A DNA stretch of 64,000 bases, taken from IMG/VR virus record IMGVR_UViG_3300036851_000172, positions 1 through 64,000 of that record, one strand, 5' to 3'. How positions within the stretch are numbered: the stretch's first letter is position 1; every line of letters starts with the position of its first letter. This stretch comes from a virus. Shown one piece after another: positions 1-64,000 of this stretch. The notes under the pieces are model-generated. The model was not told where the DNA came from, did not search any database, and worked only from the letters and a program-made list of their open reading frames with translations. Both the position numbers and the translations under genes were made by a program.

Positions 1-93
1 GTTGTCCATGTCGCCGATGAAGCCCTCGAGCGTCACGAGGCATTGGCTCGCACCGACATCGTTGGCCTGGTACGTCTTGATCGTGTCGGCCAT
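1..93 (-). CDS. 5' end of a coiled-coil phage protein (partial)
   Basis: Only the first 31 codons are inside the window; the gene runs off the left edge. The visible residues (MADTIKTYQAND...) are the same as the start of the complete 168-aa gene at 46672-47178. A GGAGG Shine-Dalgarno precedes the ATG at 93. Function unknown; see the full-length copy. Confidence 0.8.
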   Translation of the reverse strand, partial: MADTIKTYQANDVGASQCLVTLEGFIGDMDN

Positions 94-116
94 TCGTACC
101 TCCGCTGACTGCCTGG

Positions 117-281
117 TCATCGTGAGCAATCCTTTGCTGGCTCGCTGAGTGCGATAGCAAAGAAGGTGGCCCACACGATCACCTCTGCATCCCTCAGGGG
201 TTTTCGATACCCGAAACTAGCGTGAGCTTTGTTGACCATTCGCACCGCCTCGGCAATCTGGTCTTTGGTTGGCAGGGTCAT
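117..281 (-). CDS. hypothetical protein, 54 aa
   Basis: Short ORF starting MTLPTKDQIAEAVRMV, ending with an ATGA overlap to a possible upstream start of the next gene. It is absent from the matching place in phage 2 (47204-47218), where the flanking sequence closes up directly, so it is a small insertion or deletion difference. I do not recognise the family. Confidence 0.6.
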   Translation of the reverse strand: MTLPTKDQIAEAVRMVNKAHASFGYRKPLRDAEVIVWATFFAIALSEPAKDCSR

Positions 282-293
282 CGACTGTAATCC

Positions 294-539
294 TCAGTAG
301 CCGCGAGCTGGGTTATCGCAGTAGCCATCGCGATCGTAGTGGCTGTGGTGTCGCCACCAGCCAGAGCGATTTGGGTTGATGACCTTGCGCAGTTTCCCCT
401 CGAACATTTCCAGATTGCCTTCATCGCGGGGCGTCCCAACCTGCCGGCGGTGGTCTATGCCATGGTCAGAGGTCGCTGACGCGCGACTTGAAGGCCGGGA
501 GTCCTGCCGGGTTCCTTTACCGTCAATTCGGTCTGCCAC
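294..539 (-). CDS. small basic protein with aromatic C-terminus, 81 aa
   Basis: GTG start chosen because a GGAG lies 8 nt upstream and because the phage 2 copy (47218-47463) uses the same start. The N-terminal half is polar, rich in Arg/Ser/Asp and probably disordered. The C-terminus has a WWRHHSHYDRDGYCDNPARG block conserved in both copies. Function unknown. Confidence 0.7.
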   Translation of the reverse strand: MADRIDGKGTRQDSRPSSRASATSDHGIDHRRQVGTPRDEGNLEMFEGKLRKVINPNRSGWWRHHSHYDRDGYCDNPARGY

Positions 540-574
540 GATGAAGCTCCTACAGTTGTGATGGATCTGTCGGA

Positions 575-787
575 CTATCGGGGTCGGATGCTGATGTTGA
601 ACCGACATCCTTCCAGTTCGATATCGATGTCGGCCTGACCCATCCCGATCCCGCCGCCCACCATCTTCGCACCCTTCGCCTCCACAGCTTTTTGCAGCCA
701 TTCTCTCAGGTTGAAGAACGCTTCCACGTCCTCGCAACCAACAGGCGGGCCGCTAGGTGGCTCCGGAGGATTGTTGTCGTTGATCAT
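575..787 (-). CDS. hypothetical protein, 70 aa
   Basis: Starts MINDNNPPEPPSGPP, followed by a helical stretch (VEAFFNLREWLQKAVEAKG). Member of the leftward early operon, with no counterpart at the same place in phage 2. Unknown function. Confidence 0.65.
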   Translation of the reverse strand: MINDNNPPEPPSGPPVGCEDVEAFFNLREWLQKAVEAKGAKMVGGGIGMGQADIDIELEGCRFNISIRPR

Positions 788-806
788 GTATCACCTGTGA
801 TGAAGG

Positions 807-998
807 TTATAGTCGCCTGAAGGCATGGCCCCAGACGAGTTCTATCTCCGCATTTGGATTAGCCGTAGCAAGCGTTCGTTCGGCATCTTTGCGCGGCAGC
901 TCAAGGGCCAGCGTCAAATGACCCGTACTGCTGTCTAACTGCTCTTTTAGCAGCTCTAGAAAGCCGGGGACTTCATCTAGGTTCAGTCGCAGGCGCAT
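807..998 (-). CDS. hypothetical protein, 63 aa
   Basis: Short alpha/beta-looking protein (MRLRLNLDEVPGFLELLKEQ...) in the leftward early operon. No recognisable motif; no copy in phage 2. Confidence 0.65.
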   Translation of the reverse strand: MRLRLNLDEVPGFLELLKEQLDSSTGHLTLALELPRKDAERTLATANPNAEIELVWGHAFRRL

Positions 999-1008
999 TT
1001 ATAGCTTC

Positions 1009-1191
1009 CTACTGATGTCTGGTAAATAGCGGGTCATTCGGAGCGATCACGAAGTCTGCGACCATCGGCTCGGACCTGCCCCTGCACTCTGGGCATGTGG
1101 TGCCGCGACATCTGATCTTGTCACACCACATCCGACTCGGGTCACGACAGCCGCAAATGATGCCGGTGTTCTTACAGGTCGAGCAGGCCAT
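1009..1191 (-). CDS. Cys-rich zinc-binding-like protein, 60 aa
   Basis: Four Cys pairs (CSTC, CGC, CDKIRC, CPEC) in 40 residues suggest one or two zinc knuckles of the kind common in phage early proteins. Role unknown; likely a small nucleic-acid or host-protein binder (inference). Confidence 0.7.
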   Translation of the reverse strand: MACSTCKNTGIICGCRDPSRMWCDKIRCRGTTCPECRGRSEPMVADFVIAPNDPLFTRHQ

Positions 1192-1214
1192 CTTTCCCTC
1201 ATTCGCCTTATCTT

Positions 1215-1496
1215 TTATAGATCGTCATCTTCAGCCGCATCGCTGCCGCTGATCGTGTGGCGCATAATCGGTCCGACATACTGCATCCATGCCTCGAACT
1301 CATACATATCGTCGCCCTTTTCAATCTCGCTAAATTCTTGCGCGTCGTCCGCGCTGGCCTTCCGAGAGAAGATCAGACCAAGTTCTCGCGCCCAATCCTG
1401 AATATCTCCAGCGTTCACGTCCCGAGCATCCCAGCTCGCCTGGATCACCCGCCGAGAGAATTCGCGAGCGGCGTCCAACTGTTCCTGGTTCGTCAT
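1215..1496 (-). CDS. hypothetical protein, 93 aa
   Basis: Start at MTNQEQLDAARE chosen for the GGAGG lying about 5 nt upstream; an in-frame ATG at 1511 is possible. Helical protein with an acidic C-terminus (AAEDDDL). Unknown function. Confidence 0.7.
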   Translation of the reverse strand: MTNQEQLDAAREFSRRVIQASWDARDVNAGDIQDWARELGLIFSRKASADDAQEFSEIEKGDDMYEFEAWMQYVGPIMRHTISGSDAAEDDDL

Positions 1497-1529
1497 CCTC
1501 GCCTCCATCAATTGCAGTCTGGCGCTCTG

Positions 1530-2030
1530 CTATAGTTTGATCGGGGGTTCCAGCACGAAGCAAGCGATGTGCCGTCCCGTGCCTTTGCCCTCGGATCCAT
1601 CTTCGGTCGCAAGCCAGCGCACGTCACCGAGGTTGCGGACTTCCGCGCCGGCCTTCATTAGCATCAGCACCCACTTGTCCACAGGGTAGACCAGCACGAC
1701 GCGCTTGCCTTGCTGCTGTTGCTCGATCGCCTTGCGCACCCACGCCGTGGGACCCTTCTTGCGGCCTTGATGGATGATGGATCCGAAGGGCGGGTTGACG
1801 TAGTTGGAGGCGCCCCAGTCGCACGTCAGGCCGTCGAAACCCTCCGGGAGCGGAAAGGGGCAAGGGTCGAAGTCGAATAGAAACTCAGCGTCTAGGCGCG
1901 CATACAGGTCCGGCGGTGTTATCCAATAATGCTTCCCGTCCACGCCGTTGCCGGCGTGAAACTTATTCTCGCTCGGATCCAGCTTGGACTGATGCGGCTC
2001 TGCGCCGAGTTTGGATAATAGATCCGTCAT
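1530..2030 (-). CDS. phage Dam-type DNA N6-adenine methyltransferase
   Basis: About 166 aa, the size of the short phage DNA N-6-adenine methyltransferase family (PF05869). Visible family features are YWITPPDLYARL, the acidic FDFDPCPFP segment and the catalytic NPPF motif (SNYVNPPFG). The start at 2030 has a GGAGG just upstream. It would methylate adenine in phage DNA to escape host restriction or, with the GcrA-like protein at 10244, change which promoters are read (second role is inference). No equivalent at this place in phage 2. Confidence 0.88.
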   Translation of the reverse strand: MTDLLSKLGAEPHQSKLDPSENKFHAGNGVDGKHYWITPPDLYARLDAEFLFDFDPCPFPLPEGFDGLTCDWGASNYVNPPFGSIIHQGRKKGPTAWVRKAIEQQQQGKRVVLVYPVDKWVLMLMKAGAEVRNLGDVRWLATEDGSEGKGTGRHIACFVLEPPIKL

Positions 2031-2064
2031 CCTACCTCCAAGATTGCTCACGACGCATATATCG

Positions 2065-2241
2065 TCACTTCGGCCGCCGCTTGCGTGACACTTCGATCAT
2101 CCGCCACGGGATTTTGATTTGATCGGTGCGGAGGTGAGAGCCGTCATCGTTCTTCACTTCATGCACCAGCAGCAGATGACTCTTGTACTCGTAGTACCAG
2201 TCGGTCCTCGAAATATCCTGCGGCATGCGGCTCAGTGCCAT
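2065..2241 (-). CDS. hypothetical protein, 58 aa
   Basis: Reads MALSRMPQDISRTDWYYEYK and ends VSRKRRPK; preceded by a GGAGAGGAAG Shine-Dalgarno. Basic, possibly nucleic-acid binding. Lies in what otherwise looks like a 230-bp gap between the methyltransferase and the integrase module. Confidence 0.7.
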   Translation of the reverse strand: MALSRMPQDISRTDWYYEYKSHLLLVHEVKNDDGSHLRTDQIKIPWRMIEVSRKRRPK

Positions 2242-2296
2242 CTTCCTCTCCGTGCGTCCTTACACCAACTCGGTAGCGCCCCAACCACAAGTAAAA

Positions 2297-2605
2297 TCAA
2301 TGGCTTGAAGCCTTTGAACTATATGCGATAAGTGCGGCCTTGAGCAGCGCTACGTCGTCGCCGAGTTCAAGCTCGAACGTTCTGAACTCTGGGTTTCGAG
2401 CGCACGCATGCAAGCTCAACCGAACTCGGGTCGCTGCCCGCTCGACATGAGGCGGCCAACTTTCCAGATTTCGGATGCACCAAGTCGTGAACTCTTGGAG
2501 AGTCCTACTTACGTCCCATGACGGGAGTTCCGCGTCCGTTCGCGGGCCGCAAGGCGCTGAATTGTCGAGGGTGGACGTTCCGGATATATATGGCTGTTTC
2601 AGCAT
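2297..2605 (-). CDS. integrase-downstream protein, 102 aa
   Basis: Directly follows the integrase (11 bp gap). Start at MLKQPYISGTST has an AAGG 8 nt upstream. The C-terminal half (CARNPEFRTFELELGDDVALL) matches a homologue in phage 2 that is broken by a frameshift (48517-48806). Constant position next to int suggests a role in integration, excision or control of int, but nothing in the sequence proves this. Confidence 0.7.
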   Translation of the reverse strand: MLKQPYISGTSTLDNSAPCGPRTDAELPSWDVSRTLQEFTTWCIRNLESWPPHVERAATRVRLSLHACARNPEFRTFELELGDDVALLKAALIAYSSKASSH

Positions 2606-2675
2606 TTTCAAAGCCTTAGCTTTCCCTACGGAGGGGTATAATTTCCCCCGGTTCGCGGGGTGTTCTGTCGAGGTG
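2596..2675. repeat. 80-bp perfect direct repeat, copy 1 (candidate att region)
   Basis: Identical base for base to 48797-48876, whereas the flanking int and downstream gene differ at roughly one base in eight. It spans the last codons of int and the start of the next gene and contains short inverted arms (CCCT-N4-AGGG and CCCC/GGGG). Perfect conservation beside a tyrosine integrase is what an attachment region would show. Inference, not proven. Confidence 0.4.
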
Positions 2676-3587
2676 GATCACAGCCGCCATGGCATTTAGG
2701 CGCTGCTCCGAGAAGCGGGTGTAGCGCTTGACCATCTGCTCCGACATCCCGATCATGTCGCTAATCTGTCGGGTGTTGGCGCCGGCCCGTAGGAGACGCA
2801 CACAGGCGGTGGCGCGCAACCCATGCATCACTAGGCCCTCTTCTGCTTCCAACCCCAGGACCGCTTGCCGCAGAGGTGCCAGCGCGGGGTTGGTATCGCG
2901 TTCGTGTGCCCACATGCCGGTCAGGCGACGGCGTGTCCACGGCTTGCCGGCGGGGTGCAGGAGGATGAAGCCGGGGCGGCGCTCCCAGGTCGCCATTGCC
3001 GTCACCAATGGTTGGGTCAGAGGGACCCAGACCTGCTTGTCGGTCTTCTTCTGCAGGACGTTGATGCCGGGCCGGCCGCTGAAGGTCTCGATGTCCGACC
3101 AGCGCATCTTCACCAAGTCGGAGCCGCGCTGGCCGGTGTTGGCACCAAGCGTCACGGCGCGGGCCAGGGCTTGGCGGGCATGCGTCTCAGCCAACAGCAC
3201 ATGCTCATCGCTCCATGGGATATGGCCGCCGTCTGAGCCCTCGGCCTCGCAGCCGTAGGTGACGGGGTGCGGGAGCAGATCGCGCACTAGCGCCCATTTC
3301 TCGCAGCGCCGCAACGCTGATAGGGCCGCTTCCTGCTTGGCGGGCCATTCGGCCAAGCCGTCCAAGTAGGACTGGACGATGGATGGGCGCAGCTCGTGAA
3401 CGAAATAGGCCCCAAGCGTGTCGGGCCGCTCGGCCAGGCGCAGCTCGCGCCCCCACAGATCACGGGTGGCCTCCGAGTACTTCATCCACTTTGGATTCTG
3501 TTCGGATATGAAGGCCCTGATCACGGCTGCAAATCGTCCCTTCACGATCCTATTTGCGCGTTTCCGCGACTGCTCGTCTTGTGGCAT
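2616..3587 (-). CDS. int: tyrosine-recombinase integrase of phage 1
   Basis: 323 aa. Residues 1-125 form a SAM-like core-binding part; 126-310 form the catalytic domain. Catalytic residues visible: Arg154 (TGQRGSDL), Lys180 or Lys181 in the beta-hairpin, His255-x-x-Arg258 (HGLR), Tyr289 (VKRYTRF). The usual second His of the family is Met281 here (IGMSEQ), as it is in the phage 2 copy. It integrates and, with a partner, excises the prophage. The 5' end overlaps the RHH gene by 38 nt, so the two are co-translated. Near-identical layout at 48817-49788. Confidence 0.95.
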   Translation of the reverse strand: MPQDEQSRKRANRIVKGRFAAVIRAFISEQNPKWMKYSEATRDLWGRELRLAERPDTLGAYFVHELRPSIVQSYLDGLAEWPAKQEAALSALRRCEKWALVRDLLPHPVTYGCEAEGSDGGHIPWSDEHVLLAETHARQALARAVTLGANTGQRGSDLVKMRWSDIETFSGRPGINVLQKKTDKQVWVPLTQPLVTAMATWERRPGFILLHPAGKPWTRRRLTGMWAHERDTNPALAPLRQAVLGLEAEEGLVMHGLRATACVRLLRAGANTRQISDMIGMSEQMVKRYTRFSEQRLNAMAAVIHLDRTPREPGEIIPLRRES

Positions 3588-3828
3588 CTCGCACCCGATC
3601 GGTTGTTGAAGCGGGCGATAGTGTCACGATGGATTGGCGGCGGCTAGCCAGCGCTTCCCGAATGATGTGCAGAATCTGGCCATTGACGCTGCGGCACTCA
3701 TCCTTGGCCCAGTCCTCCAGTCCCGCCCGGTCCTCCGCGGCCATGTAGACGTGGGCCTCCACTGGACGCGAAAGTTTGCGTCGCTTCTCGCGTTCGCGCT
3801 CGATCGTGTCGGGGGCAGGAGCGGTCAT
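3550..3828 (-). CDS. Arc-like ribbon-helix-helix DNA-binding protein
   Basis: 92 aa; start MTAPAPDTIERERE chosen because the extra upstream residues overlap the neighbouring gene. The RHH core is VEAHVYMAAEDRAGLEDWAKDE followed by RSVNGQILHIIREAL, the Arc family pattern. Overlaps int by 38 nt in both phages, so it is a good candidate for a regulator of int or a recombination directionality factor (inference). Confidence 0.82.
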   Translation of the reverse strand: MTAPAPDTIEREREKRRKLSRPVEAHVYMAAEDRAGLEDWAKDECRSVNGQILHIIREALASRRQSIVTLSPASTTDRVRDATRRAVAETRK

Positions 3829-4007
3829 TCGGTCTTCGCCTTCGCGTTGAGTTTGTCGGCGTATTCCTGCGCCTCCCAGCGATAGCGCCATGGACCAAAA
3901 TCGTCCGGCACGGTCGTTCCCGGTGGTCCGACCACATATGACCAACCTTGTCGTTCGATGACGTGGAATTGTTCGCGCTCGGTCATGTCTGGGGCGGGCT
4001 GGGTCAT
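3825..4007 (-). CDS. hypothetical protein, 60 aa
   Basis: Starts MTQPAPDMTEREQ with GGGAG upstream, and its 3' end overlaps the RHH start by 4 nt. Central GWSYVVGPPGTTVPDDFGPW followed by a basic helix. Unknown function. Confidence 0.7.
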   Translation of the reverse strand: MTQPAPDMTEREQFHVIERQGWSYVVGPPGTTVPDDFGPWRYRWEAQEYADKLNAKAKTE

Positions 4008-4177
4008 GGCTCTCCCGTCGCGAGCTTCTCGATTCGCTCAGCCGTGGCTGAGCGCGGGAGGTTGTGGCATTGGCTGGCGATCTCGCGGAGAATGTCCTGC
4101 AGCCGCTCAGCTTCGGCCGCCCGTTCTTTCAGCTTCATCCATTCCGTTCTATGGAGCGTGACTGTTTTCACGGTCAT
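4004..4177 (-). CDS. hypothetical protein, 57 aa
   Basis: Start at MTVKTVTLHRTEW; mostly one long helix (MKLKERAAEAERLQDILREIA), likely coiled coil. ATGA overlap with the next gene. Unknown function. Confidence 0.65.
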   Translation of the reverse strand: MTVKTVTLHRTEWMKLKERAAEAERLQDILREIASQCHNLPRSATAERIEKLATGEP

Positions 4178-4359
4178 ACACTTTCGTCGTGAGCTATACG
4201 TTCGGTCGGCTTCCATCCAAGTGCCTTGGCAAGCTGTAGACACTCAGCGGCCTTGAGCGCGAAGAACAGCGCCTGCACATCGTCGCCCCGCTCGCGGGCA
4301 ACGAGTGCAGCATCTGCCAACTTCACGGACAGATTCCCGATCCTTTCGGCTCCGATCAT
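4174..4359 (-). CDS. hypothetical helical protein, 61 aa
   Basis: Start at MIGAERIGNLSVKLAD. Almost entirely alpha-helical by composition; overlaps both neighbours by 4 nt, so translation is coupled. Unknown function. Confidence 0.65.
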   Translation of the reverse strand: MIGAERIGNLSVKLADAALVARERGDDVQALFFALKAAECLQLAKALGWKPTERIAHDESV

Positions 4360-4652
4360 GATCCGTCCCGCAGTTGCGGAGTGGGCGATACTTTCAGCGC
4401 CGCCAGCCTTTTGCACTCGCTTTGGCAGCAGGCGTCGCACACATCGAGGCAACCATCCTCGCCCGTCTTGCCGGCGAGGTGATCGCCGCCATTGTTGTGG
4501 TCGCAGCCACCGTAAAATCGTTGTACGGCGACTTCCTTCACCTCGCCGTCAACAACCTGGAGACGCTTGCCATGAAGGCGCATCCATCTGGCGCAGCACG
4601 AGCATTGCAGTCGTGGGTTTGCGGCGTTGCGATCTTTGATGTGGACGGCCAT
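4356..4652 (-). CDS. Cys-rich zinc-binding-like protein, 98 aa
   Basis: Has CSCC near the N-terminus and CDVCDACCQSEC near the C-terminus with several His, so probably binds zinc. Part of the coupled leftward operon. Function unknown. Confidence 0.72.
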   Translation of the reverse strand: MAVHIKDRNAANPRLQCSCCARWMRLHGKRLQVVDGEVKEVAVQRFYGGCDHNNGGDHLAGKTGEDGCLDVCDACCQSECKRLAALKVSPTPQLRDGS

Positions 4653-4653
4653 C

Positions 4654-4830
4654 TTAACTTTCCCGCACAGCAGAAGTGTGCGTAACGTTCGGGCATCGGC
4701 ATTCGACGATCAGCTTGGCGCATTGCCAGCATTTGCCTTCCGCTCGCCGTCGAGCCTTGATCTGTGCCCAGCGGGCACGGGTCTCGTCTTCTGCCTCACG
4801 AAACTGGTCATCCCAATCTGGCCGACTCAT
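4654..4830 (-). CDS. zinc-ribbon-like protein, 58 aa
   Basis: Reads MSRPDWDDQFREAEDETRAR then CWQCAKLIVECRCP: a basic helix followed by Cys pairs CxxC and CxC. Stops 2 nt before the next ATG. Unknown function. Confidence 0.7.
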   Translation of the reverse strand: MSRPDWDDQFREAEDETRARWAQIKARRRAEGKCWQCAKLIVECRCPNVTHTSAVRES

Positions 4831-4856
4831 CGATTACATTCCTTTGGTGTGTCGGA

Positions 4857-5147
4857 CTATTCGTGACCGCAGTACATGCAGCGACTGCCGGGGCCACCTT
4901 CAAGCTCATCCTCGCCACAATGCGGACATCGACCGTTCGCTTCCGCGCATTCCTGATCGAGCCGCTGCAAATCGGCTATTGCCTCTTCCTCGGTTAGACC
5001 CCAGCCAACGTGATGTTCTTCGGAGCCGCTCCAATAGGCCCGCCAGTCGAACTTGCGATCGGGGATCGGCGGCGGTTCGTAGCGGGTAATGAGTTTCGGC
5101 ATTGCTGCACCGAGTTGTTGGATAAGGTGCTTGAGTTCAGCGGTCAT
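4857..5147 (-). CDS. hypothetical protein with C-terminal zinc ribbon, 96 aa
   Basis: C-terminal CPHCGEDELEGG...CMYCG is a classic CxxC...CxxC zinc ribbon. The N-terminal 60 residues are not recognisable. Confidence 0.75.
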   Translation of the reverse strand: MTAELKHLIQQLGAAMPKLITRYEPPPIPDRKFDWRAYWSGSEEHHVGWGLTEEEAIADLQRLDQECAEANGRCPHCGEDELEGGPGSRCMYCGHE

Positions 5148-5173
5148 GACTTTTACCGCACATCAATCAACTG

Positions 5174-5461
5174 CTATAGATTCGCTTCGATGTAGTCAGC
5201 GATCTGCGCGAAGGATGCCCCTTCCTCGTCATTCATGATGACGAGGTGGGATTCCTGATCTCGGGAGAGCCCGATGGCGCGGGCCGCACCGGTTGTCCCA
5301 TATGCGCCTACGTTTTCGGTCGGCCTCGCAACGCAGAAGCCAACGCCGATGCAGCAAAGGACAAGTCCTTCGCGTCCGACCGATGAAAGTGCGTTCTGCC
5401 CTTGCAGAAACTGTCCGCTCCGCAGTGCCTCGACCCACTTGCGCTTGATCTCTTCGTCCAC
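5174..5461 (-). CDS. hypothetical protein, 95 aa
   Basis: MDEEIKRKWVEALRSGQFLQGQ... resembles small phage proteins with a core of the GREGLVLCCIGVG type, ending in a helix (FAQIADYIEANL). Role unknown. Confidence 0.7.
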   Translation of the reverse strand: MDEEIKRKWVEALRSGQFLQGQNALSSVGREGLVLCCIGVGFCVARPTENVGAYGTTGAARAIGLSRDQESHLVIMNDEEGASFAQIADYIEANL

Positions 5462-5496
5462 TGTTACCTCCGCTATTGCCTATTCCGTATGTGTCG

Positions 5497-5679
5497 TCAG
5501 TCGCCGTCCTCGCCGTCGAGCACATCGTAGAAGTCGTCCACGATGTCCGCGTGCCGTGCGAGCCGCGCCATCATGACCGGCGGGCACCACCACCAGGCCG
5601 ACGCGACGACAGCAGCATGACGTACATGTGCTGCAGTGCGGAGGCCGTCGAGCGGGGAGGATTTGTCGCGCTTGCTCAT
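5497..5679 (-). CDS. small conserved protein, 60 aa (paralogue at 59350)
   Basis: The segment AHVRHAAVVASAWWWCPPVM and the acidic tail DIVDDFYDVLDGEDGD match the plus-strand gene 59350-59529 almost residue for residue. The Trp-rich hydrophobic stretch could sit at a membrane. Its presence in the left operon of one phage and the right operon of the other shows a mobile, useful cargo gene. Function unknown. Confidence 0.72.
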   Translation of the reverse strand: MSKRDKSSPLDGLRTAAHVRHAAVVASAWWWCPPVMMARLARHADIVDDFYDVLDGEDGD

Positions 5680-6005
5680 CGGTGCCTCACGATCTGCTCG
5701 CCTAGTTCATGGTCGCCGGTCGCCGCCCACAGCGCGAGCGCCTTCTTGTGCGGGTCGATTGCCGTCGAGAGCCAGAACGCCCGCTCACTAGTTCCATGCT
5801 GCCGCCGATGGCATGTGCCGCAGAGCGGCACCGTCCAGATGTCAGAAGGCTTCTCGCTAAGTCCCGTCGGCCTCTTACCCACGCTCAGATCAGCGCACCG
5901 AATGTGGGCGCATTCCGTTGATGTATTGTCTCCGCAAACGATACACGGCAGACTTCGAATGAAGTCTCGGTGAGTGGCCAGCTTCACACGGGGATGTCGC
6001 ATCAT
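5676..6005 (-). CDS. HNH-like/DUF968-type phage nuclease or recombination protein
   Basis: 109 aa. Motifs CIVCG, AHIRCADLSVGKRPTGLSEK, PLCGTCHRRQHG and FW are the phage DUF968-type zinc-HNH signature. Probably a nuclease acting in recombination or branch processing (family knowledge). Start MMRHPRVK is ATGA-coupled to the one-helix peptide upstream. Confidence 0.8.
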   Translation of the reverse strand: MMRHPRVKLATHRDFIRSLPCIVCGDNTSTECAHIRCADLSVGKRPTGLSEKPSDIWTVPLCGTCHRRQHGTSERAFWLSTAIDPHKKALALWAATGDHELGEQIVRHR

Positions 6006-6094
6006 GGTACGATCCCCGGCAGGCACCCCTTCGCCATCACCAGGATGACGACGGCAGCCGCTAGGCCGAGCAGCGGGAGGACTGGCGTACGCAT
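6002..6094 (-). CDS. one-helix membrane peptide, 30 aa
   Basis: MRTPVLPLLGLAAAVVILVM followed by AKGCLPGIVP: a single hydrophobic helix. ATGA overlap with the HNH gene. Similar tiny membrane ORFs recur in this operon and in phage 2. Role unknown; may mainly serve translational coupling. Confidence 0.55.
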   Translation of the reverse strand: MRTPVLPLLGLAAAVVILVMAKGCLPGIVP

Positions 6095-6286
6095 CTAGCC
6101 CTCGTTGAGCACTGGGTTTCCATCATCATCCAAGGCGACCAGAACCATCCGCCACTGGGATCCGATTTCTGAGTTGGTTAGGTTTTCGTGACTGTCCTGC
6201 GGATGGATGGCAAAGCTGACGACGTGCCCGTCCTTGTTCTGGCGCTGGGCGATCTTGACGACATCGCACTCGATGTGGGGTTTCAT
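6095..6286 (-). CDS. hypothetical protein, 63 aa
   Basis: MKPHIECDVVKIAQRQNKDG...; beta-rich, ends VALDDDGNPVLNEG. Lies just after the putative ssDNA-binding gene. Unknown function. Confidence 0.68.
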   Translation of the reverse strand: MKPHIECDVVKIAQRQNKDGHVVSFAIHPQDSHENLTNSEIGSQWRMVLVALDDDGNPVLNEG

Positions 6287-6296
6287 GCCGGGCTCC

Positions 6297-6707
6297 TCAG
6301 AATGGGATTTCATCGGAGGGCACTTCGCCCTGCTTGATCTCGGGGGTCTTGTAGCTACCGCGGTCAGTGACGGTGTGAGTGTTCCCGTTGCCGATCGGCA
6401 CATGCTTTGCCGGCGGCTTGACGCGGATGGCCTCGGTGACCTTGCCCTGAAAGTTCACCATGTCGGTGTAGAGCGTGATTTCCTTGCCGACCCATGCATC
6501 AGTGTTTGTGCCGTACAGGTAAGCGATGCGGTCGGCGTTCGTACGATTGCAAACTAGGCCCTTTTCCTTGTGCTGAAAGTAGATCACCAGTTTGTTGTCG
6601 TCGCCGAGCTTTTCGATTTCACACTTGGCGATGACGACGGTCGGTTCCTTGCCCTTGAGGTCGGCGGCCTTGATGTACTTCGATGGGAAGATGTTAGCGA
6701 GTTCCAT
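6297..6707 (-). CDS. putative single-strand DNA-binding protein
   Basis: 136 aa beta-rich protein (VVIAKCEIEKLG, KLVIYFQHKEKG, KEITLYTDMVNFQGK) with a Pro/Gly/Lys linker and an acidic-hydrophobic last six residues SDEIPF. That end copies the bacterial SSB tip (DDDIPF), which docks recombination and repair proteins. OB-like body plus this tip suggests a phage SSB, but sequence similarity to classical SSB is not obvious to me. Confidence 0.6.
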   Translation of the reverse strand: MELANIFPSKYIKAADLKGKEPTVVIAKCEIEKLGDDNKLVIYFQHKEKGLVCNRTNADRIAYLYGTNTDAWVGKEITLYTDMVNFQGKVTEAIRVKPPAKHVPIGNGNTHTVTDRGSYKTPEIKQGEVPSDEIPF

Positions 6708-6864
6708 GACAGTCTCCTTGCGGTACGGTTCTGAGGGTTGAGTGTGCTTCCTTGTAGTCGTCGTAAAGTTCGGTCAGAAGTTTCAGTGCTTCGTCGTTAC
6801 TGATGTCACCCAGCCAACGGGCGTCGAGGATGTCGCGCTCGCGGTCGCGGTAGGCGGGAGTCAT
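6694..6864 (-). CDS. hypothetical protein, 56 aa
   Basis: MTPAYRDRERDILDARWLGD... mostly helical and acidic. Overlaps the SSB-like gene by 14 nt and carries that gene's GGAG Shine-Dalgarno in its last codons. Unknown function. Confidence 0.6.
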   Translation of the reverse strand: MTPAYRDRERDILDARWLGDISNDEALKLLTELYDDYKEAHSTLRTVPQGDCHGTR

Positions 6865-7109
6865 TCGGCGGCCTCCAGTTCAAACGCACATTGGCGATCT
6901 TCGATTTCCTCCCTAATCCGCTTGATCTTGTCGGCAGCGTCGCGCAGGTTCTGTTCTGATGCCTGCAGGTCGATCATGTCGTAATTTTCCGGAAACTTCT
7001 GGCAGCGCATGAGCGTTCGTGTACGCGAGGCAAGCGACTCCGTGTCGTTGCGGATGCGCTGGAGTTCGAGATCGAACATGATGACGGTGCTGCGGATGTG
7101 AAGGCTCAT
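6861..7109 (-). CDS. helical (coiled-coil) protein, 82 aa
   Basis: Heptad-like pattern in DLELQRIRNDTESLASRTRT and ASEQNLRDAADKIKRIREEI. ATGA overlap downstream. Unknown function. Confidence 0.68.
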   Translation of the reverse strand: MSLHIRSTVIMFDLELQRIRNDTESLASRTRTLMRCQKFPENYDMIDLQASEQNLRDAADKIKRIREEIEDRQCAFELEAAE

Positions 7110-7110
7110 G

Positions 7111-7296
7111 TCAGTTGCCCCTCAAATATTGTGCTGTGGTGATGCCGTTCTGCTCGGCTTCATTATCAGCGTCGAACTGCACATCCGACTTGGCCGCCAG
7201 CTTCGCGCGTAGCTCCTCCATGGTGAGGTCCGGCCTGTTCCAGCAGTAGCGGCAGGCCTCCAGTATCCCTTCGTTCCAGTCGAGCGGCTTGTTCAT
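7111..7296 (-). CDS. hypothetical protein, 61 aa
   Basis: Start MNKPLDWNEGILEACRY; the short helix-rich body ends AEQNGITTAQYLRGN. Could be a small helix-turn-helix, but no clear motif. Confidence 0.62.
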   Translation of the reverse strand: MNKPLDWNEGILEACRYCWNRPDLTMEELRAKLAAKSDVQFDADNEAEQNGITTAQYLRGN

Positions 7297-7300
7297 GGCG

Positions 7301-7414
7301 TCACCATGCAACAATGGGGCTATGTGCGATGGCATCACCGATCAGCAGCACGGCAGCAACGAAAGCGCTGATCGCGAGCAGGGCGGCTAAATCTTCGGCT
7401 ATCCAGCGGATCAC
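7301..7414 (-). CDS. one-helix membrane protein, 37 aa
   Basis: GTG start with GGAGG upstream. Residues DLAALLAISAFVAAVLLIGD form one membrane helix. A homologue (48 aa) lies at the same operon position in phage 2 (52247-52393). Conserved position suggests a real role at the membrane, unknown which. Confidence 0.62.
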   Translation of the reverse strand: MIRWIAEDLAALLAISAFVAAVLLIGDAIAHSPIVAW

Positions 7415-7650
7415 GGTCGCCTCCGGACCGCGCCGGCCGAGGCGTAGGAGAGCCGCTCGAGCGTCGGCTTGTCCTGCGCGGCGAGCATCCGAAGGCAGAA
7501 GGAACAAGTGACTTCGGCGCGGTTGTCGGTGAGGTTCATCCCGTCCGCCAGCACGCGCATCCGATTGCAAAGCGTGCCATTGACGGTGCCACCGAACACG
7601 CCGGGCCGAACCCTTTGCATGTGCACCTTGGTTTCGGTCTGCTTGGTCAT
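7411..7650 (-). CDS. first gene of leftward early operon, Cys-containing, 79 aa
   Basis: Start at MTKQTETKVHMQRV. The body (RPGVFGGTVNGTLCNRMRVL, NLTDNRAEVTCSFCLRML) is about 85% identical to phage 2 52924-53154, also first in its operon. Cys residues (LCN, CSFC) may bind metal. First in the early operon in both, so likely made at once on induction. Function unknown. Confidence 0.78.
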   Translation of the reverse strand: MTKQTETKVHMQRVRPGVFGGTVNGTLCNRMRVLADGMNLTDNRAEVTCSFCLRMLAAQDKPTLERLSYASAGAVRRRP

Positions 7651-7672
7651 CGCTGGCTCCCGTGATCTGAGA

Positions 7673-7802
7673 GGGACAGAACGAAGGACCGGGGCAGTGG
7701 GGCGAGCTTGGCTCCCCGAACTTCGGCTTGAGCCCGGAGGCATCAGCGGCCGACCGGTGGGGTGCGATTGTCGCTGCAAGGCCCGGTCCTTCGTTCTGTC
7801 CC
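7673..7802. repeat. long inverted repeat in the leftward operon leader
   Basis: Arms GGGACAGAACGAAGGACCGG (7673 onward) and its complement ending at 7802 pair over 21-22 bp, separated by 86 bp. It lies between the leftward promoter and the first gene, so the transcript would start with a large hairpin. Phage 2 lacks it: there the flanks join directly. Could be an inserted miniature element or a cis-acting RNA. Confidence 0.75.
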
Positions 7803-7853
7803 GTTAACACCGTGTCTTCGGCGGGCTTCCCAGTTCCGTTATCTGATGATTGG

Positions 7854-7881
7854 AGATTACCATGACGGTAACAGATGTCAA
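7854..7881 (-). promoter_or_regulatory. leftward early promoter PL of phage 1
   Basis: Minus-strand TTGACA (7876-7881), 16-bp spacer, TAATCT (7854-7859). The perfect operator TTACC-N5-GGTAA occupies the spacer, so repressor binding would block it. Drives the genes from 7650 leftward. Confidence 0.65.
7857..7871. promoter_or_regulatory. operator OL1 (phage 1)
   Basis: TTACCATGACGGTAA, perfect 5-bp arms around a 5-bp centre, inside the PL spacer. Best match among five sites around the repressor gene. Confidence 0.72.
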
Positions 7882-7890
7882 GCGCAAAAG

Positions 7891-7905
7891 TTGCCGTCAC
7901 GGTAA
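7891..7905. promoter_or_regulatory. operator OL2 (phage 1)
   Basis: TTGCCGTCACGGTAA, one mismatch in the left arm; 34 bp from OL1 centre to centre, upstream of the PL -35. Confidence 0.65.
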
Positions 7906-7942
7906 TTATTTTTGTATGGGAATGCGACTCGGCCGGCGGGCC

Positions 7943-7959
7943 AAGCCAATCAATGGCTT
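7943..7959 (-). terminator. weak stem-loop after the phage 1 repressor gene
   Basis: AAGCCA-ATCAA-TGGCTT gives a 6-bp stem 40 bp past the repressor stop codon. There is no clear T tract, so a terminator role is only possible. Confidence 0.3.
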
Positions 7960-7998
7960 AGATTAGAAATCAGCTTTGGAGGAAATCGGCCTGAGGAT

Positions 7999-8331
7999 TT
8001 AGCTGCGGCGGACCCTGGCAGGACGCTCGGTAGGAAGCGCTTCTAATAGCGTTTGTGCAGCCCTGCGGGCCTCGGCCATCGCCGTGACGACCTCCGGGGG
8101 CCTGAGTAGATCACCCATATCGGACAGCTCAGGGGCGTGGCTCCTAAGGGCTAGGAACACCCCTGAGAGAACATTGAGGTCAACCCGCTGTGGTTCCCTG
8201 ATCCAGCGGGTCACGTTCTCCTTGTTGGTGTTCATGAGCCTGGCGAGTTCGGTTTGCGAAATGCGGGCGTGTTCTACCCACTCCTTGATGTAGTGGGGGC
8301 CCAATCTCGGGGCTTTGTACTTTGTTACCAT
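7999..8331 (-). CDS. XRE-family repressor of phage 1 (CI-like)
   Basis: 110 aa. Helix-turn-helix at about residues 22-45 (ISQTELARLMNTNKENVTRW). No C-terminal peptidase-like domain, so it is a short repressor and RecA-driven self-cleavage is not expected. Divergent from the Cro-like gene and flanked by five TTACC-N5-GGTAA operators, one of which (8325-8339) covers its own start codon, implying autoregulation. Maintains lysogeny by blocking PL and PR. Confidence 0.85.
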   Translation of the reverse strand: MVTKYKAPRLGPHYIKEWVEHARISQTELARLMNTNKENVTRWIREPQRVDLNVLSGVFLALRSHAPELSDMGDLLRPPEVVTAMAEARRAAQTLLEALPTERPARVRRS

Positions 8332-8339
8332 GACGGAAG
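8325..8339. promoter_or_regulatory. operator over the repressor start codon (phage 1)
   Basis: TTACCATGACGGAAG: left arm perfect, right arm imperfect. Overlaps the repressor ATG, so binding there would limit repressor synthesis. Confidence 0.5.
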
Positions 8340-8367
8340 CCTGCCACGCGGTCGGGGCCGCCGTCGT

Positions 8368-8382
8368 TGTCCGTCACGGTAA
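8368..8382. promoter_or_regulatory. operator OR2 (phage 1)
   Basis: TGTCCGTCACGGTAA, right arm perfect. Lies upstream of the cro promoter -35. Confidence 0.55.
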
Positions 8383-8390
8383 CTTTTCGC

Positions 8391-8419
8391 TTGCGCGATC
8401 GTTGCCGTCATGGTAACTG
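8391..8419 (+). promoter_or_regulatory. rightward promoter PR of phage 1
   Basis: TTGCGC (8391-8396), 17-bp spacer, TAACTG (8414-8419); weak -10. The spacer is filled by operator 8402-8416, the same geometry as PL. The predicted start point falls at or next to the cro ATG (8427), so the mRNA would be leaderless. Confidence 0.5.
8402..8416. promoter_or_regulatory. operator OR1 (phage 1)
   Basis: TTGCCGTCATGGTAA, one mismatch from a perfect palindrome, in the PR spacer. Confidence 0.65.
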
Positions 8420-8426
8420 TGGCGGC

Positions 8427-8657
8427 ATGGAAAGCATCCATCCGCTCAGAAATTTTCGGGAAACGCAGAATCCGCGGCTAACTCAGGATCAGTTAGCGAA
8501 CCTGCTGGGCGTGTCGAAGGCTTCTGTGTCCCGTTGGGAGACGGGCACACGAAAGCTGGATGAGGACTTGCTGTCGAGTGTGTCGGCGAAGACAGGAATT
8601 CCGAAAGCGAAGCTGCGGCCCGACTTGGCGGAACTCCTGTCGGAGACCGCTCAATGA
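8427..8657 (+). CDS. Cro-like XRE transcriptional regulator (phage 1)
   Basis: 76 aa. HTH at about residues 18-40 (LTQDQLANLLGVSKASVSRW) is a textbook XRE motif. Divergent from the repressor and first gene rightward, so it is the Cro-position protein that favours lytic growth. No Shine-Dalgarno is visible before the ATG, in line with a leaderless transcript. Confidence 0.87.
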   Translation: MESIHPLRNFRETQNPRLTQDQLANLLGVSKASVSRWETGTRKLDEDLLSSVSAKTGIPKAKLRPDLAELLSETAQ

Positions 8658-8923
8658 GCCTGCGCCGAGATGATGGATATTGGACGCGCGACAGGCGTGG
8701 TGCCGGCCAGAAGCCGCCATGCCTTCTCTTGGTCGGCTTGGAAATCGACCATCGAGCGACGGGTGATGATTCCCGTCACATGCCGGCGCCAGACGCCGCA
8801 GGTCTTGTACCAGTCGAAGAGCACGAAGCGCACCGATGGGCCGACGCGGTAGCAGTCCGCGAACGACGTAAAGTTTATTTCCGGGGCATTTCCAAGGTCG
8901 ATCAGGTCGTCGAGTTCCGTCAA
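8651..8923 (-). CDS. conserved protein convergent with cro, 90 aa
   Basis: Runs against the rightward operon and overlaps the 3' end of cro by 7 nt. Its core (ADCYRVGPSVRFVLFDWYKT) matches the gene at the same place in phage 2 (54387-54641: SECYVIGPLVRFLMWDWFRL). A conserved minus-strand gene beyond cro could be expressed in the lysogen or damp rightward transcription by collision. Function unknown. Confidence 0.7.
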   Translation of the reverse strand: MTELDDLIDLGNAPEINFTSFADCYRVGPSVRFVLFDWYKTCGVWRRHVTGIITRRSMVDFQADQEKAWRLLAGTTPVARPISIISAQAH

Positions 8924-8963
8924 TTTGGCCTCCCAACAGTGTCACCCACCGTTGGATACCATG

Positions 8964-8980
8964 ACGTGTGCTGCACACGT
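8964..8980. repeat. perfect palindromic stem ACGTGTG-CTG-CACACGT
   Basis: 7-bp arms with a 3-bp centre in the 170-bp gap 8924-9093 between the convergent gene and the first rightward gene. Could be an operator or a tight RNA hairpin. No other strong signal is seen in that gap. Confidence 0.5.
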
Positions 8981-9093
8981 GGGCAAGGAAAAACCACATT
9001 TGGTTACCGGAAAATATGCCGCGGCGGTCCCTTGGTACGGAGCCGGACAATTTACTTGACACGACAGCAGCCCTTACACGTCGGAACCTGCGC

Positions 9094-9276
9094 ATGACGG
9101 CCCCGATCTCGAACATCTATCGGTGCGGCTGTCACGGCGCGCTTGAGTGCCCGGACAGGAATCCTCCCGAGCCGTCGCTCAATGTCATCGGCGTTCTCGC
9201 CGGTGCTGTGTCAGGCGCGATCGGCGCCGGCGGCATCACGGCCTGGGCCATGTGGTGGCTGATGAGGTGCGGGTGA
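9094..9276 (+). CDS. small membrane protein with Cys motif, 60 aa
   Basis: MTAPISNIYRCGCHGALECP then a hydrophobic helix (VIGVLAGAVSGAIGAGGI). Start picked at the last ATG before the conserved-looking part. TGATG overlap with the next ORF. Confidence 0.62.
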   Translation: MTAPISNIYRCGCHGALECPDRNPPEPSLNVIGVLAGAVSGAIGAGGITAWAMWWLMRCG

Positions 9277-9365
9277 TGGACTGGTCCGCATTCTTCCTCT
9301 CGACCGGGCTGAGCTTCAGCCTTGGGTTCCTCATCGGGTACGTCGGCGAGAGGATGGATTCATGA
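9276..9365 (+). CDS. one-helix membrane peptide, 29 aa
   Basis: MDWSAFFLSTGLSFSLGFLI then GYVGERMDS. Coupled on both sides (TGATG before, ATGA after). Likely real because of the tight coupling; role unknown. Confidence 0.55.
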   Translation: MDWSAFFLSTGLSFSLGFLIGYVGERMDS

Positions 9366-9517
9366 TTTGTCGTTGCTGTCATGAGCGTCCTGTGCCGAAA
9401 GGCTTTCACTACTGCGAGTCATGCGGCGAGGCCTGCCACGCACTTATGCAGGCCGCCGCTCTTTGGTTTGTTTCACGTCTATGTCGTCAATCTGCCGCGC
9501 CAACGGCAGACAAGTAG
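9362..9517 (+). CDS. zinc-ribbon protein, 51 aa
   Basis: MICRCCHERPVPKGFHYCES then CGEAC: CxCC and CxxCxxxC groups. ATGA-coupled to the preceding peptide. Likely a small zinc protein of unknown target. Confidence 0.65.
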   Translation: MICRCCHERPVPKGFHYCESCGEACHALMQAAALWFVSRLCRQSAAPTADK

Positions 9518-9565
9518 CTACCGTGTCTCCGGTGCTGGGGAATAAGTAGCATCGGGAGTTTCCAA

Positions 9566-9946
9566 ATGGTGGAAGAGCGTTCCATGCGTGCGTTGATAGA
9601 AGCTGTGGCCGGTCCGCGCGAGTGGTCGGACACGCGAGGAAGCTGGCTCAACCGGGCGGCGAGACGCTCAGGGCTGAGCTTCAGAACAATCAAGAGCATC
9701 TGGTACGGCCAGATCAGAGATGAGAGCCACCATGCAGTCAGGCTCCTACGACACACTGCAGAGCAGCGGGCAGCGCAGCAATACGAAACCATCGCCCGCT
9801 CTCTCCAGGCTATCGACCCCGAGTTTCATAGTCCGCGCATCACTCAATATCTCGCTCTGGCTCGGGCGCTTCGCGATCTGGAAAGCTCGCAGGGAGCGCG
9901 AGAAGGCAATGCGGAAGGTTTTCCGGGGGAAGATTGGGAGGGATAG
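9566..9946 (+). CDS. helix-turn-helix phage protein, 126 aa
   Basis: Residues 26-50 (WLNRAARRSGLSFRTIKSIW) look like an HTH that reads bases; the rest is helical. Probably an early transcriptional regulator. Confidence 0.68.
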   Translation: MVEERSMRALIEAVAGPREWSDTRGSWLNRAARRSGLSFRTIKSIWYGQIRDESHHAVRLLRHTAEQRAAQQYETIARSLQAIDPEFHSPRITQYLALARALRDLESSQGAREGNAEGFPGEDWEG

Positions 9947-10240
9947 GTGACGGTTTGTTGTCCTACCTGTCATCAGCCTTACCGAGAAACGAGGCTCGGC
10001 ATTTCAATGCCGCGCCTGAAATCCGAGTTGTTCGATTCGATCAAGCTTGCGGGTGACATCGGCATCACCACAGAAGAACTGTGGGTTATGCATTACAGCA
10101 ACGCCAAGCGCTCGGCGGCTCCAACCACGATCAAGTCGCATGTCAACCAGATCAATGATCTGCTGGTCGAGACGGATTATGCCATCCGTCCGGATGGGCG
10201 CGGAAAGTCAGCACGATGGAAATTGGTAAGGGAGGGATAG
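9947..10240 (+). CDS. putative winged-helix protein with CxxC, 97 aa
   Basis: GTG start immediately after the previous stop. N-terminal CCPTCHQPY is a small metal site; residues 25-97 (SELFDSIKLAGDIGITTEEL ... STARWKLVREG-like end) look like a winged helix. Possible regulator or replication accessory. Confidence 0.62.
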   Translation: MTVCCPTCHQPYRETRLGISMPRLKSELFDSIKLAGDIGITTEELWVMHYSNAKRSAAPTTIKSHVNQINDLLVETDYAIRPDGRGKSARWKLVREG

Positions 10241-10243
10241 GTA

Positions 10244-10801
10244 GTGGAAGTCATCGAGCAGCCACGTCGGCTCAAGTACTACCTCCACTCTCCGTGGACA
10301 GAAACAACAGACAAGTACCTCATTTCTAATTGGGGGAAGAAGGGCGTTCGTGACATTGCCAATTTCATTGGTGTGACAAAAAGTAGCGCAGCGGGTCGCG
10401 CCATGCGACTTGGGCTCAAGCGCCTGCAAGCGCCGCGGTTCAAGGGGCTTACCAATGGACCCCGGAAGCGACCAGCCCCCAAGCTGGTTCGTGACAAGCC
10501 ACCCAGGTTGCCGACAAAGGCTGCAACCGATCTCGCTCCGGACCAATCCAATTGCGCAATCAGCCTGATCGAGGCGAAGCCTCATCAATGCCGGTGGCCG
10601 CTGGATGAGCCGACCGCGGCAATGATGGTCTGTGGCGAAACCAAGTGCGAAGGCTCGTCCTACTGCATCCGGCATCACAACATCGCGTATCGCAAAAACT
10701 ATGTCGTTGACGAGCAAGACAAAATACGCCGGCACCATCACTGGAAGAAGGTTTGCGTTGCAAAGGTAACTCAATTCCTCTCCGAAGAGGCAAATACATG
10801 A
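10244..10801 (+). CDS. GcrA-like transcriptional regulator (phage 1)
   Basis: 185 aa, GTG start. N-terminal HTH-like segment (YLISNWGKKGVRDIANFIGV) followed by a linker and the GcrA C-terminal signature QCRWPLDEP...VCGETKCEGSSYCIRHH. GcrA is a sigma70 co-activator that reads CcrM-methylated GANTC in alphaproteobacteria. A phage copy could redirect host polymerase to phage promoters (inference). A second GcrA is at 61289 in phage 2. Confidence 0.75.
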   Translation: MEVIEQPRRLKYYLHSPWTETTDKYLISNWGKKGVRDIANFIGVTKSSAAGRAMRLGLKRLQAPRFKGLTNGPRKRPAPKLVRDKPPRLPTKAATDLAPDQSNCAISLIEAKPHQCRWPLDEPTAAMMVCGETKCEGSSYCIRHHNIAYRKNYVVDEQDKIRRHHHWKKVCVAKVTQFLSEEANT

Positions 10802-11139
10802 TCACGCTCAATCTTCCGACGCCTCCGAGTACGAACAACTTGTATTTCAACAGGGGCAAGAGGCGTGCTCCGACCACTGAGCACAAGAACTGGATGGATG
10901 AGGCGGCACTCCAAATCATCGCCCAGCGGGTCGGCCACGTCAAAGGTCCGGTGACACTTGAGTTCGCGGTTGAGGAGAACAAGCGCCGCGACTTGGGGAA
11001 CTACGAGAAGATCGTGACCGACGCACTGGTGAGATACGGCGTGATCGAGGGCGATCGCTGCAAGACCGTGCGCGGGATACTGCTGCGCTGGTCGAGCAAT
11101 GTGAAAGGAATTCAGGTCTTCATCGAGCAAGCAGTGTAG
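10798..11139 (+). CDS. rusA: RusA-type Holliday junction resolvase
   Basis: 113 aa, ATGA-coupled to the GcrA-like gene. RusA family pattern: LPTPPSTNNLYFNRGKRRAP at the start, the acidic catalytic segment RRDLGNYEKIVTDALV and GVIEGDR. Resolves four-way junctions during phage recombination and replication before packaging. Confidence 0.85.
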   Translation: MITLNLPTPPSTNNLYFNRGKRRAPTTEHKNWMDEAALQIIAQRVGHVKGPVTLEFAVEENKRRDLGNYEKIVTDALVRYGVIEGDRCKTVRGILLRWSSNVKGIQVFIEQAV

Positions 11140-11144
11140 TGGTC

Positions 11145-11615
11145 ATGAGCAAGGCATGGATGCCGCTCTATATCGGTGATTACAAACGGGACACCGGGCA
11201 TCTGACCACGCTTGAGCACGGCGCCTACTTCCTCCTGATCATGCACTACTGGGAGAAAGGGCCATTGCCGAATGATGATGTGCGACTGGCTAGGATTGCC
11301 GGGGTTTCGCTGAAGCAATGGTCTTCCCTGCGGGAAGTAGTCATTTCATTCTTCAGTGAAGCAAATGCTAAGCAATTGCTTCGCCACAAACGCATTGATG
11401 AGGAGCTTACCAAAGCCGAAATAATCTCGGCAAAACGGGCACTTGCGGGTGCCAAGGGCGGCTTCTCCAATCGTGGCAAGACCAACCAAGAACGAAATTA
11501 CGGGAAAGCATTTGCTAAGCAAAGGGACGACCAATCACAATCACATAGTAATCTTTCTTCTATTGCCGAGGCCATGCGCTCGAGAGCGAGAAGGACTTTC
11601 GAGGAAGAAAGGTAA
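11145..11615 (+). CDS. DUF1376 (YdaU-like) replication-associated protein
   Basis: 156 aa. Hallmark start WMPLYIGDYKRDTGHLTTLE HGAYFLLIMHYW, the DUF1376 signature, often found in the replication-initiation slot of phages. The C-terminal basic tail is low complexity. ATG 11145 preferred to the GTG at 11139. Confidence 0.82.
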   Translation: MSKAWMPLYIGDYKRDTGHLTTLEHGAYFLLIMHYWEKGPLPNDDVRLARIAGVSLKQWSSLREVVISFFSEANAKQLLRHKRIDEELTKAEIISAKRALAGAKGGFSNRGKTNQERNYGKAFAKQRDDQSQSHSNLSSIAEAMRSRARRTFEEER

Positions 11616-11620
11616 GCAAG

Positions 11621-11806
11621 ATGGATGATGTGCCCGACTACATCGTGAGAGCCGGCATCCCGAAAAAGAAAGATGAGCGGTATCCGCCAGTTGTGCGTCG
11701 TCCTGGGCCGCCCGAGGGCGAGGACTATTTCACGCTGACGGAACGGCATGGCCGCCCAGTTGGCGTGTTTGAGCAGCACGGCCGCACCATCCCCTACAAG
11801 GGCTGA
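11621..11806 (+). CDS. hypothetical protein, 61 aa
   Basis: MDDVPDYIVRAGIPKKKDER... ends VFEQHGRTIPYKG. Between the DUF1376 gene and the next early gene. Unknown function. Confidence 0.65.
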   Translation: MDDVPDYIVRAGIPKKKDERYPPVVRRPGPPEGEDYFTLTERHGRPVGVFEQHGRTIPYKG

Positions 11807-11828
11807 CCCCATGCACACAGGACTCTTG

Positions 11829-12362
11829 ATGGCCAAGCGCAAGAACCGTCTCGTCACCGCCCGCGAGCCCAATGGGCGGATCCAGCGCTCGGTGGAGCGT
11901 GAACTGTCGCCCACGGAGGCGCGGCGTCTCAGGGATGCTGCATTTCGCGGGCTCAGGGATGCGGAGTGGGGAACCGAGCTCGGCCGCATGTGCCTTGAGG
12001 GCGCCATCACGTGGACGATGTATTTGGCCGGCAAGCGCTGGCGGGAGCAGGCAGAAACCTATCGGCGGGCGATCGGGGTCTTCCCGGTCCGGTCGGCCTC
12101 GCTTGAGCGTGGCAGTCGCAGCACAACATCCGATCCGGATTCCGAGGATGGCCGAAAGCAAGCCCAGCGCGAAGCCAATGGTGCAGAGAGGTTTTTCGAG
12201 GCGCATGCTCGCCTCATCACGGCTGGGCCGGTCGCGGAAAGCATGGTCAGGCTGGTGTGCGAGGAAGACATCTCGGCAGCCAGTTACGTGGAGCGCGTGG
12301 CTTTGTGGAAAGGGCTGCGCGCTCTTGTGGACCACTACAATTTGACGAAGCAGGAGAAATAG
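11829..12362 (+). CDS. hypothetical phage protein, 177 aa
   Basis: Starts MAKRKNRLVTAREPNGRIQR and has a helical core (MCLEGAITWTMYLAGKRWRE, a common phage hypothetical pattern) that ends in YNLTKQEK. Possibly a late-gene regulator given its place before the terminase, but no motif shows this. Confidence 0.7.
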   Translation: MAKRKNRLVTAREPNGRIQRSVERELSPTEARRLRDAAFRGLRDAEWGTELGRMCLEGAITWTMYLAGKRWREQAETYRRAIGVFPVRSASLERGSRSTTSDPDSEDGRKQAQREANGAERFFEAHARLITAGPVAESMVRLVCEEDISAASYVERVALWKGLRALVDHYNLTKQEK

Positions 12363-12470
12363 CCTATGTCGTCATTTAGGCAGGTTGGTGATTTGCGCCT
12401 GCCCCTCCACACCTACTCACGGTCTGGCCCCCGCTGTCACAACGGCGGGAGCTGGCTATCTGGAGCATCC

Positions 12471-12623
12471 ATGATGGACCTGACTCAAGCACTCGCCGTT
12501 ATCGCCTATCTGCATGATGGGTTTGACGATGGCTACAGCCAGGAGCAAAAGGCGGCATACGATGCTGCCATGGCCATTATCGGGCAGAGCGCGCGGGATA
12601 TGATTGGGGAACCAGATCAATGA
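12471..12623 (+). CDS. hypothetical protein, 50 aa
   Basis: Start MMDLTQALAVIAYLHDGFDD with GGAG 5 nt upstream; the longer in-frame ORF to 12366 has poor coding character. ATGA overlap with the next gene. The 100 bp before the start hold nothing clear. Confidence 0.6.
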   Translation: MMDLTQALAVIAYLHDGFDDGYSQEQKAAYDAAMAIIGQSARDMIGEPDQ

Positions 12624-12838
12624 ATGAAGAGCTTTTGAAGGCCGAGAATGAAACGCTGCGCGACATGGCTGTCATAACGGCGGGTGCTGGCGTTTGCGGC
12701 TGCGGCGCCTGTTCGCCATCCTTCGGGAACTCCTCAGGAGTCCAACACACATCCGACTGTGCCGTACACAACGCCCCCGCCCTTCCGGTCGGGCCTTGTG
12801 ACTGCGGTGGGCGGACGCCACCGGAGCCAAATAGTTAG
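12620..12838 (+). CDS. Cys-rich small protein, 72 aa
   Basis: N-terminal helix (NEELLKAENETLRDMAVI), then CGCGAC, CAVH and CDCGG: likely metal binding. Last gene before the packaging genes. Confidence 0.65.
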   Translation: MNEELLKAENETLRDMAVITAGAGVCGCGACSPSFGNSSGVQHTSDCAVHNAPALPVGPCDCGGRTPPEPNS

Positions 12839-12848
12839 ACGGTAAAAT

Positions 12849-13154
12849 ATGGGTAGACCATTAGGCTCACAAAACAAGGACAAGCGCTTCAAGGCGGCCT
12901 TGGTCCGATACGTCGATGCCGACCCCAAACGCCTCGATGAAATGGCTGAAAAGCTGTGGCTCAAAGCCATGGGCGGCGATGTCGTGGCGATGAAGGAAGT
13001 GGCTGACCGTCTCGACGGCAAGGTGGCCCAGCCAGTCGGCGGCTCTGACGACCTCCCTCCCGTTCAAATCGAAGAAGTGATACGCACCATTGTCGATCCT
13101 CGAGATAAAGACAGCGAGGGCGTTCAAGCCCCTCCTGAGCCCAGCCAGGTATAA
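12849..13154 (+). CDS. putative terminase small subunit
   Basis: 101 aa: MGRPLGSQNKDKRFKAALVR... and AMGGDVVAMKEVADRLDGKV. Size, basic N-terminus and position directly before the large subunit (65-nt overlap if the latter uses its first start) fit a small terminase that recognises DNA for packaging. Confidence 0.65.
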   Translation: MGRPLGSQNKDKRFKAALVRYVDADPKRLDEMAEKLWLKAMGGDVVAMKEVADRLDGKVAQPVGGSDDLPPVQIEEVIRTIVDPRDKDSEGVQAPPEPSQV

Positions 13155-14376
13155 GGGCGCCTACGGCGGGCGCGGCTCCGGTAAGTCGCATTTCTTTGCT
13201 GAGCTGTTGGTTGAGCAGTGCATCCGGGAGCCGGGAACGCGCGCTGTCTGCGTCCGTGAGGTGCAGAAGACACTGGCCGAGTCGAGCAAGCGCACCATCG
13301 AGGACAAGATCAGCGCATTGGGCGTTTCGCATCTATTTGATGTCACCAAGACGGAAATCAAAACACCCGGGGATGGGCTGATCATCTTCCAGGGCATGCA
13401 GGACCACAACGCGGAGAGCATCAAATCACTTGAGGGGTACAAGGTGGCTTGGGTTGAGGAAGCCCAGACCCTGAGTGAGCGCAGCCTGCAGCTGCTGCGG
13501 CCCACCATCCGCACAGAGGGATCGGAAATCTGGTTCTCATGGAATCCGACGCGCAAGAAGGACGCGATCGACAAGTTTCTCAGGCAGGACCCGCCAGCTA
13601 ACGCCATCGTGGTCAAGGCCAACTGGCGCGACAATCCGTTCTGGAACGACACGCTGGAGGGCGAGCGGCAACTTGAACTGACCAAATATCCCGAGCGTTA
13701 CGAGCATACGTGGGAAGGCGATTATGCGGGTGCGTTCGAGGGTGCCTACTTTGCCAAGCAACTCTCGGAGGCCAGGCGTCAGGATCGCATTGGCAAGGTG
13801 TTTGCTGATCCGTTGTTGCCGCTCCGAGCGTTCATAGACATCGGCGGCTCCGGTGCGCTGGCCGATGCCTTCGTGATCTGGATTGTGCAATGGGTCGGCC
13901 AGGAAATCCGGGTGCTGGACTACTACGAGTCGGTGGGTCAGGTGCTGGCCTATCACGTCGATTGGTTGCGCAAGCGTGGATACCAGGAAGCTGTTCTCTA
14001 CCTGCCACATGACGGCATCAATGAGAACAACGTGACCGGCAAGAAATACTGGGATCACCTGAGGGAGGCCGAGTTCAAGGTAGAGCCGCCCATCCCTAAT
14101 CAGGGCAAGGGTGCCGCGGCCATGCGAATCGAGGCGGTTCGCAGGCTGTTCCCCAAAATCTCTTTCAACGCAGCCACAACGGAGGATGGCCGACAGGCGC
14201 TCGGCTTCTACCACGAGAAGCGTGACGAGATGCGCAACATCGGCCTTGGTCCGGATCATGATTGGAGCTCGCACGCCGCGGATGCGTTTGGTCTGATGGC
14301 CATCTGCTACGAAGAGCCGTCGCGGACCAAGTCGTTTCACCGGCGGATCGAATACGGCCATGCCGGCGTTGTCTAG
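13090..14376 (+). CDS. terL: terminase large subunit (PBSX/Terminase_3 type)
   Basis: 428 aa. N-terminal ATPase with Walker A GGRGSGKS (residues 26-33) and Walker B VAWVEEA (119-125); SWNPTRKKDAID is the coupling motif. C-terminal nuclease with FIDIGGSGALADAF, LPHDGIN and HAADAFG carrying the acidic metal ligands. It cuts concatemers and drives DNA into the prohead. The first possible start is TTG at 13090. Confidence 0.92.
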   Translation: MSILEIKTARAFKPLLSPARYKGAYGGRGSGKSHFFAELLVEQCIREPGTRAVCVREVQKTLAESSKRTIEDKISALGVSHLFDVTKTEIKTPGDGLIIFQGMQDHNAESIKSLEGYKVAWVEEAQTLSERSLQLLRPTIRTEGSEIWFSWNPTRKKDAIDKFLRQDPPANAIVVKANWRDNPFWNDTLEGERQLELTKYPERYEHTWEGDYAGAFEGAYFAKQLSEARRQDRIGKVFADPLLPLRAFIDIGGSGALADAFVIWIVQWVGQEIRVLDYYESVGQVLAYHVDWLRKRGYQEAVLYLPHDGINENNVTGKKYWDHLREAEFKVEPPIPNQGKGAAAMRIEAVRRLFPKISFNAATTEDGRQALGFYHEKRDEMRNIGLGPDHDWSSHAADAFGLMAICYEEPSRTKSFHRRIEYGHAGVV

Positions 14377-14408
14377 GTGCTTCGACAAGCGCTCAGCAGG
14401 AGAACACC

Positions 14409-14585
14409 ATGACCGACAAACCCAAGACTCGTGAGATTGCACTGAAGATCATCGCCGACACGTTCTGTGAGGGCCCGTCCGGCACCGTCGGTGGGGAGTT
14501 GGGCGAGGCCATCATGCAGAACCTGGAGGCCGGCGGCTTCAACTTCACGCACGTGCATCCACCCAAGGCCAGCGAGCACCGCTGA
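14409..14585 (+). CDS. hypothetical protein, 58 aa
   Basis: MTDKPKTREIALKIIADTFC... ; a GGAG lies about 9 nt upstream. Stop and next ATG overlap (TGATG). Unknown, between terminase and portal. Confidence 0.65.
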   Translation: MTDKPKTREIALKIIADTFCEGPSGTVGGELGEAIMQNLEAGGFNFTHVHPPKASEHR

Positions 14586-14758
14586 TGGGTCGTACGCAGT
14601 TTCTCAAACTGGTCGCACTGGTCGGGTATGACACTGCCGTGCAAATCGTCGCGCTGAAACTCGGATACGATGAAGCAACTCAGATCGAAGTTGCGCGGAC
14701 TCTCCTGCCGGATGGTTATGAGAAGCAGGACCTCATTGAGAAGCTGGGGCTGAATTAA
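14585..14758 (+). CDS. hypothetical protein, 57 aa
   Basis: MGRTQFLKLVALVGYDTAVQ ... DLIEKLGLN. TAATG overlap with the portal start, so it is translationally coupled to the portal. Confidence 0.65.
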   Translation: MGRTQFLKLVALVGYDTAVQIVALKLGYDEATQIEVARTLLPDGYEKQDLIEKLGLN

Positions 14759-17155
14759 TGGCCAAGATGTCCAATGGTGACCTGAAAGCACTGTTGGCGA
14801 ACGAGAAGGCCTCGGCCCTGTCCGGCATGGCCTCGTCCAAGCTCAGCGAGGATCGCTCCAAGGCGATGGATTATTACCTCGGCGACATGTCGCGCGATCT
14901 GCCGGCGCAGGACGGCCGCTCCAGCGCTGTTTCCACCGATGTCAGCGATACGGTCGAGGGCCTGATGCCGACGCTGATGGACATCTTCACCTCGGGGGAT
15001 GAGGTGGTAAAGTTCGACCCGGTCGGGCCGGAGGATGTCGAGGCGGCCGAACAAGAAACTGACTACATTAACCACGTTTTCATGGAGAAAAACCCCGGCT
15101 TCCTCACGCTGTACTCGTTCATCAAGGATGCGCTGCTGTCCAAGGTTGGCGTGGTCAAGGTGTGGTGGGAATGCGAGGAGCGCGAGGAGCGCCAGACGTT
15201 TTACGACCTTGATGATCAGCAGTTTGCGATGATTGCGGCCGAGGTTGGGGACGAATACGAGATCGTCGAGCACACGATCAAAGACAGGCCTGGTGAAGAT
15301 GCTGGCACCAAATCCGCAAGCTCTTACTGAGGCCGCCCCGAAGTGGCATGATGTCACCGTTGTATGCAAGACCAAGTACGAGTGCGCGCACGTCTGCGGG
15401 GTGCCGCCCGAGGAGTTCGGCATCAGCTCGTCGGCGCGCAACATCAAGGATGCCGGCTACGCCTACCACGAGATGGTGGACAAGTCCGAGTCCGACCTGA
15501 TCGAGCAGGGCTATGACGAGGACTGTATCAAGGCATTGCCCAGCTACAGCGGGGATAGCACCGGCGTCGAGCAGCAGTCGCGCGATACGGTGGACGAACG
15601 CCAAAGTAGCTTGGGGGATGACGGCTTCAATCCGGCCAATCGCAAAATAAAGATCACCGAGCACTATGTGAAGATGGACTATGAGGGGGACGGAAAGGCC
15701 CGCCTCTACCGGGTGACGACGGGCGGCGATGACGGGGTGATCCTGACCCGCAGCGGCGAGGATGATGTTGTAGAGGTCGATCACATCTGCTTTGCAGCGA
15801 TGACGCCGGTGATTGTGACGCACCGGTTCTTCGGCCGGTCTATTGCGGACCTAGTCATGGATATCCAGCGCATCAAGACGGCTGTGGTTAGGGGGCTGCT
15901 CGACAATCTGTACATGCACAACATGCCGCGTCCGGTGGTGTCGGAGCAGGGTGCCGGCGACAGCACGCTTGATGATCTCTTGGTGGCCCGCCACGGGGCG
16001 GTCATTCGTGTCAAGGGCGATGCGCAAGCGGCCATACAGTGGCAGCAGGTGCCTGACATTACCGGAGCGTGCTATCCCGCCCTGCAGTATTTCGATGCAA
16101 CGCGTGAGTGGCGCACTGGTGTATCAAGACAGGGCCAAGGCGTAGACCCGGAGGCATTGCAAAATCAGGTCGCGACCATCGCGAACCAGATGTACAACGC
16201 CTCGCAGGCCAAGGTGAAGCTGATCGCCCGCATCTTTGCGGAGACCGGCATTCGGGATTTGTTCAGCCTGCTGCATGCGACGATCCGGAGACACGGCAGC
16301 CAGCCACAGACCGTCCGGCTGCGGAACAAATGGGTTGAGGTTGACCCGCGGGAGTGGAAATCCCGCGACGACATGACGGTGAAGGTCGGGCTGGGGGACG
16401 GGAGCAAACAGGAACAGCTTGCCGGCCTGCAATTGCTCATCGGTGCGCAGGAGAAGGCTATCTCGGCCGGTCTGGTGAGCCCAAAGAACCTGTTCAACTC
16501 TGGCAAGCAGTTGTGCAAGCTGTTGGGGCACAAGGATCCGGAGGAGTATTTCACGGCGCCAGGCAAGCCGGCTGATCCGCAGGACCCCGCTTCCGCGCCG
16601 ATCCCGCCGCCAAAGGACCCGAAGCTTATTGAGCTCCAAGCCAAGAACGAGATCGAGAAGACCCAGGCGCAGGCCGACATTGCCACCAACCGCGACAAGA
16701 TGAATCAAGAAGCGCAGATGGCGCAGATGAAGTTCCAGTTCGAGGCTGGACTGGAGGAGCGCCGGTTCGAGCTCGAGAAGGAACTGAAGCTTCTGGATGC
16801 GCAGATCAAGATGCAGCAGCATTCGGAGGAGATGAACTTCAAGCGCGAGGCGCACTCGCAGACCATGCAGCAGAAGACCACCGACCACGCCATGAAGACC
16901 GAACAGGCCAAGCAGAAGGCAGAAGAGGGGCCGAAAGCCGCCATCCAGGTCAAGCACAGCGCGGATGAATTGACCGGCCCATTGGGCGAGATGCTGTCGC
17001 AATTCAGCAAGGCCCTTGCGGAGCAGTCAGACCGGCAGTCCGAGAGCATGAAGCAGCAAAGCGAGGCGATGGCGGCGGCGCTGAAGCAGATGAGCGCGCC
17101 GCGTCGGGCACGGAAGAACAAAGACGGCAGCTGGCAGACGGAGATGATGCAGTGA
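14758..17155 (+). pseudogene. portal protein, P22-like, split by a +1 frameshift
   Basis: The two halves together encode a portal of about 800 aa. 14758-15330 codes the N-terminus (SKAMDYYLGDM, STDVSDTVEGLMPTLMDIFT, VWWECEEREER). The portal sequence continues one frame over to 17155 (ECAHVCGVPPEEFGISSSAR, FFGRSIADLVMDIQRIKTAV), ending in a 150-residue Gln/Glu/Lys-rich coiled coil. The shift lies between about 15283 and 15335, in a linker that is variable in this family. An internal ATG at 15299 has a weak GGTGAAG upstream, so two-piece synthesis is possible. A real mutation, an assembly error or programmed +1 shift cannot be told apart here. Confidence 0.85.
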
Positions 17156-17406
17156 AAACTGTGGACGTTTGGAATGGCCACTACGGGACATTTAAAGTTC
17201 CGGCAGATGTACCGCGATTGTTTCGCATAGATGGCTGGATTGATAGCCGCCACAAGCTATCAGGCTATCTTAACCAGTATTTCTACGAAATGGACTATCG
17301 CATGCGGGATAATCTTCCCATCCAGTCGTGGTCAGAATGGATTGGGCCTGGCGCGCTATGGTTCTGGGCGGATGACGCATGCCCACCTACACACTCAGCG
17401 GTGTAA
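17152..17406 (+). CDS. hypothetical protein, 84 aa
   Basis: GTG start overlapping the portal stop (GTGA). MKTVDVWNGHYGTFKVPADV... with a WSEWIGPGALWFW end. Unknown virion-operon protein. Confidence 0.62.
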   Translation: MKTVDVWNGHYGTFKVPADVPRLFRIDGWIDSRHKLSGYLNQYFYEMDYRMRDNLPIQSWSEWIGPGALWFWADDACPPTHSAV

Positions 17407-17672
17407 CCCGAGATGCGACCGGCAATCCACTGCCGAGCGTGGTGGTCGAGGTCTATGACACCGCATCCAATGCGTATCTCGGCACGGCGACATCGGACGG
17501 CGTCGGCGCCTATACAGCGACGCTGTCCAGCAGCACGTCGGCTTGCTTTGCTGTTGGGTATCTAGTCGGCAGTCCTGACGTAGCGGGAACAACGCTTAAC
17601 AACCTAGTGCCAGTCGAGATACCAGATCCGGGGGCGGGCGCCGGGCAGTCTTGGTATTATCTGGGGTTCTGA
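17379..17672 (+). CDS. Ig-like/carboxypeptidase-regulatory-like virion protein
   Basis: 97 aa beta-sandwich pattern: GVTRDATGNPLPSVVVEVYD, YLGTATSDGVGAYTATL. This regulatory-domain-like fold is common on phage surface proteins and may bind cell-surface sugars. Confidence 0.68.
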   Translation: MPTYTLSGVTRDATGNPLPSVVVEVYDTASNAYLGTATSDGVGAYTATLSSSTSACFAVGYLVGSPDVAGTTLNNLVPVEIPDPGAGAGQSWYYLGF

Positions 17673-17673
17673 C

Positions 17674-18063
17674 ATGTGGCAGCCAATCGAGACGGCACCG
17701 AAGGACGGCAGTCTTATTTTGATTCTGCAGTACGAGTATAGCTATCCACGCGCCGAAATAGTTCGCTGGGAGACCGACGAAGAGGGTAATTGGGAGCCGG
17801 GGCCGGAAGGGGGAACGTGGGCTTGTCCGTATGAGGCCGATTTTGAATATGGGCAGACAGCTAAATATTGGATGCCGTTGCCCGCTATACCTCCCGTCCC
17901 CTGTGAGTCTGAAGAGGCAAAATTAACACGCGAACGGGAGCAGCGTGAGTTTGCAGAATCCATGAAAATCTACGTGGAAAGTGTAAAATATGACGAGGAT
18001 CATCCTGAGGAAGTGATTCAGCGCCGAATGGCAGCACAGAGTCCTCTGTATGAGCCCAGCTAG
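17674..18063 (+). CDS. DUF551-like phage protein, 129 aa
   Basis: MWQPIETAPKDGSLILILQY matches the DUF551 opening (W-x-P-x-E-x-APKDG). The C-terminus is charged and helical. Function of the family unknown. Confidence 0.72.
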   Translation: MWQPIETAPKDGSLILILQYEYSYPRAEIVRWETDEEGNWEPGPEGGTWACPYEADFEYGQTAKYWMPLPAIPPVPCESEEAKLTREREQREFAESMKIYVESVKYDEDHPEEVIQRRMAAQSPLYEPS

Positions 18064-18067
18064 ATGA

Positions 18068-18535
18068 ATGAACGACATCTTCCTCTACCCGGTCCCGGCC
18101 TTTGCCGATCCGAACGACATCAAGCTTCTCATCGTCACGTCAGCACAAGGCGGGGTAACCGAGACTCCGCCTGATCCCGGCGGGACGATTGTTGCCGGCT
18201 GGTTCTCGCGCGGGAAATGGCACGACCTCAAGGCGCTCGTTGCGGCCGAGCGTGACGTTCGGGAACGCGCGCGACTCGCCAAGCGCAGGAAAGAGCACGA
18301 GGCCCTCCAGCGCGCAGCAGCGCTGGCAAGGGAAGTCATAGAGCTTGTGCACGAGGCAGAGCTTGAACAGCTAAACCAGTTTGCCCGCATGCAAACGCTC
18401 CTCGAGGGCGCGGCGAGGGCGGATAGTTTGGCTGCACGGGTCAGACAAGCAAATGAGGCATCGGCGCTGGCGTTGGCGCTTATTCGAGAGCTTGAAGAGG
18501 AGGAGGAGGCAATAGCCTTCTTCCTGCTGAATTAA
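18068..18535 (+). CDS. coiled-coil protein, 155 aa
   Basis: N-terminal 55 residues globular, then a 100-residue Ala/Glu/Arg helix (ERDVRERARLAKRRKEHEAL...). Could be a fibre or assembly protein. TAATG overlap with the next gene. Confidence 0.65.
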   Translation: MNDIFLYPVPAFADPNDIKLLIVTSAQGGVTETPPDPGGTIVAGWFSRGKWHDLKALVAAERDVRERARLAKRRKEHEALQRAAALAREVIELVHEAELEQLNQFARMQTLLEGAARADSLAARVRQANEASALALALIRELEEEEEAIAFFLLN

Positions 18536-18702
18536 TGGCAATTACGCTGTGGTGTAGGGACACAAAGCTGGCTCGATGGCTCAATAACAATCCGCTAGTC
18601 GAGCGCTTCTTCGGACAGGAAACGATTACGATTGTGTACTCCACAGCAAACTCTAGAGGGCTCGAGTGGTGGCCGGTAATTCCCGGAGCTAGGGACAACT
18701 GA
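18535..18702 (+). CDS. hypothetical protein, 55 aa
   Basis: MAITLWCRDTKLARWLNNNP ... GLEWWPVIPGARDN. Coupled on both sides (TAATG, TGATG). Unknown function. Confidence 0.62.
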   Translation: MAITLWCRDTKLARWLNNNPLVERFFGQETITIVYSTANSRGLEWWPVIPGARDN

Positions 18703-19619
18703 TGGCATATCTCACCGAGATCGGTGTCGCCTCCGGCCTTCCCGTTGCGGGGACCGGCAGCGTCTATACGCTCAACACCATAGCGGCCCTAGTGGGTGAG
18801 GTTTCATCGACCCCCACAACCTCGACCATGATGGATCGGCTGCGGCTGATCCGGATCGGCGTTGACTCGACGGCTGGACTGCTGGCTGGCTCGGTGGCAG
18901 TCAGGGGCACGCTGAACACCGTGTCCAGCGTGGGCACGGTGGCTGCCGTCACTACGATCGGGACGGTCAACACCGTCACCGCGCTCAATACAGTCAATAC
19001 GGTCAATGCTGTTACGACCGTTGCCGCGGTGACCAACGTTGCGGCCGTTACGACAGTCTCAGCGGTCACTACGGTGGCTGCAATTGCGCTCGTTCAAAAC
19101 ATAACCGCGCTGGGCTCAACGGCGCTCGACAGCGGTGTGGGCTCTGGCGGCTCCAGGACCATCCGCGTTGCCATCGACACGTCTCAGGTGAGTTCACTTG
19201 CGACCGCGGTGCAGTCGGTAGCCGGCGGCGTCCACATGGTGGCGTTGCCTACCGATCAGACGCCAATCCCGGTGGCCAACGTCACTAACATTCTCTACAA
19301 CGGCGTGACAAGCCTTGCGCCGGTGTTTGCGCAGACCACCACGTCGGTGACAAGCACACAAATCGTTGCCTCCACGTCCGGCAGGAAAATCCGCGTGCTC
19401 AATGCGGCGCTGCATGGCAATGGTGCGGTGACGGCCAAGTGGACCTCGTCCAACACGGTTGATCTCACGCCAAATGCCGCGGTGGGCTCGAACTATGGCT
19501 ACGTCCTGCCGTTCTCACCTATTGGATGGTTCGAGACAGCGACGGGCTCCGCGCTGGGCCTGACCTTAGCTCCGTCGAACGTGAACGTCGGCGTTCACAT
19601 CGCCTATGTGCTGGTATGA
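18702..19619 (+). CDS. tail or fibre protein with a three-residue repeat
   Basis: 305 aa. Residues about 68-127 consist of triads of the form x-T-V or x-A-V (TVNTVTALNTVNTVNAVTTV...), roughly 20 in a row with Val at every third place, as expected of a narrow beta-fibre. The C-terminal 130 residues are a beta-rich globular head (GRKIRVLNAALHGNGAVTAK). Probably a virion fibre or decoration protein. Confidence 0.7.
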   Translation: MAYLTEIGVASGLPVAGTGSVYTLNTIAALVGEVSSTPTTSTMMDRLRLIRIGVDSTAGLLAGSVAVRGTLNTVSSVGTVAAVTTIGTVNTVTALNTVNTVNAVTTVAAVTNVAAVTTVSAVTTVAAIALVQNITALGSTALDSGVGSGGSRTIRVAIDTSQVSSLATAVQSVAGGVHMVALPTDQTPIPVANVTNILYNGVTSLAPVFAQTTTSVTSTQIVASTSGRKIRVLNAALHGNGAVTAKWTSSNTVDLTPNAAVGSNYGYVLPFSPIGWFETATGSALGLTLAPSNVNVGVHIAYVLV

Positions 19620-20449
19620 GCCTGTTACGCGCGGGGGTAGGGCGGCCGTTCGATGCGGTGGCCGGTGGAGCGGCCTATACGGGGCCGGGCGACATTGTCG
19701 CCTTTACTTGGTGGGGCGGTTTTCGGGCCTACAGCGCGGCGACTGCGGGGACTGCTGCCATTCGGGTCGTGCGCGCCTCGGACAGTGCGCAGACCGACAT
19801 CAATACGCTGGCTGACGGGACTCTGGACGCCGCAACGCTGGCGACGTTCTTGACGGCGACGACGGGAAAGGTTGTCACGGTCTACGACAAGGTCGGGACC
19901 AACCATGTCACGCAAGGAACGGATGGAAACCGTCCAACGGTGACAGCCAATGCGATCGGCACGTCTTACGGCATGACGTTCGTTAGGGCCTCCAACACGA
20001 TATTGCTCAGCGGCTCGACAATCACGCAGTCGCAGCCGTACAGTTTGGTGGTTATTGCTCAGCAACCCGACAACGCTACAGACCAGGGAATTATTGCCAT
20101 CGATGATGGCGGCTTTAACGGCGCCGGCACCAACTATACGAGCGGCGCAAATTTCAGGGCCTATTCCGGGCTCTCGTTCGACCAGGCGGCAACAACAAAT
20201 ACGATGCATGCCCTCCAGGCCATTTTTGATGGTGCTTCGTCCGTGAATAGAGTTGATGGTTCAGAGACTACCGGGAATGCCGGAACACAATCGTTGACGG
20301 CCTATAGCATTGCTCTCGGTGCGTTCGGCCCCGGTACTCAGCACTCCAACCACGTCATTATGGAGGGCGGTTATGTGGCGGGGACGATTAGCGCCGGAAA
20401 TCGCACGAGTTTGAATTCAAACATGCACGCAGCTTATGGCGCTTGGTAG
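19616..20449 (+). CDS. putative tail protein with arabinofuranosidase-B-like domain
   Basis: 277 aa. The run GFRAYSAATAGTAAIRVVRA, DSAQTDINTLADGTLDAATL and KVVTVYDKVGTNHVTQGTDG follows the arabinofuranosidase-B/ConA-like layout seen in phage tail proteins (AYSLRRL..., DIG..., ...WYDQSGN). Likely binds or trims host surface glycans. Start ATG overlaps the previous stop. Confidence 0.62.
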   Translation: MSLLRAGVGRPFDAVAGGAAYTGPGDIVAFTWWGGFRAYSAATAGTAAIRVVRASDSAQTDINTLADGTLDAATLATFLTATTGKVVTVYDKVGTNHVTQGTDGNRPTVTANAIGTSYGMTFVRASNTILLSGSTITQSQPYSLVVIAQQPDNATDQGIIAIDDGGFNGAGTNYTSGANFRAYSGLSFDQAATTNTMHALQAIFDGASSVNRVDGSETTGNAGTQSLTAYSIALGAFGPGTQHSNHVIMEGGYVAGTISAGNRTSLNSNMHAAYGAW

Positions 20450-20664
20450 AGGCGGACCAATTGGGACGGGTACATGTGGTGCTCGGTTGGATCATCGACG
20501 AACTTCACACGAATGGCGAATTTTGAGCCCTCCCACCCGCCCATCATGACCGGGTTCTGGCCCATCCGGTTGGCGTAGTCGGCTTCGGCGACTGTGAGTT
20601 TTTCGCCATCAGAAATGACGACATCGCCGGCCTTTAATTCGCGTGCGGTGACAAGCTTCGACAT
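20434..20664 (-). CDS. reverse-strand gene in the late operon, 76 aa
   Basis: Starts MSKLVTARELKAGDVVISDG; beta-rich, well-formed coding sequence that overlaps the end of the forward tail gene by 16 nt. It sits against the direction of late transcription, typical of a moron or lysogeny-expressed cargo gene. Function unknown. Confidence 0.6.
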   Translation of the reverse strand: MSKLVTARELKAGDVVISDGEKLTVAEADYANRMGQNPVMMGGWEGSKFAIRVKFVDDPTEHHMYPSQLVRLYQAP

Positions 20665-20708
20665 GGCGAAATTCAAGCAGGATTGAGCCGGTCTGACAAG
20701 GGGGCCCG

Positions 20709-22820
20709 GTGTTCCTATTTCTAAAGCCTGCAGCCACATGGTTCCAATTGAAGATCGGTGCTGGCGGCTACATGACCGGCATCGACATGACCTCGGACGG
20801 GGTCAAGGTCTGCCGGACCGATGCCTACGGGTGCTATGTGTGGCGGGGCTCGAGCTGGGAGCAACTGTTAACCACCAATTCGATGCCGGCGGCGGATGTC
20901 GATCCCGATTTTGCGACGGGTTCAAATGAGATTGTCATAGCGCCGTCCAACACCAGCCGGTTCTACATGGCGTGGGTTGGCCGGGTGTATCGGTCGGACA
21001 ACAGCGGAGCGAGTTGGACCAGGACGGGGTTCACGCAGGTCGCCACGAATCCGGCGACGGACAATCCAGCCAAGGCATTCGGTCCCTACATCGCGGTCGA
21101 TCCTGTAAATGCGGACGTGCTGTTCTACGGCCCGCCATCGGCCAAAGCGTGGATCAGCACTGACGCGGGCGCCAGCTGGACGCAGATCAGCACCTTCGGG
21201 ACGCCAACGGTTCCTTCCGGGGGAGTGGTTGGCGGCGGGACGATCTTCAAGTTCGATCCGAGCTCCAGCGTCACTGGGAGCCGCACACAAGGCATCTATG
21301 CCTCGGTTTATGGGACGGGTGTCTATCACTCGACCGATGCCGGGGCGAATTGGACACTGACCACCAGTACCCCGACGACGCACCGGAAAATGGACATCGG
21401 CTCCAACGGTGTCCTTTGGCTAACCGACAATTCGAACGGGAGCTTCAACTACAACAAATATGCGTCTGCGACATGGTCGCAGATGGCTCCCTCCGGAGGA
21501 GGTGGCGGCAGCGGCTGGTCGGTAGCGGTCGATCCTGCCGATGCAACGCATGTGGTGTTTGTCAACAGCGACGGAACCTCGAACCATTCGACCGACAACG
21601 GAGCCAACTGGTCGCGGGTCACGACCATCACCCGTACGGCCTCGGATGTTCCTTGGCTGGCGGAGACGAATGAGGGGTTCTTCTCGAATGGCGCCGCGAT
21701 GTTCGACCCAGGCGCCTCGAACAAGCTCTACGTCGGGGAAGGGATAGGCATCTGGTACTCGACCCCACCGGGAACAACCTGGACATCGCAGAGCGCGGGC
21801 ATCGAGAACCTGATCGGCAATCGGGTCATCGCCCCGACCAACGGAAACCCAGTTGTCAGTGCGTGGGATCGCCCGGTCTTCTATGTCACCAATCCGGATG
21901 CATATCCGGCCGATCACGGTCCTGACTACGACATTCAGCTTCGCCACGGCTGGGCGCTTGACTGGGTGGCGGGAGCACCAGCAACCTTGGTCGGGATGTT
22001 CAACGATCAGCAGAACGTTGTCGGTGAGGACGCCTCGGGTAAGTCTACCGATGGCGGGCAGACCTGGACGGAGTTCGCGGCCAAGCCGAGTCCTTTCAGG
22101 TCCGGCGGCTGTATCGCTGCTGCCAGTGCCTCGAACTATGTCTGGACTGAGAGCAACCAGGGAGACCTATTCTATACGACCAATTCCGGCGGCACATGGA
22201 CGCTGGTGACTCCTACAGGTGTTCCGAGTTCCGGAAATCGCGGCTGGGGTGCCAACTATTACGTCAACCGCAAGAACATCTGCGCAGATCGGGTCACGGC
22301 GAACAAGTTTTATGCTTACAATTCTGGTTCGGACACGCCATCGACCGCAACGGGTGTGTGGGTATCGACCGACAACGGAGCGACGTGGACGCGGGTGTTC
22401 GAGGGTGAGGTCGCGGACTTCTCAGGCTTTGCCGTCACCATGGACAGCGTCCCTGGTCAGGCCGGGCATCTGTTCTTTACCTCGGGAGTACAGAGCGCAC
22501 CGCACCCCTCGATCACGGAGTTCATGCGCTCGACTGACGCTGGGGTATCTTGGGCCGCAGTCGGAGACCTTACCGAGGTCACGGCATTCGGGTTCGGGGC
22601 GATCTATCCGGGTCAGTCCTATCCGGCAATCTATGTGTCTGGCTGGAATAACGGGACCTACGGCATCTGGCGCTCGATCGACAACGCTTCGACATGGGTG
22701 AAAATTGGGGATTATCCGTTGGGCGTCTTTTCAGCGATCAAGTCCATTGACGGGCACAAGACAATTCCGGGCTTCGTGTACGTGGCGACGGCAACCGGCT
22801 GGTTTTACGGACGGACATGA
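20709..22820 (+). CDS. tail spike with GH74-like Asp-box beta-propellers
   Basis: 703 aa, GTG start. At least eight Asp-box-type repeats of the form S-x-D-x-G-x-T/S-W are visible (SDNSGASWTR, STDAGASWTQ, STDAGANWTL, STDNGANWSR, STDGGQTWTE, STDNGATWTR, STDAGVSWAA). The N-terminus (GGYMTGIDMTSDGVKVCRTD AYGCY) is like GH74 xyloglucanases and related two-propeller enzymes. A depolymerase acting on host polysaccharide is the likely role; catalytic Asp pair not verified. Confidence 0.78.
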   Translation: MFLFLKPAATWFQLKIGAGGYMTGIDMTSDGVKVCRTDAYGCYVWRGSSWEQLLTTNSMPAADVDPDFATGSNEIVIAPSNTSRFYMAWVGRVYRSDNSGASWTRTGFTQVATNPATDNPAKAFGPYIAVDPVNADVLFYGPPSAKAWISTDAGASWTQISTFGTPTVPSGGVVGGGTIFKFDPSSSVTGSRTQGIYASVYGTGVYHSTDAGANWTLTTSTPTTHRKMDIGSNGVLWLTDNSNGSFNYNKYASATWSQMAPSGGGGGSGWSVAVDPADATHVVFVNSDGTSNHSTDNGANWSRVTTITRTASDVPWLAETNEGFFSNGAAMFDPGASNKLYVGEGIGIWYSTPPGTTWTSQSAGIENLIGNRVIAPTNGNPVVSAWDRPVFYVTNPDAYPADHGPDYDIQLRHGWALDWVAGAPATLVGMFNDQQNVVGEDASGKSTDGGQTWTEFAAKPSPFRSGGCIAAASASNYVWTESNQGDLFYTTNSGGTWTLVTPTGVPSSGNRGWGANYYVNRKNICADRVTANKFYAYNSGSDTPSTATGVWVSTDNGATWTRVFEGEVADFSGFAVTMDSVPGQAGHLFFTSGVQSAPHPSITEFMRSTDAGVSWAAVGDLTEVTAFGFGAIYPGQSYPAIYVSGWNNGTYGIWRSIDNASTWVKIGDYPLGVFSAIKSIDGHKTIPGFVYVATATGWFYGRT

Positions 22821-23086
22821 CTGACAAGATTCAAAAGCAGATTACCGAGGCTGCTTATGCCGATGCGCTGCTGCGTAATGAATTCTTGTGGGAACAATTC
22901 GGGTATCTGGAGAAAGAATACACCGAGGCTTGGAAAACAACGCCAGCGCGGGACACTGATGCTCGCGAGCGGTTGTGGCAGGCCGTACAGGTAGTTGGCA
23001 AGGTCAGGCAGCACCTGACCACAGTATTGAACGATGGGAAGATCGCCAAGACTGATCTTGAGCGGCTGGCGAGCAAGCAAGGATAG
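22817..23086 (+). CDS. helical protein before the scaffold, 89 aa
   Basis: MTDKIQKQITEAAYADALLR... helical; ATGA-coupled to the spike gene. Position before scaffold and capsid suggests a head assembly protein; no motif. Confidence 0.66.
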   Translation: MTDKIQKQITEAAYADALLRNEFLWEQFGYLEKEYTEAWKTTPARDTDARERLWQAVQVVGKVRQHLTTVLNDGKIAKTDLERLASKQG

Positions 23087-23089
23087 CCC

Positions 23090-24193
23090 ATGAGCGATGT
23101 AGGCATTGATACCGGCGAGGCGCCCGCCACCCCCGTCCCGGCACCGGCCGGCGATGCCCCGATCAGCCCGCGCGAGGCTGCTAGGGCGCTAGGCAAATGG
23201 CGGCATGAGAAGTCGAAGGAAGAATCAAAGCCCGTAGTCCAGGCAGCGGAAGCCGCGCCGGCTGCGGAGCCCGAATCGACCGCGCAAGCGGAAGACGCCG
23301 CACCTGTCGAAGGACAGCCCAGCGGTGAGAGCCAAGAGCAGCCCGAACCGGCAGAACAGCCGCCTATCGAGCCCCCGAGGTTCTGGACCAAGGACGCAAA
23401 AGAACGGTGGGCGAGCCTCCCACGCGAGACGCAGGAATACATTGCGGAGCGCGAGCAGGAACGCGACCGGGAAGTGCGCCGCGGTCAAAACGAGGCCACT
23501 GAAAAGCTCAAGGGCCTGTCGGCCAAAGAGCAGGCGGTGGAACAGGCAAGGCAACAGTATGAGTCTGCCCTTCCCATCCTGATGAACAACCTGCAAGCGG
23601 CGATGGCCGGCGAGTTTGCCGATGTCAAGACCATGCAGGACGTTCAGAGGATGGCTGCCGAGGACTGGCCGCGATACATCCGGTGGGACGCCGCACAGAA
23701 GCAGGTTGCTGCGGTCTATCAGGAAGTACAAGCGTCACAGCAGCGGCAAATGACGGAAGCGCAGACCAAGTTCGCCGACTTCGCCAAGAAGGAAGGTGAG
23801 CTCTTCGCCAAAGAAGTCCCTGAGATGGCGGATCCCGCCAAGGCGGCCGAGCTCCAGAAGGCTGCCATGTCCACGCTCAAGGGCGCGGGCTTTGAGGAAA
23901 TCGAGCTGGCGCAGGCATGGCAAGGGAAGATCAATGTTCCCTTCCGCGACCATCGCGTTCAGTTGATGATCCACAAAGCGGCGCTCTGGGATCAGGCGCA
24001 GGCCAAGGCGAAGACAGTCGTGAACAATGCCAAGCCACTTCCGCCGGTTCAGCGGCCCGGCGCGGCGCAGCCCAAAGGGGCGGCACAGGCAGCGCAGATC
24101 GAAACCCTCGGAAAGAAACTCGATAACGCGAGCGGCCTCAATGCGCTCCGCGCAGCAACAAGCTTGCTGAAGGCGCGGCGCTCCGCTCGCTAG
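23090..24193 (+). CDS. scaffolding-like protein
   Basis: 367 aa: acidic Pro/Ala/Glu-rich first 100 residues, then a long charged helical region (EQERDREVRRGQNEATEKLK) and a basic C-terminus. Placed directly before the capsid gene, which is the usual place and composition of a phage scaffold that guides prohead assembly. Confidence 0.75.
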   Translation: MSDVGIDTGEAPATPVPAPAGDAPISPREAARALGKWRHEKSKEESKPVVQAAEAAPAAEPESTAQAEDAAPVEGQPSGESQEQPEPAEQPPIEPPRFWTKDAKERWASLPRETQEYIAEREQERDREVRRGQNEATEKLKGLSAKEQAVEQARQQYESALPILMNNLQAAMAGEFADVKTMQDVQRMAAEDWPRYIRWDAAQKQVAAVYQEVQASQQRQMTEAQTKFADFAKKEGELFAKEVPEMADPAKAAELQKAAMSTLKGAGFEEIELAQAWQGKINVPFRDHRVQLMIHKAALWDQAQAKAKTVVNNAKPLPPVQRPGAAQPKGAAQAAQIETLGKKLDNASGLNALRAATSLLKARRSAR

Positions 24194-24205
24194 AAAGGCA
24201 CGGCC

Positions 24206-25183
24206 ATGGCCGTTGATGCAGCAGCCCTCCTCACGTATTCCGCGATCGGAAACCGCGAAGACCTCTCCGATATCATCTATCGGATCGACCCCACCGATAC
24301 CCCGGCGATGACCGGGTTCGAGCGCGAAAAGGCCACTGCCGTCAATCATGAATGGCAGACCCAGGCCCTCGCCGCCGTGAACAGCGTCAACTCCGTGCTC
24401 GAAGGTGATGACGCGACGACCGACACCGCGACCCCGACCGTCCGTCTCGGCAACATCTGCCAGATTTCGGACAAGGTCGCCCGCGTGTCCGGCACCCAGC
24501 GGGCGGTGGAGCACGCCGGCCGCGACGACGAGCTCGAGTACCAGGAAATGCTCAAGGGCCTGGAGCTCAAGCGCGACATGGAGACCATCATCGTCGGGAC
24601 GAACCAGGCCAAGGTGGCCGGCGCCGCGGGTACTCCCAGGGCAACGGCCTCCGTCATTTCCTGGATCAAGACCAACACCAACTCCAACAACGGCACGGCC
24701 GCCGGTTCCTCGACCTCCGGCAACCCCGCGGCGGCGGACGGTACGGGCACCCGTACCGACTCGACGCAGCGGGCCTTCACCGAAGTCCTGATGAAGACTG
24801 TTCTCCAGTCGATCTGGACCAACGGCGGCAAGCCCGACACCATCATGGTGGGCGGCTTCAACAAGCAGCAGTTCTCGACCTTCACCGGCCGGGCAACTCC
24901 GATGGAAGACGCCAAGGCGAAGAAGATCGTCGCCTCGGTCGAGTTTTACGAGAGTGACTTCGGCAAGCTTGGCGTTACCCCGAACCGCTTCCAGCGGGCG
25001 CGTGACGTGCTGATCCTCCAGATGGACATGTGGGCCGTGTCGTTCCTGAGCGGACGCAAGATGGTCTCCATTCCGCTGGCCCGGACTGGCGACAGCGAGC
25101 GTCGGCAGATACTCAGCGAGTACACTTTGGTAGCGAGAAACGAGAAAGCATCTGGTGGAGTTTTTGATACGACTACCAGTTAG
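24206..25183 (+). CDS. major capsid protein (SU10/DUF5309 family)
   Basis: 325 aa. Family features: YSAIGNREDLSDIIYRIDPT, TPAMTGFEREKATAVNHEWQ, VRLGNICQISDKVARVSGTQ, GGFNKQQFSTFTG and an ending with LSEYTLVARNEKA. HK97-fold capsid of SU10-like podoviruses. A strong terminator follows. Confidence 0.9.
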   Translation: MAVDAAALLTYSAIGNREDLSDIIYRIDPTDTPAMTGFEREKATAVNHEWQTQALAAVNSVNSVLEGDDATTDTATPTVRLGNICQISDKVARVSGTQRAVEHAGRDDELEYQEMLKGLELKRDMETIIVGTNQAKVAGAAGTPRATASVISWIKTNTNSNNGTAAGSSTSGNPAAADGTGTRTDSTQRAFTEVLMKTVLQSIWTNGGKPDTIMVGGFNKQQFSTFTGRATPMEDAKAKKIVASVEFYESDFGKLGVTPNRFQRARDVLILQMDMWAVSFLSGRKMVSIPLARTGDSERRQILSEYTLVARNEKASGGVFDTTTS

Positions 25184-25208
25184 TTAGGCGTACCTCCCAG
25201 CCACTTGG

Positions 25209-25241
25209 GGGCGGCGGAGCAATCTGCCGCCCTTCTCTTTT
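25209..25241 (+). terminator. Rho-independent terminator after the capsid gene
   Basis: GGGCGGC (25209-25215), 10-nt loop, GCCGCCC (25226-25232), then TTCTCTTTT. Probably lets capsid mRNA be made in excess over the genes that follow. Confidence 0.82.
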
Positions 25242-25250
25242 GGAGTTCAC

Positions 25251-25841
25251 ATGAACGTCCATCTCGGCAGTATGCACGCTGCCTCGTTCTCAACTGATCC
25301 CAAGCACCTCGGCTTCGTGCTCGCCCGCTACAAGTTCGTGGCCAAGATGCTCAAGGGCTATGGGCGCGTGTTAGAAATAGGCTGCGGCGACGGGACAGGC
25401 GCACAGATTGTACAGCCAGTAGTGGGCCGTCTTGTAGGCGTAGATTCGCAGATTCCTGTAGCAAAATACTTCACGCTCGAATTTGAACAGCACGACATTC
25501 TCAGTGGTCCGTTCGGTGGCGAGTGGGACGCATGCTATGCGCTCGATGTTCTTGAACACATCAAGCCGGATGACGAGAACAACGTCCTGCGCAACATCAC
25601 GGAATGCATGACACCGGACGGCGCCCTCATCATCGGCATGCCGTCGAAGGAATCGCAGCCCTACGCCTCAGAGCTATCCCGTTTGCACCATGTCAACTGC
25701 AAGACGGAGGACGAGCTGCGCGAGACGATGAGCCGACACTTTCACAACGTCTTCATGTTCGGGATGTCGGATGAAGTGGTCCACACGGGTTTTGGGCCTC
25801 TCTGCCATTACAGGCTAGCCATAGGAGTGGGGAAGCGATGA
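25251..25841 (+). CDS. class I SAM-dependent methyltransferase
   Basis: 196 aa. Motif I RVLEIGCGDGTGAQIV, acidic post-I GVDSQIP, motif IV-like YALDVLEHIKPDDE. Resembles sugar or small-molecule methyltransferases rather than DNA enzymes (no NPPY). Coupled by ATGA to a glycosyltransferase, so may modify a glycan on virion or host. Confidence 0.82.
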   Translation: MNVHLGSMHAASFSTDPKHLGFVLARYKFVAKMLKGYGRVLEIGCGDGTGAQIVQPVVGRLVGVDSQIPVAKYFTLEFEQHDILSGPFGGEWDACYALDVLEHIKPDDENNVLRNITECMTPDGALIIGMPSKESQPYASELSRLHHVNCKTEDELRETMSRHFHNVFMFGMSDEVVHTGFGPLCHYRLAIGVGKR

Positions 25842-26929
25842 CCGGCCCGACCTCTGACGAGTTGAAAGCCTTCGCGGCCAAGCACCTTCCCACGATGGAA
25901 GTCAAGCCGCCGGCCGACCCGCTCCTGAGCCTGCCCAAGCGTCATGTCTGCGTGGCGCTGCTCTCCTACGACGCCAAGATGTTCATCCGTTCGGCGATGG
26001 CATTGACCATCGCGGCGGCCAGGTGCGGGCAATTGGGCTGGGGCTTCTCCTACGTCCTGCGTGAGTCCGACAGCATGGTGGCGCGAGGCCGTAGTCAACT
26101 GGCCTCCCGGTTTCTGACCGAGGAGGGCGCCAACAAATGGACCGACCTCGTTTTTATCGACACTGATGTGTATTGGGACGGCGATGACCTGATCAAGCTG
26201 CTCTCGCACGACGTGGACGTGGTTGCTGGCGCCTATCCCTTCAAGAATGAGTCCGGCAACTTTCCGCTGCGCTGGTCGTCTCAGGGCTTGGTCCAGCACA
26301 ACGGCCTCTGGGTCGTTCAGGCCGCGACCGCCGGCTTCATGCGCATTCGCAGGAGCGCGCTGGAGCGCATCGTCGCTGAGATGCCGTGGCTGGAATACAC
26401 GGATGCGCATGGCGATGCCTCGCACCGTTGTTGGATGTTCTTCGACAACCTTCACCGGCAGACCGGCATCTATGACGAGAGCTATGTATTCTGCGAGCGT
26501 TTCCGCGGCTGTGGCGGGACGATCTACATCGATCCAACAATTCACCTCAAGCACATCGGGCTGAAAATCTACGACCACGGCACGCTTGAGCAATGGAACG
26601 TCCGCAAGACTGACGAGGTCGCGGCACTCAATCAGAAATATCCCAACGTGGATGTCAGAACGCTCTTCAACTCGACGCAGGGCGTGAAGGTCGATCTGGA
26701 GAAGGAGCAGGCCGACGCTGTCAAGGCCGGTGCGCCGCGCGTGATCCTGGCGGGTGTGGAGAACAGGAAACTAGAGGGAGACGATGTGGAAGAAGAGAGG
26801 CCGACCCCGGAAGTACAGCCCAGCCCAACTGATCGAGCAGAGACGCTTGTGGAACCGGGAGGCCAACCGCCGCCGCCGGGAACGCGAACGGCTCGAAAAG
26901 GCGCGAATGGCGCGGCGGTGCAAGCATGA
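25838..26929 (+). CDS. glycosyltransferase-like protein (GT-A fold)
   Basis: 363 aa. MVARGRSQLASRFL and LVFIDTDVYWDGDDLIKLL give the GT-A substrate helix and a D-x-D metal motif; GAYPFKN and AGFMRIRRSAL are typical of the group. Residues beyond about 310 are low complexity (Pro/Glu-rich) and overlap another gene in a different frame (26784-27044), so the original stop may have been earlier. Confidence 0.78.
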   Translation: MTGPTSDELKAFAAKHLPTMEVKPPADPLLSLPKRHVCVALLSYDAKMFIRSAMALTIAAARCGQLGWGFSYVLRESDSMVARGRSQLASRFLTEEGANKWTDLVFIDTDVYWDGDDLIKLLSHDVDVVAGAYPFKNESGNFPLRWSSQGLVQHNGLWVVQAATAGFMRIRRSALERIVAEMPWLEYTDAHGDASHRCWMFFDNLHRQTGIYDESYVFCERFRGCGGTIYIDPTIHLKHIGLKIYDHGTLEQWNVRKTDEVAALNQKYPNVDVRTLFNSTQGVKVDLEKEQADAVKAGAPRVILAGVENRKLEGDDVEEERPTPEVQPSPTDRAETLVEPGGQPPPPGTRTARKGANGAAVQA

Positions 26930-27044
26930 AGCTCACAATGGCGATTGCCACCAGGGGACGGCCGAACCTCCTGCTGGAAACACTGGCGCACACGATCCTC
27001 AACGTCAGCCGGGACGATACGCGCATCCTGATCTGCGTCGATGA
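26784..27044 (+). CDS. overlapping basic AT-hook-like protein, 86 aa
   Basis: Lies out of frame inside the 3' end of the glycosyltransferase and the 5' end of the next one. A strong GAGGGAG is 3 nt before the ATG. The first 50 residues (MWKKRGRPRKYSPAQLIEQR RLWNREANRRRRERERLEKA) have an AT-hook core RGRPRK and a very basic helix. The last 35 residues look like overprinted non-native sequence. Likely DNA binding. Confidence 0.55.
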   Translation: MWKKRGRPRKYSPAQLIEQRRLWNREANRRRRERERLEKARMARRCKHEAHNGDCHQGTAEPPAGNTGAHDPQRQPGRYAHPDLRR

Positions 27045-27792
27045 CGATGATCAACCAACCATCGATGCGCTGGGCCGACTTCCGACTGACGATCGGGTCA
27101 AAGTCTCGATTAAGCCAAGGGAGGACAGCCGGGGCGAGAAGTACAACCGCGCTCTCACGGAGGCCAAGGCGGATGTCTATCTTCTGGCGGTGGACTGCGC
27201 CCCGATCCTCACGCCGGGATTTGATCAGGGCATTATCAATGCTGCTCGCCTCTTCCCCGATGGCATTGGATGCGTTTACACGCCAATGGCTAATGCGTCA
27301 TTCCCCGGTCTTCAAGCTCCTACTGCCGGATTAGTGGAGAAGCTGGGCTACACCTACAACCCGGAATATCCGTACTGGTTCGTTGACCATGAACTTGACG
27401 ACATCTGCCGGATGATCGGCCGCTACGTCTGTGTGGACGTGGATGTGAGCACGGCTCCGCTGCGTCCGGCCAAGACCATCCGCATGCATGATCTGGAATA
27501 CTGGACGCGCTATTTCGACCTGATGACTCTGGAGCGCCGACTTAAAGCGCGGGACATCATCCTGTCGCCCGAGTTCGAAAGCCCGGATTGGTTAAAGCAG
27601 GTTCTGTGCAACAGTTATCAGCCGATCGAGGCTCGGTCCTACTGGATCAACAACAACGTTCGAAACAACGCCGCGGAAATCGAAGCGCAGCGCGGCGAAA
27701 CGGCTCCTCCCGATGAGGGCTATCTGCGCGCGAAGGCGAAAGCCGACAAGAAACTGATTGAAGTCTTCGCGGCCTTGAAGCAGGCCGTATAA
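26926..27792 (+). CDS. glycosyltransferase family 2-like protein
   Basis: 288 aa. Opening LTMAIATRGRPNLLLETLAH and ILICVDDDDQPT match a GT2 nucleotide-sugar binding start; EKYNRALTEAKADVYLLAVD holds the metal-site Asp. ATGA-coupled to the previous glycosyltransferase. With the methyltransferase it forms a three-gene sugar-modification set. Confidence 0.8.
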   Translation: MKLTMAIATRGRPNLLLETLAHTILNVSRDDTRILICVDDDDQPTIDALGRLPTDDRVKVSIKPREDSRGEKYNRALTEAKADVYLLAVDCAPILTPGFDQGIINAARLFPDGIGCVYTPMANASFPGLQAPTAGLVEKLGYTYNPEYPYWFVDHELDDICRMIGRYVCVDVDVSTAPLRPAKTIRMHDLEYWTRYFDLMTLERRLKARDIILSPEFESPDWLKQVLCNSYQPIEARSYWINNNVRNNAAEIEAQRGETAPPDEGYLRAKAKADKKLIEVFAALKQAV

Positions 27793-27804
27793 GGAGCAAG
27801 TGCC

Positions 27805-28167
27805 ATGCCTCTTCAAGATAGTCATACGTTCTCAGAAGTAACGATAACTGGTTTCTCATCGACCGCTGGTACGCCCGGAGGCGTGACGACTTCACCCCTC
27901 CCCGTGCCGGCCAGGGGGCAGGTGATCAAAATTGGTCTCGCGCCGACTACCAGCGTGACCTCGACAATGACAATCGCGATGCTGATCAACAATGTCGCTG
28001 CAGTTACGAGTACTTCTGTTGGCGGCGCGATCGCGACCGGCACCTCAGCATTCGTAGCCCCACCATCGCCGGTCTTTGTCAATGAAGGCGATGGAATCCA
28101 GTTCGTTTTTTCCGGCGGCAATACGAGTACCATCGGCGCGACCATTTTCGCGACCATTAGGAAGTGA
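27805..28167 (+). CDS. small virion decoration or fibre protein, 120 aa
   Basis: Ser/Thr/Gly/Val-rich beta protein (GFSSTAGTPGGVTTSPLPVP ... IQFVFSGGNTSTIGATIFAT). Composition and place after the capsid point to a head decoration protein. Confidence 0.6.
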   Translation: MPLQDSHTFSEVTITGFSSTAGTPGGVTTSPLPVPARGQVIKIGLAPTTSVTSTMTIAMLINNVAAVTSTSVGGAIATGTSAFVAPPSPVFVNEGDGIQFVFSGGNTSTIGATIFATIRK

Positions 28168-28178
28168 AGGAGGCTACC

Positions 28179-28478
28179 ATGCCACTCACTGGTACCTACC
28201 GCTGGGGGGCTACGAGTTCGCTAGCCCCCAATAGCACGTCCGGCAGTTCAACTGCTGTATTCGGGACACAGACGCGTCAGATACGGGTTGCTACCACGCA
28301 GCCGACATGGCTCTTGATCGACCAATCCCCCTCAAGCACGGCTGCGACTATCTATGGGACCGGCGCACTGCTGCCTGCAAATACGGTAGATTATATCACG
28401 GTAACGCCTGGGCAGCGACTTTCGGCGGCCAGCAGCACGGCCTCAACGGCCAATCTGACGATCACTGAGGTTGGCTGA
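28179..28478 (+). CDS. small virion protein, 99 aa
   Basis: Start MPLTGTYRWGATSSLAPNST with AGGAGG 7 nt upstream. Ser/Thr-rich, beta composition like its neighbour 27805-28167. Likely decoration protein. Confidence 0.62.
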   Translation: MPLTGTYRWGATSSLAPNSTSGSSTAVFGTQTRQIRVATTQPTWLLIDQSPSSTAATIYGTGALLPANTVDYITVTPGQRLSAASSTASTANLTITEVG

Positions 28479-28762
28479 TGCCCCTTACGGCCATCAAGCT
28501 CGATAAGAGCGACCGGCGGCTCTATGTCAAGTCGGAAGACGATGTCGAGCCGATCCTCGAGCACAACAAGGCGCTGCGCAGCCAGGAGCAAAAGAGCGAC
28601 TGGGGGCGCAGCATCGCAAACGTTCCTACCGTCATTCTGCTGCAGTGGTTGAATGAGGCGTGGGAAAGCGGACACGATATCCGCTATCTCTCGGAAGAGT
28701 GGTATCGGTTGGTCTGGAAGAAATTGCAAGACCCTGACTGGAAATTTTTGAGGACGGATTAG
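28478..28762 (+). CDS. hypothetical virion-operon protein, 94 aa
   Basis: MPLTAIKLDKSDRRLYVKSE ... LVWKKLQDPDWKFLRTD; mixed alpha/beta. The position before the adaptor suggests a head-tail joining role; no motif. Confidence 0.62.
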   Translation: MPLTAIKLDKSDRRLYVKSEDDVEPILEHNKALRSQEQKSDWGRSIANVPTVILLQWLNEAWESGHDIRYLSEEWYRLVWKKLQDPDWKFLRTD

Positions 28763-29217
28763 TGGCATACGGACCAAAACCGCGACCAATACTTGAGCGC
28801 TTCGAGGCGTTGACGATCCCAGAGCCAAATAGTGGCTGTTTTTTGTGGCTGGGGACCCTCGCCGGGAAGTATGGCGGGTTCAAAGTTGGCAGACAGACAG
28901 TTTATGCCCACCGATTTGCATGCGAGGCCGCACACGGTCCGATACCCCATCGGATGGAAGTTCTTCATGGTTGTGATAACAAGCTTTGTGTTAATCCCCA
29001 GCACCTATCCATTGGAACCTCTTCTCAAAACCATAAGGATGCGTATAGGCGCGGCTTGAAAAGGGGGATCAGTGGGAGAGCAGTTTTATCTGAAGGTGAT
29101 GTTAGGACTATCCGATCTTCATGCGAGACAAATGCCGTTTTGGCTCGCAGATACAAAGTCAGTCTTACGGCAATTTCTAACGTCAAGAACCATGTAACTT
29201 GGAGGAATATCAAATGA
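28762..29217 (+). CDS. HNH homing endonuclease
   Basis: 151 aa, GTG start. HNH core: YAHRFACEAAHGPIPHRMEV then LHGCDNKLCVNPQHLSIGTS, followed by an HTH-like tail (NAVLARRYKVSLTAISNVKN). It is AT-richer than its neighbours and sits between coupled structural genes, so it is probably a free-standing homing endonuclease that invaded the operon. Confidence 0.88.
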   Translation: MAYGPKPRPILERFEALTIPEPNSGCFLWLGTLAGKYGGFKVGRQTVYAHRFACEAAHGPIPHRMEVLHGCDNKLCVNPQHLSIGTSSQNHKDAYRRGLKRGISGRAVLSEGDVRTIRSSCETNAVLARRYKVSLTAISNVKNHVTWRNIK

Positions 29218-29312
29218 GCACCAAAGACGAGCAACCCAAGGGCAAGCCAGTTCCACTCCCGCCGGATGACGGCATGGGCCAGGGCGGATCGGCACCTCTT
29301 CCAAAGCGGTGA
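29214..29312 (+). CDS. Pro-rich peptide, 32 aa
   Basis: MSTKDEQPKGKPVPLPPDDG MGQGGSAPLPKR. ATGA-coupled to the HNH gene and just before the adaptor. Too short to assign; may be the remaining small gene interrupted by the HNH insertion. Confidence 0.45.
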   Translation: MSTKDEQPKGKPVPLPPDDGMGQGGSAPLPKR

Positions 29313-29318
29313 TAGACT

Positions 29319-29924
29319 GTGGCCATCAGTGACTATGCGACGCTCCAGACTGCCGTTGATAACTGGCTCTCGCATCAGCTTTTCACCGCGCGCGTTCCTG
29401 AGTTCATTGCCCTGTTCGAGGCGACGGCAAACCGCCGGCTTCGTGTGCGGCAGCAGGAGACCTCAACCACGCTGACGCCATCGGCCGGAGAAGCCGCCAT
29501 TCCGGCCGATTATCTTTCGTGGCGGCAGGCAAAGTGGACGGGTGATACTCCTGTTGTGTTGGAGTATGTCGAGCCGGATTATCTGGATGCAAGCCGTCCA
29601 ATAGTGACCTCCGTGAACCCTACAATGTTCACGATTGAGGGCGCGACGTTCCGGACCGGATCATCGGACACGACGGACATCAGTTTCAAATATTTTGCCA
29701 AGGTCGCATCGCTGTCGGATGTCGCTACGACCAACTGGCTGCTGACTGCGCATCCTGACCTCTACCTGTTCGGCTCGTTGTGCGAGGCGGAAGCCTTTGG
29801 CAGCAATGACGAGCGCATCATGCTGTGGAAGGCGCGCAGGGATGAGGTTTTCGAGGAGATCGAGAAGCTGAGCAACAAGACGCGTGGTTCGGGTGTTGTG
29901 AAGGTGCTTGGGCCAACGCCGTGA
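29319..29924 (+). CDS. head-tail adaptor protein (SU10/phiEco32-like)
   Basis: 201 aa, GTG start. ISDYATLQTAVDNWLSHQLF, FIALFEATANRRLRVRQQET, IPADYLSWRQAKWTGDTPVV and HPDLYLFGSLCEAEAF are typical of the phage adaptor that sits under the portal in these podoviruses. Confidence 0.8.
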   Translation: MAISDYATLQTAVDNWLSHQLFTARVPEFIALFEATANRRLRVRQQETSTTLTPSAGEAAIPADYLSWRQAKWTGDTPVVLEYVEPDYLDASRPIVTSVNPTMFTIEGATFRTGSSDTTDISFKYFAKVASLSDVATTNWLLTAHPDLYLFGSLCEAEAFGSNDERIMLWKARRDEVFEEIEKLSNKTRGSGVVKVLGPTP

Positions 29925-31621
29925 GCGACATCCTGCCGTTCCCCGAGTGGGCTCCCGACCTCTCGCCATACAAGGGCATCAGTTCGCAGACCATCAAGAA
30001 CGTTCTGCCGCGGGGTGACGGCTACATGCCGTTCAAGTCGTTCCAGGCGCTGACCGCGGCGCTCCCCGCTACCTGCCGCGGTTTTTTCTATGCAAAGAAC
30101 ACGGACGGCAGCATTACGGTTTTCGCCGGCACTTCTGATCGGCTCTACAGGTTGGACAACTCAACGCTGACCTGGGTGCCGGTCTCCAAGGTCACTGCGC
30201 TCACGTCGATCTCGAACGCCTCCCCGGCGGTGTTCACGCTCAACAGTCACGGCCGTGCCATAGGCGATGCGATTGTCCTGTCAACGTCAGGGGCATTGCC
30301 TACCGGCCTGACGGTCGGAACGGTCTACTACATCATATCGGCAGGCTTCACGGCCAACGCGTTTCAGGTATCATTGACTCCCGGCGGGGCGGCGATCAAC
30401 ACGTCCTCTGCTGGTTCGGGTACGCACTCGTTCACCGACGACTATACCGCACTCCCTACCGGGTATCATTGGCAGTTCGCGCAGTTCGGCTCGATTGTCA
30501 TCGCGGTGCAGCCGAATGCAAACCCGCAGGCGTACACACTTGGGAGCTCGGCGGCGTTTGCTGATCTGGCGGGATCGCCTCCGCAGGCTGCGTATATCGC
30601 CATCGTCGGGCGGTTTGTGGTCCTGACTGGCCTCACGTCAACTCCGTTCCGCATTCACTGGTCTGCCATCGGATCAGCCATCGGCTGGACGGCTGGCACG
30701 AATTCATCCGATACGCAGGACTTGCCGGACGGCGGCATTGTCCGAGGCGTGGCCGGCGGGGAGTATGGGGTGATCTTCCAAGAGACCGCCATGCGCCGGA
30801 TGGTCTTTGCGCCGGGGTCGCCCACGGTTTTTGTGATTCAGAGGATCGCGGAAGATAAGGGCTTGCTGGCTCCGTATTCCATTATCCGGGCCGGTGAGAA
30901 AATCTTTTGGCTTGCCGCCCAAGGCTTTCATGGCATGGCCCCCACGGGGGTTCCGGAGGCAATCGGAAAGGAGAAGTTCGATCGGTTCTTCTTCGACAAC
31001 TACAATTCCAGCGCTCTGCAACTCGTCATCGGCGCGGCTGATCCGCAGGCTACGAGGGTCTATTGGGCATTCCAGTCGTCGGCGGGCAGCGGCGGTAGTT
31101 TCGATTTCATTCTCTGCTATGATTACGGCATCGGCAGGCCGACGCTGATCGAGCAGAGCGGAGAATATCTCGCATCTCTGGCGGCGCCAGGGATCACGCT
31201 GGAGAGCTTGGATAGCATCAGTTCGTCGATCGACGTCCTGACCCAATCACTTGATGATATCTCTACGGCCGCATTGGCGAGGCTCTCCGCGGTCAGCACC
31301 TCGCACATCGTTGGGTTTTATTCCGGTAGTAACATCGAGGCCACGCTCGACACCTCAGAACAGGCGGGGACCCGCAGGTTCCGCGTCAAGGGCTTTCGTC
31401 CCATCACGGATGCCGCCACTTGCTACGGATCGGTCGGAGCAAGGGAGACTGTGCAGGAGTCGGTGGCGTACTCCGCGGAGCAGGCTGTGAATGCTCGTGG
31501 TCTGTGTCCGGCCAATGTCTCCACGAGAATGGCCAGGGGTCGGCTGCGCATTCCGTCCGCTACGGCATGGACATTTGCGACGGGCGTCGAGCCTGAGGTT
31601 GGCCAGGAGGGTAGGAGGTAA
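29921..31621 (+). CDS. tail nozzle-like (tubular B / gp10-like) protein
   Basis: 566 aa. PFPEWAPDLSPYKGISSQTI KNVLPRGDGYMPFKSFQAL is the usual start of the podoviral tail nozzle or stabilisation protein. The beta-propeller-like body includes YHWQFAQFGSIVIAVQPNAN and FQETAMRRMVFAPGS. Overlaps the adaptor by 4 nt, in line with adaptor-nozzle assembly. Confidence 0.72.
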   Translation: MSDILPFPEWAPDLSPYKGISSQTIKNVLPRGDGYMPFKSFQALTAALPATCRGFFYAKNTDGSITVFAGTSDRLYRLDNSTLTWVPVSKVTALTSISNASPAVFTLNSHGRAIGDAIVLSTSGALPTGLTVGTVYYIISAGFTANAFQVSLTPGGAAINTSSAGSGTHSFTDDYTALPTGYHWQFAQFGSIVIAVQPNANPQAYTLGSSAAFADLAGSPPQAAYIAIVGRFVVLTGLTSTPFRIHWSAIGSAIGWTAGTNSSDTQDLPDGGIVRGVAGGEYGVIFQETAMRRMVFAPGSPTVFVIQRIAEDKGLLAPYSIIRAGEKIFWLAAQGFHGMAPTGVPEAIGKEKFDRFFFDNYNSSALQLVIGAADPQATRVYWAFQSSAGSGGSFDFILCYDYGIGRPTLIEQSGEYLASLAAPGITLESLDSISSSIDVLTQSLDDISTAALARLSAVSTSHIVGFYSGSNIEATLDTSEQAGTRRFRVKGFRPITDAATCYGSVGARETVQESVAYSAEQAVNARGLCPANVSTRMARGRLRIPSATAWTFATGVEPEVGQEGRR

Positions 31622-32160
31622 TGGCTAGTCTTCCGGTCCTGCCGGCCACGGAGCAAGACTTCTTCAAGATCGTCTCGAATATTAATCAGTTGGCTGAGTA
31701 TCTCAACCGTGGCCAATTCGTCGGAACAAGCACGAACGATAATGCGACAGCGGGAAGCGTTGGTGAATATGTCTCCTCCATCATCACGGCAGCCAGCAAG
31801 GTTGCTCTTACAACCGCTGTTGCCGCTGACATCACCAACATCAGCTTAACGGCCGGTGATTGGGATGTCTGGGTCAACGGGTTCTTTAATCCTGCTGGAA
31901 CGACGGTGACCACATTTGGCGTCTTGTGCGTCTCGCTGGTCAGCGCAACGCTCGATACGACTATCGGTCGCGTGGGCATTCTCTCGATCCCGGCAGCCGG
32001 CTTTACAGGTGCGGGTAGTGGCGGAAACATCACGACCAACACCGGACCAGTAAGATTCAGCCTAGCAAGTACGACAACGCTTTACTTCGTCGCTCGGGCG
32101 GATTTCACCACCAGCACATGTCATGCCTACGGCGGCATCTTCGCTAGGCGCGTCCGGTAA
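31621..32160 (+). CDS. tail/fibre-associated protein, 179 aa
   Basis: Short helix (FFKIVSNINQLAEYLNRGQF) followed by a beta domain rich in Thr/Ala/Gly, as in short tail-fibre caps. TAATG overlap with the nozzle gene. Confidence 0.62.
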   Translation: MASLPVLPATEQDFFKIVSNINQLAEYLNRGQFVGTSTNDNATAGSVGEYVSSIITAASKVALTTAVAADITNISLTAGDWDVWVNGFFNPAGTTVTTFGVLCVSLVSATLDTTIGRVGILSIPAAGFTGAGSGGNITTNTGPVRFSLASTTTLYFVARADFTTSTCHAYGGIFARRVR

Positions 32161-32320
32161 TAGCAAGACGTAACTGAAGCTGCTCGATCATGTCGAACAG
32201 GATTTTCTGCTCTGTGCACAGTCGCAGGATTTCGGACTGTGCTTCAGGCAGCGTCTGCGGCAATGCGGGCTCGTCTTGAGGTTCTTTTGTCGGTCCGTAT
32301 CGCTTCTCGAAATTGATCAT
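32144..32320 (-). CDS. reverse-strand small helical protein, 58 aa
   Basis: MINFEKRYGPTKEPQDEPAL then a helix (EILRLCTEQKILFDMIEQLQ). Fills the gap between two forward genes and overlaps both. Possible moron; the start could also be the ATG at 32329. Confidence 0.42.
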   Translation of the reverse strand: MINFEKRYGPTKEPQDEPALPQTLPEAQSEILRLCTEQKILFDMIEQLQLRLAITGRA

Positions 32321-32744
32321 GTCAACCATGGGATGCCTCGTGCAACTGATCTGCATTCCGCCGGACGTGGTCGATCAGGTCTGGCCCAGGATATCAGGCC
32401 TGATCTTCGTTGCAATGAAGAAGGGACAGGTCGGATCGTTCGAGGTGGTCAAGAACGACATCCTGTCCGGCCGCTCACTTCTGTGGGTGGCGTGGGACGG
32501 CGTCAGTCCAACCATCGAGGCCGCCGCGGTCACTCGTATCGAAGAGACGGAGTGGCGTCGGGTCTGCACCATTGTTGCCTGCGGCGGCGCTCACATGGAG
32601 CGCTGGATACATCTGCTCGATACGATCGAGGACTACGGGCGAACCGAGAAGTGCTCGGCAGCGCGCATTTATGGAAGAGAGGGTTGGCACAGGATGCTTC
32701 CCTCTTATCGACGCAAGCGCGTCATCTTAGAGAAAGCGCTATAG
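32319..32744 (+). CDS. GNAT-like small virion protein
   Basis: 141 aa from the first ATG (32319); a TTG at 32313 and an ATG at 32328 are alternatives. EWRRVCTIVACGGAHMERWI and IYGREGWHRMLPSYRRKRVI follow the pattern of small acetyltransferase-fold proteins placed before the internal virion proteins of podoviruses. Enzyme activity not shown. Confidence 0.55.
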   Translation: MSTMGCLVQLICIPPDVVDQVWPRISGLIFVAMKKGQVGSFEVVKNDILSGRSLLWVAWDGVSPTIEAAAVTRIEETEWRRVCTIVACGGAHMERWIHLLDTIEDYGRTEKCSAARIYGREGWHRMLPSYRRKRVILEKAL

Positions 32745-32753
32745 GAGGCGACG

Positions 32754-33389
32754 GTGGGAGGTCAGAGCCAAAGTGACCAACAACAGTCCCAGACCACAAC
32801 TCCGTATGGTCCGGCGCAGGCCCAACTCAATCCGCTGCTGAACCAACTCGGCACGATGGGGCCGACCGCGGATCGCACTGGGATGGTGAGCGATGCCTAC
32901 TCGCAATATCAGACCAACCTTGCGCCAACGGCGAGCGGACAGTTCCTTGACCCCAACTCAAACCCGTTCTTCTCGCAAGCCGCTACCGGCGTTGCCGACA
33001 GCGTACAGGGTCGGTTGAGCGCTCTCTATGCCGGGTCGGGACGTGATCCCGCAGGGGCTGGGAGCTACGGTGGAAACCTCGGTAAGGGAATAGCCGAGGC
33101 TTTGGCGCCCATGTACGCCAACCAATACAATGCCGAACGGCAGAATCAGCTGGCAGCGCAGAACAGTCTCTACGGGGCGGGCGGCCAGACGGCGGGGCTC
33201 TTGTCCAGCCTGGATCAGATTCCCCTTCAACAGTTGCTGGCCAAGATGGGTGCCGTGCTTCCTGCGGCGTCGGCGTTCGGCACGACGACGGGCACTCAAT
33301 CCGGGACCAAGGAAATGTCAGCAGTGGAGGAGGCGTCGGGCTGGGCCAACCTCGCCGGAAGTCTCTTTGGCGGCGGAAAGAAGGGCTAA
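32754..33389 (+). CDS. putative ejection/internal virion protein, 211 aa
   Basis: GTG start. Gln/Gly/Ala-rich (QSQSDQQQSQTTTPYGPAQA; GGNLGKGIAEALAPMYANQY). First of four consecutive genes with the low-complexity, amphipathic make-up of DNA ejection proteins. Confidence 0.62.
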   Translation: MGGQSQSDQQQSQTTTPYGPAQAQLNPLLNQLGTMGPTADRTGMVSDAYSQYQTNLAPTASGQFLDPNSNPFFSQAATGVADSVQGRLSALYAGSGRDPAGAGSYGGNLGKGIAEALAPMYANQYNAERQNQLAAQNSLYGAGGQTAGLLSSLDQIPLQQLLAKMGAVLPAASAFGTTTGTQSGTKEMSAVEEASGWANLAGSLFGGGKKG

Positions 33390-33392
33390 GCC

Positions 33393-34064
33393 ATGTATCC
33401 ACAACTAGACCTCCGGCAGTTGATGGCGATGTATGCGCCCCGCCAAATGCAGTTTGCTCCGCAGCAGCAAGATCAGCGCATGCAGCAGCAGCAAGGTGGC
33501 GGCGGTGGTAGTGGCCCACTCAACCCGTCGAATCTCAAGCAATGGCAAGAGCTATTCCAGGGCGGCGGCGGCACAGGAGGCATGGCGGCTGGTGGTGAGG
33601 CCGCCCCGATTGGGTTGGTTGGAGACTACAGTGGAGCCATGGGAGCCAGTGCGGCCCCTATGGCCATGGAAGGGGCCGGGCTCGCCGGTGGCGCGGCAGG
33701 AGGTGCGGCTGGTGGCATGGGTGCCGCTGGAGCCGCTGAAGGACTTGGTGCCGGTGGCGCTGCGCTGGGCGAGGGCATGGCAGGATTGGGGGCCGGGATG
33801 GGCGAGGGGCTGGCGGCTCTCTTCGCGCTGTTCTCTGATCCCCGCGTGAAGGAAAACAAGGCGCCGGTTGGCAAGCTCTACGACGGCACGCCGGTGTGGT
33901 CCTACAACTACATCGGGGATCCCACGCCTCGCATTGGTCTGATGGCCAACGAGGTGCGGCCGGATGCTGTCTTTGATGTCGGCGGCGTCAAGGCTGTCAA
34001 CTACGGCCGCGCTACGGAGAACGCGCGTGCGATCGGCGGCATCCTCGGGGACCTCGGAGCCTGA
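33393..34064 (+). CDS. virion protein with S74-type chaperone-like C-terminus
   Basis: 223 aa. Gln-rich start, then a Gly/Ala/Met hydrophobic block (about residues 75-140), then SDPRVKENKAPVGKLYDGTP VWSYNYIGDP, GLMANEVRPDAVFDV and VNYGRA. The end is the peptidase-S74/intramolecular chaperone pattern, here without a long fibre in front. Whether it self-cleaves is unknown. Confidence 0.7.
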   Translation: MYPQLDLRQLMAMYAPRQMQFAPQQQDQRMQQQQGGGGGSGPLNPSNLKQWQELFQGGGGTGGMAAGGEAAPIGLVGDYSGAMGASAAPMAMEGAGLAGGAAGGAAGGMGAAGAAEGLGAGGAALGEGMAGLGAGMGEGLAALFALFSDPRVKENKAPVGKLYDGTPVWSYNYIGDPTPRIGLMANEVRPDAVFDVGGVKAVNYGRATENARAIGGILGDLGA

Positions 34065-34066
34065 CC

Positions 34067-35314
34067 ATGGGCCTCTTCGACGGCGCATTTGGTGGCGGTG
34101 GGACAGGTATCCTGCCGGACTGGCTGTGGCAGAATCCTCAGGCCATGGCTCAACAGCCCAATGCCATGGCGGGCGGCTCTCCGGCGGGCAGCTTTGCGGA
34201 CATGTGGAGTGGTGTTTCCGCGATGCCGCGCATGCAGTCCGTGGAGAGCTCGCCGCTGTCGATTCCAGAAATGCTGGGCGGTGGCCGCATGGCCTACTCC
34301 CCGCAGTCTCAGCCCGCTATTAATCCATTCAATGCCGGTGATGAGAGGGGCGCCCCTCAGCCAGCCCTGCAGGCGGCTCCGAGTGCAGCGCAGGCGCCCG
34401 CTGAGATTGGCTTTGGTGATCGGCTGCTTGCCGGTCTGCTGAGCTTCGGCAACAGCGGAGCGCCGATCCCGGCAATTGCAAATCTGATTGGTGGCCTTGC
34501 TACTGGGCAGCGTACAGACCCAATGGCGATGGCGTTGGCCCAAAGACAACTGCGGCAGCAACCTGCCGACATTCTTGAATATGAATATGCTAAGGGGCAA
34601 GGTTATAAGGGCACGCTGCAGGACTGGATTGCGAACAAGCGCGCGGGTGCTGGTGAGTATGGCCTAAACCCGATCTACGGCGTTGATGCGCAGGGCAATC
34701 CCACTGTCATGCAGCTCGGCAAGGGCGGCGTGGCCACGCAATCGAAACTCCCGGAAGGCGTGAAGATTTCGAAGGACCCGATCAAGCTGGATGCGGGTAC
34801 ACACTGGGTCATTCTTGATCCCACGACACGGCAGCCCGTGGCGACGGTGCCGAAGGACCTTGCTGGCGCTGAGAGGCAGAAGGAACTGGGCCAGGCCGGC
34901 GGCAAGGCTGAATTCGACCTTCCGCGCATCGAGCAGAATGCCGAGCAAGCGCTACAGACCATCAACCAAATCCGCAATCATCCCGGCAAGCAGTATTCTG
35001 TGGGCGTGCCCGGTATTGTTCCTGGTGTCCCTGGCACCCAGCAAAAGGACTTCGTCTCTCTGGTCGATCAGGCCAAGGGTAAGGCGTTCCTAGAAGCCTT
35101 CAACTCGCTCAAGGGTGGCGGCCAGATTACCGAGGTCGAGGGCAAGAAGGCGACCGATGCCATTGCGCGGCTTGACCGGACGCAGAGCAAGGAAGGGTTC
35201 GAGCAGGCTTTGAAGGACCTTGAGTCCGTGATCCGGGTTGGTATCGCACGGGCACGGCAGCAGGCCGGTAAGGGCGGCAAACTGCAGGCGCCCGACCCAT
35301 TGGGAATTCGCTGA
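34067..35314 (+). CDS. DNA ejection/internal virion protein, 415 aa
   Basis: Pro/Gln/Ala-rich N-terminus, GFGDRLLAGLLSFGNSGAPI, then QGYKGTLQDWIANKRAGAG and an alpha-helical C-terminus with VGVPGIVPGVPGTQQKDFVS and QAKGKAFLEAFNSLKGGGQI. Typical of internal virion proteins of alphaproteobacterial podoviruses. TGATG overlap with the next gene. Confidence 0.7.
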   Translation: MGLFDGAFGGGGTGILPDWLWQNPQAMAQQPNAMAGGSPAGSFADMWSGVSAMPRMQSVESSPLSIPEMLGGGRMAYSPQSQPAINPFNAGDERGAPQPALQAAPSAAQAPAEIGFGDRLLAGLLSFGNSGAPIPAIANLIGGLATGQRTDPMAMALAQRQLRQQPADILEYEYAKGQGYKGTLQDWIANKRAGAGEYGLNPIYGVDAQGNPTVMQLGKGGVATQSKLPEGVKISKDPIKLDAGTHWVILDPTTRQPVATVPKDLAGAERQKELGQAGGKAEFDLPRIEQNAEQALQTINQIRNHPGKQYSVGVPGIVPGVPGTQQKDFVSLVDQAKGKAFLEAFNSLKGGGQITEVEGKKATDAIARLDRTQSKEGFEQALKDLESVIRVGIARARQQAGKGGKLQAPDPLGIR

Positions 35315-36933
35315 TGCCGACGATCTCCGAAATCCGCGAGCAGTATCCGCAGTACAGTGACATGTCGGATGCTGACTTGGCGGGCGCGCTGCATAAGAAA
35401 TTCTACAGCGATATGCCGGAAGCCGACTTTATGACAAAGATCGGTATGTCCGCGCCTGTTGCGGAGCCGTCAGTGGACATCGGCGCTGATGCACTGAAGT
35501 CGGGCGGTATCGGTATTGCTAAGGGCGCGATTGGTCTGGGTGGGCTTCCGGGCGATATCCGCTCACTCGCCTCATCTGCTACCGATTACGTCGGCGGCAA
35601 GCTCGGCGTCTCTCCAGAGACGATTGCGGCGCTGAAACGCAATGTAGCAACGGCTACGCCTATATCTGCCGCGCTGTCGGTCGCGCCGACCTCGCAACAG
35701 ATTCAGTCTGGGGTCGAGAGTGTCACCGGAGAGTTCTACAAGCCGCAATCCCTGGCCGGTGAATATGCCCAGACCGTTGGCGAGTTCTTGCCGGGCGCCG
35801 TTGCGGGGCCGGGTGGCATTGCGCGCCGAGCGGTCGGGCAAGTGCTTGCGCCAGCCTTGACCAGTGAAACCGCAGGACAGGCAACGAAGGGAACGGCGCT
35901 CGAGCCTTACGCCCGCATTGCCGGCGGTGTGGCTGGTGGTCTTGCCGGAGCAAGGGCTACGTCACCGAAAGCCGCCGCCGCTCCAGCTATTGAGCAGGTT
36001 CAGCAGGCCGCGACTCAGGGCTACAAGAGCCCGGAGGTCACCAGCGTTGTATTCAATCCGAATTCTGTGCAGAGGCTTTCCAATTCGGTTTTGTCCGAAC
36101 TGGACCGAGCAAAGCTGAATGTAAAGCGCGCTCCCGAAACGCGCGGATTAATTGACGATCTCAAGACGCCTATAAATGGCGCAGCTCACACAGTCGAGGA
36201 CTTGCAGACGACGCGCGAGCTTCTGGGGAAGGTGGCAGGGAATTTTACCAATACGGTGGAGCAGGCCGCCGCATCCAAGGCGATCTCTGCTCTTGATAAG
36301 TATCTCGCCAACGTTCCACAGTCACACCTATTGGCCGGTGATGCGAAGGCGGCAAATGCTGCGATGACGGCAGCGCGAGGCAACTATGCCAGCGCCAAGA
36401 CCGCAGAGCGGGTTGCCGAGAAATTGAAAAATGCCGAGCTTCAAGCTGGGTCCGCACACTCCGGCGGCAACATCGACAACGCCACGCGGCAGAAGCTTCG
36501 TACGCTCCTGACCAGCAAGAAGGGAAAACGTGGTTTCACCGAGGACGAGTTGGCACAACTGGAGACGGCCGTTGTCGGGTCCCGCACCGGAAATCTGCTG
36601 CGTGCCGGCGGTAAGCTGCTTGGTGGCGGTGGAGGTCTTGGTGCCGGTATCTACGGTCTCGCCAGCACGGTCGCCAATCCATTGCTCGCCGTGGCGCCAG
36701 CAGTTGGGTATGGGCTCAAGACGGCGGGCGATGCCATGACGCGCCGTCAGGCCCAAGCTGCTTTGCAGGCGATCTTGGCCCGGTCTCCCTTGGGGCAATC
36801 GATGGGGGCGGGGGTTCGGCCTCCGAATGTGGGCGCGATACGGTCCGGCCTTTTGGGTGGCCTCTTGGGCTCGACCGAGCCCCGCGCGCCATCACTCTTG
36901 CCGTTTGATCAGCGATGGCAACCCATACAATAG
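35314..36933 (+). CDS. DNA ejection protein with membrane segments, 539 aa
   Basis: Starts MPTISEIREQYPQYSDMSDA DLAGALHKKFYSDMPEADF, a conserved head of phage internal virion proteins. Gly/Ala hydrophobic stretches (GGIGIAKGAIGLGGL; VAGGLAGARA; LLGGGGGLGAGIYGLASTV) could insert in the host membrane to form the ejection conduit. Confidence 0.7.
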   Translation: MPTISEIREQYPQYSDMSDADLAGALHKKFYSDMPEADFMTKIGMSAPVAEPSVDIGADALKSGGIGIAKGAIGLGGLPGDIRSLASSATDYVGGKLGVSPETIAALKRNVATATPISAALSVAPTSQQIQSGVESVTGEFYKPQSLAGEYAQTVGEFLPGAVAGPGGIARRAVGQVLAPALTSETAGQATKGTALEPYARIAGGVAGGLAGARATSPKAAAAPAIEQVQQAATQGYKSPEVTSVVFNPNSVQRLSNSVLSELDRAKLNVKRAPETRGLIDDLKTPINGAAHTVEDLQTTRELLGKVAGNFTNTVEQAAASKAISALDKYLANVPQSHLLAGDAKAANAAMTAARGNYASAKTAERVAEKLKNAELQAGSAHSGGNIDNATRQKLRTLLTSKKGKRGFTEDELAQLETAVVGSRTGNLLRAGGKLLGGGGGLGAGIYGLASTVANPLLAVAPAVGYGLKTAGDAMTRRQAQAALQAILARSPLGQSMGAGVRPPNVGAIRSGLLGGLLGSTEPRAPSLLPFDQRWQPIQ

Positions 36934-37135
36934 TTACGATGAAGGCTGCGCCGACACCAAGAAGGCAGGCTAGCCACGGGTTCGGCGTCCACTGAAAATA
37001 GACGTTGCCGCACAGAACGGCCGAGAACACGGCCACCTGTACCAAGTGTTTCCACCCGAACCTGTAGAGAGCCAGGACACCACAGAGGGCGAATAGCCCG
37101 ATGGTGAACCAGAGCGCCTGTTCCTCGGAAAGCAT
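36716..37135 (-). CDS. reverse-strand membrane protein, 139 aa
   Basis: Residues 1-85 carry three hydrophobic segments (ALWFTIGLFALCGVLALYRF; LVQVAVFSAVLCGNVYF; LACLLGVGAAFIVTIVWVAI). The last 55 residues are antisense to the ejection gene and low in complexity, so the original stop codon was probably lost. Possible superinfection-exclusion moron (inference). Confidence 0.5.
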   Translation of the reverse strand: MLSEEQALWFTIGLFALCGVLALYRFGWKHLVQVAVFSAVLCGNVYFQWTPNPWLACLLGVGAAFIVTIVWVAIADQTARVMARGARSSPRGHPKGRTVSRPHSEAEPPPPSIAPRETGPRSPAKQLGPDGASWHRPPS

Positions 37136-37199
37136 GTGCTGAGCCTACCACGTCCCTGACAATCCCAACAATAGGCGCAAAATCCCATGGAGGCCCGCT

Positions 37200-38072
37200 T
37201 TGACCTGGTATAAGTGGAGTGTAACCGCGGCATCCAACGCCACGGCGGACAGCACTATCAATTGGGCAGAAGGCCAGGCCCCGTCATCGGTGAACGATTC
37301 CGCACGCGGCATGATGGCCGCTGCTGCGAAGTATCGCAAAGACTTGGGCGGCGTCACGACTGGCGGTTCCTCGACCGCCTACACCATCACGTCGAATCAA
37401 GTCTTCGACTTGCTCGCCAACATGAGCGGGAACATCGTCACTATCATTCCTCACACGACCTCAGGGGCCTCGCCTACGCTCAATGTGGATGGCCTTGGCG
37501 CCAAGGCTCTTAACGTCTCGACTACTGTAGCCATCCCCACGGGGGCGCTCGTCACTGGCTCGCCTTACAGCTTTGTGTACGTCAACGCCTCGAACGAGTT
37601 CATCCTCATCAATTCCACTGCGGTGCTGCAAACCATCAGCGCCACTACAGCGTCCGGAGACATGGTTGCCTCGCAGGCGGTCATGGAGACCGGCACCTCG
37701 ACAAGCACGCTGACCTCGCCGGGTCGGCAGCACTTCAATCCGAGGCATCCGAAGGCGTGGGCCAATTTCAGCGGCGAGGGAACGCCGGCAGTCACGGTAG
37801 GAACTGGCGTTTCGTCGATCACAGATAACGGCGCGGGTGACTATGCCGTGAACTGGACAACGTCATTTTCGACGGCGAACTATTGCACGGTGGGCAACGG
37901 GGGAACGCCAGCCAGCGGCGCATCAATGATTCTTGCTTTTGACAGGTCAACTGCGGCAGCACAGGTGGCACCCACGGCATCATCGGTACGTCTCAATATC
38001 GCCAACTTTGGCACCGGCGTCCTGACGGACACCAATCGCGTCTATATTGCGGCATTCGGAGACTTTGCGTGA
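37200..38072 (+). CDS. tail fibre protein, 290 aa
   Basis: TTG start with GGAGG upstream. WSVTAASNATADSTINWAEG QAPSSVNDSARGMMAAAAKY is the standard opening of phage tail fibres; the middle is a beta-domain and the C-terminus (GSIGD-like VYIAAFGDFA) a fibre tip. Likely receptor-binding appendage. Confidence 0.75.
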   Translation: MTWYKWSVTAASNATADSTINWAEGQAPSSVNDSARGMMAAAAKYRKDLGGVTTGGSSTAYTITSNQVFDLLANMSGNIVTIIPHTTSGASPTLNVDGLGAKALNVSTTVAIPTGALVTGSPYSFVYVNASNEFILINSTAVLQTISATTASGDMVASQAVMETGTSTSTLTSPGRQHFNPRHPKAWANFSGEGTPAVTVGTGVSSITDNGAGDYAVNWTTSFSTANYCTVGNGGTPASGASMILAFDRSTAAAQVAPTASSVRLNIANFGTGVLTDTNRVYIAAFGDFA

Positions 38073-38629
38073 TCATCTTCTCGACCAGGCCGGATGGCGG
38101 CGTTTCCACGATAGCCCCCTCTGCAGAGATCATGTCGTTCTTTACGTTGGGCGGCAAGCCAAAGAAAATGTATTGCGGTCGCGTTGATGGACAGATCAAC
38201 GCCATTGTTCAAGAAGGCATCCGAGAATCGGTGGCCGTTCGTTGGGTCAAGGCCGTTCGCGAAGGCGGGCTTACCGATGCGGAGGCCTATGAACTCATCA
38301 GGGACCGGCAGGTAAAGCCGGATTGGACCGGGCACGAGCTTTGGGAGTCGGGTCCGCAGGACCGCTGGTTTCGCAATGCCTGGAGGCGCTCGCCCAACGG
38401 CGGCCCGATCTACGTTGATCTCAGCAGGGCGCGGCCAATCCAGTTCAAGCACATCCGCACTGCGATCGAGGTCGAAAATAAACGGCGCGCGGACGATATC
38501 GACCTGTTCGACGCGCCGATTGAATGTGATCTGCTGAAGGTCAGACAGCGCATTCTCGCCGCATCGGACGAGATCGAGCTTCGTATGATCTGGCCTAAAG
38601 GCGTGCCTTGTGGCGCGGGTAGAGCGTAA
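38069..38629 (+). CDS. hypothetical tail-region protein, 186 aa
   Basis: GTG start overlapping the fibre stop. The N-terminal half is unrecognised; WVKAVREGGLTDAEAYELIRD and ELRMIWPKGVPCGAGRA mark the rest. May act with the fibre. Confidence 0.65.
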   Translation: MIIFSTRPDGGVSTIAPSAEIMSFFTLGGKPKKMYCGRVDGQINAIVQEGIRESVAVRWVKAVREGGLTDAEAYELIRDRQVKPDWTGHELWESGPQDRWFRNAWRRSPNGGPIYVDLSRARPIQFKHIRTAIEVENKRRADDIDLFDAPIECDLLKVRQRILAASDEIELRMIWPKGVPCGAGRA

Positions 38630-38777
38630 GGTCGCCTCGGATGCCCGCTTGATCGAGTTCGTCATCACAGCGCTTCAGCAGGAAAAAGGCGGGGATTACG
38701 AACAGTAGCCCCACGCACACAAATACGCTGCCGATAGCGAGCGGCACGAAGGCCAACAGGTATCCGACGCGTTTCAT
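38595..38777 (-). CDS. reverse-strand membrane protein, 60 aa
   Basis: MKRVGYLLAFVPLAIGSVFV CVGLLFVIPAFFLLKR: one long or two short membrane helices then a polar tail. Fills a 170-bp gap of the plus strand. Weak start signal. Confidence 0.45.
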   Translation of the reverse strand: MKRVGYLLAFVPLAIGSVFVCVGLLFVIPAFFLLKRCDDELDQAGIRGDLTLYPRHKARL

Positions 38778-38805
38778 AGGCCAACTGTAACCCAAGGCTC
38801 CCGAC

Positions 38806-38913
38806 ATGGAAACCCTGTTCGCCGGCCTTGCCATCACAGCGGGGCTCGCCGCCCTGTTTGTTGTCTTCCCCTGGCTGTTGATGTTTTGGCCGGGGTTTGA
38901 TGCATTCAAATGA
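38806..38913 (+). CDS. one-helix membrane peptide, 35 aa
   Basis: METLFAGLAITAGLAALFVV FPWLLMF then WPGFDAFK. ATGA-coupled to the lysin gene, which suggests it belongs to the lysis cassette, perhaps as a pinholin-like or regulator peptide (inference). Confidence 0.6.
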   Translation: METLFAGLAITAGLAALFVVFPWLLMFWPGFDAFK

Positions 38914-41045
38914 ACGAGTTAGTCGGGCTCGGACTGCTCTACCTCATAGGGGCATCCGGGCCGGTCGAAGGCAAGGACGGCGCTGCCGTCGAGGTCCCAT
39001 ATGACCAAGGACTACCGAGGCGCGGCGTTGGAATTGCATATGGCAACTTGCTTGTTGAGCCGGGTTCTGGGGAGTTTCCGCCGTACCGAAAGCCAACTGA
39101 CACGGCAGCGCAATACGGCGAGAAAGTCCCCGATGAAACTGGGCCAGGCTTCGAACAAAATCTTAGAGCGCAATTCTATCGCCGCAAAGAACAAGGCTTC
39201 AAGTACATCGAGCTAGATAATCCGGATGCCTATCCCCTTGAAGCCGTCATGCGGGCGACGGCTCTGGCGGAATCTTATGGCCTCGGTGTCATTGCCAAGA
39301 ACGCCAAGCTTGTTGACGGCGGGGCACAATGGCTTCGTCATCCAAATGTTGTAGGCGTCATCGTCGAGAAGGGCGCGGGCTCGCCGGCTGACTATGCGGC
39401 GCTGCGGCCTTCTGCCGACTTTCCGGTGTGGTTTGTGTCGTTCGGCTCCGGGCGGGCGTGGGCGAGCATCACCGCCGCCGACATCACGGCGCGCGGCTAC
39501 ACCAATATGAGTGTCACTTGGTCGCCGGGCGGCGAGTACACGCGCTCGGTAGACGTTCTGCTTCCGCTGAAGAAATCCTCTCAAACCCAGAGTCCCGATA
39601 TGGCGGAACCCGCCCATCTTGCGCTCGCACGATCGCTGATCGGTAAATACACGGACGGCCCAGACGTTCCCAAATTGGCGATGGAGATTGCCGCCGCCTT
39701 CCCGGAGATGACGAGCTATTGTCGCCTGGCGAATGTCGCTACTTCGTGGTGCGGCATTCTCATCGGCGTGCTTCTGCTGAGGTCCTATGGAATTCGCCCG
39801 CCGTTTGGTGACGGTGATCTGCTCCGCTTTATGTGGGTCGATGCATGGGAGGACGAGGACTGGGGTGGCCAGTCCATCCCTATCAGCCAAGCCCGGCCGG
39901 GTGACATCATCATCATGCGGTCGCCGCATCATATTTCAGTGCTGGACGAGGTCGATGGCGACACGTTTTGGTGCATCGGCGGCAACCAGTCGAATGGCTT
40001 GACGCGCGCGCCGTTTCAACGCAGCGGCGTGCGCTCGGTGCGCCGTTCGCCGACAGTCATCGCACGGCCGATGCGGCCCGCTGTCTCGAACTTCGACAAG
40101 TGCCTTCCGCTGCTGCTCGAGCATGAGGGGGGCTACTCCAACCATCCGTCCGACCCAGGCGGTCCCACCAACTTCGGCATCACGATCATCGACTACCGGC
40201 TCTACATCGACCCTAATGGGACGGCGGCCGATGTCCGTGGGATGACGGTCGATCAGGCCAAAACGATCTATCGGTCGAAATACTGGGATGCAATGCGCTG
40301 CGACGATCTGCCGTCCGGGGTTGATTATGCCGTGTTCGACTACGGAGTGAACTCCGGCATCAGCCGTTCGGCGAAGGTGCTGCAGCGTCTCGTCATTCCG
40401 CATGAGGTCGATGGCGAGATCGGTCCAAACACGATCGCAGCGACGTCCGGCGTGAGCGATCCTCGGACGCTGATCAATCAGATCTGTGACGAGCGGCTGG
40501 CCTTCCTCCAGGGACTCAGCACCTGGCCAACCTTCGGCAATGGCTGGGGGCGCCGTGTGCGCGAGGTCCGGGCCGCCGCACTGGAAATGGCTGCAACCCC
40601 AAAGGAACCCACGATGCCGAAAGCGCCAGAGATATTCCCGCCTGGAACGCCGCTACCTGGACAGCAGGTCGATTGGGCGCTGCTCATTCAGCAGCTCTTG
40701 CCGCCGCTGATAGCCGCTATCCAGCAGGCACGCGGGGGTCAGCCGCTTCTGCCGCCTCCCGTCGTCGAGCCGCCGCCTCCAGCGCCCGCACCACCCCCGC
40801 CGGCCTCTCAGCGCCCCAGCGTCCAACTCGGCGTGCTCGGACTTGTGGCTTCCGCAGTGCTGCAGGCGTTCGGTTTCATCGGCACCCCGTTGGGAATGGG
40901 AGTGGAGCCGACCACGTTAGGTACGGCCGCGACAGTCATTCCTGCCGCCATTGCCGCTACCGGCCTGACGGGGGTCTGGGGCATCGTCGCCAATGTCGGC
41001 CTCTCACTTCTCGGCACCCTGCTTAAGAACCGTATCCCGAAATGA
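38910..41045 (+). CDS. multidomain endolysin fused to holin-like helices
   Basis: 711 aa. Residues 30-220: TIM-barrel-like glycosidase region (FKYIELDNPDAYPL, GVIAKNAKLV), resembling GH114-type enzymes. 235-385: CHAP/NlpC-like amidase with Cys281 (ATSWCG), ARPGDIIIM and SPHHISV. 395-560: GH108 muramidase with catalytic Glu405 (LLEHEGGYS) and DPGGPTNFGIT. 612-635 Pro linker; 638-705 hydrophobic helices ending in KNRIPK, like a small holin or anchor. Length is several times a normal GH108 lysin (about 170-200 aa). Confidence 0.85.
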   Translation: MNELVGLGLLYLIGASGPVEGKDGAAVEVPYDQGLPRRGVGIAYGNLLVEPGSGEFPPYRKPTDTAAQYGEKVPDETGPGFEQNLRAQFYRRKEQGFKYIELDNPDAYPLEAVMRATALAESYGLGVIAKNAKLVDGGAQWLRHPNVVGVIVEKGAGSPADYAALRPSADFPVWFVSFGSGRAWASITAADITARGYTNMSVTWSPGGEYTRSVDVLLPLKKSSQTQSPDMAEPAHLALARSLIGKYTDGPDVPKLAMEIAAAFPEMTSYCRLANVATSWCGILIGVLLLRSYGIRPPFGDGDLLRFMWVDAWEDEDWGGQSIPISQARPGDIIIMRSPHHISVLDEVDGDTFWCIGGNQSNGLTRAPFQRSGVRSVRRSPTVIARPMRPAVSNFDKCLPLLLEHEGGYSNHPSDPGGPTNFGITIIDYRLYIDPNGTAADVRGMTVDQAKTIYRSKYWDAMRCDDLPSGVDYAVFDYGVNSGISRSAKVLQRLVIPHEVDGEIGPNTIAATSGVSDPRTLINQICDERLAFLQGLSTWPTFGNGWGRRVREVRAAALEMAATPKEPTMPKAPEIFPPGTPLPGQQVDWALLIQQLLPPLIAAIQQARGGQPLLPPPVVEPPPPAPAPPPPASQRPSVQLGVLGLVASAVLQAFGFIGTPLGMGVEPTTLGTAATVIPAAIAATGLTGVWGIVANVGLSLLGTLLKNRIPK

Positions 41046-41512
41046 AGTCCGCCCCGCTCGTCCTTGCCGGCATCCTGCTGGCTACCCATGCCATGGCGGC
41101 GCCGGCCGACCCATTGAGCGCGATTTACCAATGGCTGTACCCGCCCAAGTCTTCGACAAGTGCTCAGATTCAGAAAAGCCCGCCGGTGGCTCCTAAGCCG
41201 CTTCCGGCGCCTGAGAGACGGGCCAAGCCGGAAACCCAGCCAGCGCCCGCCCCTGAGTCACGGCCAGCCCCTCCGAAAGTACAGTCTCGCTCGATCGAGC
41301 GGCCCAAGCCCAAGCCGAAACAGGTGCAGGAGGCGCCCAAACCGGAACCCCTGTCCTGTGCCGATGTTCGGCGTGGGGTTGGCATGCCGTGCTTTCTCAT
41401 CCGAGCCAACTCGCACCACTACGAACGACTGTCACCGGCACAAAAGCGGCAGGCCGATAGCTGCCTGTCAGCCTCAGAACGCGCTGCCATCAAAGCTTGT
41501 TTTACCCCCTAA
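41042..41512 (+). CDS. secreted Pro-rich protein of the lysis cassette (spanin-like candidate)
   Basis: 156 aa. Signal peptide (SAPLVLAGILLATHAMAA), a 70-residue Pro/Lys/Glu linker able to cross the periplasm, and a compact C-terminus with three Cys (LSCADVRRGVGMPCFLIR ... KACFTP). ATGA-coupled to the lysin. A unimolecular spanin role is possible, but no outer-membrane lipobox is seen. Confidence 0.6.
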   Translation: MKSAPLVLAGILLATHAMAAPADPLSAIYQWLYPPKSSTSAQIQKSPPVAPKPLPAPERRAKPETQPAPAPESRPAPPKVQSRSIERPKPKPKQVQEAPKPEPLSCADVRRGVGMPCFLIRANSHHYERLSPAQKRQADSCLSASERAAIKACFTP

Positions 41513-41527
41513 CCAAAGGAAATACCC

Positions 41528-41869
41528 ATGCCCTTCCTCGGTATCGCCGTGATCATCGGCGTCATCACTGCCCTAGTCGCGTTGCGCCGTAAGCATCAGC
41601 CCAGCCCGCCCGTAGGCCCGATGACCGATGAGGAGGTGCGGGCCATGCTCGCTGAATTGGCCCCGGACGTCCCGGACGCGACCGACTACGGCAACTCAAT
41701 TGTTGATCTTCTGAAGGTGCTCCGGTTGCCGTCCGACAAAAGCAGCCGGCGCGTGCTTTGGGAGGAGATGAAGCATGAGGGCGCCTACGTCGGCAGCGCT
41801 GAGCAGAACGTGCAGCTTCATGCCGACGTGATGAAAAAGCTCGCCGACCGTGAAATCGGTGCGAAATGA
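41528..41869 (+). CDS. DUF3597-domain protein
   Basis: 113 aa. N-terminal membrane helix (FLGIAVIIGVITALVALRR) then the DUF3597 helical motif NSIVDLLKVLRLPSDKSSRR, YVGSAEQNVQLHADVMKKLA. Family of unknown function, often beside lysis genes in rhizobial phages. Confidence 0.75.
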   Translation: MPFLGIAVIIGVITALVALRRKHQPSPPVGPMTDEEVRAMLAELAPDVPDATDYGNSIVDLLKVLRLPSDKSSRRVLWEEMKHEGAYVGSAEQNVQLHADVMKKLADREIGAK

Positions 41870-41879
41870 GGAAATGAAG

Positions 41880-42314
41880 ATGAATTCCGAGCAAGTGAAG
41901 TCCGCGCTGCGTACCCTCGTTGCTACCTTCGGGGGCTCGATCGCGGGTTTTTTCGTGGCCAAGGGCTGGTTCACAACTGATCAGGTCATGTCGATCCTGA
42001 CCAGCGAGGCTTTTCTCGGCGTCGCAACGTCGGCTGTCGTCGGCGCCTGGGGTATCTGGGCCAAGACTCGCAATAACCTGCTGGTCACGGCAGCCACCGT
42101 CACGGACGACAAGGGCGACAAGATCGTCAAGGAAATGAAGCTGTCCGATCCCCAAGTGGCGGCCGAGGTGAATCCGCAGGTCTCGGCACGGGTCGTGGCG
42201 GTGAAAGAGTCGCGGGAAAAGTCGGGTGCAAAGCCTACCTTGCCCCCCGAAATGCTGCCTCCCATCACGCCATCTGAGCCGCCCATCGGCAGCCCGCCGA
42301 TCAAGGACTTCTAA
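41880..42314 (+). CDS. Pam3-gp28-type holin
   Basis: 144 aa. MNSEQVKSALRTLVATFGGS IAGFFVAKGW and FLGVATSAVVGAWGIWAKT match this holin family: two membrane segments then a long Pro-rich cytoplasmic tail. Start chosen at 41880 because GAGGA lies 8 nt upstream. Would permeabilise the inner membrane to release the lysin. Confidence 0.82.
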   Translation: MNSEQVKSALRTLVATFGGSIAGFFVAKGWFTTDQVMSILTSEAFLGVATSAVVGAWGIWAKTRNNLLVTAATVTDDKGDKIVKEMKLSDPQVAAEVNPQVSARVVAVKESREKSGAKPTLPPEMLPPITPSEPPIGSPPIKDF

Positions 42315-42532
42315 TGCCGACCTACGGCGAGATTGCCCAGATCCTCACGGCGGTAGCGGCTATCGGCGCGCTTCTCAATTCGCTTCGCAATGGCCGCAAG
42401 CTTTCTGCTGTTGTCGAGAAGGTTGATGAGGTGCACTTGGCCACGAACTCGATCACAGATCGTCTTGTTGAGACGACAAAGACAGAGGCCCATGCCGCTG
42501 GCCTGAAGGAAGGCCGCGGCGAGCAGCGCTAG
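42314..42532 (+). CDS. membrane-anchored coiled coil, 72 aa
   Basis: MPTYGEIAQILTAVAAIGAL LNSLRNGRKLSAVVEKVDEV: one helix in the membrane and a charged helix outside, as in Rz-like or phage hemolysin-XhlA-like proteins. TAATG overlap with the holin. Confidence 0.65.
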   Translation: MPTYGEIAQILTAVAAIGALLNSLRNGRKLSAVVEKVDEVHLATNSITDRLVETTKTEAHAAGLKEGRGEQR

Positions 42533-42541
42533 GAGGCCGTC

Positions 42542-42754
42542 ATGGTCGAAAACATCATCTACTTGCTGATCTACATAGCCTTGGTCGTCGGGCTGATATA
42601 CCTTGTGATTTGGGTACTGGAACAACTCGGCATTGCGCTGCCGCCGATGGTGGTGAAGGTCATGTGGGTCATTGTCGTGTTGATTGTCCTCCTGCTTTGC
42701 TGGAGGGCCCTGTCCCCCTTCATTGGCGGCGGTGGAAAAATGTTTCCCAGATAA
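42542..42754 (+). CDS. small membrane protein, two helices, 70 aa
   Basis: IIYLLIYIALVVGLIYLVIW VLEQLG and VKVMWVIVVLIVLLLCW give two membrane spans; ends GGGGKMFPR. AGGAGG Shine-Dalgarno. Possible second holin or antiholin. Confidence 0.68.
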   Translation: MVENIIYLLIYIALVVGLIYLVIWVLEQLGIALPPMVVKVMWVIVVLIVLLLCWRALSPFIGGGGKMFPR

Positions 42755-42885
42755 CACAGCGGGACGCACGTTCGCTAGCGACGATCGTGCGCCCCTACCA
42801 CCACAAGACAGGGGTACTGTCCTATGTTGGCTACAAACAATACCGCAACTTTTGGTCTCATTCATCCCGCCTTCGGCTACCGCCG

Positions 42886-43104
42886 ATGACGCCCCTCACC
42901 AACAACGAACGGATCGTCGTGCTTGAGCACAAGATCAAGCACATGGGTGAAGAGCTCGACCGGATGGTGAGGAAGGTCGATGAGATGCATGCAGTCCTGA
43001 TGCAGGCCAAGGGCGTGAAATGGGCCGTGATCACGTTCTCGGGTCTGGTCGGTTTCCTGATCGGCGTCGGCGCCTTCCTGATTAACCTGAAGGGCCTGCG
43101 ATGA
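42886..43104 (+). CDS. XhlA-like coiled-coil membrane protein, 72 aa
   Basis: Start MTPLTNNERIVVLEHKIKHM. A cytoplasmic coiled coil (GEELDRMVRKVDEMHAVL) then one membrane helix at the end (VITFSGLVGFLIGVGAFL). This is the XhlA layout, which in PBSX-like phages works with a holin. The 130 bp before it show no gene. Confidence 0.66.
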   Translation: MTPLTNNERIVVLEHKIKHMGEELDRMVRKVDEMHAVLMQAKGVKWAVITFSGLVGFLIGVGAFLINLKGLR

Positions 43105-43113
43105 GGAAACAGA

Positions 43114-43596
43114 ATGGCGAAGCTTCGCGAGCTCCTGGGGCAATATGCGGTTGCGGCCCTGTGGACGGCAGGCCTGACAGTCCTGGGGATCATTGGCTCC
43201 CTCCTGCTCAACTACGACCGCCGGGAGCCGTTCCTGTATGCCAAAGTGACGCTGTCCCCCATCCCGGCGAAAGCGGGTCAGGCTATCCTCGTCCGGCGCG
43301 AGATCGTGTGGCTGCGGCATTGCGAGAGGGAGGGGGAGGTCTGGCGGGAGATCGTCCGGCCCAACGGGACGATCAGCCAATACGACCGCCGGTACACTCG
43401 GGTGCCGTCCGATCTTGGCTTGCAGATCGTGGAAAACCCCTTCTGGCTCGATGCTGCGGTTCTCGACAATGCGGAGAACGAGGGCACCGCGTTGTTTCGC
43501 TTGTCGGTCATCTTTCATCACTGTGGGATCACATCCGGCTTTCGCCCTATCCATGGGCCAAGGTTGGAAATCCCCTTTCGGGTTGTGCGGCCGTGA
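43114..43596 (+). CDS. membrane-anchored hypothetical protein, 160 aa
   Basis: One N-terminal helix (YAVAALWTAGLTVLGIIGSL) then a beta-rich outside domain (FLYAKVTLSPIPAKAGQAIL). Unknown; part of the lysis/membrane gene run. Confidence 0.66.
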   Translation: MAKLRELLGQYAVAALWTAGLTVLGIIGSLLLNYDRREPFLYAKVTLSPIPAKAGQAILVRREIVWLRHCEREGEVWREIVRPNGTISQYDRRYTRVPSDLGLQIVENPFWLDAAVLDNAENEGTALFRLSVIFHHCGITSGFRPIHGPRLEIPFRVVRP

Positions 43597-43898
43597 TCCT
43601 GTTGGCGCTGATGCCGGCGCTCGCTGATGGGCCGCCAGGCAGGCACACGCATCCGCCCGGCGAGGAGTGGATTATGAGGGGCGGCCATCGTAATCCTGCC
43701 GGTGAATGGTGCTGCGGCGAGGGCGACTGCTTCATGGTCGAGCCTGTCAGGGTGACGGCGAATGGTTATCTGATCATGGCGACTGGCGAGCTCGTCCCGG
43801 AAGCCGAGACACAACCGTCACCGGACGGGCGCTACTGGCGCTGCAAGCGGCCGGACGGCTCACGTCGCTGCTTTTTTGCGCCCCCGCCCTCCATGTAA
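43593..43898 (+). CDS. secreted Cys-rich protein, 101 aa
   Basis: GTG start (GTGA overlap). Short signal-like stretch ILLALMPALADG, then HTHPPGEEWIMRGGHRNPAG EWCCGEGDCF, HPPG/WCCGEGDC being its striking core. Last late gene; its stop is only 5 bp from the convergent left operon. Confidence 0.66.
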   Translation: MILLALMPALADGPPGRHTHPPGEEWIMRGGHRNPAGEWCCGEGDCFMVEPVRVTANGYLIMATGELVPEAETQPSPDGRYWRCKRPDGSRRCFFAPPPSM

Positions 43899-43902
43899 GG
43901 AG

Positions 43903-44193
43903 TCACGCCCACGCCCCCGGACACCCCGCCGCCGCAGCCGCGGCCCATGCCTCGACCCGCCGTAGTGTCCAGCCGGTGACCGAGCGGTAGCGGCCATTAG
44001 AGGGGACGTACTGCTTGGCGGTCTTGTCGTAGCGCATGACGTCCGGGTGCAGTCGGATGAACTCATTGAGATCGACGCTGGCCTGAGCCTCCGACACGTC
44101 GAACGTCTCTGCGATGTGCGCGCGGCGAATGGCGCCCGCGGTGAGCAGGCGCCAATCTATGTAGATGAGCCTCATTGTCTGGCAGTGGTTCAC
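43903..44193 (-). CDS. small HTH regulator, 96 aa (end of the phage 2-side left operon)
   Basis: GTG start with GGAGGG 5 nt upstream. RLLTAGAIRRAHIAETFDVS EAQASVDLNEFIRLHPDVM is an N-terminal winged-helix of the WYL/DeoR type, ending soon after, so it lacks the ligand domain. Last gene before the late genes of phage 1; could adjust late transcription (inference). Confidence 0.72.
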   Translation of the reverse strand: MNHCQTMRLIYIDWRLLTAGAIRRAHIAETFDVSEAQASVDLNEFIRLHPDVMRYDKTAKQYVPSNGRYRSVTGWTLRRVEAWAAAAAAGCPGAWA

Positions 44194-44846
44194 AGCACCC
44201 TCCGTAATGGAGAGTCAAATTGCTGTCCTTTCAAATAGCGCTTCCAAAGCGTCTGATATTTTATTCCGAGGCGATCGGCTAATTCGGCTAGGGCAATCTT
44301 CTCGCCCTGCCATTCTATCATGACCGTACTACGCTTGTTGCGGTGTTGCTCTTTGTTGGTTGCCCAATGGCAATTCCCGGGTTCATAGTTTCCGTCATTG
44401 TCGATGCGGTTGATCGAAGTGCCGTTAGGGCGCGGCCCCATGTCGGCGTAGAAGTTCTCGAATTTGTTCCAGCGTTCGCACACTGTGATCCCGCGACCGC
44501 CGTAGTCAGCATAATTTTCACAATTCAGATTCAGGCACCTATTTTTCATGCCGACCCAAATGCGATATTCCGGGCTGCGCCGCATTCCATGCGTCGTTCG
44601 TAAACTTCCGATCGCAGGCGCCATGTCCCGTCGAAGACATCCGCATGACCTGCTGAGGCCGTTGCGCAAATGCCCCCCGGCCACAGAGCGCTCAGTACCG
44701 CATGTGCACTTGCAGTGCCATTTGGGCCTCCCGGCGATTGATGTGTCGTCAAATCTCATGACAGTCCACCGACCAAACTGTCGGCCAGTGAGGTCGGTGA
44801 ACCGCGGGTCGGCGAATGCGAGCCGCTGGCGCTGGCTGTAGGTCAC
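44190..44846 (-). CDS. HNH/AP2-type homing endonuclease
   Basis: 218 aa from a GTG that overlaps the previous stop. N-terminal LTGRQFGRWTVMRFDDTSI and Zn site CKCTCGTERSV...SCGC, middle YRIWVGMKNRCLNLNCENYA DYGGRGITVCERW, then INRIDNDGNYEPGNCHWAT (HNH-like core) and an HTH tail. AT-richer than its neighbours. Mobile homing endonuclease. Confidence 0.87.
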   Translation of the reverse strand: MTYSQRQRLAFADPRFTDLTGRQFGRWTVMRFDDTSIAGRPKWHCKCTCGTERSVAGGHLRNGLSRSCGCLRRDMAPAIGSLRTTHGMRRSPEYRIWVGMKNRCLNLNCENYADYGGRGITVCERWNKFENFYADMGPRPNGTSINRIDNDGNYEPGNCHWATNKEQHRNKRSTVMIEWQGEKIALAELADRLGIKYQTLWKRYLKGQQFDSPLRRVL

Positions 44847-44995
44847 AACTGCGCCTGCCAAGTCTCAGCATCCCTCACCGACTCGAAGGCCATATAGCCG
44901 CCCTCGCATTCGATGATTTCCGCCGCCCACGGCGCAACGTCCTGCGCCTCGGCGCGCGTGGGCGCCTCTTCGCATGGGATGAATGTCTGTCTCAT
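44843..44995 (-). CDS. hypothetical protein, 50 aa
   Basis: MRQTFIPCEEAPTRAEAQDV ... SVRDAETWQAQL. GGAG Shine-Dalgarno, GTGA overlap with the HNH gene. Unknown function. Confidence 0.62.
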   Translation of the reverse strand: MRQTFIPCEEAPTRAEAQDVAPWAAEIIECEGGYMAFESVRDAETWQAQL

Positions 44996-45060
44996 CGTGA
45001 TCTCCGGTCTGTTGCGCGCCCCGCCGGGATGGCGAGCCGCTGGGATTGCGCGTAGGTCAT
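44992..45060 (-). CDS. leader-type peptide, 22 aa
   Basis: MTYAQSQRLAIPAGRATDRR SR, ATGA-coupled to the next gene. Its start copies that of the HNH protein (VTYSQRQRLAFADPRFTD), so it may be a duplicated gene start. Coding status uncertain. Confidence 0.35.
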   Translation of the reverse strand: MTYAQSQRLAIPAGRATDRRSR

Positions 45061-45063
45061 CGC

Positions 45064-45243
45064 TCAGCGCTTGTCGATCGATACGAGATAGAGTTGCTCA
45101 CGATCGCACTCGATTGCAGAATTGCGATTGACGTAAGTTTGCCCTTCCCACTCGGCGGCGAACGCCTCGGCCGCGCGCCGAGATCGGAACTTGCTGCAAG
45201 CTACCGGGTCGCTCTGTGCGCCAAAAACGGTCACGATATACAT
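45064..45243 (-). CDS. hypothetical protein, 59 aa
   Basis: Start MYIVTVFGAQSDPVACSKFR chosen for the GGAG about 8 nt upstream. Basic, SPOR-like short alpha/beta. Positions 45244-45380 upstream hold no gene. Confidence 0.62.
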   Translation of the reverse strand: MYIVTVFGAQSDPVACSKFRSRRAAEAFAAEWEGQTYVNRNSAIECDREQLYLVSIDKR

Positions 45244-45380
45244 TTCCGTCACTCCGCCCCTGGACCCCGAGGCGCGGGAGAGGATCAACTGATCCAATGT
45301 GGTCATACTAATCCGATGGTCAGGAAAAGTCAACCGTTATTTTACGGCCAATTAGGCAAATGCAAGCTTGGAGGTATTGA

Positions 45381-45560
45381 CTAGACAAACGTGCCTCGCT
45401 TGCGTGCGAGATCAAGCACATCAGTCTTGGCGATCAGCGCGCGCACTCCATCATCGGCCACCTTCTCGGCCGGCATCTTTTTGACGATCTCGATCAGCTC
45501 GTCCAGCGCCGCATTCCATCCGGCATTGAATGGGTCGCCATCATCCTCGGTTCGCCGCAT
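45381..45560 (-). CDS. hypothetical helical protein, 59 aa
   Basis: MRRTEDDGDPFNAGWNAALD ELIEIVKKMPAEK ... ; common phage hypothetical pattern (FNAGWNAALDEL). Unknown function. Confidence 0.65.
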   Translation of the reverse strand: MRRTEDDGDPFNAGWNAALDELIEIVKKMPAEKVADDGVRALIAKTDVLDLARKRGTFV

Positions 45561-45591
45561 TGCTCATCTCTTGAGTACGATTGTTGAGGTA

Positions 45592-45717
45592 TCAGGCCAC
45601 ATCGACCCATGTGCGCCTGCGAAATATATCCCGTACTGTCGCATCGGTGATTCCGAACATTTTCGCGATCTCGGCTTGCGTTTTTGTGCCTCGCAGCGTG
45701 CATCTATAGCCCTTCAT
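45592..45717 (-). CDS. minimal HTH protein, 41 aa
   Basis: GTKTQAEIAKMFGITDATVR DIFRRRTW is a full helix-turn-helix with almost nothing else. Resembles the C-terminal HTH of HNH endonucleases; may be a remnant of one or a tiny regulator. Confidence 0.55.
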   Translation of the reverse strand: MKGYRCTLRGTKTQAEIAKMFGITDATVRDIFRRRTWVDVA

Positions 45718-45732
45718 CTATGAACTATAGCT

Positions 45733-46053
45733 CTAGGTGCGGGGAATTTCCCCAAGTCGGGTGCCGTTTGGGGCAAACGGTCCATCCTTGCTTGTAGCTA
45801 GGAATGAACGATAGCCGGCACCGATGGCTATGGCATGCGCTATCAGCCACGCCGCTTGATACGCAAACTCTTTTGGAAATGAGACCGAAAATCGGTGGTC
45901 TAGGACCAATGCGATTTTGTCTCCTTCATCATGCCCAGTCAGTTTTGGGATCACTTTCCCCTCAATTATTACCCTGTATTCCTGGAACGGTCCGACCAGG
46001 AAATCTGACGATCCCTCTTCTGAGGAGAGAAAGTTTATAATGTTGTCATTCAT
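45733..46053 (-). CDS. hypothetical protein, 106 aa
   Basis: MNDNIINFLSSEEGSSDFLV..., beta strands (YRVIIEGKVIPKLTG; IALVLDHRFSVSFP) and a helix (AAWLIAHAIAIGAGY). 8-nt overlap with the next gene. Unknown function. Confidence 0.68.
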   Translation of the reverse strand: MNDNIINFLSSEEGSSDFLVGPFQEYRVIIEGKVIPKLTGHDEGDKIALVLDHRFSVSFPKEFAYQAAWLIAHAIAIGAGYRSFLATSKDGPFAPNGTRLGEIPRT

Positions 46054-46228
46054 GATTTCTCCAGTTCTTCTTTCGGTCCCATGCTAAATCAAGTTCGCGC
46101 TCTTTGCTCTCAATCGCCTCAGCCGCCTCGTCTAGGAGATCGGCGGTTGCTTGATGTGTCGATTTCCAAGACCCACGCAGATATTTGGCTGCATCGCGCA
46201 AACGCCGCGGTAGTTCCTTAATGGACAT
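46046..46228 (-). CDS. helical protein, 60 aa
   Basis: Start MSIKELPRRLRDAAKYLRGS; charged helical, ends in WDRKKNWRNHE. The longer ORF to 46369 lacks coding character. Unknown. Confidence 0.62.
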   Translation of the reverse strand: MSIKELPRRLRDAAKYLRGSWKSTHQATADLLDEAAEAIESKERELDLAWDRKKNWRNHE

Positions 46229-46241
46229 AAGTATTGCCCTA

Positions 46242-46472
46242 TCATGAGCGAGAGAGGATCCGTTCCGCTTCGTCACAGGCCGCGCATAGATACTCGTCTC
46301 GTCCAGCCGTCCCGCCGGTTGTTCTGGCGGCGAATATAAGCTGTTGCAGGGCTGTTCGCAGGTCCTCATCCATCAGCAGGCCGGCTGAAATGCCGAATGC
46401 GACCAAGGATGCATCGGTCTTGTTGGCTTTGGCAGCATTGCGCCAGAATTCGATGTGTTCTTCGGGCGTCAT
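46242..46472 (-). CDS. hypothetical helical protein, 76 aa
   Basis: MTPEEHIEFWRNAAKANKTD ... AACDEAERILSRS. ATGA-type overlap with its neighbour. Unknown function. Confidence 0.66.
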   Translation of the reverse strand: MTPEEHIEFWRNAAKANKTDASLVAFGISAGLLMDEDLRTALQQLIFAARTTGGTAGRDEYLCAACDEAERILSRS

Positions 46473-46669
46473 TTTACCTCCGGTTCCGCAGATTGCCCAT
46501 ATGCGGTCACTGCGATCACGCGCTCGGCTGCGTGTCGGAGCGTGCCATGCAGGCCGGTGTAACGAGGCCGCACCTTGATCTGATCGAACGACACGGCGCT
46601 GTAGTCGGATGTCAGGTGCGCCACGTTTTCCCAGATCGTTCGGGCCACTAGATCGATTTCGTCACCCAT
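46469..46669 (-). CDS. hypothetical protein, 66 aa
   Basis: MGDEIDLVARTIWENVAHLT SDYSAVSFDQIK...; small alpha/beta with a conserved-looking basic middle (KVRPRYTGLHGTLRHAAERV). Unknown function. Confidence 0.66.
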   Translation of the reverse strand: MGDEIDLVARTIWENVAHLTSDYSAVSFDQIKVRPRYTGLHGTLRHAAERVIAVTAYGQSAEPEVK

Positions 46670-46671
46670 CG

Positions 46672-47178
46672 TTACCTCCGCCCGCTCGCAGACTGCTCAA
46701 CTGCAGTTGCGTGATCGATGCTGGCCTTTGTGTCCACGAGCCAGCCGGGCAAGCCATTCAATTCGATGTCGAGACCATGGTGGTTTGTTGCGCAGCCGAT
46801 GGCGTTCTGCTGTAGCAGGCTTGCGGTGCGCAGTATGTCCTTGAGCGCCGCGCGCAGTGTATTTGCCTCCTTCGCCCGCTCGTCCGCGATGGCGAGCGCG
46901 CGGCGCTTGGCGGCTTGGAGCCGCTCGTTCTCCTCGATCATCCGCTTGCCAATCGCTTCCAATTCAGCGTGAGATGCCCGCAGCCGCTTGATCTCGGCGT
47001 CTCGTTGCTCAAGCGACCAGATCAAGCCATTGATGGCGGTGATCGCGTCACTCGTATCCACGGTGCTGTCGTCGGCCAGTTCGGCGTTGTCCATGTCGCC
47101 GATGAAGCCCTCGAGCGTCACGAGGCATTGGCTCGCACCGACATCGTTGGCCTGGTACGTCTTGATCGTGTCGGCCAT
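46672..47178 (-). CDS. coiled-coil phage protein, 168 aa
   Basis: Complete copy of the gene cut off at 1-93. ATG at 47178 has GGAGG upstream. N-terminal acidic part (DMDNAELADDSTVDTSD) then a 70-residue coiled coil (LEQRDAEIKRLRASHAELEA...). Unknown role. Confidence 0.75.
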   Translation of the reverse strand: MADTIKTYQANDVGASQCLVTLEGFIGDMDNAELADDSTVDTSDAITAINGLIWSLEQRDAEIKRLRASHAELEAIGKRMIEENERLQAAKRRALAIADERAKEANTLRAALKDILRTASLLQQNAIGCATNHHGLDIELNGLPGWLVDTKASIDHATAVEQSASGRR

Positions 47179-47217
47179 TCGTACCTCCGCTGACTGCCTT
47201 GTCATCGACTGTAATCC

Positions 47218-47463
47218 TCAGTAGCCGCGCGCCGGATTGTCGCAATAGCCGTCGCGGTCGTAGTGGGTGTGGTATCGCCACCAGCCCTGACGGCCCGGGT
47301 TCTTGACTTCCATCAGCCTGCCCTCGAACGTCTCAAACCTGCCTTCATCGCGGGGCGTCCCAACCTGCCGGCGGTGGTCTATGCCATGGTCAGAGGTCGC
47401 TGACGCGCGACTTGAAGGCCGGGAGTCCTGCCGGGTTCCTTTACCGTCGATTCGGTCTGCCAC
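47218..47463 (-). CDS. small basic protein with aromatic C-terminus, 81 aa (copy 2)
   Basis: Homologue of 294-539, same GTG start and Shine-Dalgarno. N-terminal 41 residues are the same in both; the following segment differs (RFETFEGRLMEVKNPGRQ) before the shared DRDGYCDNPARGY end. Confidence 0.7.
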   Translation of the reverse strand: MADRIDGKGTRQDSRPSSRASATSDHGIDHRRQVGTPRDEGRFETFEGRLMEVKNPGRQGWWRYHTHYDRDGYCDNPARGY

Positions 47464-47493
47464 GATGAAGCTCCTACAGTTGTGATGTCTGCG

Positions 47494-47697
47494 CTACTTG
47501 CGCGCTGCCTCGATGTCCTCGACCGTGATCTTGCCGGCGAGCAGCAGTCGCAGCAGGATCGCCACGCACTCGGGCACTTGCCGCTCACCAAGAGCCCACC
47601 GCCGGCCGGTCCTAGGATCGGCGCCGACGAGCTGGGCCGCCCCGGCCTGAGAGAGGCTGAGGCGGCTGAGGGCGGCGCGGAATTGGTTGGCGGTCAC
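47494..47697 (-). CDS. HTH protein, 67 aa
   Basis: LSLSQAGAAQLVGADPRTGR RWALGERQVPECVAILLRLL: a compact XRE-like HTH with the RTGRRWA recognition helix. May bind the palindromes at the promoter 47951-47979 just upstream (inference). Confidence 0.72.
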   Translation of the reverse strand: MTANQFRAALSRLSLSQAGAAQLVGADPRTGRRWALGERQVPECVAILLRLLLAGKITVEDIEAARK

Positions 47698-47910
47698 TTA
47701 GATGTCCCCAGCTTTCAGCGCGCGGGCGACGCGCGCGAGGCCGTCATCATCAAGCCAGTGGCCGGATTGGGGATCGGCGATCCAGATGCCGCCCTCATCA
47801 TTCACATCGACCTCTCGACAGTTGTAGAGCGTCTTAACGCCATCGATCAGTGCCCCTCGATCGTTTTCGATCGCCGCTTTGATCCACTCTTGGTTGGTCA
47901 TCGTCGTCAT
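47698..47910 (-). CDS. hypothetical protein, 70 aa
   Basis: Start MTTMTNQEWIKAAIENDRGA with GGAG 6 nt upstream. Ends GLARVARALKAGDI. First gene after the internal promoter. Confidence 0.64.
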   Translation of the reverse strand: MTTMTNQEWIKAAIENDRGALIDGVKTLYNCREVDVNDEGGIWIADPQSGHWLDDDGLARVARALKAGDI

Positions 47911-47950
47911 CTGTTTCTCCATCGCCGGGCAGGATTGCCCTTGCATTTCC

Positions 47951-47979
47951 CTTATAGGGCATCTGGCCCTACGTGTCAA
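47951..47979 (-). promoter_or_regulatory. internal promoter with palindromic operators
   Basis: Minus-strand TTGACA (47974-47979), 17-bp spacer, TATAAG (47951-47956). The spacer holds TAGGGC-N5-GCCCTA (47955-47971), and TGGCCCTA recurs at 47981-47988. A near-consensus regulated promoter inside the left operon, downstream of int, so these genes could be on in the lysogen. Confidence 0.7.
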
Positions 47980-48012
47980 GTGGCCCTATAGCAGTCTACT
48001 GAAATGTCGAAC

Positions 48013-48243
48013 TCACGCGGCGGACGGCAACGGCTGGCCTACGCGCGCTGTTATCACTTCGCATAGTTCCGGCAGCACGCGGTCGCCGTATTCGACGCGG
48101 AGATAGTCAGCAGCAACACCAGCGACGACACAGGCCGCTTCATCGAGGCCAAGCCCGCGCTCCATGGCGCGATGGATGGCGTCTGAAACCTCGTTCGCGA
48201 GGTCATTTGGAATCGGCCCGGTCACGATCTCGAATTCTGTCAC
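48013..48243 (-). CDS. hypothetical protein, 76 aa
   Basis: MTEFEIVTGPIPNDLANEVS DAIHRAMERGLGLDEAACVV... helical. Unknown function. Confidence 0.66.
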   Translation of the reverse strand: MTEFEIVTGPIPNDLANEVSDAIHRAMERGLGLDEAACVVAGVAADYLRVEYGDRVLPELCEVITARVGQPLPSAA

Positions 48244-48284
48244 GGCTACCTCCGAAAATTGCAGTCTGACGCACTGCTATAGGT

Positions 48285-48500
48285 TCACGCGGCACTCTTC
48301 TTTGGCACAGACTTCGCCGAGCGGACCCACTTTCTCGGGTCGGTGATCTCGTCATAGCGCCGCGAGCACGGACCGCACAGGTCGAGAATGCCGTGCATGA
48401 GGGTGACGTCCTTGCGCGGGTCTTCGATGCAAACCTTGCGCTTTCGATTGTCCGTCCTGATCTCATCATCGCAGCCGTCGCAAAATTCCTTCGTTGCCAT
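48285..48500 (-). CDS. Cys-rich zinc-binding-like protein, 71 aa
   Basis: EFCDGCDDEI and LCGPCSRRYDEI give two CxxC pairs about 35 residues apart, a zinc-ribbon layout. Basic C-terminus (KSVPKKSAA). Unknown role. Confidence 0.68.
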   Translation of the reverse strand: MATKEFCDGCDDEIRTDNRKRKVCIEDPRKDVTLMHGILDLCGPCSRRYDEITDPRKWVRSAKSVPKKSAA

Positions 48501-48516
48501 TTACCTCTCCTATCGG

Positions 48517-48806
48517 TCACGACGCATGTGTGAGTGCGCGCTCGAGCCCGGCCACGTCGTCGGCGAGCATCCGCACGAAGGACGTGCGCTCGGGATATCG
48601 CGCGCAGATATCAAGGCTCATCCGCACGCGCCCGCTGCGCAGATGACGAGCGGCGGCCAAGCGCTCAAGCGGGGGCGGCACCAAGCCGTGAACTCCTGGT
48701 GCGTCCTATTTACGTCCCACGACGGGAGTTCCGCGTCCGTTCGCGTGGCGCAAAGCGCTGAAATGTCGGTGGTGGACGTTCCGGATATATATGGCGGTTT
48801 CAGCAT
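48517..48806 (-). pseudogene. frameshifted copy of the integrase-downstream gene
   Basis: Homologue of 2297-2605. The frame opens with MLKPPYISGTSTTDISALCA and meets a stop after AAGACG (48618). One frame over, MSLDICARYPERTSFVRMLA DDVAGLERAL continues to 48517 in line with the phage 1 protein. A 1-bp loss near 48630 explains it. Either a decayed gene or a sequencing error. Confidence 0.7.
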
Positions 48807-48876
48807 TTTCAAAGCCTTAGCTTTCCCTACGGAGGGGTATAATTTCCCCCGGTTCGCGGGGTGTTCTGTCGAGGTG
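48797..48876. repeat. 80-bp perfect direct repeat, copy 2 (candidate att region)
   Basis: Identical to 2596-2675, 46,201 bp away. See that entry. Confidence 0.4.
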
Positions 48877-49788
48877 AATCACGGCCGCCATGGCGTTGAG
48901 GCGCTGTTCCGAGAAGCGCGTGTAGCGCTTTACCATCTGCTCGGACATCCCGATCATGTCGGATATCTGCCTGGTGTTGGCGCCTGCCCGCAGGAGCCGT
49001 ACACAGGCGGTGCCGCGTAGTCCGTGCATCACGAGGCCTTCCTCAGCTTCCGGCCCCAGCGCTTCCTGCCGCAGGGGCGCCAGCGCGTTGTTCGTATCGC
49101 GCTCGTGCGCCCACATCCCGGTCAGGCGCCGACGTGTCCATGGCTTGCCGGCGGGGTGAAGGAGGATGAAGCCCGGCCGACGCTCCCAAGTTGCCAAGGC
49201 CTTGATCAGTGTTTCGGTAAACGGCACCCAAACCTGTTTCTTGGTCTTCTTCTGGGTGACATTGATTCCGGGGTGCCCCTCGTAGTCCTCAATGTCGGTC
49301 CAGCGCATCTTGACCAGATCGGAGCCCCGCTGCCCGGTGTTGGCAGCAAGAGTGATCGCGCGGCTGAGGGCTTCGCGGGCGTGAGTTTCACCCAGAAACA
49401 CCTGTTCATCGGTCCAAGGGATGTGGCCGCCGTCCGACCCCTCAGCCTCACATCCGTAGGTGATAGGATGCGGCAGCAAATCCCGCACCAGCGCCCACTT
49501 TTCGCAGCGCCGCAACGCCGATAGTGCCGCTTCCTGCTTCGCGGGCCACTCGGCCAGCCCGTCAAGATAGGCCTGGATGATGGAGGGCCGCATTTCGTGG
49601 ACGAAATAGGCGCCGAGCGTGTCGGGCCGTTCGGCCAAGCGCAGCTCGCGTCCCCACAGATCGCGGGTCGCCTCCGCATACTTCGTCCATTTCGGATTCT
49701 GCTCCGACATGAAGGCTTTGATCACGGCTGCAAATCGTCCCTTCACGACCCTACCTGCGCGTTTCCGCGGCTGCTCGTCTTGTGGCAT
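48817..49788 (-). CDS. int: tyrosine-recombinase integrase of phage 2
   Basis: 323 aa, about 90% identical to the phage 1 integrase, same catalytic set (TGQRGSDL Arg, HGLR pair, VKRYTRF Tyr). Such similarity means both probably use the same attachment site, which explains head-to-tail prophages. Overlaps the RHH gene by 38 nt. Confidence 0.95.
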   Translation of the reverse strand: MPQDEQPRKRAGRVVKGRFAAVIKAFMSEQNPKWTKYAEATRDLWGRELRLAERPDTLGAYFVHEMRPSIIQAYLDGLAEWPAKQEAALSALRRCEKWALVRDLLPHPITYGCEAEGSDGGHIPWTDEQVFLGETHAREALSRAITLAANTGQRGSDLVKMRWTDIEDYEGHPGINVTQKKTKKQVWVPFTETLIKALATWERRPGFILLHPAGKPWTRRRLTGMWAHERDTNNALAPLRQEALGPEAEEGLVMHGLRGTACVRLLRAGANTRQISDMIGMSEQMVKRYTRFSEQRLNAMAAVIHLDRTPREPGEIIPLRRES

Positions 49789-49999
49789 CTCGCACCCGAT
49801 CGGCTGATAAAACGGGCGATAGTGTCACGATGGATTGTCGACGGCTAGCCAGCGCCTCCCGAATAATGTGGAGGATCTGGCCATTGATGCTGCGGCATTC
49901 GTCGCGCGCCCACTCCTCGAGCGCGGCGCGATCGTCCGGAGTCATGTAGACGTGGGCCTCAGACGTCCGACCTGGTTCCTTGCGCGGTTTGGTGGTCAT
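49751..49999 (-). CDS. Arc-like RHH DNA-binding protein (phage 2)
   Basis: 82 aa, MTTKPRKEPGRTSEAHVYMT then the RHH helices (DRAALEEWARDECRSINGQI LHIIREAL). Homologue of 3550-3828. Same overlap with int. Confidence 0.82.
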   Translation of the reverse strand: MTTKPRKEPGRTSEAHVYMTPDDRAALEEWARDECRSINGQILHIIREALASRRQSIVTLSPVLSADRVRDATRRAAAETRR

Positions 50000-50015
50000 G
50001 GCATCAACTCGTCGA

Positions 50016-50135
50016 TCATCGCCAAGGCGGCACAGCCGCGTTCCTCACGACCAACCACACGATTGCCGCCCCGATGAGGGCGCCGATCGCCATCGGCAGG
50101 AGCAGATACCAGATCGGAATGGTCATCGTCGCCAT
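50016..50135 (-). CDS. one-helix membrane peptide, 39 aa
   Basis: MATMTIPIWYLLLPMAIGAL IGAAIVWLVVRNAAVPPWR. Overlaps the HNH gene end by 13 nt. Unknown. Confidence 0.52.
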   Translation of the reverse strand: MATMTIPIWYLLLPMAIGALIGAAIVWLVVRNAAVPPWR

Positions 50136-50497
50136 AGTGGTTTGCCGCTGTCCCGCCAATAGGCGCCGCCGGCAAGCGGCCGCTTGATCCCTGACGCATA
50201 CGTCCCCGGCAACGGCCGCCATTGCACCGACTTGATTCCCCGATGCAGTGCTCGCAACCGATCCGACTTCGCCCGGTTGGATGCTTCATCACCCGTCTTG
50301 CCACGATGGCAACGGATGTGGGCTGGTGCCAGATTGTCGAAGGTGTCCGAGCCTCCGAGCCATAACGGCTTGACGTGCTCTACCTCCCAACGCTCTCCGC
50401 ATTCGACGAAGATCTTCGTCTGGCAGATGTGACAGAGTCCGCGGGCGGCATCGAAGATGAGGACTTTCTGTGCACGGGTGAGGCGACGGCGTTGCAT
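50123..50497 (-). CDS. HNH endonuclease
   Basis: 124 aa. ARGLCHICQTKIFVECGERW EVEHVKPLWLGGSDTFDNLA PAHIRCHRGKT: CxxC, EVEHVKP, N and H of an HNH nuclease. Set in an early operon; could serve recombination or packaging-end processing. TTG at 50506 is another possible start. Confidence 0.88.
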   Translation of the reverse strand: MQRRRLTRAQKVLIFDAARGLCHICQTKIFVECGERWEVEHVKPLWLGGSDTFDNLAPAHIRCHRGKTGDEASNRAKSDRLRALHRGIKSVQWRPLPGTYASGIKRPLAGGAYWRDSGKPLWRR

Positions 50498-50498
50498 G

Positions 50499-50759
50499 TC
50501 AGTCAAACGTTTCGATGTTGTAGCGCATGCGCTGAAACGGATTCGGTTTGCTGCCTTGCGGACAGATCGCGATGTTTGCTTCCAGGCCGTCGATGCTCAC
50601 GCGTGCGCCTTGCATGTCGAGCCCGGGCTCAAGTCCAAGGAACTGAAACGGCAGGTCGCATTGCGAGCATTTGATCGTGATTTCAGCCATGAAGCCGCCG
50701 ATGTCTTCGAGCCGTGCGACGGCGACCTTGGCGTGGAAGTTTTCGTGCTTGCAGGTCAT
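50499..50759 (-). CDS. zinc-binding phage protein, 86 aa
   Basis: ITIKCSQCDLPFQFLGLEPG LDMQGARVSIDGLEANIAIC P: a CxxC and a later Cys, with a widespread phage pattern (KCxxCGxPFxFxG). Unknown role. ATGA overlap with its upstream gene. Confidence 0.74.
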   Translation of the reverse strand: MTCKHENFHAKVAVARLEDIGGFMAEITIKCSQCDLPFQFLGLEPGLDMQGARVSIDGLEANIAICPQGSKPNPFQRMRYNIETFD

Positions 50760-50983
50760 TCGGCTGCCTCCAGCAGATCGTCACCGCGCTTATATCTGAT
50801 CGCCTCACGTCCTTCGTTGGTGATGACGTATCCGTCTTTGACGAGACGAAGCATCCCATGCGGATGCACCAGGCTGCGATAGATACCGGTCGGAATATGA
50901 GGATCACGTTCCATCACTGAACCATTGGCAGCTACAAGGAGGACGAGGCGCTGTGGCGTGGTGAGCTTCGGGCGTTGGCTCAC
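50756..50983 (-). CDS. putative winged-helix protein, 75 aa
   Basis: LTTPQRLVLLVAANGSVMER, GIYRSLVHPHGMLRLVKDGY VITNEGREAIRYKRG: helix-helix-wing (NEGRE) pattern of small winged helices. Possible regulator. Confidence 0.64.
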   Translation of the reverse strand: MSQRPKLTTPQRLVLLVAANGSVMERDPHIPTGIYRSLVHPHGMLRLVKDGYVITNEGREAIRYKRGDDLLEAAE

Positions 50984-50984
50984 C

Positions 50985-51149
50985 TCAAAAGCTCCCGAAA
51001 CTCATGATGGCGACGATCGCGCCGACAAGGACGACAGCGTACAAGATGCGCTCCCGTCTCTTGCGATGAGCGATGATCGGTTCCTGCTTGTAGTAGCGCT
51101 CAGGGAACCGTTGCATCGGCGGCGGGACTCCCCAGTTGCGATGGGTCAT
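50985..51149 (-). CDS. small membrane protein, 54 aa
   Basis: Polar N-terminus (MTHRNWGVPPPMQRFPERYY KQEPIIAHRKRRER) and one C-terminal membrane helix (ILYAVVLVGAIVAIMSFG). Good Shine-Dalgarno (GGAG); ATGA overlap with the upstream gene. Confidence 0.62.
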   Translation of the reverse strand: MTHRNWGVPPPMQRFPERYYKQEPIIAHRKRRERILYAVVLVGAIVAIMSFGSF

Positions 51150-51496
51150 CTTAACATCTCCTCCGGATGCAGCGTCTCCTCGATCAGGTCGAGCGCGCGT
51201 TTAATGACCGGGTCCGACTTGACCGGCGCGAGCTGTGCCTGCAGGACACGCAGGACGTCACGGTAATTGCAGCAATCGGCGAAGAGCCCGGTCCACGCAT
51301 TCACCGCGACGCACACGCGGGATGCGACGAATGGCGATGTGAAATCGATGGTGTTGCCGTTGGCGTCCTTGACGTCGACGCAGTGGTCGAGACCGGGATG
51401 GCGTTCGACAGCGCGCCACGGAGTCTTACCGACGGTGGAATCCGGTTGGGTATTTGCTGGGGTCACCCGCGAGCCGTGTACGTGTGTTACAGTCAT
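51146..51496 (-). CDS. hypothetical protein, 116 aa
   Basis: MTVTHVHGSRVTPANTQPDS ... CVDVKDANGNTIDFTSPFVA SRVCVAVNAWTGL; a pattern common in phage hypothetical proteins (DANG-x-I plus AVNA). Unknown function. Confidence 0.7.
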   Translation of the reverse strand: MTVTHVHGSRVTPANTQPDSTVGKTPWRAVERHPGLDHCVDVKDANGNTIDFTSPFVASRVCVAVNAWTGLFADCCNYRDVLRVLQAQLAPVKSDPVIKRALDLIEETLHPEEMLR

Positions 51497-51696
51497 GGGT
51501 CACCTGTGGTCTCGGTTTGACGATCCGCCGAGGACATGAATCCGCTCAGCAGCGCGGGTGTCGTGGCCGGTGAGACTAGGACATCACCAGCCACGACACT
51601 TGCCGCCCTCTGTCCAACTGCCGTGAGATGCTCGCCCATGCGGCGGGCAAATGCAGAGGCCTCGTGGCCTTCATTCTTCGAGTGGTTGTAGCGCAA
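51493..51696 (-). CDS. hypothetical protein, 67 aa (TTG start, possibly truncated)
   Basis: The frame remains open upstream of the TTG through ITCTCGLRY with no ATG or GTG before a stop. A 1-bp change could have removed the original start near 51734. Ends ADRQTETTGDP. Unknown. Confidence 0.5.
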   Translation of the reverse strand: MRYNHSKNEGHEASAFARRMGEHLTAVGQRAASVVAGDVLVSPATTPALLSGFMSSADRQTETTGDP

Positions 51697-51735
51697 GCCG
51701 CAGGTGCAGGTGATTCGCGTTTGCCAGCGGTCATG

Positions 51736-51843
51736 TCACGACCACCCCAGTATGATCTGAACTGCCATCACCACGTTCACGCATCCCGCCAGCATGAGAG
51801 CGGACGAGACCAGAGCGACGGTGTTGAGAGCGGCAGCGGTCAT
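51736..51843 (-). CDS. one-helix membrane peptide, 35 aa
   Basis: MTAAALNTVALVSSALMLAG CVNVVMAVQIILGWS. ATGA-coupled to the coiled-coil gene upstream. Unknown. Confidence 0.52.
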   Translation of the reverse strand: MTAAALNTVALVSSALMLAGCVNVVMAVQIILGWS

Positions 51844-52217
51844 TGCTGTGCCGTCGCCTCTTCGGCCTCGGCCATCGGTGCCGGCTTGACCAATCGCGGC
51901 GGTCCATCGAGCGCCGCGGCCTTCTCCTTTAGTTTTGCCAGAGTTTCCGCCAGCGCATCGCGGGCGATCCTGGTGACGGCTTGTCGGCGCTTGACCTCGG
52001 TGAGATGGTGCTCGGCGTCGGCGGCCTCGCCCGCGAGCATGTTGTCGGTCTCGTCCAGCTCCTTGATGTGGTTGGAGAGAAATGTTTGGACGCGATCGAT
52101 CGAGTAGTCGGCCGGCTGTGGCGCGAATTCCGCGGCGGGGTGCTCCAATGGGGCGACGTTGCGCAACTGCGTTTCGACGTCACGGTGCCAGTCGGGATTT
52201 CGCTTGCGTTTGAACAT
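51840..52217 (-). CDS. coiled-coil protein, 125 aa
   Basis: Basic start (MFKRKRNPDWHRDVETQLRN), then two helices (VQTFLSNHIKELDETDNMLA; DALAETLAKLKEKAAAL) and an acidic end. Unknown role. Confidence 0.66.
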   Translation of the reverse strand: MFKRKRNPDWHRDVETQLRNVAPLEHPAAEFAPQPADYSIDRVQTFLSNHIKELDETDNMLAGEAADAEHHLTEVKRRQAVTRIARDALAETLAKLKEKAAALDGPPRLVKPAPMAEAEEATAQQ

Positions 52218-52246
52218 TGGCGCGCTCTCCGGTTTGGGTTGATGGG

Positions 52247-52393
52247 TTACGCGTCACGATCTGTAGATTCACCAGGACGATCGAAGGGGCTATGTGCGCC
52301 GCCGTCCGCGATCATGAGCAGCGCGGCGACGAAGGCGCTGAGCGCGATGAGCGCGATGAGCGCGGCGAGGTCCTCGGCGATCCAGCGGATCAT
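52247..52393 (-). CDS. one-helix membrane protein, 48 aa
   Basis: MIRWIAEDLAALIALIALSA FVAALLMIADGGAHSPFD. Homologue of 7301-7414 with an inserted ALIA repeat (a 9-bp tandem duplication, GCGCTCATC-like, visible in the DNA). Confidence 0.62.
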   Translation of the reverse strand: MIRWIAEDLAALIALIALSAFVAALLMIADGGAHSPFDRPGESTDRDA

Positions 52394-52617
52394 GACTTCA
52401 AAGCCTCCCGACATTCCGCGCAAACGGGGCGCTCGAATTTTAGACTGGCGTAGAGCAGCTTCCGGAACGCCTCTGCATCCAGACCGTGTGCCTCGGCGTG
52501 CGCAGCCGTCAGCAACTCCATGGATGCGGTCGATGGATCGAAGTAATAGGCGAGGCGCGGATCATGTTTGATCCGCTGCAGCAGGTGGCTGATGGCCTTG
52601 TGGGCGGCGGCGCTCAT
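52390..52617 (-). CDS. hypothetical helical protein, 75 aa
   Basis: Start MSAAAHKAISHLLQRIKHDP; ends FERPVCAECREALKS with a CxxC. Coupled to genes on both sides. Unknown. Confidence 0.64.
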   Translation of the reverse strand: MSAAAHKAISHLLQRIKHDPRLAYYFDPSTASMELLTAAHAEAHGLDAEAFRKLLYASLKFERPVCAECREALKS

Positions 52618-52904
52618 CACGCGGCCTCCGATGTGCAATTGAACGCGCCCTTGCCGTGGCTCTTACCGCCGCAAGCGCACTCACACTTCATGATGCGCCC
52701 GGTTGCGTTGATGCAACGGGCGTCGCATTCGTGCTTGGAGGCGAAGGGCTTGTACTCGACGCGGCGGGTTGCGCGGTGCGAAGTCATCGCCGGCGAGAAG
52801 CCCCAGAAATTTTCCGGCTTGGTTTGGAGCGAGCCGTCATGCCAAACGCGGGATAGCTCGATGGTCTGACCGTTCACGTCCGCGAAGTATTTGATGTTCG
52901 CCAT
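52617..52904 (-). CDS. zinc-binding-like phage protein, 95 aa
   Basis: MANIKYFADVNGQTIELSRV WHDGS... then CDARCINATGRIMKCECACG GKSHGKG: Cys cluster at the C-terminus. Known as a recurrent phage hypothetical; function unknown. Confidence 0.72.
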   Translation of the reverse strand: MANIKYFADVNGQTIELSRVWHDGSLQTKPENFWGFSPAMTSHRATRRVEYKPFASKHECDARCINATGRIMKCECACGGKSHGKGAFNCTSEAA

Positions 52905-52923
52905 GGCTGACCCCGTTGTTCGA

Positions 52924-53154
52924 TCACCGCCGCCGGACCGCGCCGGCCGAGGCGAAGGAGAGCGTCTCAAACTGAGGCTTGTCCTGCGCGGCGAGCATCC
53001 GAAGGCAGAAGGAACAAGTGACTTCGGCGCGGTTGTCGGTGAGGTTCATTCCGCCCGACAGCACCCGGATCCGATTGCAGAGCGTGCCGTTGACGGTGCC
53101 GCCGAACACGCCGGGCCGAACCTTCTGCATATGCGTCTTGGTCATGTTGCCCAT
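52924..53154 (-). CDS. first gene of the phage 2 leftward operon, 76 aa
   Basis: MGNMTKTHMQKVRPGVFGGT VNGTLCNRIRVLSGGMNLTD...; homologue of 7411-7650. First gene behind PL2. Confidence 0.77.
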   Translation of the reverse strand: MGNMTKTHMQKVRPGVFGGTVNGTLCNRIRVLSGGMNLTDNRAEVTCSFCLRMLAAQDKPQFETLSFASAGAVRRR

Positions 53155-53200
53155 CCCGGCCTCCCCTTGGGGTTCTTCCCAGTTCCTATCTGATGATGTT

Positions 53201-53229
53201 GTTATAGGCCCTTACAGAAAGTCTGTCAA
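53201..53229 (-). promoter_or_regulatory. leftward early promoter PL of phage 2
   Basis: Minus-strand TTGACA (53224-53229), 17-bp spacer, TATAAC (53201-53206): near consensus. Operator 53214-53226 overlaps the -35 and spacer, and 53229-53241 abuts it upstream. Confidence 0.75.
53214..53226. promoter_or_regulatory. operator OL1 (phage 2)
   Basis: ACAGAAAGTCTGT, arms ACAGA/TCTGT around a 3-bp centre; inside PL2. Confidence 0.7.
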
Positions 53230-53241
53230 CAGAATTTCTGT
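53229..53241. promoter_or_regulatory. operator OL2 (phage 2)
   Basis: ACAGAATTTCTGT, arms ACAGAA/TTCTGT perfect around one base; next to the PL2 -35. Confidence 0.7.
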
Positions 53242-53265
53242 TAATCTATACACAAGATAATTCCC

Positions 53266-53281
53266 GTGGCGGAAATGCCAC
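53266..53281 (-). terminator. stem-loop after the repressor-lipoprotein operon
   Basis: GTGGC-GGAAAT-GCCAC, 5-bp stem 30 bp past the lipoprotein stop. Possible terminator without a clear T tract. Confidence 0.35.
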
Positions 53282-53310
53282 AGGTTTCACAGGTCAAAAT
53301 TTAAGATGGA

Positions 53311-53715
53311 TCAGCGTTTGGCTTGGGCTGGCGGCCGGAAATCGCCGTTGAGTTCCGGGAATGGAACGTGGGCCTGTTGGTCGCAGTGCCATGCGATATT
53401 GGAATTTACGACCTCCGGCGGCCTGCCGTCGTCATAGATGCCGATCAAGTCGTCCTTCTCGCCCGTATAACCGCCGAACCCGCCCTTAGCGTTCAGGCGG
53501 ACGCAGACGTGCCACATCATCCCCATGTGCCGGACCGGTGCGGCGACGCTGGCGTTCTTGATGCTGTCCGGGTCTTTCCATAGGCGACCCTTATTGGCGA
53601 GGATGATGGCCTTGGCATCGGGTGGGGCGACCGCCGCTGCATCGCTATCCGTCGATGTGCGGCACGCTGCCGCACCGGCGGCCAGGCAGGCGATGAAACA
53701 GATTCGCCTGATCAC
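53311..53715 (-). CDS. lipoprotein co-expressed with the phage 2 repressor
   Basis: 134 aa, GTG start overlapping the repressor stop (GTGA). Signal peptide with lipobox-like end (FIACLAAGAAACRT), then a soluble domain with DAKAIILANKGRLWKDPDSI KNASV and WHVCVRLNAKGGFGGYTG. As the second gene of the immunity operon it would be made in lysogens, so superinfection exclusion or another lysogenic-conversion role is likely (inference). Phage 1 has no gene here. Confidence 0.78.
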   Translation of the reverse strand: MIRRICFIACLAAGAAACRTSTDSDAAAVAPPDAKAIILANKGRLWKDPDSIKNASVAAPVRHMGMMWHVCVRLNAKGGFGGYTGEKDDLIGIYDDGRPPEVVNSNIAWHCDQQAHVPFPELNGDFRPPAQAKR

Positions 53716-54056
53716 CTGCGTCTCCTAGATTGCGGCCCGCTGGTCGCCAGTGCCTGAAGCACCTCGATCGCCGTAGCTCGCCGTTCGGCCGGAATCGATT
53801 TCACGAGCGCTACAAGCTCGTCGCCGGTCACTGTTGCGCGCTTGTCGCCCTCACCGGTCAGTAGCCAACCGGCTGAGACGTTGAAGGCCTTCGCGTACAG
53901 CTCTGCCGCATCTTGCGGGATTTTGGCGGTCTGGCCGTTCTCGTGTGACGCGTAGGTCGAAGGGTGCCAGCGATGCCGCAGTGCCGCCGACCGCGCTGAG
54001 CGGAATCCAGCCTCTATTCGGGCTGTCCGGAGCCGATCTTTTGGGAGTTCCGCCAT
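53712..54056 (-). CDS. XRE-family repressor of phage 2 (CI-like)
   Basis: 114 aa from MAELPKDRLRTARIEAGFRS; ATG at 54080 is an alternative that would begin next to an operator. HTH in residues about 8-60 (SARSAALRHRWHPSTYASHE) followed by FNVSAGWLLTGEGDK, the usual XRE layout. No self-cleavage domain. Not similar to the phage 1 repressor; operators differ too, so the phages are heteroimmune. Confidence 0.84.
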   Translation of the reverse strand: MAELPKDRLRTARIEAGFRSARSAALRHRWHPSTYASHENGQTAKIPQDAAELYAKAFNVSAGWLLTGEGDKRATVTGDELVALVKSIPAERRATAIEVLQALATSGPQSRRRR

Positions 54057-54082
54057 GCCCGCGAGTTTTCCACGGGACATTA

Positions 54083-54095
54083 ACAGAAATCCTGT
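54083..54095. promoter_or_regulatory. operator OR2 (phage 2)
   Basis: ACAGAAATCCTGT, left arm perfect; between the repressor start and the cro promoter. Confidence 0.65.
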
Positions 54096-54124
54096 TGACT
54101 GACTTAACAGAAGTTCTGTAGATT
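54095..54124 (+). promoter_or_regulatory. rightward promoter PR of phage 2
   Basis: TTGACT (54095-54100), 18-bp spacer, TAGATT (54119-54124). The predicted start point is about 2 nt before the cro ATG at 54133, giving a nearly leaderless mRNA. Confidence 0.6.
54107..54119. promoter_or_regulatory. operator OR1 (phage 2)
   Basis: ACAGAAGTTCTGT, perfect 6-bp arms; fills the PR spacer. Confidence 0.72.
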
Positions 54125-54132
54125 GCGATTCG

Positions 54133-54384
54133 ATGAACACGGACGCCTCACATCATACGGTCGCTGACGTGATCGACGCCTTCGGTGGCAACACCGGCTT
54201 TGCCCGGCTGCTCGCGCTCAAGAACCCATCGAACGCCAGCGAGATGCGTCGGTCCGGGTCGATCCATGTGCGTTATTGGCCGGCGATCATTGATGAGGCG
54301 CGGAAGCGCGGCCCCGAGCTGGATTGGATTACGGCGGATGCGTTGATGTTCATGCACGCGCCGCAAGCCGAGGCCGCGCAATGA
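54133..54384 (+). CDS. Cro-position regulator (phage 2)
   Basis: 83 aa. MNTDASHHTVADVIDAFGGN TGFARLLALKNPSNASEMRR: the DVIDAFGGNTGFARLL pattern is a YdaS/Cro-like HTH. Divergent from the repressor. No Shine-Dalgarno, as for phage 1 cro. Confidence 0.8.
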   Translation: MNTDASHHTVADVIDAFGGNTGFARLLALKNPSNASEMRRSGSIHVRYWPAIIDEARKRGPELDWITADALMFMHAPQAEAAQ

Positions 54385-54386
54385 CA

Positions 54387-54641
54387 TCAGTGCAAGTTCG
54401 CATCGATGCCATTGATGGTGGGCGCCCGGCAGTTGGCGATCTCCTGCCACGATCGTCGCTGATCCTCCTCCAAGCCGATCAGTGGTCTGGTCAACGCGCC
54501 GACGATGCGACGTTGCCAGATGCCATTCAAACGGAACCAGTCCCACATCAAAAATCGGACCAATGGGCCGATCACGTAGCACTCGCTCATCGAGTGACAG
54601 TGAATTTCGGGATAGTTTCCGTCGTCGATCACAGGCTCCAT
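54387..54641 (-). CDS. conserved protein convergent with cro, 84 aa (phage 2)
   Basis: Start MEPVIDDGNYPEIHCHSMSE; core CYVIGPLVRFLMWDWFRLNG matches phage 1 8651-8923. Stop lies 2 bp past the cro stop. Function unknown; its conservation across different immunity types is notable. Confidence 0.7.
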   Translation of the reverse strand: MEPVIDDGNYPEIHCHSMSECYVIGPLVRFLMWDWFRLNGIWQRRIVGALTRPLIGLEEDQRRSWQEIANCRAPTINGIDANLH

Positions 54642-54801
54642 GCGGTTGTCCCTCCGGTACGCACATCCACCGGTAAACAATGTACACAGAGGTGCTGTGA
54701 TAAGAACATAGGCAATCTGACACCATTGCCGTACGCTGTGGATTGTGCGCTGTTCCAATACGGAACCGGGCATTCCCTGATTGACAAATCGAACTTTCCA
54801 G

Positions 54802-55085
54802 TTCGGCACCGCGTGGGTGTAGCCCCCATCCGCAGCGGTGGGTGTGAGCCGGCGGTGACTCTGGCTTCCCGCGGTGCCGAAACCGTTTCAGCGTTGCGTC
54901 GCGTTCCTCCTGTTGGTGGCGCGTGCGCTCGCGTTGGCTCAGAGCGCCCGTCCCAACAGGAAAGGAACACAACGTCGCCGCGACGGGCAAACTGCGGCGC
55001 GGCCGATGGGTACGCGGGACAGTCGTCCCGACCGGCCGCGCCGCGTTCTTCCCTGATGGGAGTCGGGGGAGACGAGGCATCAGGG
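54802..55085 (+). other. chain of four inverted repeats in a noncoding leader
   Basis: In the 54642-55129 gap: TTCGGCACCGCG/CGCGGTGCCGAA (54802-54813 with 54870-54881), CCTGTTGG/CCAACAGG (54909-54916 with 54953-54960), GCGGCGCGGCCG/CGGCCGCGCCGC (54994-55005 with 55033-55044) with GGGAC/GTCCC inside, and CCCTGATG/CATCAGGG (55051-55058 with 55078-55085). All arms are perfect. Suggests a structured RNA, for example an antitermination (put-like) leader or a small RNA. Confidence 0.6.
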
Positions 55086-55129
55086 AATCCGTTGTTGTTG
55101 TCGTGTGTGTCGCGTGGGGGCGTTGCGTC

Positions 55130-55387
55130 ATGTCGAGCGAATCACTATCGAGTTCAGTTCCGGGAACAAGCGCAAAGAGGGGACAGTCTCGTCCCCGTAG
55201 GGACAAAATTGTCCCTCGCAAATTTGGGGCCGTCGCCAAGGTCTTATGGACCAAGCCGGCGGCCGTCATCGCCCACATCGCGGGATGCGACGTGCGAACC
55301 GGCAAGCGCATCTTGCGCGGCGAGGCGCCGATTCCCGTCATCGTCTTGCTGGAGGCCTGCAACGAGATGGTGCGCCCGCAGGAATGA
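55130..55387 (+). CDS. small DNA-binding-like protein, 85 aa
   Basis: Ser/Arg-rich start (MSSESLSSSVPGTSAKRGQS) then WTKPAAVIAHIAGCDVRTGK RILRGEAPIPVIVLLEACNE, an HTH-like helical pair common in Bradyrhizobium-type phages. First gene after the hairpin region. Confidence 0.66.
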   Translation: MSSESLSSSVPGTSAKRGQSRPRRDKIVPRKFGAVAKVLWTKPAAVIAHIAGCDVRTGKRILRGEAPIPVIVLLEACNEMVRPQE

Positions 55388-55475
55388 CCAGCGGCAACCG
55401 GGTTACAGCCGCCCGGCGCGTGTGGCCCCGAACGTGGAAAATTCGGGGCGCGCAATTTCACGGTACCCAGAGCGC

Positions 55476-55925
55476 ATGAGCGCAAATCCCGGAGGCCGCA
55501 AGCCGAAGGGGCTGACAGGAACGGCGAGCGCGAGCGCTGTCCTGTCGGCGGATTATCTCGCGCCAGCCGACCCGGCGGCTGTTGAGGGCGTCTGCGGACG
55601 TGAGCCACCGGCGCTCCCATTCCTAGCGAACGCGCAATTGATCTGTGGCCCTATGAAGGAACCGACCCGCCGGGCTGTGGAGAGTATGAAACGTTGCGCT
55701 AGTAGGCTCGCTGCCGGGCGAACGGCAGTAGCGGTCGGAACGTCGGTTGTCGCCGACCGCACCCATTCCTTCCGAGGCCCTACGTCAACCGCCGTATTAG
55801 CCATTCAGGGACGGCCCGCGACCGAAAAGGCCTCGGCTCAGGCGTCGCCTGAATCAGGAGACGCCGGGCGGATGCAGGACCGATGCGTGTCCATCCGCCC
55901 ACCTTTCATCCGAGGTGCCTCATGA
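55476..55925 (+). CDS. uncertain ORF, 149 aa
   Basis: MSANPGGRKPKGLTGTASAS ... ends RPPFIRGAS and overlaps the next ATG (ATGA). The first 30 residues look credible, the rest is Ala/Arg-rich without a clear fold. May be a real small gene with a decayed 3' part or noncoding. Confidence 0.35.
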   Translation: MSANPGGRKPKGLTGTASASAVLSADYLAPADPAAVEGVCGREPPALPFLANAQLICGPMKEPTRRAVESMKRCASRLAAGRTAVAVGTSVVADRTHSFRGPTSTAVLAIQGRPATEKASAQASPESGDAGRMQDRCVSIRPPFIRGAS

Positions 55926-56158
55926 GCGACGGCACGTACAAAGACTTCCTCTGCGAATACCCGTTCGACGGATCCACGTGGTCGTTCACGATCAAGGCCC
56001 GCGACCATGTGGAAGCGGAGGAACGGATCCGCCGCATGTGCTGGGCGGATGTGAAGGGTGAGATCTGTGCCGTCATTCCGGCATCGGTTCCGGGCGCCGG
56101 CTTGTTCGTCCGCGCGACCTGCTGGCTGCGGAACACGTTCGTGCGAGGTGCGGCATGA
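55922..56158 (+). CDS. hypothetical protein, 78 aa
   Basis: MSDGTYKDFLCEYPFDGSTW SFTIKARDHVEAEERIRRMC W...; a small beta-alpha protein, possibly membrane-associated near the end (GLFVRATCWLRNTFV). ATGA-coupled. Confidence 0.68.
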   Translation: MSDGTYKDFLCEYPFDGSTWSFTIKARDHVEAEERIRRMCWADVKGEICAVIPASVPGAGLFVRATCWLRNTFVRGAA

Positions 56159-56394
56159 GCCAACTGCTCGCGATCTACCTCGTCATCGGCGGCATGCTCT
56201 GGCTCTTGTCCGAGATGCTGATGGGCGCCACGCGCGTGGCGTACCTTGAGCGGCTCGATAAAGGCTATTCGGTTGGCTACGTGCGTGCGGTTGCCGTAGT
56301 CGCCATCAGCCTCATCATCGTGTGCTGGCCCATGATTTACGTCGCCGCGATCGTGGGGACTGTCAGGGCGCTGTTGCGAGGTGAGACAACCTGA
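56155..56394 (+). CDS. small membrane protein, two helices, 79 aa
   Basis: LAIYLVIGGMLWLLSEMLMG and AVAVVAISLIIVCWPMIYVA AIVG are membrane spans. Coupled by ATGA. Unknown role. Confidence 0.68.
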   Translation: MSQLLAIYLVIGGMLWLLSEMLMGATRVAYLERLDKGYSVGYVRAVAVVAISLIIVCWPMIYVAAIVGTVRALLRGETT

Positions 56395-56423
56395 TGACGT
56401 CCCTTTCTCGATCGGAGAGACTC

Positions 56424-57029
56424 ATGAAAACTGAGACAGCAATCGGCGCAGCTATGGAGCGGGCCGGCTTCAATTCCGCGCAGTTGCGGCTACGCCAGGC
56501 CGGTCTGGATGCGCTCAGAAAGCATCATCGCAACATAGGGCGTGCGGTTCCGACGCTGGAAATCGTCGTCGAAGACGATCCCGAACTGATCGGCGAGTTG
56601 GTGCTGAATTATCTTTGCGGTCTCGACGCCGAGGCCAACGGCGGCGGCCGCCCATGCACTGGTGACCAGACATCTGGTGCCGCCGCTCGCAACGGGGCGG
56701 GCCAGGCGTTTGATGCTCACCCGACGGGAAGTGCCCGCCCCGTTCGCGAACCCTCGGCCTCCGATCGTGCCGCGGCCAGCCGCGTCGCTGCGCAGATCGC
56801 TGTGACGATATTCGATCGCGCGAAGACTGCCGACGGCCGCCCCTGGGGCAACGTCGGTGCTCACGAGCTTGATGGCATGGACCGCGACGGCGCGCTTGCG
56901 CGGGCGGTCAAGGCGCGACTGGGGCAACTCTCGAATCGCCAGCGTTTCCAGACATTGCGCGAGTTGATGGCGCCCGATGCCTTCGAGGCGTGCGTCGATG
57001 AGTTGCGGGAGCAATCGCATGACGCGTAA
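56424..57029 (+). CDS. hypothetical early protein, 201 aa
   Basis: Start MKTETAIGAAMERAGFNSAQ chosen for GGAGAG 4 nt upstream. Helical N-terminus, Gly/Ala/Arg linker and a helical C-terminus (GRPWGNVGAHELDGMDRDGA LARAVKARLG). Unknown function. Confidence 0.68.
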   Translation: MKTETAIGAAMERAGFNSAQLRLRQAGLDALRKHHRNIGRAVPTLEIVVEDDPELIGELVLNYLCGLDAEANGGGRPCTGDQTSGAAARNGAGQAFDAHPTGSARPVREPSASDRAAASRVAAQIAVTIFDRAKTADGRPWGNVGAHELDGMDRDGALARAVKARLGQLSNRQRFQTLRELMAPDAFEACVDELREQSHDA

Positions 57030-58176
57030 GAACTCCATGAATGGCGGCGCGGGTGGCCACAGAGCAGATGTCACCGATGACCATCCTCGAGGTGCCTCCG
57101 CGCCGTCCCCCGACCTCGTCACAACCATCTCCGAAATTCGCTATTGGCATCACCAGCGGGTGTTCGCGATGGATCAGCGAAAGCGGGCTGATCTCGCGCT
57201 CGGCGCCTTCCTGCGGGGCGTATTGGGTTGGTCGAGATCGTTACCGAAGGCAGAGGCTGAGGCCATCAATAGGCGTGCCGCCGATCTCATCGAGACCGGC
57301 GAGCGGATGCTCAAGCAAAAGCAGGGCCGCCCGATCCGTAAGACGGTCAACGGCGCCGATCCGCTCTATCAGGAGTGGGCGAGCTTCATCGAGGGATGCT
57401 TGAACGGGCGCGCGCACTATGTCGCGATCGAGGATAAGGCGGTGGCCGAGATGGAACGCCTTGCGGCATTGCTGCCGGTCGCGTCTTGGTTCAACGCCAA
57501 CGTCTTCTCATCCTCGTTCGTTTCGCTCGCGGTCATCATTGCGGAGACGGGCGACCTGTCTGGCTACGCCAACCCCGGCAAGGTCTGGAAGCGCATGGGC
57601 CTTGCCGTGATGAACGGCGTGCGCCAGGGCGGGTTGCGCAAGACCGCCTCGAAAGACGAATGGATCGCGCACGGGTATAGCGCCAAGCGCCGCTCGTTCA
57701 TGTTCGTCATCGGCGATGTGCTGGTCAAGAAGCAGGGCTATTTGCGCGAGGTCTATCTCGGGGAAAAGCAAAAGCAGCGCACGAAGGCGGTGGCAGCGGG
57801 ATTGACCGTCGCTCCGGCTGCCAAGATTCCGGAAAAGCGCAAGGCGGAATTCATCAGCGATGGCCACATCCACAAGATGTCCCAGCGCTATATGGAAAAA
57901 CGTCTGCTCAAAAATCTTTGGCAGGCGTGGCGGCGGGCCACCCCGAATCTGGAAACCAGTGAATTAGTGCCCGCCGCAAAAATAGAACCGCAGGCCGTCT
58001 CTCTCGTGAATTCCATTGGAGGTTTGCCTGTGGAGCGCTCGGCCAGGCTCGTTCAGCCAACCATACAAAACGTGCCGAGCGCATCTATTCCGGCGAGAGC
58101 CGGTAAGCGGCGGGCCAGGATCGACGCGAACTCCAATGTACCAGTGCCCGCCGCAAATCTATCGCCTACAACCTAA
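57019..58176 (+). CDS. IS110-like (Transposase_20) domain protein without RuvC part
   Basis: 385 aa. Residues about 125-285 follow the C-terminal half of IS110 transposases: MERLAALLPVASWF, FVSLAVIIAETGDLSGYANP GKVWKRMGLAV, GYSAKRRSFMFVIGDVLV, and MSQRYMEKRLLKNLWQAWR. The DEDD/RuvC half is missing and the N-terminus is a new helical region; the last 80 residues are Pro/Ala linker. No IS ends are seen. It sits in a coupled early operon, so looks domesticated. Confidence 0.68.
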   Translation: MTRKNSMNGGAGGHRADVTDDHPRGASAPSPDLVTTISEIRYWHHQRVFAMDQRKRADLALGAFLRGVLGWSRSLPKAEAEAINRRAADLIETGERMLKQKQGRPIRKTVNGADPLYQEWASFIEGCLNGRAHYVAIEDKAVAEMERLAALLPVASWFNANVFSSSFVSLAVIIAETGDLSGYANPGKVWKRMGLAVMNGVRQGGLRKTASKDEWIAHGYSAKRRSFMFVIGDVLVKKQGYLREVYLGEKQKQRTKAVAAGLTVAPAAKIPEKRKAEFISDGHIHKMSQRYMEKRLLKNLWQAWRRATPNLETSELVPAAKIEPQAVSLVNSIGGLPVERSARLVQPTIQNVPSASIPARAGKRRARIDANSNVPVPAANLSPTT

Positions 58177-58240
58177 TAACAGTTCGTCGGGTTGCGTGAT
58201 GTTGCTTGCGTATCGTTCACACGAATCGGGAGAAACGAAC

Positions 58241-59350
58241 GTGCAATTTCGCGATCATCCGGCCGTGCAAGGCAAGCGCGATTTCTATCCGGTCGATCCG
58301 CGCAAGCTCAAAGTGGACGACGCATACAATGTAAGAGACATGCAGGCGAAGGAGACGCGTGATCACATCGCCTGGCTGAAGGCATCGATCATCGCGGGCG
58401 GCGTGCACACTCCGCTGGAAGTCCGGCTCGACGGCAAGAATATCTTTGTCGTTGCAGGGCATTGCAGGCTGGCCGCCGTCCTCGAGGCGATCGAGGAAGG
58501 GAATCCGATCGCGACCGTACCCTGCATCCCGGAAGCCAAAGGTACCGACGAGATCGACCGCACGGTCAACCTAGTCATCTCGAATTCCGGCAAGCCGCTG
58601 TCACCATTGGAAGTGGCGAAGGTGGTCAAACGGCTCCAAGGCTACGGCTGGGAGCCGAAGCAGATCGCCGAACGGCTGGGCTGGAAGTCCACCAACACGG
58701 TCAAGCAACATCTCGACATGCTGGCGCTGCCGGAAGGCGTCAAGAAGCACGTCCGTGAAGGCAATGTCTCGGCGACGACAGCGCGTCATCTCGCGAAGGG
58801 CGTCGATCCGGACGAAGCCGAGAAGATGATCCAGGCGAACCTGGAAGAGAACCGGCGCATCAAGGGACCAAGGCGGCGAACGACAGTCACACGAAAAACG
58901 ATCGAGCGGGACAGGCCGAAGCCGCGAGCGGCCGAGGCCAAGTACGAGCCCCAGCCAGTTCCGGAACCGGTAGCGGCATCGGAAACTGTTTCGATTGTTT
59001 TCGGCAAGTCTGGCGGCGCAGGTGGCGGCAACAGCCTTTCGTCGCAGCCTCCAGAGCAGATGCCGGCTCCGGTGGCTGAGCAGCGTGAGACATCAATTCA
59101 GCCAGCCAATCCCGACTGGAACGGCCCAACGCTCGCCGACTGCCAAGTTCGGATTGAGTCGTTCGAACGCCCGCCCGCAGGCGTCAAAGACCTCATCGAC
59201 GCGCTCGCCCCCTTCGCCCACTGCGCCGAGTTGAATTTGCTCTATGCACGCGACGACAGCGAGGTGATCGAGGTTCTTGTCGGCGACATCAAGCGCGCTT
59301 GGAAGGCCTGGTCGAAGGCGACTGGCGCCGACGTGAAGGATGCAGCCTGA
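58241..59350 (+). CDS. ParB/Srx-domain DNA-binding protein
   Basis: 369 aa, GTG start with GGAG 8 nt upstream. FYPVDPRKLKVDDAYNVRDM, HTPLEVRLDGKNIFVVAGHC RLAAVLEA is the ParB/Srx box (CTP/ATP fold); HTH at WEPKQIAERLGWKSTNTVKQ HLDMLALP. The C-terminus is disordered then helical. Phage ParB-like proteins act as regulators or nucleases; which is not clear here. Confidence 0.85.
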   Translation: MQFRDHPAVQGKRDFYPVDPRKLKVDDAYNVRDMQAKETRDHIAWLKASIIAGGVHTPLEVRLDGKNIFVVAGHCRLAAVLEAIEEGNPIATVPCIPEAKGTDEIDRTVNLVISNSGKPLSPLEVAKVVKRLQGYGWEPKQIAERLGWKSTNTVKQHLDMLALPEGVKKHVREGNVSATTARHLAKGVDPDEAEKMIQANLEENRRIKGPRRRTTVTRKTIERDRPKPRAAEAKYEPQPVPEPVAASETVSIVFGKSGGAGGGNSLSSQPPEQMPAPVAEQRETSIQPANPDWNGPTLADCQVRIESFERPPAGVKDLIDALAPFAHCAELNLLYARDDSEVIEVLVGDIKRAWKAWSKATGADVKDAA

Positions 59351-59529
59351 TGGCGCGCTACCCGATCCTGCGCGCATCTGCGCATGTCCGCCACGCCACC
59401 GTGGTGGCTGCGGCCTGGTGGTGGTGCCCGCCGGTGATGATGGTGCGGTTGGCCGACCATGCCGACGTCGTCGATGACTTCTACGACGCGTTGGAAGGCA
59501 AGGACGACGACGATGAGGGCGCGGACTGA
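59350..59529 (+). CDS. small conserved protein, 59 aa (paralogue of 5497)
   Basis: AHVRHATVVAAAWWWCPPVM and ADVVDDFYDALEGKDDDDEG match the minus-strand gene 5497-5679 of phage 1. Coupled to ParB (TGATG) and to the next gene. Confidence 0.72.
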   Translation: MARYPILRASAHVRHATVVAAAWWWCPPVMMVRLADHADVVDDFYDALEGKDDDDEGAD

Positions 59530-59771
59530 TGCAAATCACCCGCGCCAACATCGATGAGCTGCTGGATGCCGGCGCATTGCAATTCAACGGCGGCCCCTAT
59601 GGCTGGCTCGTCATGCGCCGCGACGGGCCAACGGAACGAACGAGGCGAAGCATCTATCTCAACTACGAAGTCGGCGAATGTTTCCAGGTGTTCGGTGCGA
59701 TCGGGGATTATGACTTCGATGTGAACGGCGGGGCGCTGTCGTCGTATTGGTATCGCGTGCGGTTGCAGTGA
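59529..59771 (+). CDS. hypothetical protein, 80 aa
   Basis: MQITRANIDELLDAGALQFN GGPYGWLVMRRDG... beta-rich after a short helix. TGATG coupled. Unknown function. Confidence 0.66.
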   Translation: MQITRANIDELLDAGALQFNGGPYGWLVMRRDGPTERTRRSIYLNYEVGECFQVFGAIGDYDFDVNGGALSSYWYRVRLQ

Positions 59772-59798
59772 TCGACAGATGATTGAGAGGTGATACTT

Positions 59799-60086
59799 AT
59801 GGCGACGCCTTTGGAAATAGACATCGCGCTTTGGTACTGCACGAGAGCTGGAGATTATGGCGCCCAGACGGGCGACTACAATTTCCTTGCGCCAGGAGTC
59901 CAAGACGCCTTTCAGCGCATGGTCGATGCTGGCTTGCTGAAGAAGCACGTTCCGAATAGCGACCTTCCACAACATTTCCACAACACCGAAGGCTTGCTGG
60001 TCTACGTCGAAGCGCTCTGCGCCATTCCTTGGCCGGAACAGCGCTGGGTCGTCCCCGACGTATCACACACCAAAGGTGAGCTATAG
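59799..60086 (+). CDS. hypothetical protein, 95 aa
   Basis: MATPLEIDIALWYCTRAGDY ... LLVYVEALCAIPWPEQRWVV P; small winged-helix-like end. GAGGTG upstream. Ends 1 bp before the next ATG. Confidence 0.66.
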   Translation: MATPLEIDIALWYCTRAGDYGAQTGDYNFLAPGVQDAFQRMVDAGLLKKHVPNSDLPQHFHNTEGLLVYVEALCAIPWPEQRWVVPDVSHTKGEL

Positions 60087-60437
60087 ATGAGCGAAGTCCG
60101 CATCCCGATCTTCATCCAGTGCCGCTCTGGTGAGAAGGCTATCGAGGCATGGGCGCGCAACGCCGATGCGCCGCTTGCCTGTCACCCTATCTACAACAAC
60201 GCCAGTGACGACGGCGCCTGGATCATTACGCATCGCAAGACCGGACTGGTCGTCAATCCTTCGCGCACCTATTCCAAGGATGACGCGCTGGCCCTGATCG
60301 ATATTTACGCACCACTTGCCGATTGGGACGGCGAGCCGATGAAGGTCGCGGGACTGCGTGACGTGATCGAGGCCGCATATGAACAATTCGAGCCATCATC
60401 AAATACGCAACAATCGCTCACTCCGCATGAGCAATAG
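60087..60437 (+). CDS. hypothetical protein, 116 aa
   Basis: MSEVRIPIFIQCRSGEKAIE ... WIITHRKTGLVVNPSRTYSK; alpha/beta. Directly before the C5 methyltransferase. Unknown. Confidence 0.66.
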   Translation: MSEVRIPIFIQCRSGEKAIEAWARNADAPLACHPIYNNASDDGAWIITHRKTGLVVNPSRTYSKDDALALIDIYAPLADWDGEPMKVAGLRDVIEAAYEQFEPSSNTQQSLTPHEQ

Positions 60438-61193
60438 ATGACGCAGCTCGTCCTCTCACTGTTTCCCGGCATTGGTCTGCTCGACATGGCTTTCGAGGAA
60501 GAGGGCTATTGCGTCGTACGCGGGCCGGATTTGCTCTGGGGTGGCGACATCAAACGCTTCCATCCGCCGGCCGGCAAGTTTGAGGGCATCATTGGCGGGC
60601 CGCCGTGTCAGGCATTCTCACGGCTGCGGCATATCGTCGAGGCCAACGGCTACCAAGTCGCAGAGAACCTGATCCCGGAATTTGAGCGCGTTGTCGCTGA
60701 AGCGCAGCCGAAGTGGTTCCTGATGGAGAACGTCCCGGCCGCCCCGGCACCCTTCGTGCCCGGATACGTTGGGGTGTCAAGGATCACGCGCGATTATTGG
60801 GTCGGCGGCATTACCAACCGCGAGCGACGGTTCACGTTCGCTGCATGGGGCTCGTGGGCAGCTGACGGCTTCCATCTGCCTAGCCTTGCTCTACACACGA
60901 CCGAGCCTGAGCACTCGGCACTCGCGTCCGGCGGCGGTCGCCCCGTGCCCGTGGCCGTTGGTGGCAGCGGCAAGGTCAAGCGCAGCAAAAAAAGCGCGCT
61001 GAAAAACTACGGCTACAAGACCGCCGATGCCTTCGCAAACCATTGCCGGCTGCAAGGTCTGCCAGACGATTTTGACTTGCCGCCATTCTCGGTCGCCGCA
61101 AAGGTTAAGGCGGTTGGCAACGGTGTGCCGCTCGCAATGGGGCGCGCCGTAGCGAAGGCAGTCAAAGCCGCAAGTATAGCACACGACGAATAA
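60438..61193 (+). CDS. DNA cytosine-5 methyltransferase
   Basis: 251 aa. Motif I LSLFPGIGLLDMAF, motif IV GGPPCQAFS with catalytic Cys57, motif VI LMENV (Glu97), motif VIII ITNRERRFTF, target region short, motif X VGNGVPLAMG. Complete though compact. Protects phage DNA from host restriction or acts in regulation. Adjacent GcrA gene follows. Confidence 0.92.
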   Translation: MTQLVLSLFPGIGLLDMAFEEEGYCVVRGPDLLWGGDIKRFHPPAGKFEGIIGGPPCQAFSRLRHIVEANGYQVAENLIPEFERVVAEAQPKWFLMENVPAAPAPFVPGYVGVSRITRDYWVGGITNRERRFTFAAWGSWAADGFHLPSLALHTTEPEHSALASGGGRPVPVAVGGSGKVKRSKKSALKNYGYKTADAFANHCRLQGLPDDFDLPPFSVAAKVKAVGNGVPLAMGRAVAKAVKAASIAHDE

Positions 61194-61288
61194 TCAGACC
61201 GTTCTAGTTCCTGTCGCGTTTGTAGTTCCCCAGTCCAGTTGCATCAGTTGCGTGTTGCGTATCCCTCACATCGAAGGATCGATCACGC

Positions 61289-61894
61289 ATGGGTGTGCAT
61301 TGGCCAGATGACGTCATCGATCGGCTGACGTCGCTGTGGAAGTCGGGCGCGTCGTGCTCCCGCATCGCCCAAAAGCTAAACGACAGATTCGGGATGGGGC
61401 TCACCCGCAATGCGGTGATCGGCAAAGTCCATCGGTTGAAGCTGGCGAGCAGGCCGCGGAAACCCGGTGAGCCGCCAGCCGAACGGGCACCGCGATCCGA
61501 CACGGCAAAAGCATCGAAACGAATTCAGCTCAAGCGCAACCGCCCGAAGTGGGACGCGCAGACGCAATCCTTCGAACCCGAAACGGAGCCTCAAGTGGCG
61601 AGTGTTCTCATGTCCGATCTCGATATACCGAAGTCGCAGCGCAAGACGCTGATGCAGTTGACCGAGCACAGCTGCAGGTGGCCGGTCGGTGATGTCGGCG
61701 CTCCGGATTTCTTCTTCTGTGGTGCGGAGCCGATGAAGGGTTGTGCGTATTGCGTGCCGCATCAGCATCGCTCGCTCAGCGGCAGCAGCCGCAACATCAG
61801 CGATGAGGAGCGGGCGCGGCGCGAGCAGTTCGGCGCCAAGGCGGCAGAGCGATTCCGTCAGGGTCGGCAAGCTTTCGAGCGGGTGGCGTCATGA
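61289..61894 (+). CDS. GcrA family cell-cycle regulator (phage 2)
   Basis: 201 aa. GcrA N-terminus WPDDVIDRLTSLWKSGASCS RIAQKLNDRFG-TRNAVIGKVHRLKL and C-terminus HSCRWPVGDVGAPDFFFCGA with YCVPHQH are both intact, so it may bind methylated promoters and sigma70 as host GcrA does. 95-bp gap upstream could hold its promoter (no clear -35/-10 seen). Confidence 0.9.
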   Translation: MGVHWPDDVIDRLTSLWKSGASCSRIAQKLNDRFGMGLTRNAVIGKVHRLKLASRPRKPGEPPAERAPRSDTAKASKRIQLKRNRPKWDAQTQSFEPETEPQVASVLMSDLDIPKSQRKTLMQLTEHSCRWPVGDVGAPDFFFCGAEPMKGCAYCVPHQHRSLSGSSRNISDEERARREQFGAKAAERFRQGRQAFERVAS

Positions 61895-62292
61895 GCGCAG
61901 CAACCTCCTATCAGGCACCACCTCTCGGCGCTCTCTGCTATCTCGCGACGCCATATTCAAAGTATGCCGGCGGTCTCGATGCTGCGTTCCGCGATGCTGC
62001 GAAGCTCGCCGCGCTGCTCTTGCGCGCCGGAGTCAAGTGCTACAGCCCGATCGCACACACGCATCCGATCGCGGTTCACGGCAAGGTCGATCCGCTCGAT
62101 CATTCAATCTGGCTGCCCTTCGATGAGGCCATGATGCGTGCAGCCGACGTGCTGCTGGTCGCCGAGATGGACGGGTGGAAGGAAAGCAAAGGCGTCCTGC
62201 ACGAGATCAACTTCTTCGCTACGGCTGGCAAGCCGGTGTTTTACCTCGATCCGGCGACGTTGACGATGCGCAAGCAGGCAAGGGCGGCATGA
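61891..62292 (+). CDS. DUF1937 protein (deoxyribosyltransferase-like)
   Basis: 133 aa. CYLATPYSKYAGGLDAAFRD, CYSPIAHTHPIAVHGKVDPL DHSIWLPFDEAMMRAADVLL and GWKESKGVLHEI are the DUF1937 pattern, related to nucleoside 2-deoxyribosyltransferase. May act on nucleotides or a nucleotide signal (inference). ATGA overlaps at both ends. Confidence 0.84.
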   Translation: MSAATSYQAPPLGALCYLATPYSKYAGGLDAAFRDAAKLAALLLRAGVKCYSPIAHTHPIAVHGKVDPLDHSIWLPFDEAMMRAADVLLVAEMDGWKESKGVLHEINFFATAGKPVFYLDPATLTMRKQARAA

Positions 62293-62531
62293 GCGATATC
62301 GATCTCGACGATGACGCCGACGACCGCGCCATCGCCCGCGAGCGCGCCGAGCGCACCATGCAGCGGCGCACCGAGACCTGCGCCATGCATTGGCAATTGC
62401 TTCAAGCCTTTCTCGGCCGGGCCTCCAGCATTGTCCGCGACGGCAGGAACGTGCGCGTGCAGTTTTCAGCCGAGATCGATGCGGAGCAGTTCGCGCAATT
62501 CATCGGCAGGAAGTGGGGCGTCAATGGCTGA
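62289..62531 (+). CDS. hypothetical acidic helical protein, 80 aa
   Basis: MSDIDLDDDADDRAIARERA ERTMQRRTETCAMHWQLLQA; ends FAQFIGRKWGVNG. 8-nt overlap with the next gene. Unknown function. Confidence 0.66.
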   Translation: MSDIDLDDDADDRAIARERAERTMQRRTETCAMHWQLLQAFLGRASSIVRDGRNVRVQFSAEIDAEQFAQFIGRKWGVNG

Positions 62532-63507
62532 CAAGTCCGCCATCGAATGGACCGACGCGTCCTGGACGCCGATTCGCGCGCGCAACCTCAAGACCGGCAA
62601 GCTCGGCTGGCATTGCGAGCACGCCACGACCGGGTGCGAGTTCTGCTATTCCGAAGGATTCAACAAGCGGCTTGGCACTGGCCTCCAGTACAAACCCGGT
62701 CACCGCAAGGACATCGAGATATTCCTCGACGAAGACATGCTGAAGGCGCCATTGCGCTGGAAAAAGCCTCGCATGATCTTCGTCTGTTCGATGACCGACG
62801 CCTTTGGAGACTTCGTCAAGGACGAATGGCTCGACAAGATGTTCGCCGTCATGGCGCTGTGTCCACAGCATACCTTCCAGGTGCTGACGAAGCGTGCGGA
62901 GGGGATGCGCGACTATCTGACATCAAAGAACGTCGCGACGCGGATTGCGCATCATTCAATCCTGTTGGCCGGTCCGCGAGAGGACCGCGTCATTTCCGAG
63001 CGGGTTCTTTGGTCAATCGGTTTGCGAGAAAAGCCGGTTCCGAACGGCTTCGTTAATTGGCCGCTTCCCAACCTATGGCTCGGAGTCTCCTGCGAACGTC
63101 AGCAGGAAGCCGATGAGCGCATTCCGTTTCTGTTGCAGATGCCGGCAGCGGTGCGATTCGTATCGGCTGAGCCGCTGTTGGGGGCGATTGATCTTCTCGG
63201 CAACCATTGGCTGACGCAATTCATTCCGGCCGAGGGCGAGCCATTTCCAGCACGGTTGGACTGGGTCATCGTCGGTGGTGAGAGCGGCCATAACGCGAGG
63301 CCGTTCCATATCGACTGGGCTGAATCGATTGTCGCTCAATGTGCCTATCGGGGCGTCGCCTGCTTCGTCAAGCAACTCGGCGCCTGCGCCATGTCGGACG
63401 GCTATCCGATGCACTACGCCGATCGCAAGGGCGGCGATTGGGACGAGTGGCCGGAGTCGCTGCGCGTCCGACAATTCCCAGTTGCCGCCCGCGAGGTCGC
63501 TGCATGA
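62524..63507 (+). CDS. phage Gp37/Gp68-type (DUF5131) protein
   Basis: 327 aa. SAIEWTDASWTPIRARNLKT, Cys31, Cys38 and Cys41 (WHCEHATTGCEFCYSEGF), IFVCSMTDAFGDFV, TFQVLTKRAEGM, NLWLGVSCERQQEADERIPF and WVIVGGESGHNARPFHIDW all fit the family, which is thought related to radical-SAM folds. The Cys trio could bind an iron-sulfur cluster. Phage role unknown. Confidence 0.87.
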   Translation: MADKSAIEWTDASWTPIRARNLKTGKLGWHCEHATTGCEFCYSEGFNKRLGTGLQYKPGHRKDIEIFLDEDMLKAPLRWKKPRMIFVCSMTDAFGDFVKDEWLDKMFAVMALCPQHTFQVLTKRAEGMRDYLTSKNVATRIAHHSILLAGPREDRVISERVLWSIGLREKPVPNGFVNWPLPNLWLGVSCERQQEADERIPFLLQMPAAVRFVSAEPLLGAIDLLGNHWLTQFIPAEGEPFPARLDWVIVGGESGHNARPFHIDWAESIVAQCAYRGVACFVKQLGACAMSDGYPMHYADRKGGDWDEWPESLRVRQFPVAAREVAA

Positions 63508-63815
63508 CCCGCACCCGCGACACCTTCGACATGTTCTCCCCGCCGGACCGCGGCCGCTTCGGCGACAATGAATCCATCCGTGGCAACGACAGCGTCCGGT
63601 CGAACCTCTGCGATCTCGATCTGATCCTGCACAACGACAATCCGCAAAAGAAGGCCATCGCTGTTTCGCTGGCCAAGGACACCCCGTTCGCGCGCTGGGC
63701 GTGGCTGCCACGATCGATGATCGAATACGAGAAGACCGGCATTGGCCGGGACGGCGGCGCATTGGTGCGGGTGACGCTGCCGGAGACATTGGCGAAGCAG
63801 AAGGGGTTGATATGA
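63504..63815 (+). CDS. hypothetical protein, 103 aa
   Basis: MTRTRDTFDMFSPPDRGRFG DNESIRGND ... LPETLAKQKGLI. ATGA overlaps on both sides. Unknown function. Confidence 0.68.
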   Translation: MTRTRDTFDMFSPPDRGRFGDNESIRGNDSVRSNLCDLDLILHNDNPQKKAIAVSLAKDTPFARWAWLPRSMIEYEKTGIGRDGGALVRVTLPETLAKQKGLI

Positions 63816-64000
63816 CGGAGGACCGAAAACCGTTCTGGGTCAAGTGCCCGACGTGTTCCCACTGCTGGGCGGCGGTGTATGCCCCGATGGAGGTGCGAGC
63901 GTTCGCCGAGACCGTGATGGCAGCGCGGTGCCCGATGTGCGGCGAGACCAAGAAGATCGGTATCGCCAAACAGGATAACGGAAAGCTGCTTGAGAATTGC
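63812..64000 (+). CDS. zinc-ribbon protein (partial, runs off the window)
   Basis: First 63 residues: CPTCSHCWAAVYAPMEV and CPMCGETKKIG form a CxxC...CxxC zinc ribbon. The 3' end lies beyond the window. Confidence 0.72.
   Translation, partial: MTEDRKPFWVKCPTCSHCWAAVYAPMEVRAFAETVMAARCPMCGETKKIGIAKQDNGKLLENC

Follow-up and report, generated by a model that had tools for sequence, protein, structure and literature searches.

The window, a stretch of 64,000 nucleotides from a soil-type phage whose virus record is 73,333 bases long, contains an open reading frame (38910–41045, plus strand) that encodes a modular lysin. The frame starts with ATG, runs without an internal stop and specifies 711 amino acids; its domains and the genes listed below up to 43104 lie on the same strand. 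The full-length protein matches PHROG 315, a lysis/endolysin family, with an E-value of 1.8e-53. Tail-fibre-type genes (37200–38072) precede the lysin gene, which overlaps the next gene in an ATGA sequence at 41042. Judged by its putative portal protein (15233–17155), the closest named phage is Bradyrhizobium phage ppBeUSDA76-2 (47.6% identity), and the host is therefore probably, though not certainly, an alphaproteobacterium. The two annotated lysozymes of ppBeUSDA76-2 itself are 197–230 amino acids long. An earlier note on this DNA had described the frame as a one-protein lysis machine, with three wall-active domains and a holin-like tail. The presence of several wall-active domains in a single frame is borne out, and their features are described below.

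Residues 393–560 (40086–40590) form an ordinary and intact GH108 muramidase with its PG_binding_3 domain, as identified by Pfam, by PDB relatives and by alignment. The GH108 match (PF05838) covers residues 401–483 (E = 5.7e-27; 94.5 bits against a cut-off of 21.2) and the PG_binding_3 match (PF09374) covers residues 489–549 (E = 2.5e-5; 24.8 bits against a cut-off of 24.6). The best PDB relatives of the GH108 region are 7dnp, 2is5 and 2ikb. The motif EHEGGY, which had been noted earlier as intact, is found at residues 404–409, and the GH108 glutamate within it, E406 (40125–40127), is invariant in our alignment of this module (A4). Both Pfam domains and the EGGY glutamate that define GH108 endolysins are thus present. 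Where the protein differs from the sampled GH108 lysins is in its approximately 390 N-terminal amino acids, which hold two further domains. In a sample of 80 viral GH108 lysins, none has an N-terminal extension of more than 100 amino acids, which rules out that such fusions are common among them. In contrast, a hydrophobic C-terminal segment (mean hydropathy of at least 1.6) is present in about a quarter of related viral GH108 lysins (20 of the 79 whose 3' ends were complete). The N-terminus, rather than the tail, is therefore the unusual part of the protein, and the rarity previously ascribed to the tail does not hold.

The middle domain (residues 230–390; 39597–40079) was recognized by a profile match and by alignment as an NlpC/P60-like peptidase/amidase-type domain. 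Residues 273–378 match TIGR02594 with an E-value of 2.2e-6, and although the 28 bits of this match fall under the curated cut-off of 70.55, the domain is, on this comparison, homologous to TIGR02594. C281 (39750–39752), H341 (39930–39932) and N359 (39984–39986) are invariant in an alignment (A5) with three relatives, namely a Roseobacter phage protein, a TIGR02594 protein from Sinorhizobium and the tail lysozyme of Klebsiella phage Magnus, and together they provide the expected Cys-His-polar motif. Domains of this type occur in phage lysins and in tail lysozymes of Ackermannviridae, and their WC, H and GGNQ motifs are kept here. However, the window domain is divergent and is sandwiched between two glycosidases. 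What had been called a CHAP/NlpC-like domain can thus be assigned to the TIGR02594 type. A TIGR02594 domain with a hydrophobic C-terminal tail is also found in gp39 of Roseobacter phage CRP-403 (L166, 472–1104), which is annotated as hypothetical and is a candidate membrane-tailed lysin.

The muramidase is followed by a Pro-rich linker (about residues 570–636; 40617–40817), similar to a linker in one of the relatives described below (L052), and by a C-terminal pair of hydrophobic stretches (40827–40991) as proposed in the earlier note. Their mean Kyte-Doolittle values are 1.97 (residues 640–658) and 1.78 (residues 676–694), and the pair is a probable membrane anchor or hairpin. The last 81 residues match no Pfam or PHROG family and no holin family.

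The gene that overlaps the end of the lysin (41042–41512) encodes a secreted protein that is rich in Pro and has a TonB-like linker and, at its C-terminus, a conserved end containing Cys. In L052, where the lysin is a different one of the same type, a homologue (10709–11239) comes immediately after it, with an overlap of the same sort. No lipobox was seen by eye in the protein of the window, so it is not a typical outer spanin. Next come a DUF3597 protein with an N-terminal membrane anchor (41528–41869; Pfam and hydropathy) and, 0.8 kb downstream of the lysin, a candidate holin of the Pam3 gp28 family (Phage_holin_10; 41850–42314) with two hydrophobic segments, whose match (E = 5.9e-5; 23.5 bits) lies just below the cut-off of 27. 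Hydropathy points to a second holin candidate in a strongly hydrophobic membrane protein of 70 amino acids (42542–42754). A protein of 72 amino acids with a C-terminal membrane helix (42886–43104) is weakly similar to the hemolysin/XhlA-type PHROG 1193 and is conserved in another carrier of the N-terminal domain (L051). The run of small membrane proteins, which includes an N-anchored protein of 160 amino acids, extends from 41528 to 43596 and makes this an unusually membrane-rich lysis region.

The N-terminal domain (residues 1–222; 38910–39575) is predicted from profile comparison, an AlphaFold2 (AF2) model and Foldseek to be a GH114-like (beta/alpha) barrel. As a single sequence it has no match in Pfam, in PHROGs or, by sequence, in the PDB; tblastn against 50,697 named phage records found no copy, and scans of viral contigs and of genome contigs with it were also without matches. 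The family was opened with a hand-made degenerate DNA pattern for E-x-DNPDAY, which was run on viral contigs and led to 15 true relatives by tblastn, with E-values down to 6e-62. Two more viral-contig members, L056 and L067, came from a profile scan, as did L068, a single locus in a Xanthobacteraceae MAG. The resulting alignment (A2) consists of 17 relatives and the window protein (18 rows); L067 is a fragment that ends before D103 and is among the few exceptions to the conserved columns. Two further members of the family likewise have no match in the named phages and, beyond the source MAG (G001), no barrel match was found among 399 genomes of its family or among 399 of its phylum.

Twelve of the 15 relatives match GH114 (Pfam PF03537) weakly (best E = 6.5e-6), and the full-length L053 and L068 proteins score 12.8 bits against a cut-off of 27. 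The window protein does not match this model or reach the family cut-off, so that "GH114-like", the term used in the earlier note, is correct and "GH114" is not. The stretch GLGLLYLIG near the N-terminus was considered as a signal peptide or SAR segment and rejected, as it forms the first barrel strand and is conserved inside longer proteins. From these comparisons the barrel is a phage family and a candidate new glycosidase family that appears to be undescribed in the literature searched.

The AF2 model of residues 1–222, made with alignment A2, has a pLDDT of 89.9 and a pTM of 0.88, and its strands and helices alternate, as expected for the endo-galactosaminidase fold. A single-sequence model of the whole protein (pLDDT 38.7) was discarded. 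The TIM barrel on which the earlier description depended is therefore predicted. In a Foldseek search of the PDB, ranks 1 to 6 are taken by endo-galactosaminidases only (E from 5e-8 to 1.2e-4): PelA (hydrolase domain, 5tsy and 5tcb; GH166), Ega3 (6oj1) and FsGH114 (9ep6; both GH114), and Env-GH191 (9ep5) and TM1410 (2aam; both GH191). A gap follows, with the next TIM barrel at E = 1.8e-3. Identity to these fold neighbours is 12–15%, below family cut-offs, with TM-scores of 0.49–0.63, and at about 222 residues the barrel falls short of the 251–287 residues of the solved enzymes. At the profile level there is similarity to GH114: the barrel family matches a set of 15 alphaproteobacterial GH114 proteins in hhalign (E = 2e-6, probability 89.5), whereas five column-shuffled control alignments gave an E-value of about 0.7, and this set in turn matches all of the listed PDB enzymes. 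Profile match and predicted fold together support a GH114-like glycosidase. No viral structure in BFVD matches the barrel below E = 0.001. A weak fold neighbour there (A0A2H4J827; 6.3e-3) is a protein of an uncultured Caudovirales phage named "Spherulation-specific family 4" (Sph3/GH135 type), and other phages may thus carry GH135-like enzymes.

Invariant or nearly invariant positions in the family are E71, D75, G78, N84, Q88, E101, D103, N104, D106, A107, Y108, K130, N131 and E153. D103 and E153 are kept in every relative that covers both positions, and in the profile alignment they correspond to the invariant D165 and E225 of the GH114 set. D103 (39216–39218) lies in the motif ELDNPDAY at the end of strand 99–103, and E153 (39366–39368) lies at the end of strand 147–153. 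In published work, the catalytic pair of Ega3 is D189/E247 and the putative active-site residues of TM1410 are D156/E225 (PMC12054363). Alignment and model point to D103 as the counterpart of the catalytic nucleophile Asp and to E153 as that of the acid/base Glu. The barrel thus shares with GH114, GH135 (Sph3), GH166 and GH191 both the modified (beta/alpha)8 barrel and, for the candidate residues, the arrangement of the catalytic Asp and Glu, in which the Asp ends a central strand and the Glu lies two strands further along.

Some members of the family stand alone, some carry a membrane anchor and others are fused to one or another wall enzyme. In L053 and L054 the barrel is joined to GH108 and an uncharacterised C-terminus, and in L052 to PG_binding_1, other sequence, a Pro-rich linker and a hydrophobic tail of weak similarity. 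The L053 C-terminus (9300–9881; approximately 160 amino acids) has no Pfam match and carries a conserved-looking SAGC motif, possibly as part of a transpeptidase-like domain. The fused relatives in these independent phages combine the same N-terminal module with other wall-lysis modules, which contradicts a frameshift or fusion artefact in the window, a doubt raised in the earlier note. N-terminal membrane helices are present in L051, where an endolysin-like gene lies about 2.2 kb downstream, and in L068. Among the free-standing copies, L058 is flanked by a GH25 lysozyme and a 2-TM protein. L057 has an Rv2525c-type glycosidase on one side and, on the other, a 2-TM protein with a papain-like protease, and L062 and L063 lie upstream of an Amidase_3/endolysin-type protein. 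The complete L057 cassette (6961–10177) consists, in order, of the Rv2525c-type glycosidase-like protein, the GH114-like protein, an unclassified protein of 184 amino acids, the 2-TM protein and the papain-family protease. At least five non-fused copies are found beside endolysin or holin-like genes; no recognisable lysis genes adjoin the free-standing L056 and L064, and L068, in its bacterial MAG contig, has no clear phage context. Near the anchored GH114-like protein of L068 (locus 779–4366), the opposite strand encodes a second protein whose membrane anchor is similar, and the same MAG has three ordinary GH114 proteins. Several carriers of the family are apparently phages of Alphaproteobacteria. 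Because it occurs free, anchored and variously fused, with non-fused copies beside lysis genes, the barrel is, by gene context, a mix-and-match, lysis-associated glycosidase.

We consider it probable that the protein is a holin-dependent endolysin with three enzymes, the barrel of which cuts an amino-sugar polymer of the host surface and so aids the dispersal of progeny. This proposal builds on domain homology, the predicted fold, the conserved candidate catalytic residues and the repeated lysis-cassette context, from which we infer that the individual modules are active, what the substrate is, when the protein acts and that it associates with the membrane. The lysin would be made in the cytoplasm. 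Its three consecutive enzymes, a GH114-like endo-glycosidase, an NlpC/P60-like hydrolase of peptide or amide bonds and a GH108 muramidase, would be followed by the Pro-rich linker and by a hydrophobic tail that seeks the membrane. The protein would wait in the cytoplasm until the separate holin opens the inner membrane, upon which the GH108 and NlpC-like modules would cut peptidoglycan while the barrel would hydrolyse a second host-surface polymer, of the alpha-1,4-galactosamine type or a similar amino-sugar exopolysaccharide. The lysing cell and its matrix would then come apart and progeny would disperse. A galactosamine-containing exopolysaccharide is the most likely substrate of the modelled barrel, as all six nearest structures come from families that cut such polymers; the exact sugar may differ, given the low TM-scores and identities. 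The earlier suggestion that the barrel may cut an exopolysaccharide thus gains support from its nearest solved folds, which are Pel- and GAG-cutting enzymes.

The barrel might instead attack an envelope glycan within the cell boundary (a periplasmic glycan, a lipopolysaccharide sugar or peptidoglycan) and help to break down the wall, with no exopolysaccharide involved. The wall hydrolases to which it is fused or adjacent come from several families that are unrelated to one another, which would suit envelope opening. However, the six best structural neighbours all belong to families acting on galactosamine-rich extracellular polymers, and GH114-type enzymes are not known to cut peptidoglycan, so we regard this reading as unlikely. 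A periplasmic target is kept as a rival because a PelA-type hydrolase can act there, as PelA itself does (PMC9894940). It is also conceivable, though distinctly unlikely, that the barrel is catalytically dead and serves in carbohydrate binding or cell-wall targeting. It sits at the N-terminus as an accessory to two wall enzymes of the same lysin, and many accessory domains of lysins are binding or targeting modules; its shortness relative to the solved enzymes would fit as well. Yet D103, E153 and the motifs ELDNPDAY, AKN and IVE are among the most conserved parts of the family, as expected of an active site, and free-standing copies would have nothing to target.

Two further readings concern the whole protein. 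That it is a virion-associated hydrolase, a tail-tip or ejection protein that drills through capsule and wall on entry, strikes us as very unlikely. The gene does come after tail-fibre-type genes and TIGR02594 is shared with tail lysozymes, but the lysin is directly followed by the secreted protein, the DUF3597 membrane protein and the candidate holin, its non-fused relatives adjoin endolysin and holin-like genes, and it matches PHROG 315. Highly improbable, finally, is a built-in holin, by which one protein would both make the hole and cut the wall, as in the endolysin-holin fusion of the earlier note. The two hydrophobic stretches invite this reading, but searches with the tail returned no holin family, the downstream region encodes a holin candidate of its own as well as a further small membrane protein, and an anchor fits a feature common among related lysins better than an exceptional fusion does. 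"One-protein lysis machine" was therefore an overstatement.

Returning to the holin-dependent, three-enzyme endolysin, each of its modules is of a known kind. The combination, and the presence of a Pel/GAG-type barrel in lysis cassettes, appear to be undescribed in the literature searched, and a search for endolysins together with GH114 returned no report of such a lysin. The known endo-alpha-1,4-galactosaminidases are secreted fungal and bacterial biofilm enzymes, whereas this barrel is phage-encoded, lies in lysis cassettes and is fused to peptidoglycan hydrolases. Phage enzymes that cut polysaccharides are thought of as tail-borne tools of entry. The proposed role resembles that of phage exopolysaccharide and capsule depolymerases, in that host surface polysaccharide would be removed; however, those are usually virion tail spikes used for entry, whereas the barrel is part of a lysin and would act on exit. 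Chemistry of the same kind thus appears to form part of the machinery for exit. The family was not found in the 50,697 named phage genomes, nor in 398 further genomes from the bacterial family to which its one bacterial carrier belongs, nor in 398 from that carrier's phylum. More tentatively, it is possible that the barrel represents an undescribed glycoside-hydrolase family, a standard though optional part of the lysis cassettes of mainly uncultured phages, that dissolves the amino-sugar matrix of the host at lysis and frees virions from biofilm. The findings suggest that some phages remove sticky polysaccharide as they lyse their host. If active, the protein would be a natural combination of enzymes against biofilm matrix and cell wall, and matrix clearing at phage lysis would become a directly testable question.

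What the first reader, a model, noticed from the sequence alone, without database searches (positions are those of the whole stretch)
54802..55085. Chain of four perfect inverted repeats: possible new structured RNA
Arms of 12, 8, 12 and 8 bp follow one another in a 470-bp gap that lacks a credible gene, directly in the path of the rightward early transcript and upstream of the IS110-like gene. The density is far above chance. It could work like the HK022 put RNA, which modifies RNA polymerase, or encode a guide-like or regulatory RNA.
Basis: partly seen in the sequence, partly recalled or inferred. Interest (0 to 1): 0.7.

Follow-up and report, generated by a model that had tools for sequence, protein, structure and literature searches.

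The report
Phage hairpin chain beside guide-RNA array
The four hairpins are real and are the most strongly folding stretch of this soil-bacterium prophage DNA, but no relative could be found to show what they do; 1.6 to 3 kb further along the same gene block lies a recognisable TIGR guide-RNA array with its Tas protein, and that is the more important discovery here.

Summary
In detail: four perfect inverted repeats (arms 12, 9, 12, 10; loops 56, 36, 27, 19) fill 54802-55087. None of 10,000 shuffles reaches four, and it is the most structured stretch of the 64 kb. The gap is non-coding. The window holds two related prophages in tandem (Bradyrhizobium-like host); the chain lies between the immunity region and a small HTH-like early gene of the second. 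The only relative found of that gene keeps the 40-nt leader before its ATG but lacks the chain, so the chain is lineage-specific and covariation cannot be tested. Put RNA, C4 RNA and IS110 bridge RNA are not supported. The 'IS110-like' gene is instead a Tas protein (TIGR-Tas; NCBIfam E=1.6e-21, below the curated cut-off), followed by a ParB-like gene and accompanied by six stem-loop units with 30-nt loops: two 9-nt spacers flanked by CA/YG motifs in 9-5-9 spacing. Rhizobium phage RHph_X2_25 carries the same layout beside its Tas gene. Most likely the chain is a cis-acting structured leader of the early operon (inferred). The TIGR stem-loop array is the solid result.

The parts
54802..54881 (.). 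Hairpin 1: 12-bp perfect stem, 56-nt interior; cloverleaf-like fold on + (-47 kcal/mol)
54908..54961 (.). Hairpin 2: 9-bp perfect stem, 36-nt interior, extendable outward to about 54891-54980 with bulges
54994..55044 (.). Hairpin 3: 12-bp GC stem with GGGACAGTCGTCCC palindrome in its loop; the only one with partial resemblance to a TIGR unit (17 bits, chance level)
55049..55087 (.). Hairpin 4: 10-bp perfect stem, 19-nt loop
55088..55129 (+). G/T-rich leader ending GGGGGCGTTGCGTC, conserved before the start codon of the homologous gene in L103; begins where the chain ends
55130..55387 (+). Small HTH-like early gene in the cII position (85 aa); relative in G013/L103 (37% identity, E=8e-6)
55180..55215 (.). 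Two 16-bp palindromes GGGACANNNNNGTCCC inside the start of the HTH-like gene; with 55016-55029 the only three GGGAC..GTCCC palindromes in 73 kb
53712..54140 (-). Repressor (HTH) of prophage 2; operators ACAGAAnTTCTGT at 53229, 54083, 54107
54133..54384 (+). cro-position gene of prophage 2
   Evidence: position
54387..54641 (-). Small gene (84 aa), homologue of 8651-8923 in prophage 1 (38%)
56640..56687 (+). TIGR stem-loop unit 1: CG-N9-TG-N4-CCA-N9-TG
56694..56741 (+). TIGR stem-loop unit 2 (12-bp stem 56691-56744)
56977..58176 (+). ORF with Tas (TIGR-Tas Nop-domain) match over 57412-57933; start uncertain; the part after about 57938 overlaps the array and is absent from the RHph_X2_25 homologue
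57930..57977 (+). TIGR stem-loop unit 3
57987..58034 (+). TIGR stem-loop unit 4 (imperfect stem)
58035..58082 (+). TIGR stem-loop unit 5
58107..58154 (+). TIGR stem-loop unit 6
58199..59350 (+). ParB-like gene directly after tas and array (compare tasParB)

Best explanation
The chain is a lineage-specific, non-coding run of strong hairpins in the 5' region of the rightward early operon of the second prophage, directly before the leader of a small HTH-like regulator gene in the cII position. The same operon further on carries a TIGR-Tas locus: a Tas Nop-domain protein, a ParB-like protein and at least six stem-loop guide units. Most likely the chain acts in cis at the RNA level, as a structured or processed leader (RNase III-type stems) that sets how much of the transcript coming through from PR or from a promoter in 54642-54800 reaches the HTH-like and TIGR genes. 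Shown: the hairpins, their non-randomness, lack of coding, position, conserved leader after them, the TIGR array and its match to a second phage. Inferred: that the chain is transcribed, which strand, and that it acts in cis.
For: IRs and non-randomness. Non-coding. The chain ends at 55087 and the leader conserved with L103 starts at about 55088, then the ATG at 55130. The related phage keeps the HTH-like gene and its leader without the chain, so the chain is an added module. Prophage 1 has a comparable added element, a 21-bp perfect stem enclosing 88 nt between its PL operators and the first leftward gene, absent from the otherwise alignable PL leader of prophage 2. Adjacent TIGR locus: Tas match, ParB-like, six units on one layout, the same layout in RHph_X2_25, and a model trained on RHph_X2_25 only ranks window units 1, 2 and 3 in 64 kb.
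Against: No transcript data. Both strands fold about equally well and most pairs are plain Watson-Crick, which also suits a DNA-level element. No homologue of the chain, so no covariation. Hairpins in a GC-rich gap need have no function.
Confidence: 0.45

Rival explanations
1. The chain is an atypical or decayed subarray of the neighbouring TIGR system: palindromic stems whose loops once held, or in divergent form still hold, two spacers.
For: Published stem-loop arrays come in separate subarrays, with variable palindromes and sometimes variable linkers. The chain lies 1.6 kb from proven units in the same gene block. Hairpin 3 has CG-N9-CG-N4-AG-N10-C|G and ranks just behind true units with the held-out model (17.0 bits).
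Against: Hairpins 1 and 2 lack the CA/YG motifs on either strand and hairpin 4's 19-nt loop cannot hold two 8-12-nt spacers. Hairpin 3 scores 17 bits on both strands, like chance hits at 13837 and 47068.
Confidence: 0.2
2. The inverted repeats act as DNA: binding sites, cruciforms or recombination remnants.
For: Stems are nearly perfect, and 82 of 108 pairs serve both strands. Three GGGAC..GTCCC palindromes, the only ones in 73 kb, lie at 55016, 55180 and 55200, which looks like an operator set for the HTH-like product.
Against: The four stems share no sequence with one another, unlike operators or REP elements; long interiors of 36-56 nt are unusual for protein sites; no target-site duplication is evident for an insertion.
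Confidence: 0.17
3. Put- or nut-like antiterminator on the rightward early transcript.
For: Position between cro and the cII-position gene matches putR of HK022 (PMC9378689).
Against: No second copy behind PL of the same prophage; four hairpins rather than two; no sequence match to the HK022 cro-cII gap; no + strand intrinsic terminator was found in 53600-56000, though no wider search was made.
Confidence: 0.08
4. An independent trans-acting small RNA or RNAs.
For: Hairpin 1 folds alone into a compact cloverleaf.
Against: No Rfam match, including C4 antisense RNA, even at permissive thresholds; no clear promoter or terminator of its own.
Confidence: 0.1

Closest known systems
TIGR-Tas stem-loop arrays with TasA (Faure et al. 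2025, PMC12045711)
   Same: For the neighbouring locus 56640-58154: Tas Nop-domain protein without detectable nuclease domain, units of palindromic stem plus two 9-nt spacers flanked by short conserved motifs, ParB-like gene next to tas, phage location.
   Different: The main text describes tasParB together with dual-repeat arrays; here ParB sits with stem-loop units of fixed 30-nt loop. The Tas match is below the NCBIfam cut-off.
HK022 put RNA (PMC9378689)
   Same: Non-coding hairpins between the cro and cII positions on the rightward early transcript.
   Different: Four hairpins over 285 bp, not two in 70 nt; no putL partner; no sequence similarity; host RNAP contact untested.
IS110 bridge RNA (PMC11208160)
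   Same: Tas proteins and IS110 share the RNA-binding domain.
   Different: No DEDD domain found (no Pfam match), no IS ends, and the chain is 1.9 kb away, not in a flank of the gene.
Lambda N-leader RNase III hairpin (from general knowledge, not tested)
   Same: Strong hairpin in an early-operon leader close to the first start codon; best analogue of the 21-bp stem in prophage 1 (7673-7802).
   Different: Four hairpins; no evidence of cleavage.

Membership tests
TIGR-Tas stem-loop array (units at 56640-58154) | Tas protein with Nop-type RNA-binding domain | tested here: met
   NF052498 E=1.6e-21, 77.3 bits (curated cut-off 100, so below it); whole-record search E=1.2e-23
TIGR-Tas stem-loop array (units at 56640-58154) | Tandem palindromic stems enclosing two 8-12-nt spacers, each flanked by short box C/D-like motifs | tested here: met
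   Six units, all 9-5-9, loops exactly 30 nt; five have 8 or more bp perfect stems. Box names are assigned by position only.
TIGR-Tas stem-loop array (units at 56640-58154) | Compensatory stem changes among units | tested here: met
   13 units from two phages: 97.4% paired, covariation 0.811 vs 0.163 shuffled; partly built in, because units were chosen for their stems
TIGR-Tas stem-loop array (units at 56640-58154) | Expression and processing into guide RNAs bound by Tas; DNA targeting | not testable with these tools
   no RNA data; no perfect spacer A/B target pair in 1.23 Mb of related sequence
   Hairpins 1, 2, 4 no; hairpin 3 inconclusive at 17 bits
HK022 put RNA | About 70 nt, two stem-loops, in two related copies behind PL and PR | tested here: not met
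   four hairpins, single copy, no sequence match
HK022 put RNA | Binds the RNA polymerase beta' zinc-binding domain and suppresses termination | not testable with these tools
   needs transcription assays
C4 antisense RNA (RF01695) | Covariance-model match | tested here: not met
   no match in the chain even at E=10
IS110 bridge RNA | Non-coding RNA in the flank of a DEDD plus Tnp_20 recombinase gene within IS ends | tested here: not met
   no Pfam DEDD or Tnp_20 match; chain 1.9 kb away

The most novel reading that the evidence does not exclude
The chain is a second, structurally different class of guide or scaffold RNA belonging to the TIGR-TasA-ParB locus of this prophage (for example a pre-guide subarray with long variable linkers), so that one phage early operon encodes two kinds of stem-loop RNA for a single Tas protein.
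Probability: 0.12. Interest if true: 0.8.

Novelty: new member of a known kind. Interest (0 to 1): 0.58.

Why it matters
What nuclease-less TasA systems do is stated as open in the discovery paper, mostly because the loci come from metagenomes. This work places a TasA stem-loop array next to a ParB-like gene in a temperate phage, and shows the same array layout in a cultured phage, RHph_X2_25 of Sinorhizobium americanum, whose Tas gene is annotated only as 'hypothetical protein'. That phage-host pair could be used to test TasA function directly. The hairpin chain itself matters less until it is shown to be transcribed.

Tried and rejected
(1) C4 antisense RNA from a remembered motif: a pattern scan of 2.9 million viral contigs gave 13 hits, none with the closing stem and none recognisable as this element; Rfam C4 no match. 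(2) Homologues by DNA in phages, plasmids and 80 terminase-related viral loci: none. (3) Homologues by neighbouring proteins in viral and genome contigs: none, although the patterns used were poor; no host genome could be reached. (4) tRNA-like cloverleaf: no ARAGORN hit. (5) GGGACAG as a shared motif of both prophages' elements: 11 copies vs 9.3 expected, rejected. (6) Phage origin: palindromic iterons lie instead in a replication-gene candidate near 70.5 kb. (7) An early call used the HTH ORF one base out of frame; repeated correctly. (8) The chain as regular TIGR units: motif scans and two covariance models, not met. (9) Spacer targets: none.

Full report
Setting. The window is part of a 73,333-base virus record. 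Self-comparison shows two related prophages in tandem: positions 1-7632 match 47086-53142 in blocks at 73-96% identity, including two tyrosine integrases 89% identical. The first prophage's terminase is 71% identical to that of Bradyrhizobium phage ppBeUSDA76-2, so the host is probably Bradyrhizobium or a near relative (inference). The finding lies in the second prophage: repressor (-) 53712-54140, cro-position gene (+) 54133-54384, a small gene (-) 54387-54641 with a homologue in prophage 1 (38%), then the gap, then a small HTH-like gene (+) 55130-55387. Repressor operators ACAGAAnTTCTGT lie at 53229 (with a TTGACA-17-TATAAC promoter reading left) and at 54083 and 54107.

Observation. The four inverted repeats exist with arms 12, 9, 12, 10 and interiors 56, 36, 27, 19. 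No shuffle out of 10,000 has four, and no other 300-bp stretch of the window scores as high. The whole stretch folds with z -5.8 (+) and -8.9 (-). The second most structured place is a 21-bp perfect stem at 7673-7802 in prophage 1. Codon scores are not positive in any frame across the gap.

What the chain is not. Rfam has no match at gathering level, and only chance-level miRNA-type hits below it; C4 antisense RNA does not match here. HK022 put is about 70 nt with two stem-loops in two related copies (PMC9378689); the chain has no second copy, four hairpins and no sequence match to the HK022 cro-cII gap. The downstream 'IS110-like' gene is not an IS110 recombinase by Pfam and is 1.9 kb away.

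Relatives. DNA searches of phages, plasmids and 80 terminase-related viral loci found no copy of the chain. Searches by neighbouring proteins in viral and bacterial contigs found nothing, but their peptide patterns were weak, so absence there means little. One useful relative came from whole records: G013 (locus L103) has the HTH-like gene (37%, E=8e-6) behind a repressor and a cro-position gene, with the same leader before the start codon (GTGTGTC..GGGGGyGTTGCGTCATG). Its gap has no inverted repeat comparable to the chain (one 10-nt overlapping palindrome only) and modest structure (z -2.9).

The discovery next door. The ORF 56977-58176 matches NCBIfam NF052498, TIGR-Tas RNA-guided endonuclease, at E=1.6e-21 (77 bits, cut-off 100), over 57412-57933. 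[quoted passage not shown] and tasA genes in operon with a parB-like gene. In the window a ParB-like gene (58199-59350) follows directly. A plain list of perfect inverted repeats, made before any motif was known, holds five stems with interiors of exactly 30 nt at 56641, 56691, 57930, 58035 and 58107; in the whole 73 kb there are on average about 2.6 stems of 8 or more bp for any one loop length, and six for length 30, five of them within 1.5 kb. The interiors line up as (C)CA-N9-YG-N4-CCA-N9-Y|G; a sixth unit with a weaker stem lies at 57987-58034. Rhizobium phage RHph_X2_25, the only phage record with a similar Tas protein, has at least seven units of the same layout around its Tas gene, plus weaker or variant ones, one with a 12-nt second spacer. 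In 17 units compared, positions 0, 1, 18 and 19 are C in 16 or 17, position 13 is G in 14 and position 31 is G in 15, while the spacers vary. Thirteen units align without gaps; stem covariation is 0.811 against 0.163 in shuffles, with the caveat that most units were selected for their stems. As an independent check, a covariance model trained only on the Rhizobium phage ranks three window units first, second and third in 64 kb on both strands (28.8, 28.7, 20.7 bits); the other three window units score 17.2, 14.2 and 12.9 bits, within chance range, with that model.

Tested and not met for hairpins 1, 2 and 4 (no motif on either strand, or a loop too short). Hairpin 3 is inconclusive: CG-N9-CG-N4-AG-N10-C|G, 17 bits with both models, the same as chance hits elsewhere.

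Mechanism. The best-supported reading is a structured, non-coding segment in the early operon that sits in front of the conserved leader of the HTH-like gene and upstream of the TIGR genes, acting in cis on transcript processing or readthrough. Steps shown: structure, position, lack of coding, modular presence or absence. Steps inferred: transcription, strand, and cis action. That prophage 1 has its own unrelated strong stem in its PL leader, at a place where prophage 2 has none, makes early leaders a recurrent site for such elements. DNA-level function, a decayed TIGR subarray and a put-like element remain possible with lower odds.

Verdict. The TIGR-TasA stem-loop array beside a ParB-like gene, and its counterpart in a cultured Rhizobium phage, is a new member of a known kind. 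The main text of the discovery paper links ParB to dual-repeat arrays only, so the combination here may be a variant, but the supplement could not be read.

Noticed in passing
56640-58154: TIGR-Tas stem-loop guide array (six units, 30-nt loops, 9-5-9 spacing) with Tas ORF and ParB-like gene; main result of this report.
   Followed up: yes
L105 (MW960032.1, Rhizobium phage RHph_X2_25), locus 4302-6640: Unannotated TIGR stem-loop array around a Tas gene annotated as hypothetical protein (QWY83253.1); three units lie inside the annotated 5' end of the CDS, so its start may be too early or the array overlaps coding.
   Followed up: partly
57940-58176: The Tas ORF stays open through three or four array units, but the homologue in RHph_X2_25 stops just before; the C-terminal 80 codons may be array, not protein.
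   Followed up: partly
7673-7802: Prophage 1: 21-bp perfect inverted repeat enclosing 88 nt between the PL operators and the first leftward gene, the longest perfect stem-loop arm in 1.18 Mb of related sequence examined; prophage 2 lacks it at the alignable position (resembles an RNase III-type leader or an inserted element).
   Followed up: partly
1-7632 and 47086-53142: Two related prophages in tandem with 89% identical integrases and matching left ends (1-133 vs 47086-47218, 96%), suggesting serial integration at one attachment site.
   Followed up: partly
53229, 54083, 54107; 7857, 7894, 8325, 8371, 8405: Clear, different repressor operator sets of the two prophages (ACAGAAnTTCTGT versus TTACCnTGACGGTAA).
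   Followed up: no
55016-55029, 55180-55195, 55200-55215: The only three GGGAC..GTCCC palindromes in 73 kb cluster around the start of the HTH-like gene; possible autoregulatory operators.
   Followed up: no
L017 5131-7257 (record 65130-67256, outside the window): AAA ATPase ORF interrupted by what looks like an intein with a LAGLIDADG domain (Pfam match) at its Walker A motif.
   Followed up: no
L017 about 10540-10620 (record about 70540-70620): Palindromic repeats GAGACTGA/TCAGTCTC inside a gene that looks like a replication gene, probably the replication origin of prophage 2; similar iterons in L056 and L023.
   Followed up: no
L026 6556-6640: Another near-perfect long-stem element (GGACGGCAGC..GCTGCCGTCC) just upstream of a terminase gene in a related viral contig, after an intrinsic-terminator-like hairpin.
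   Followed up: no
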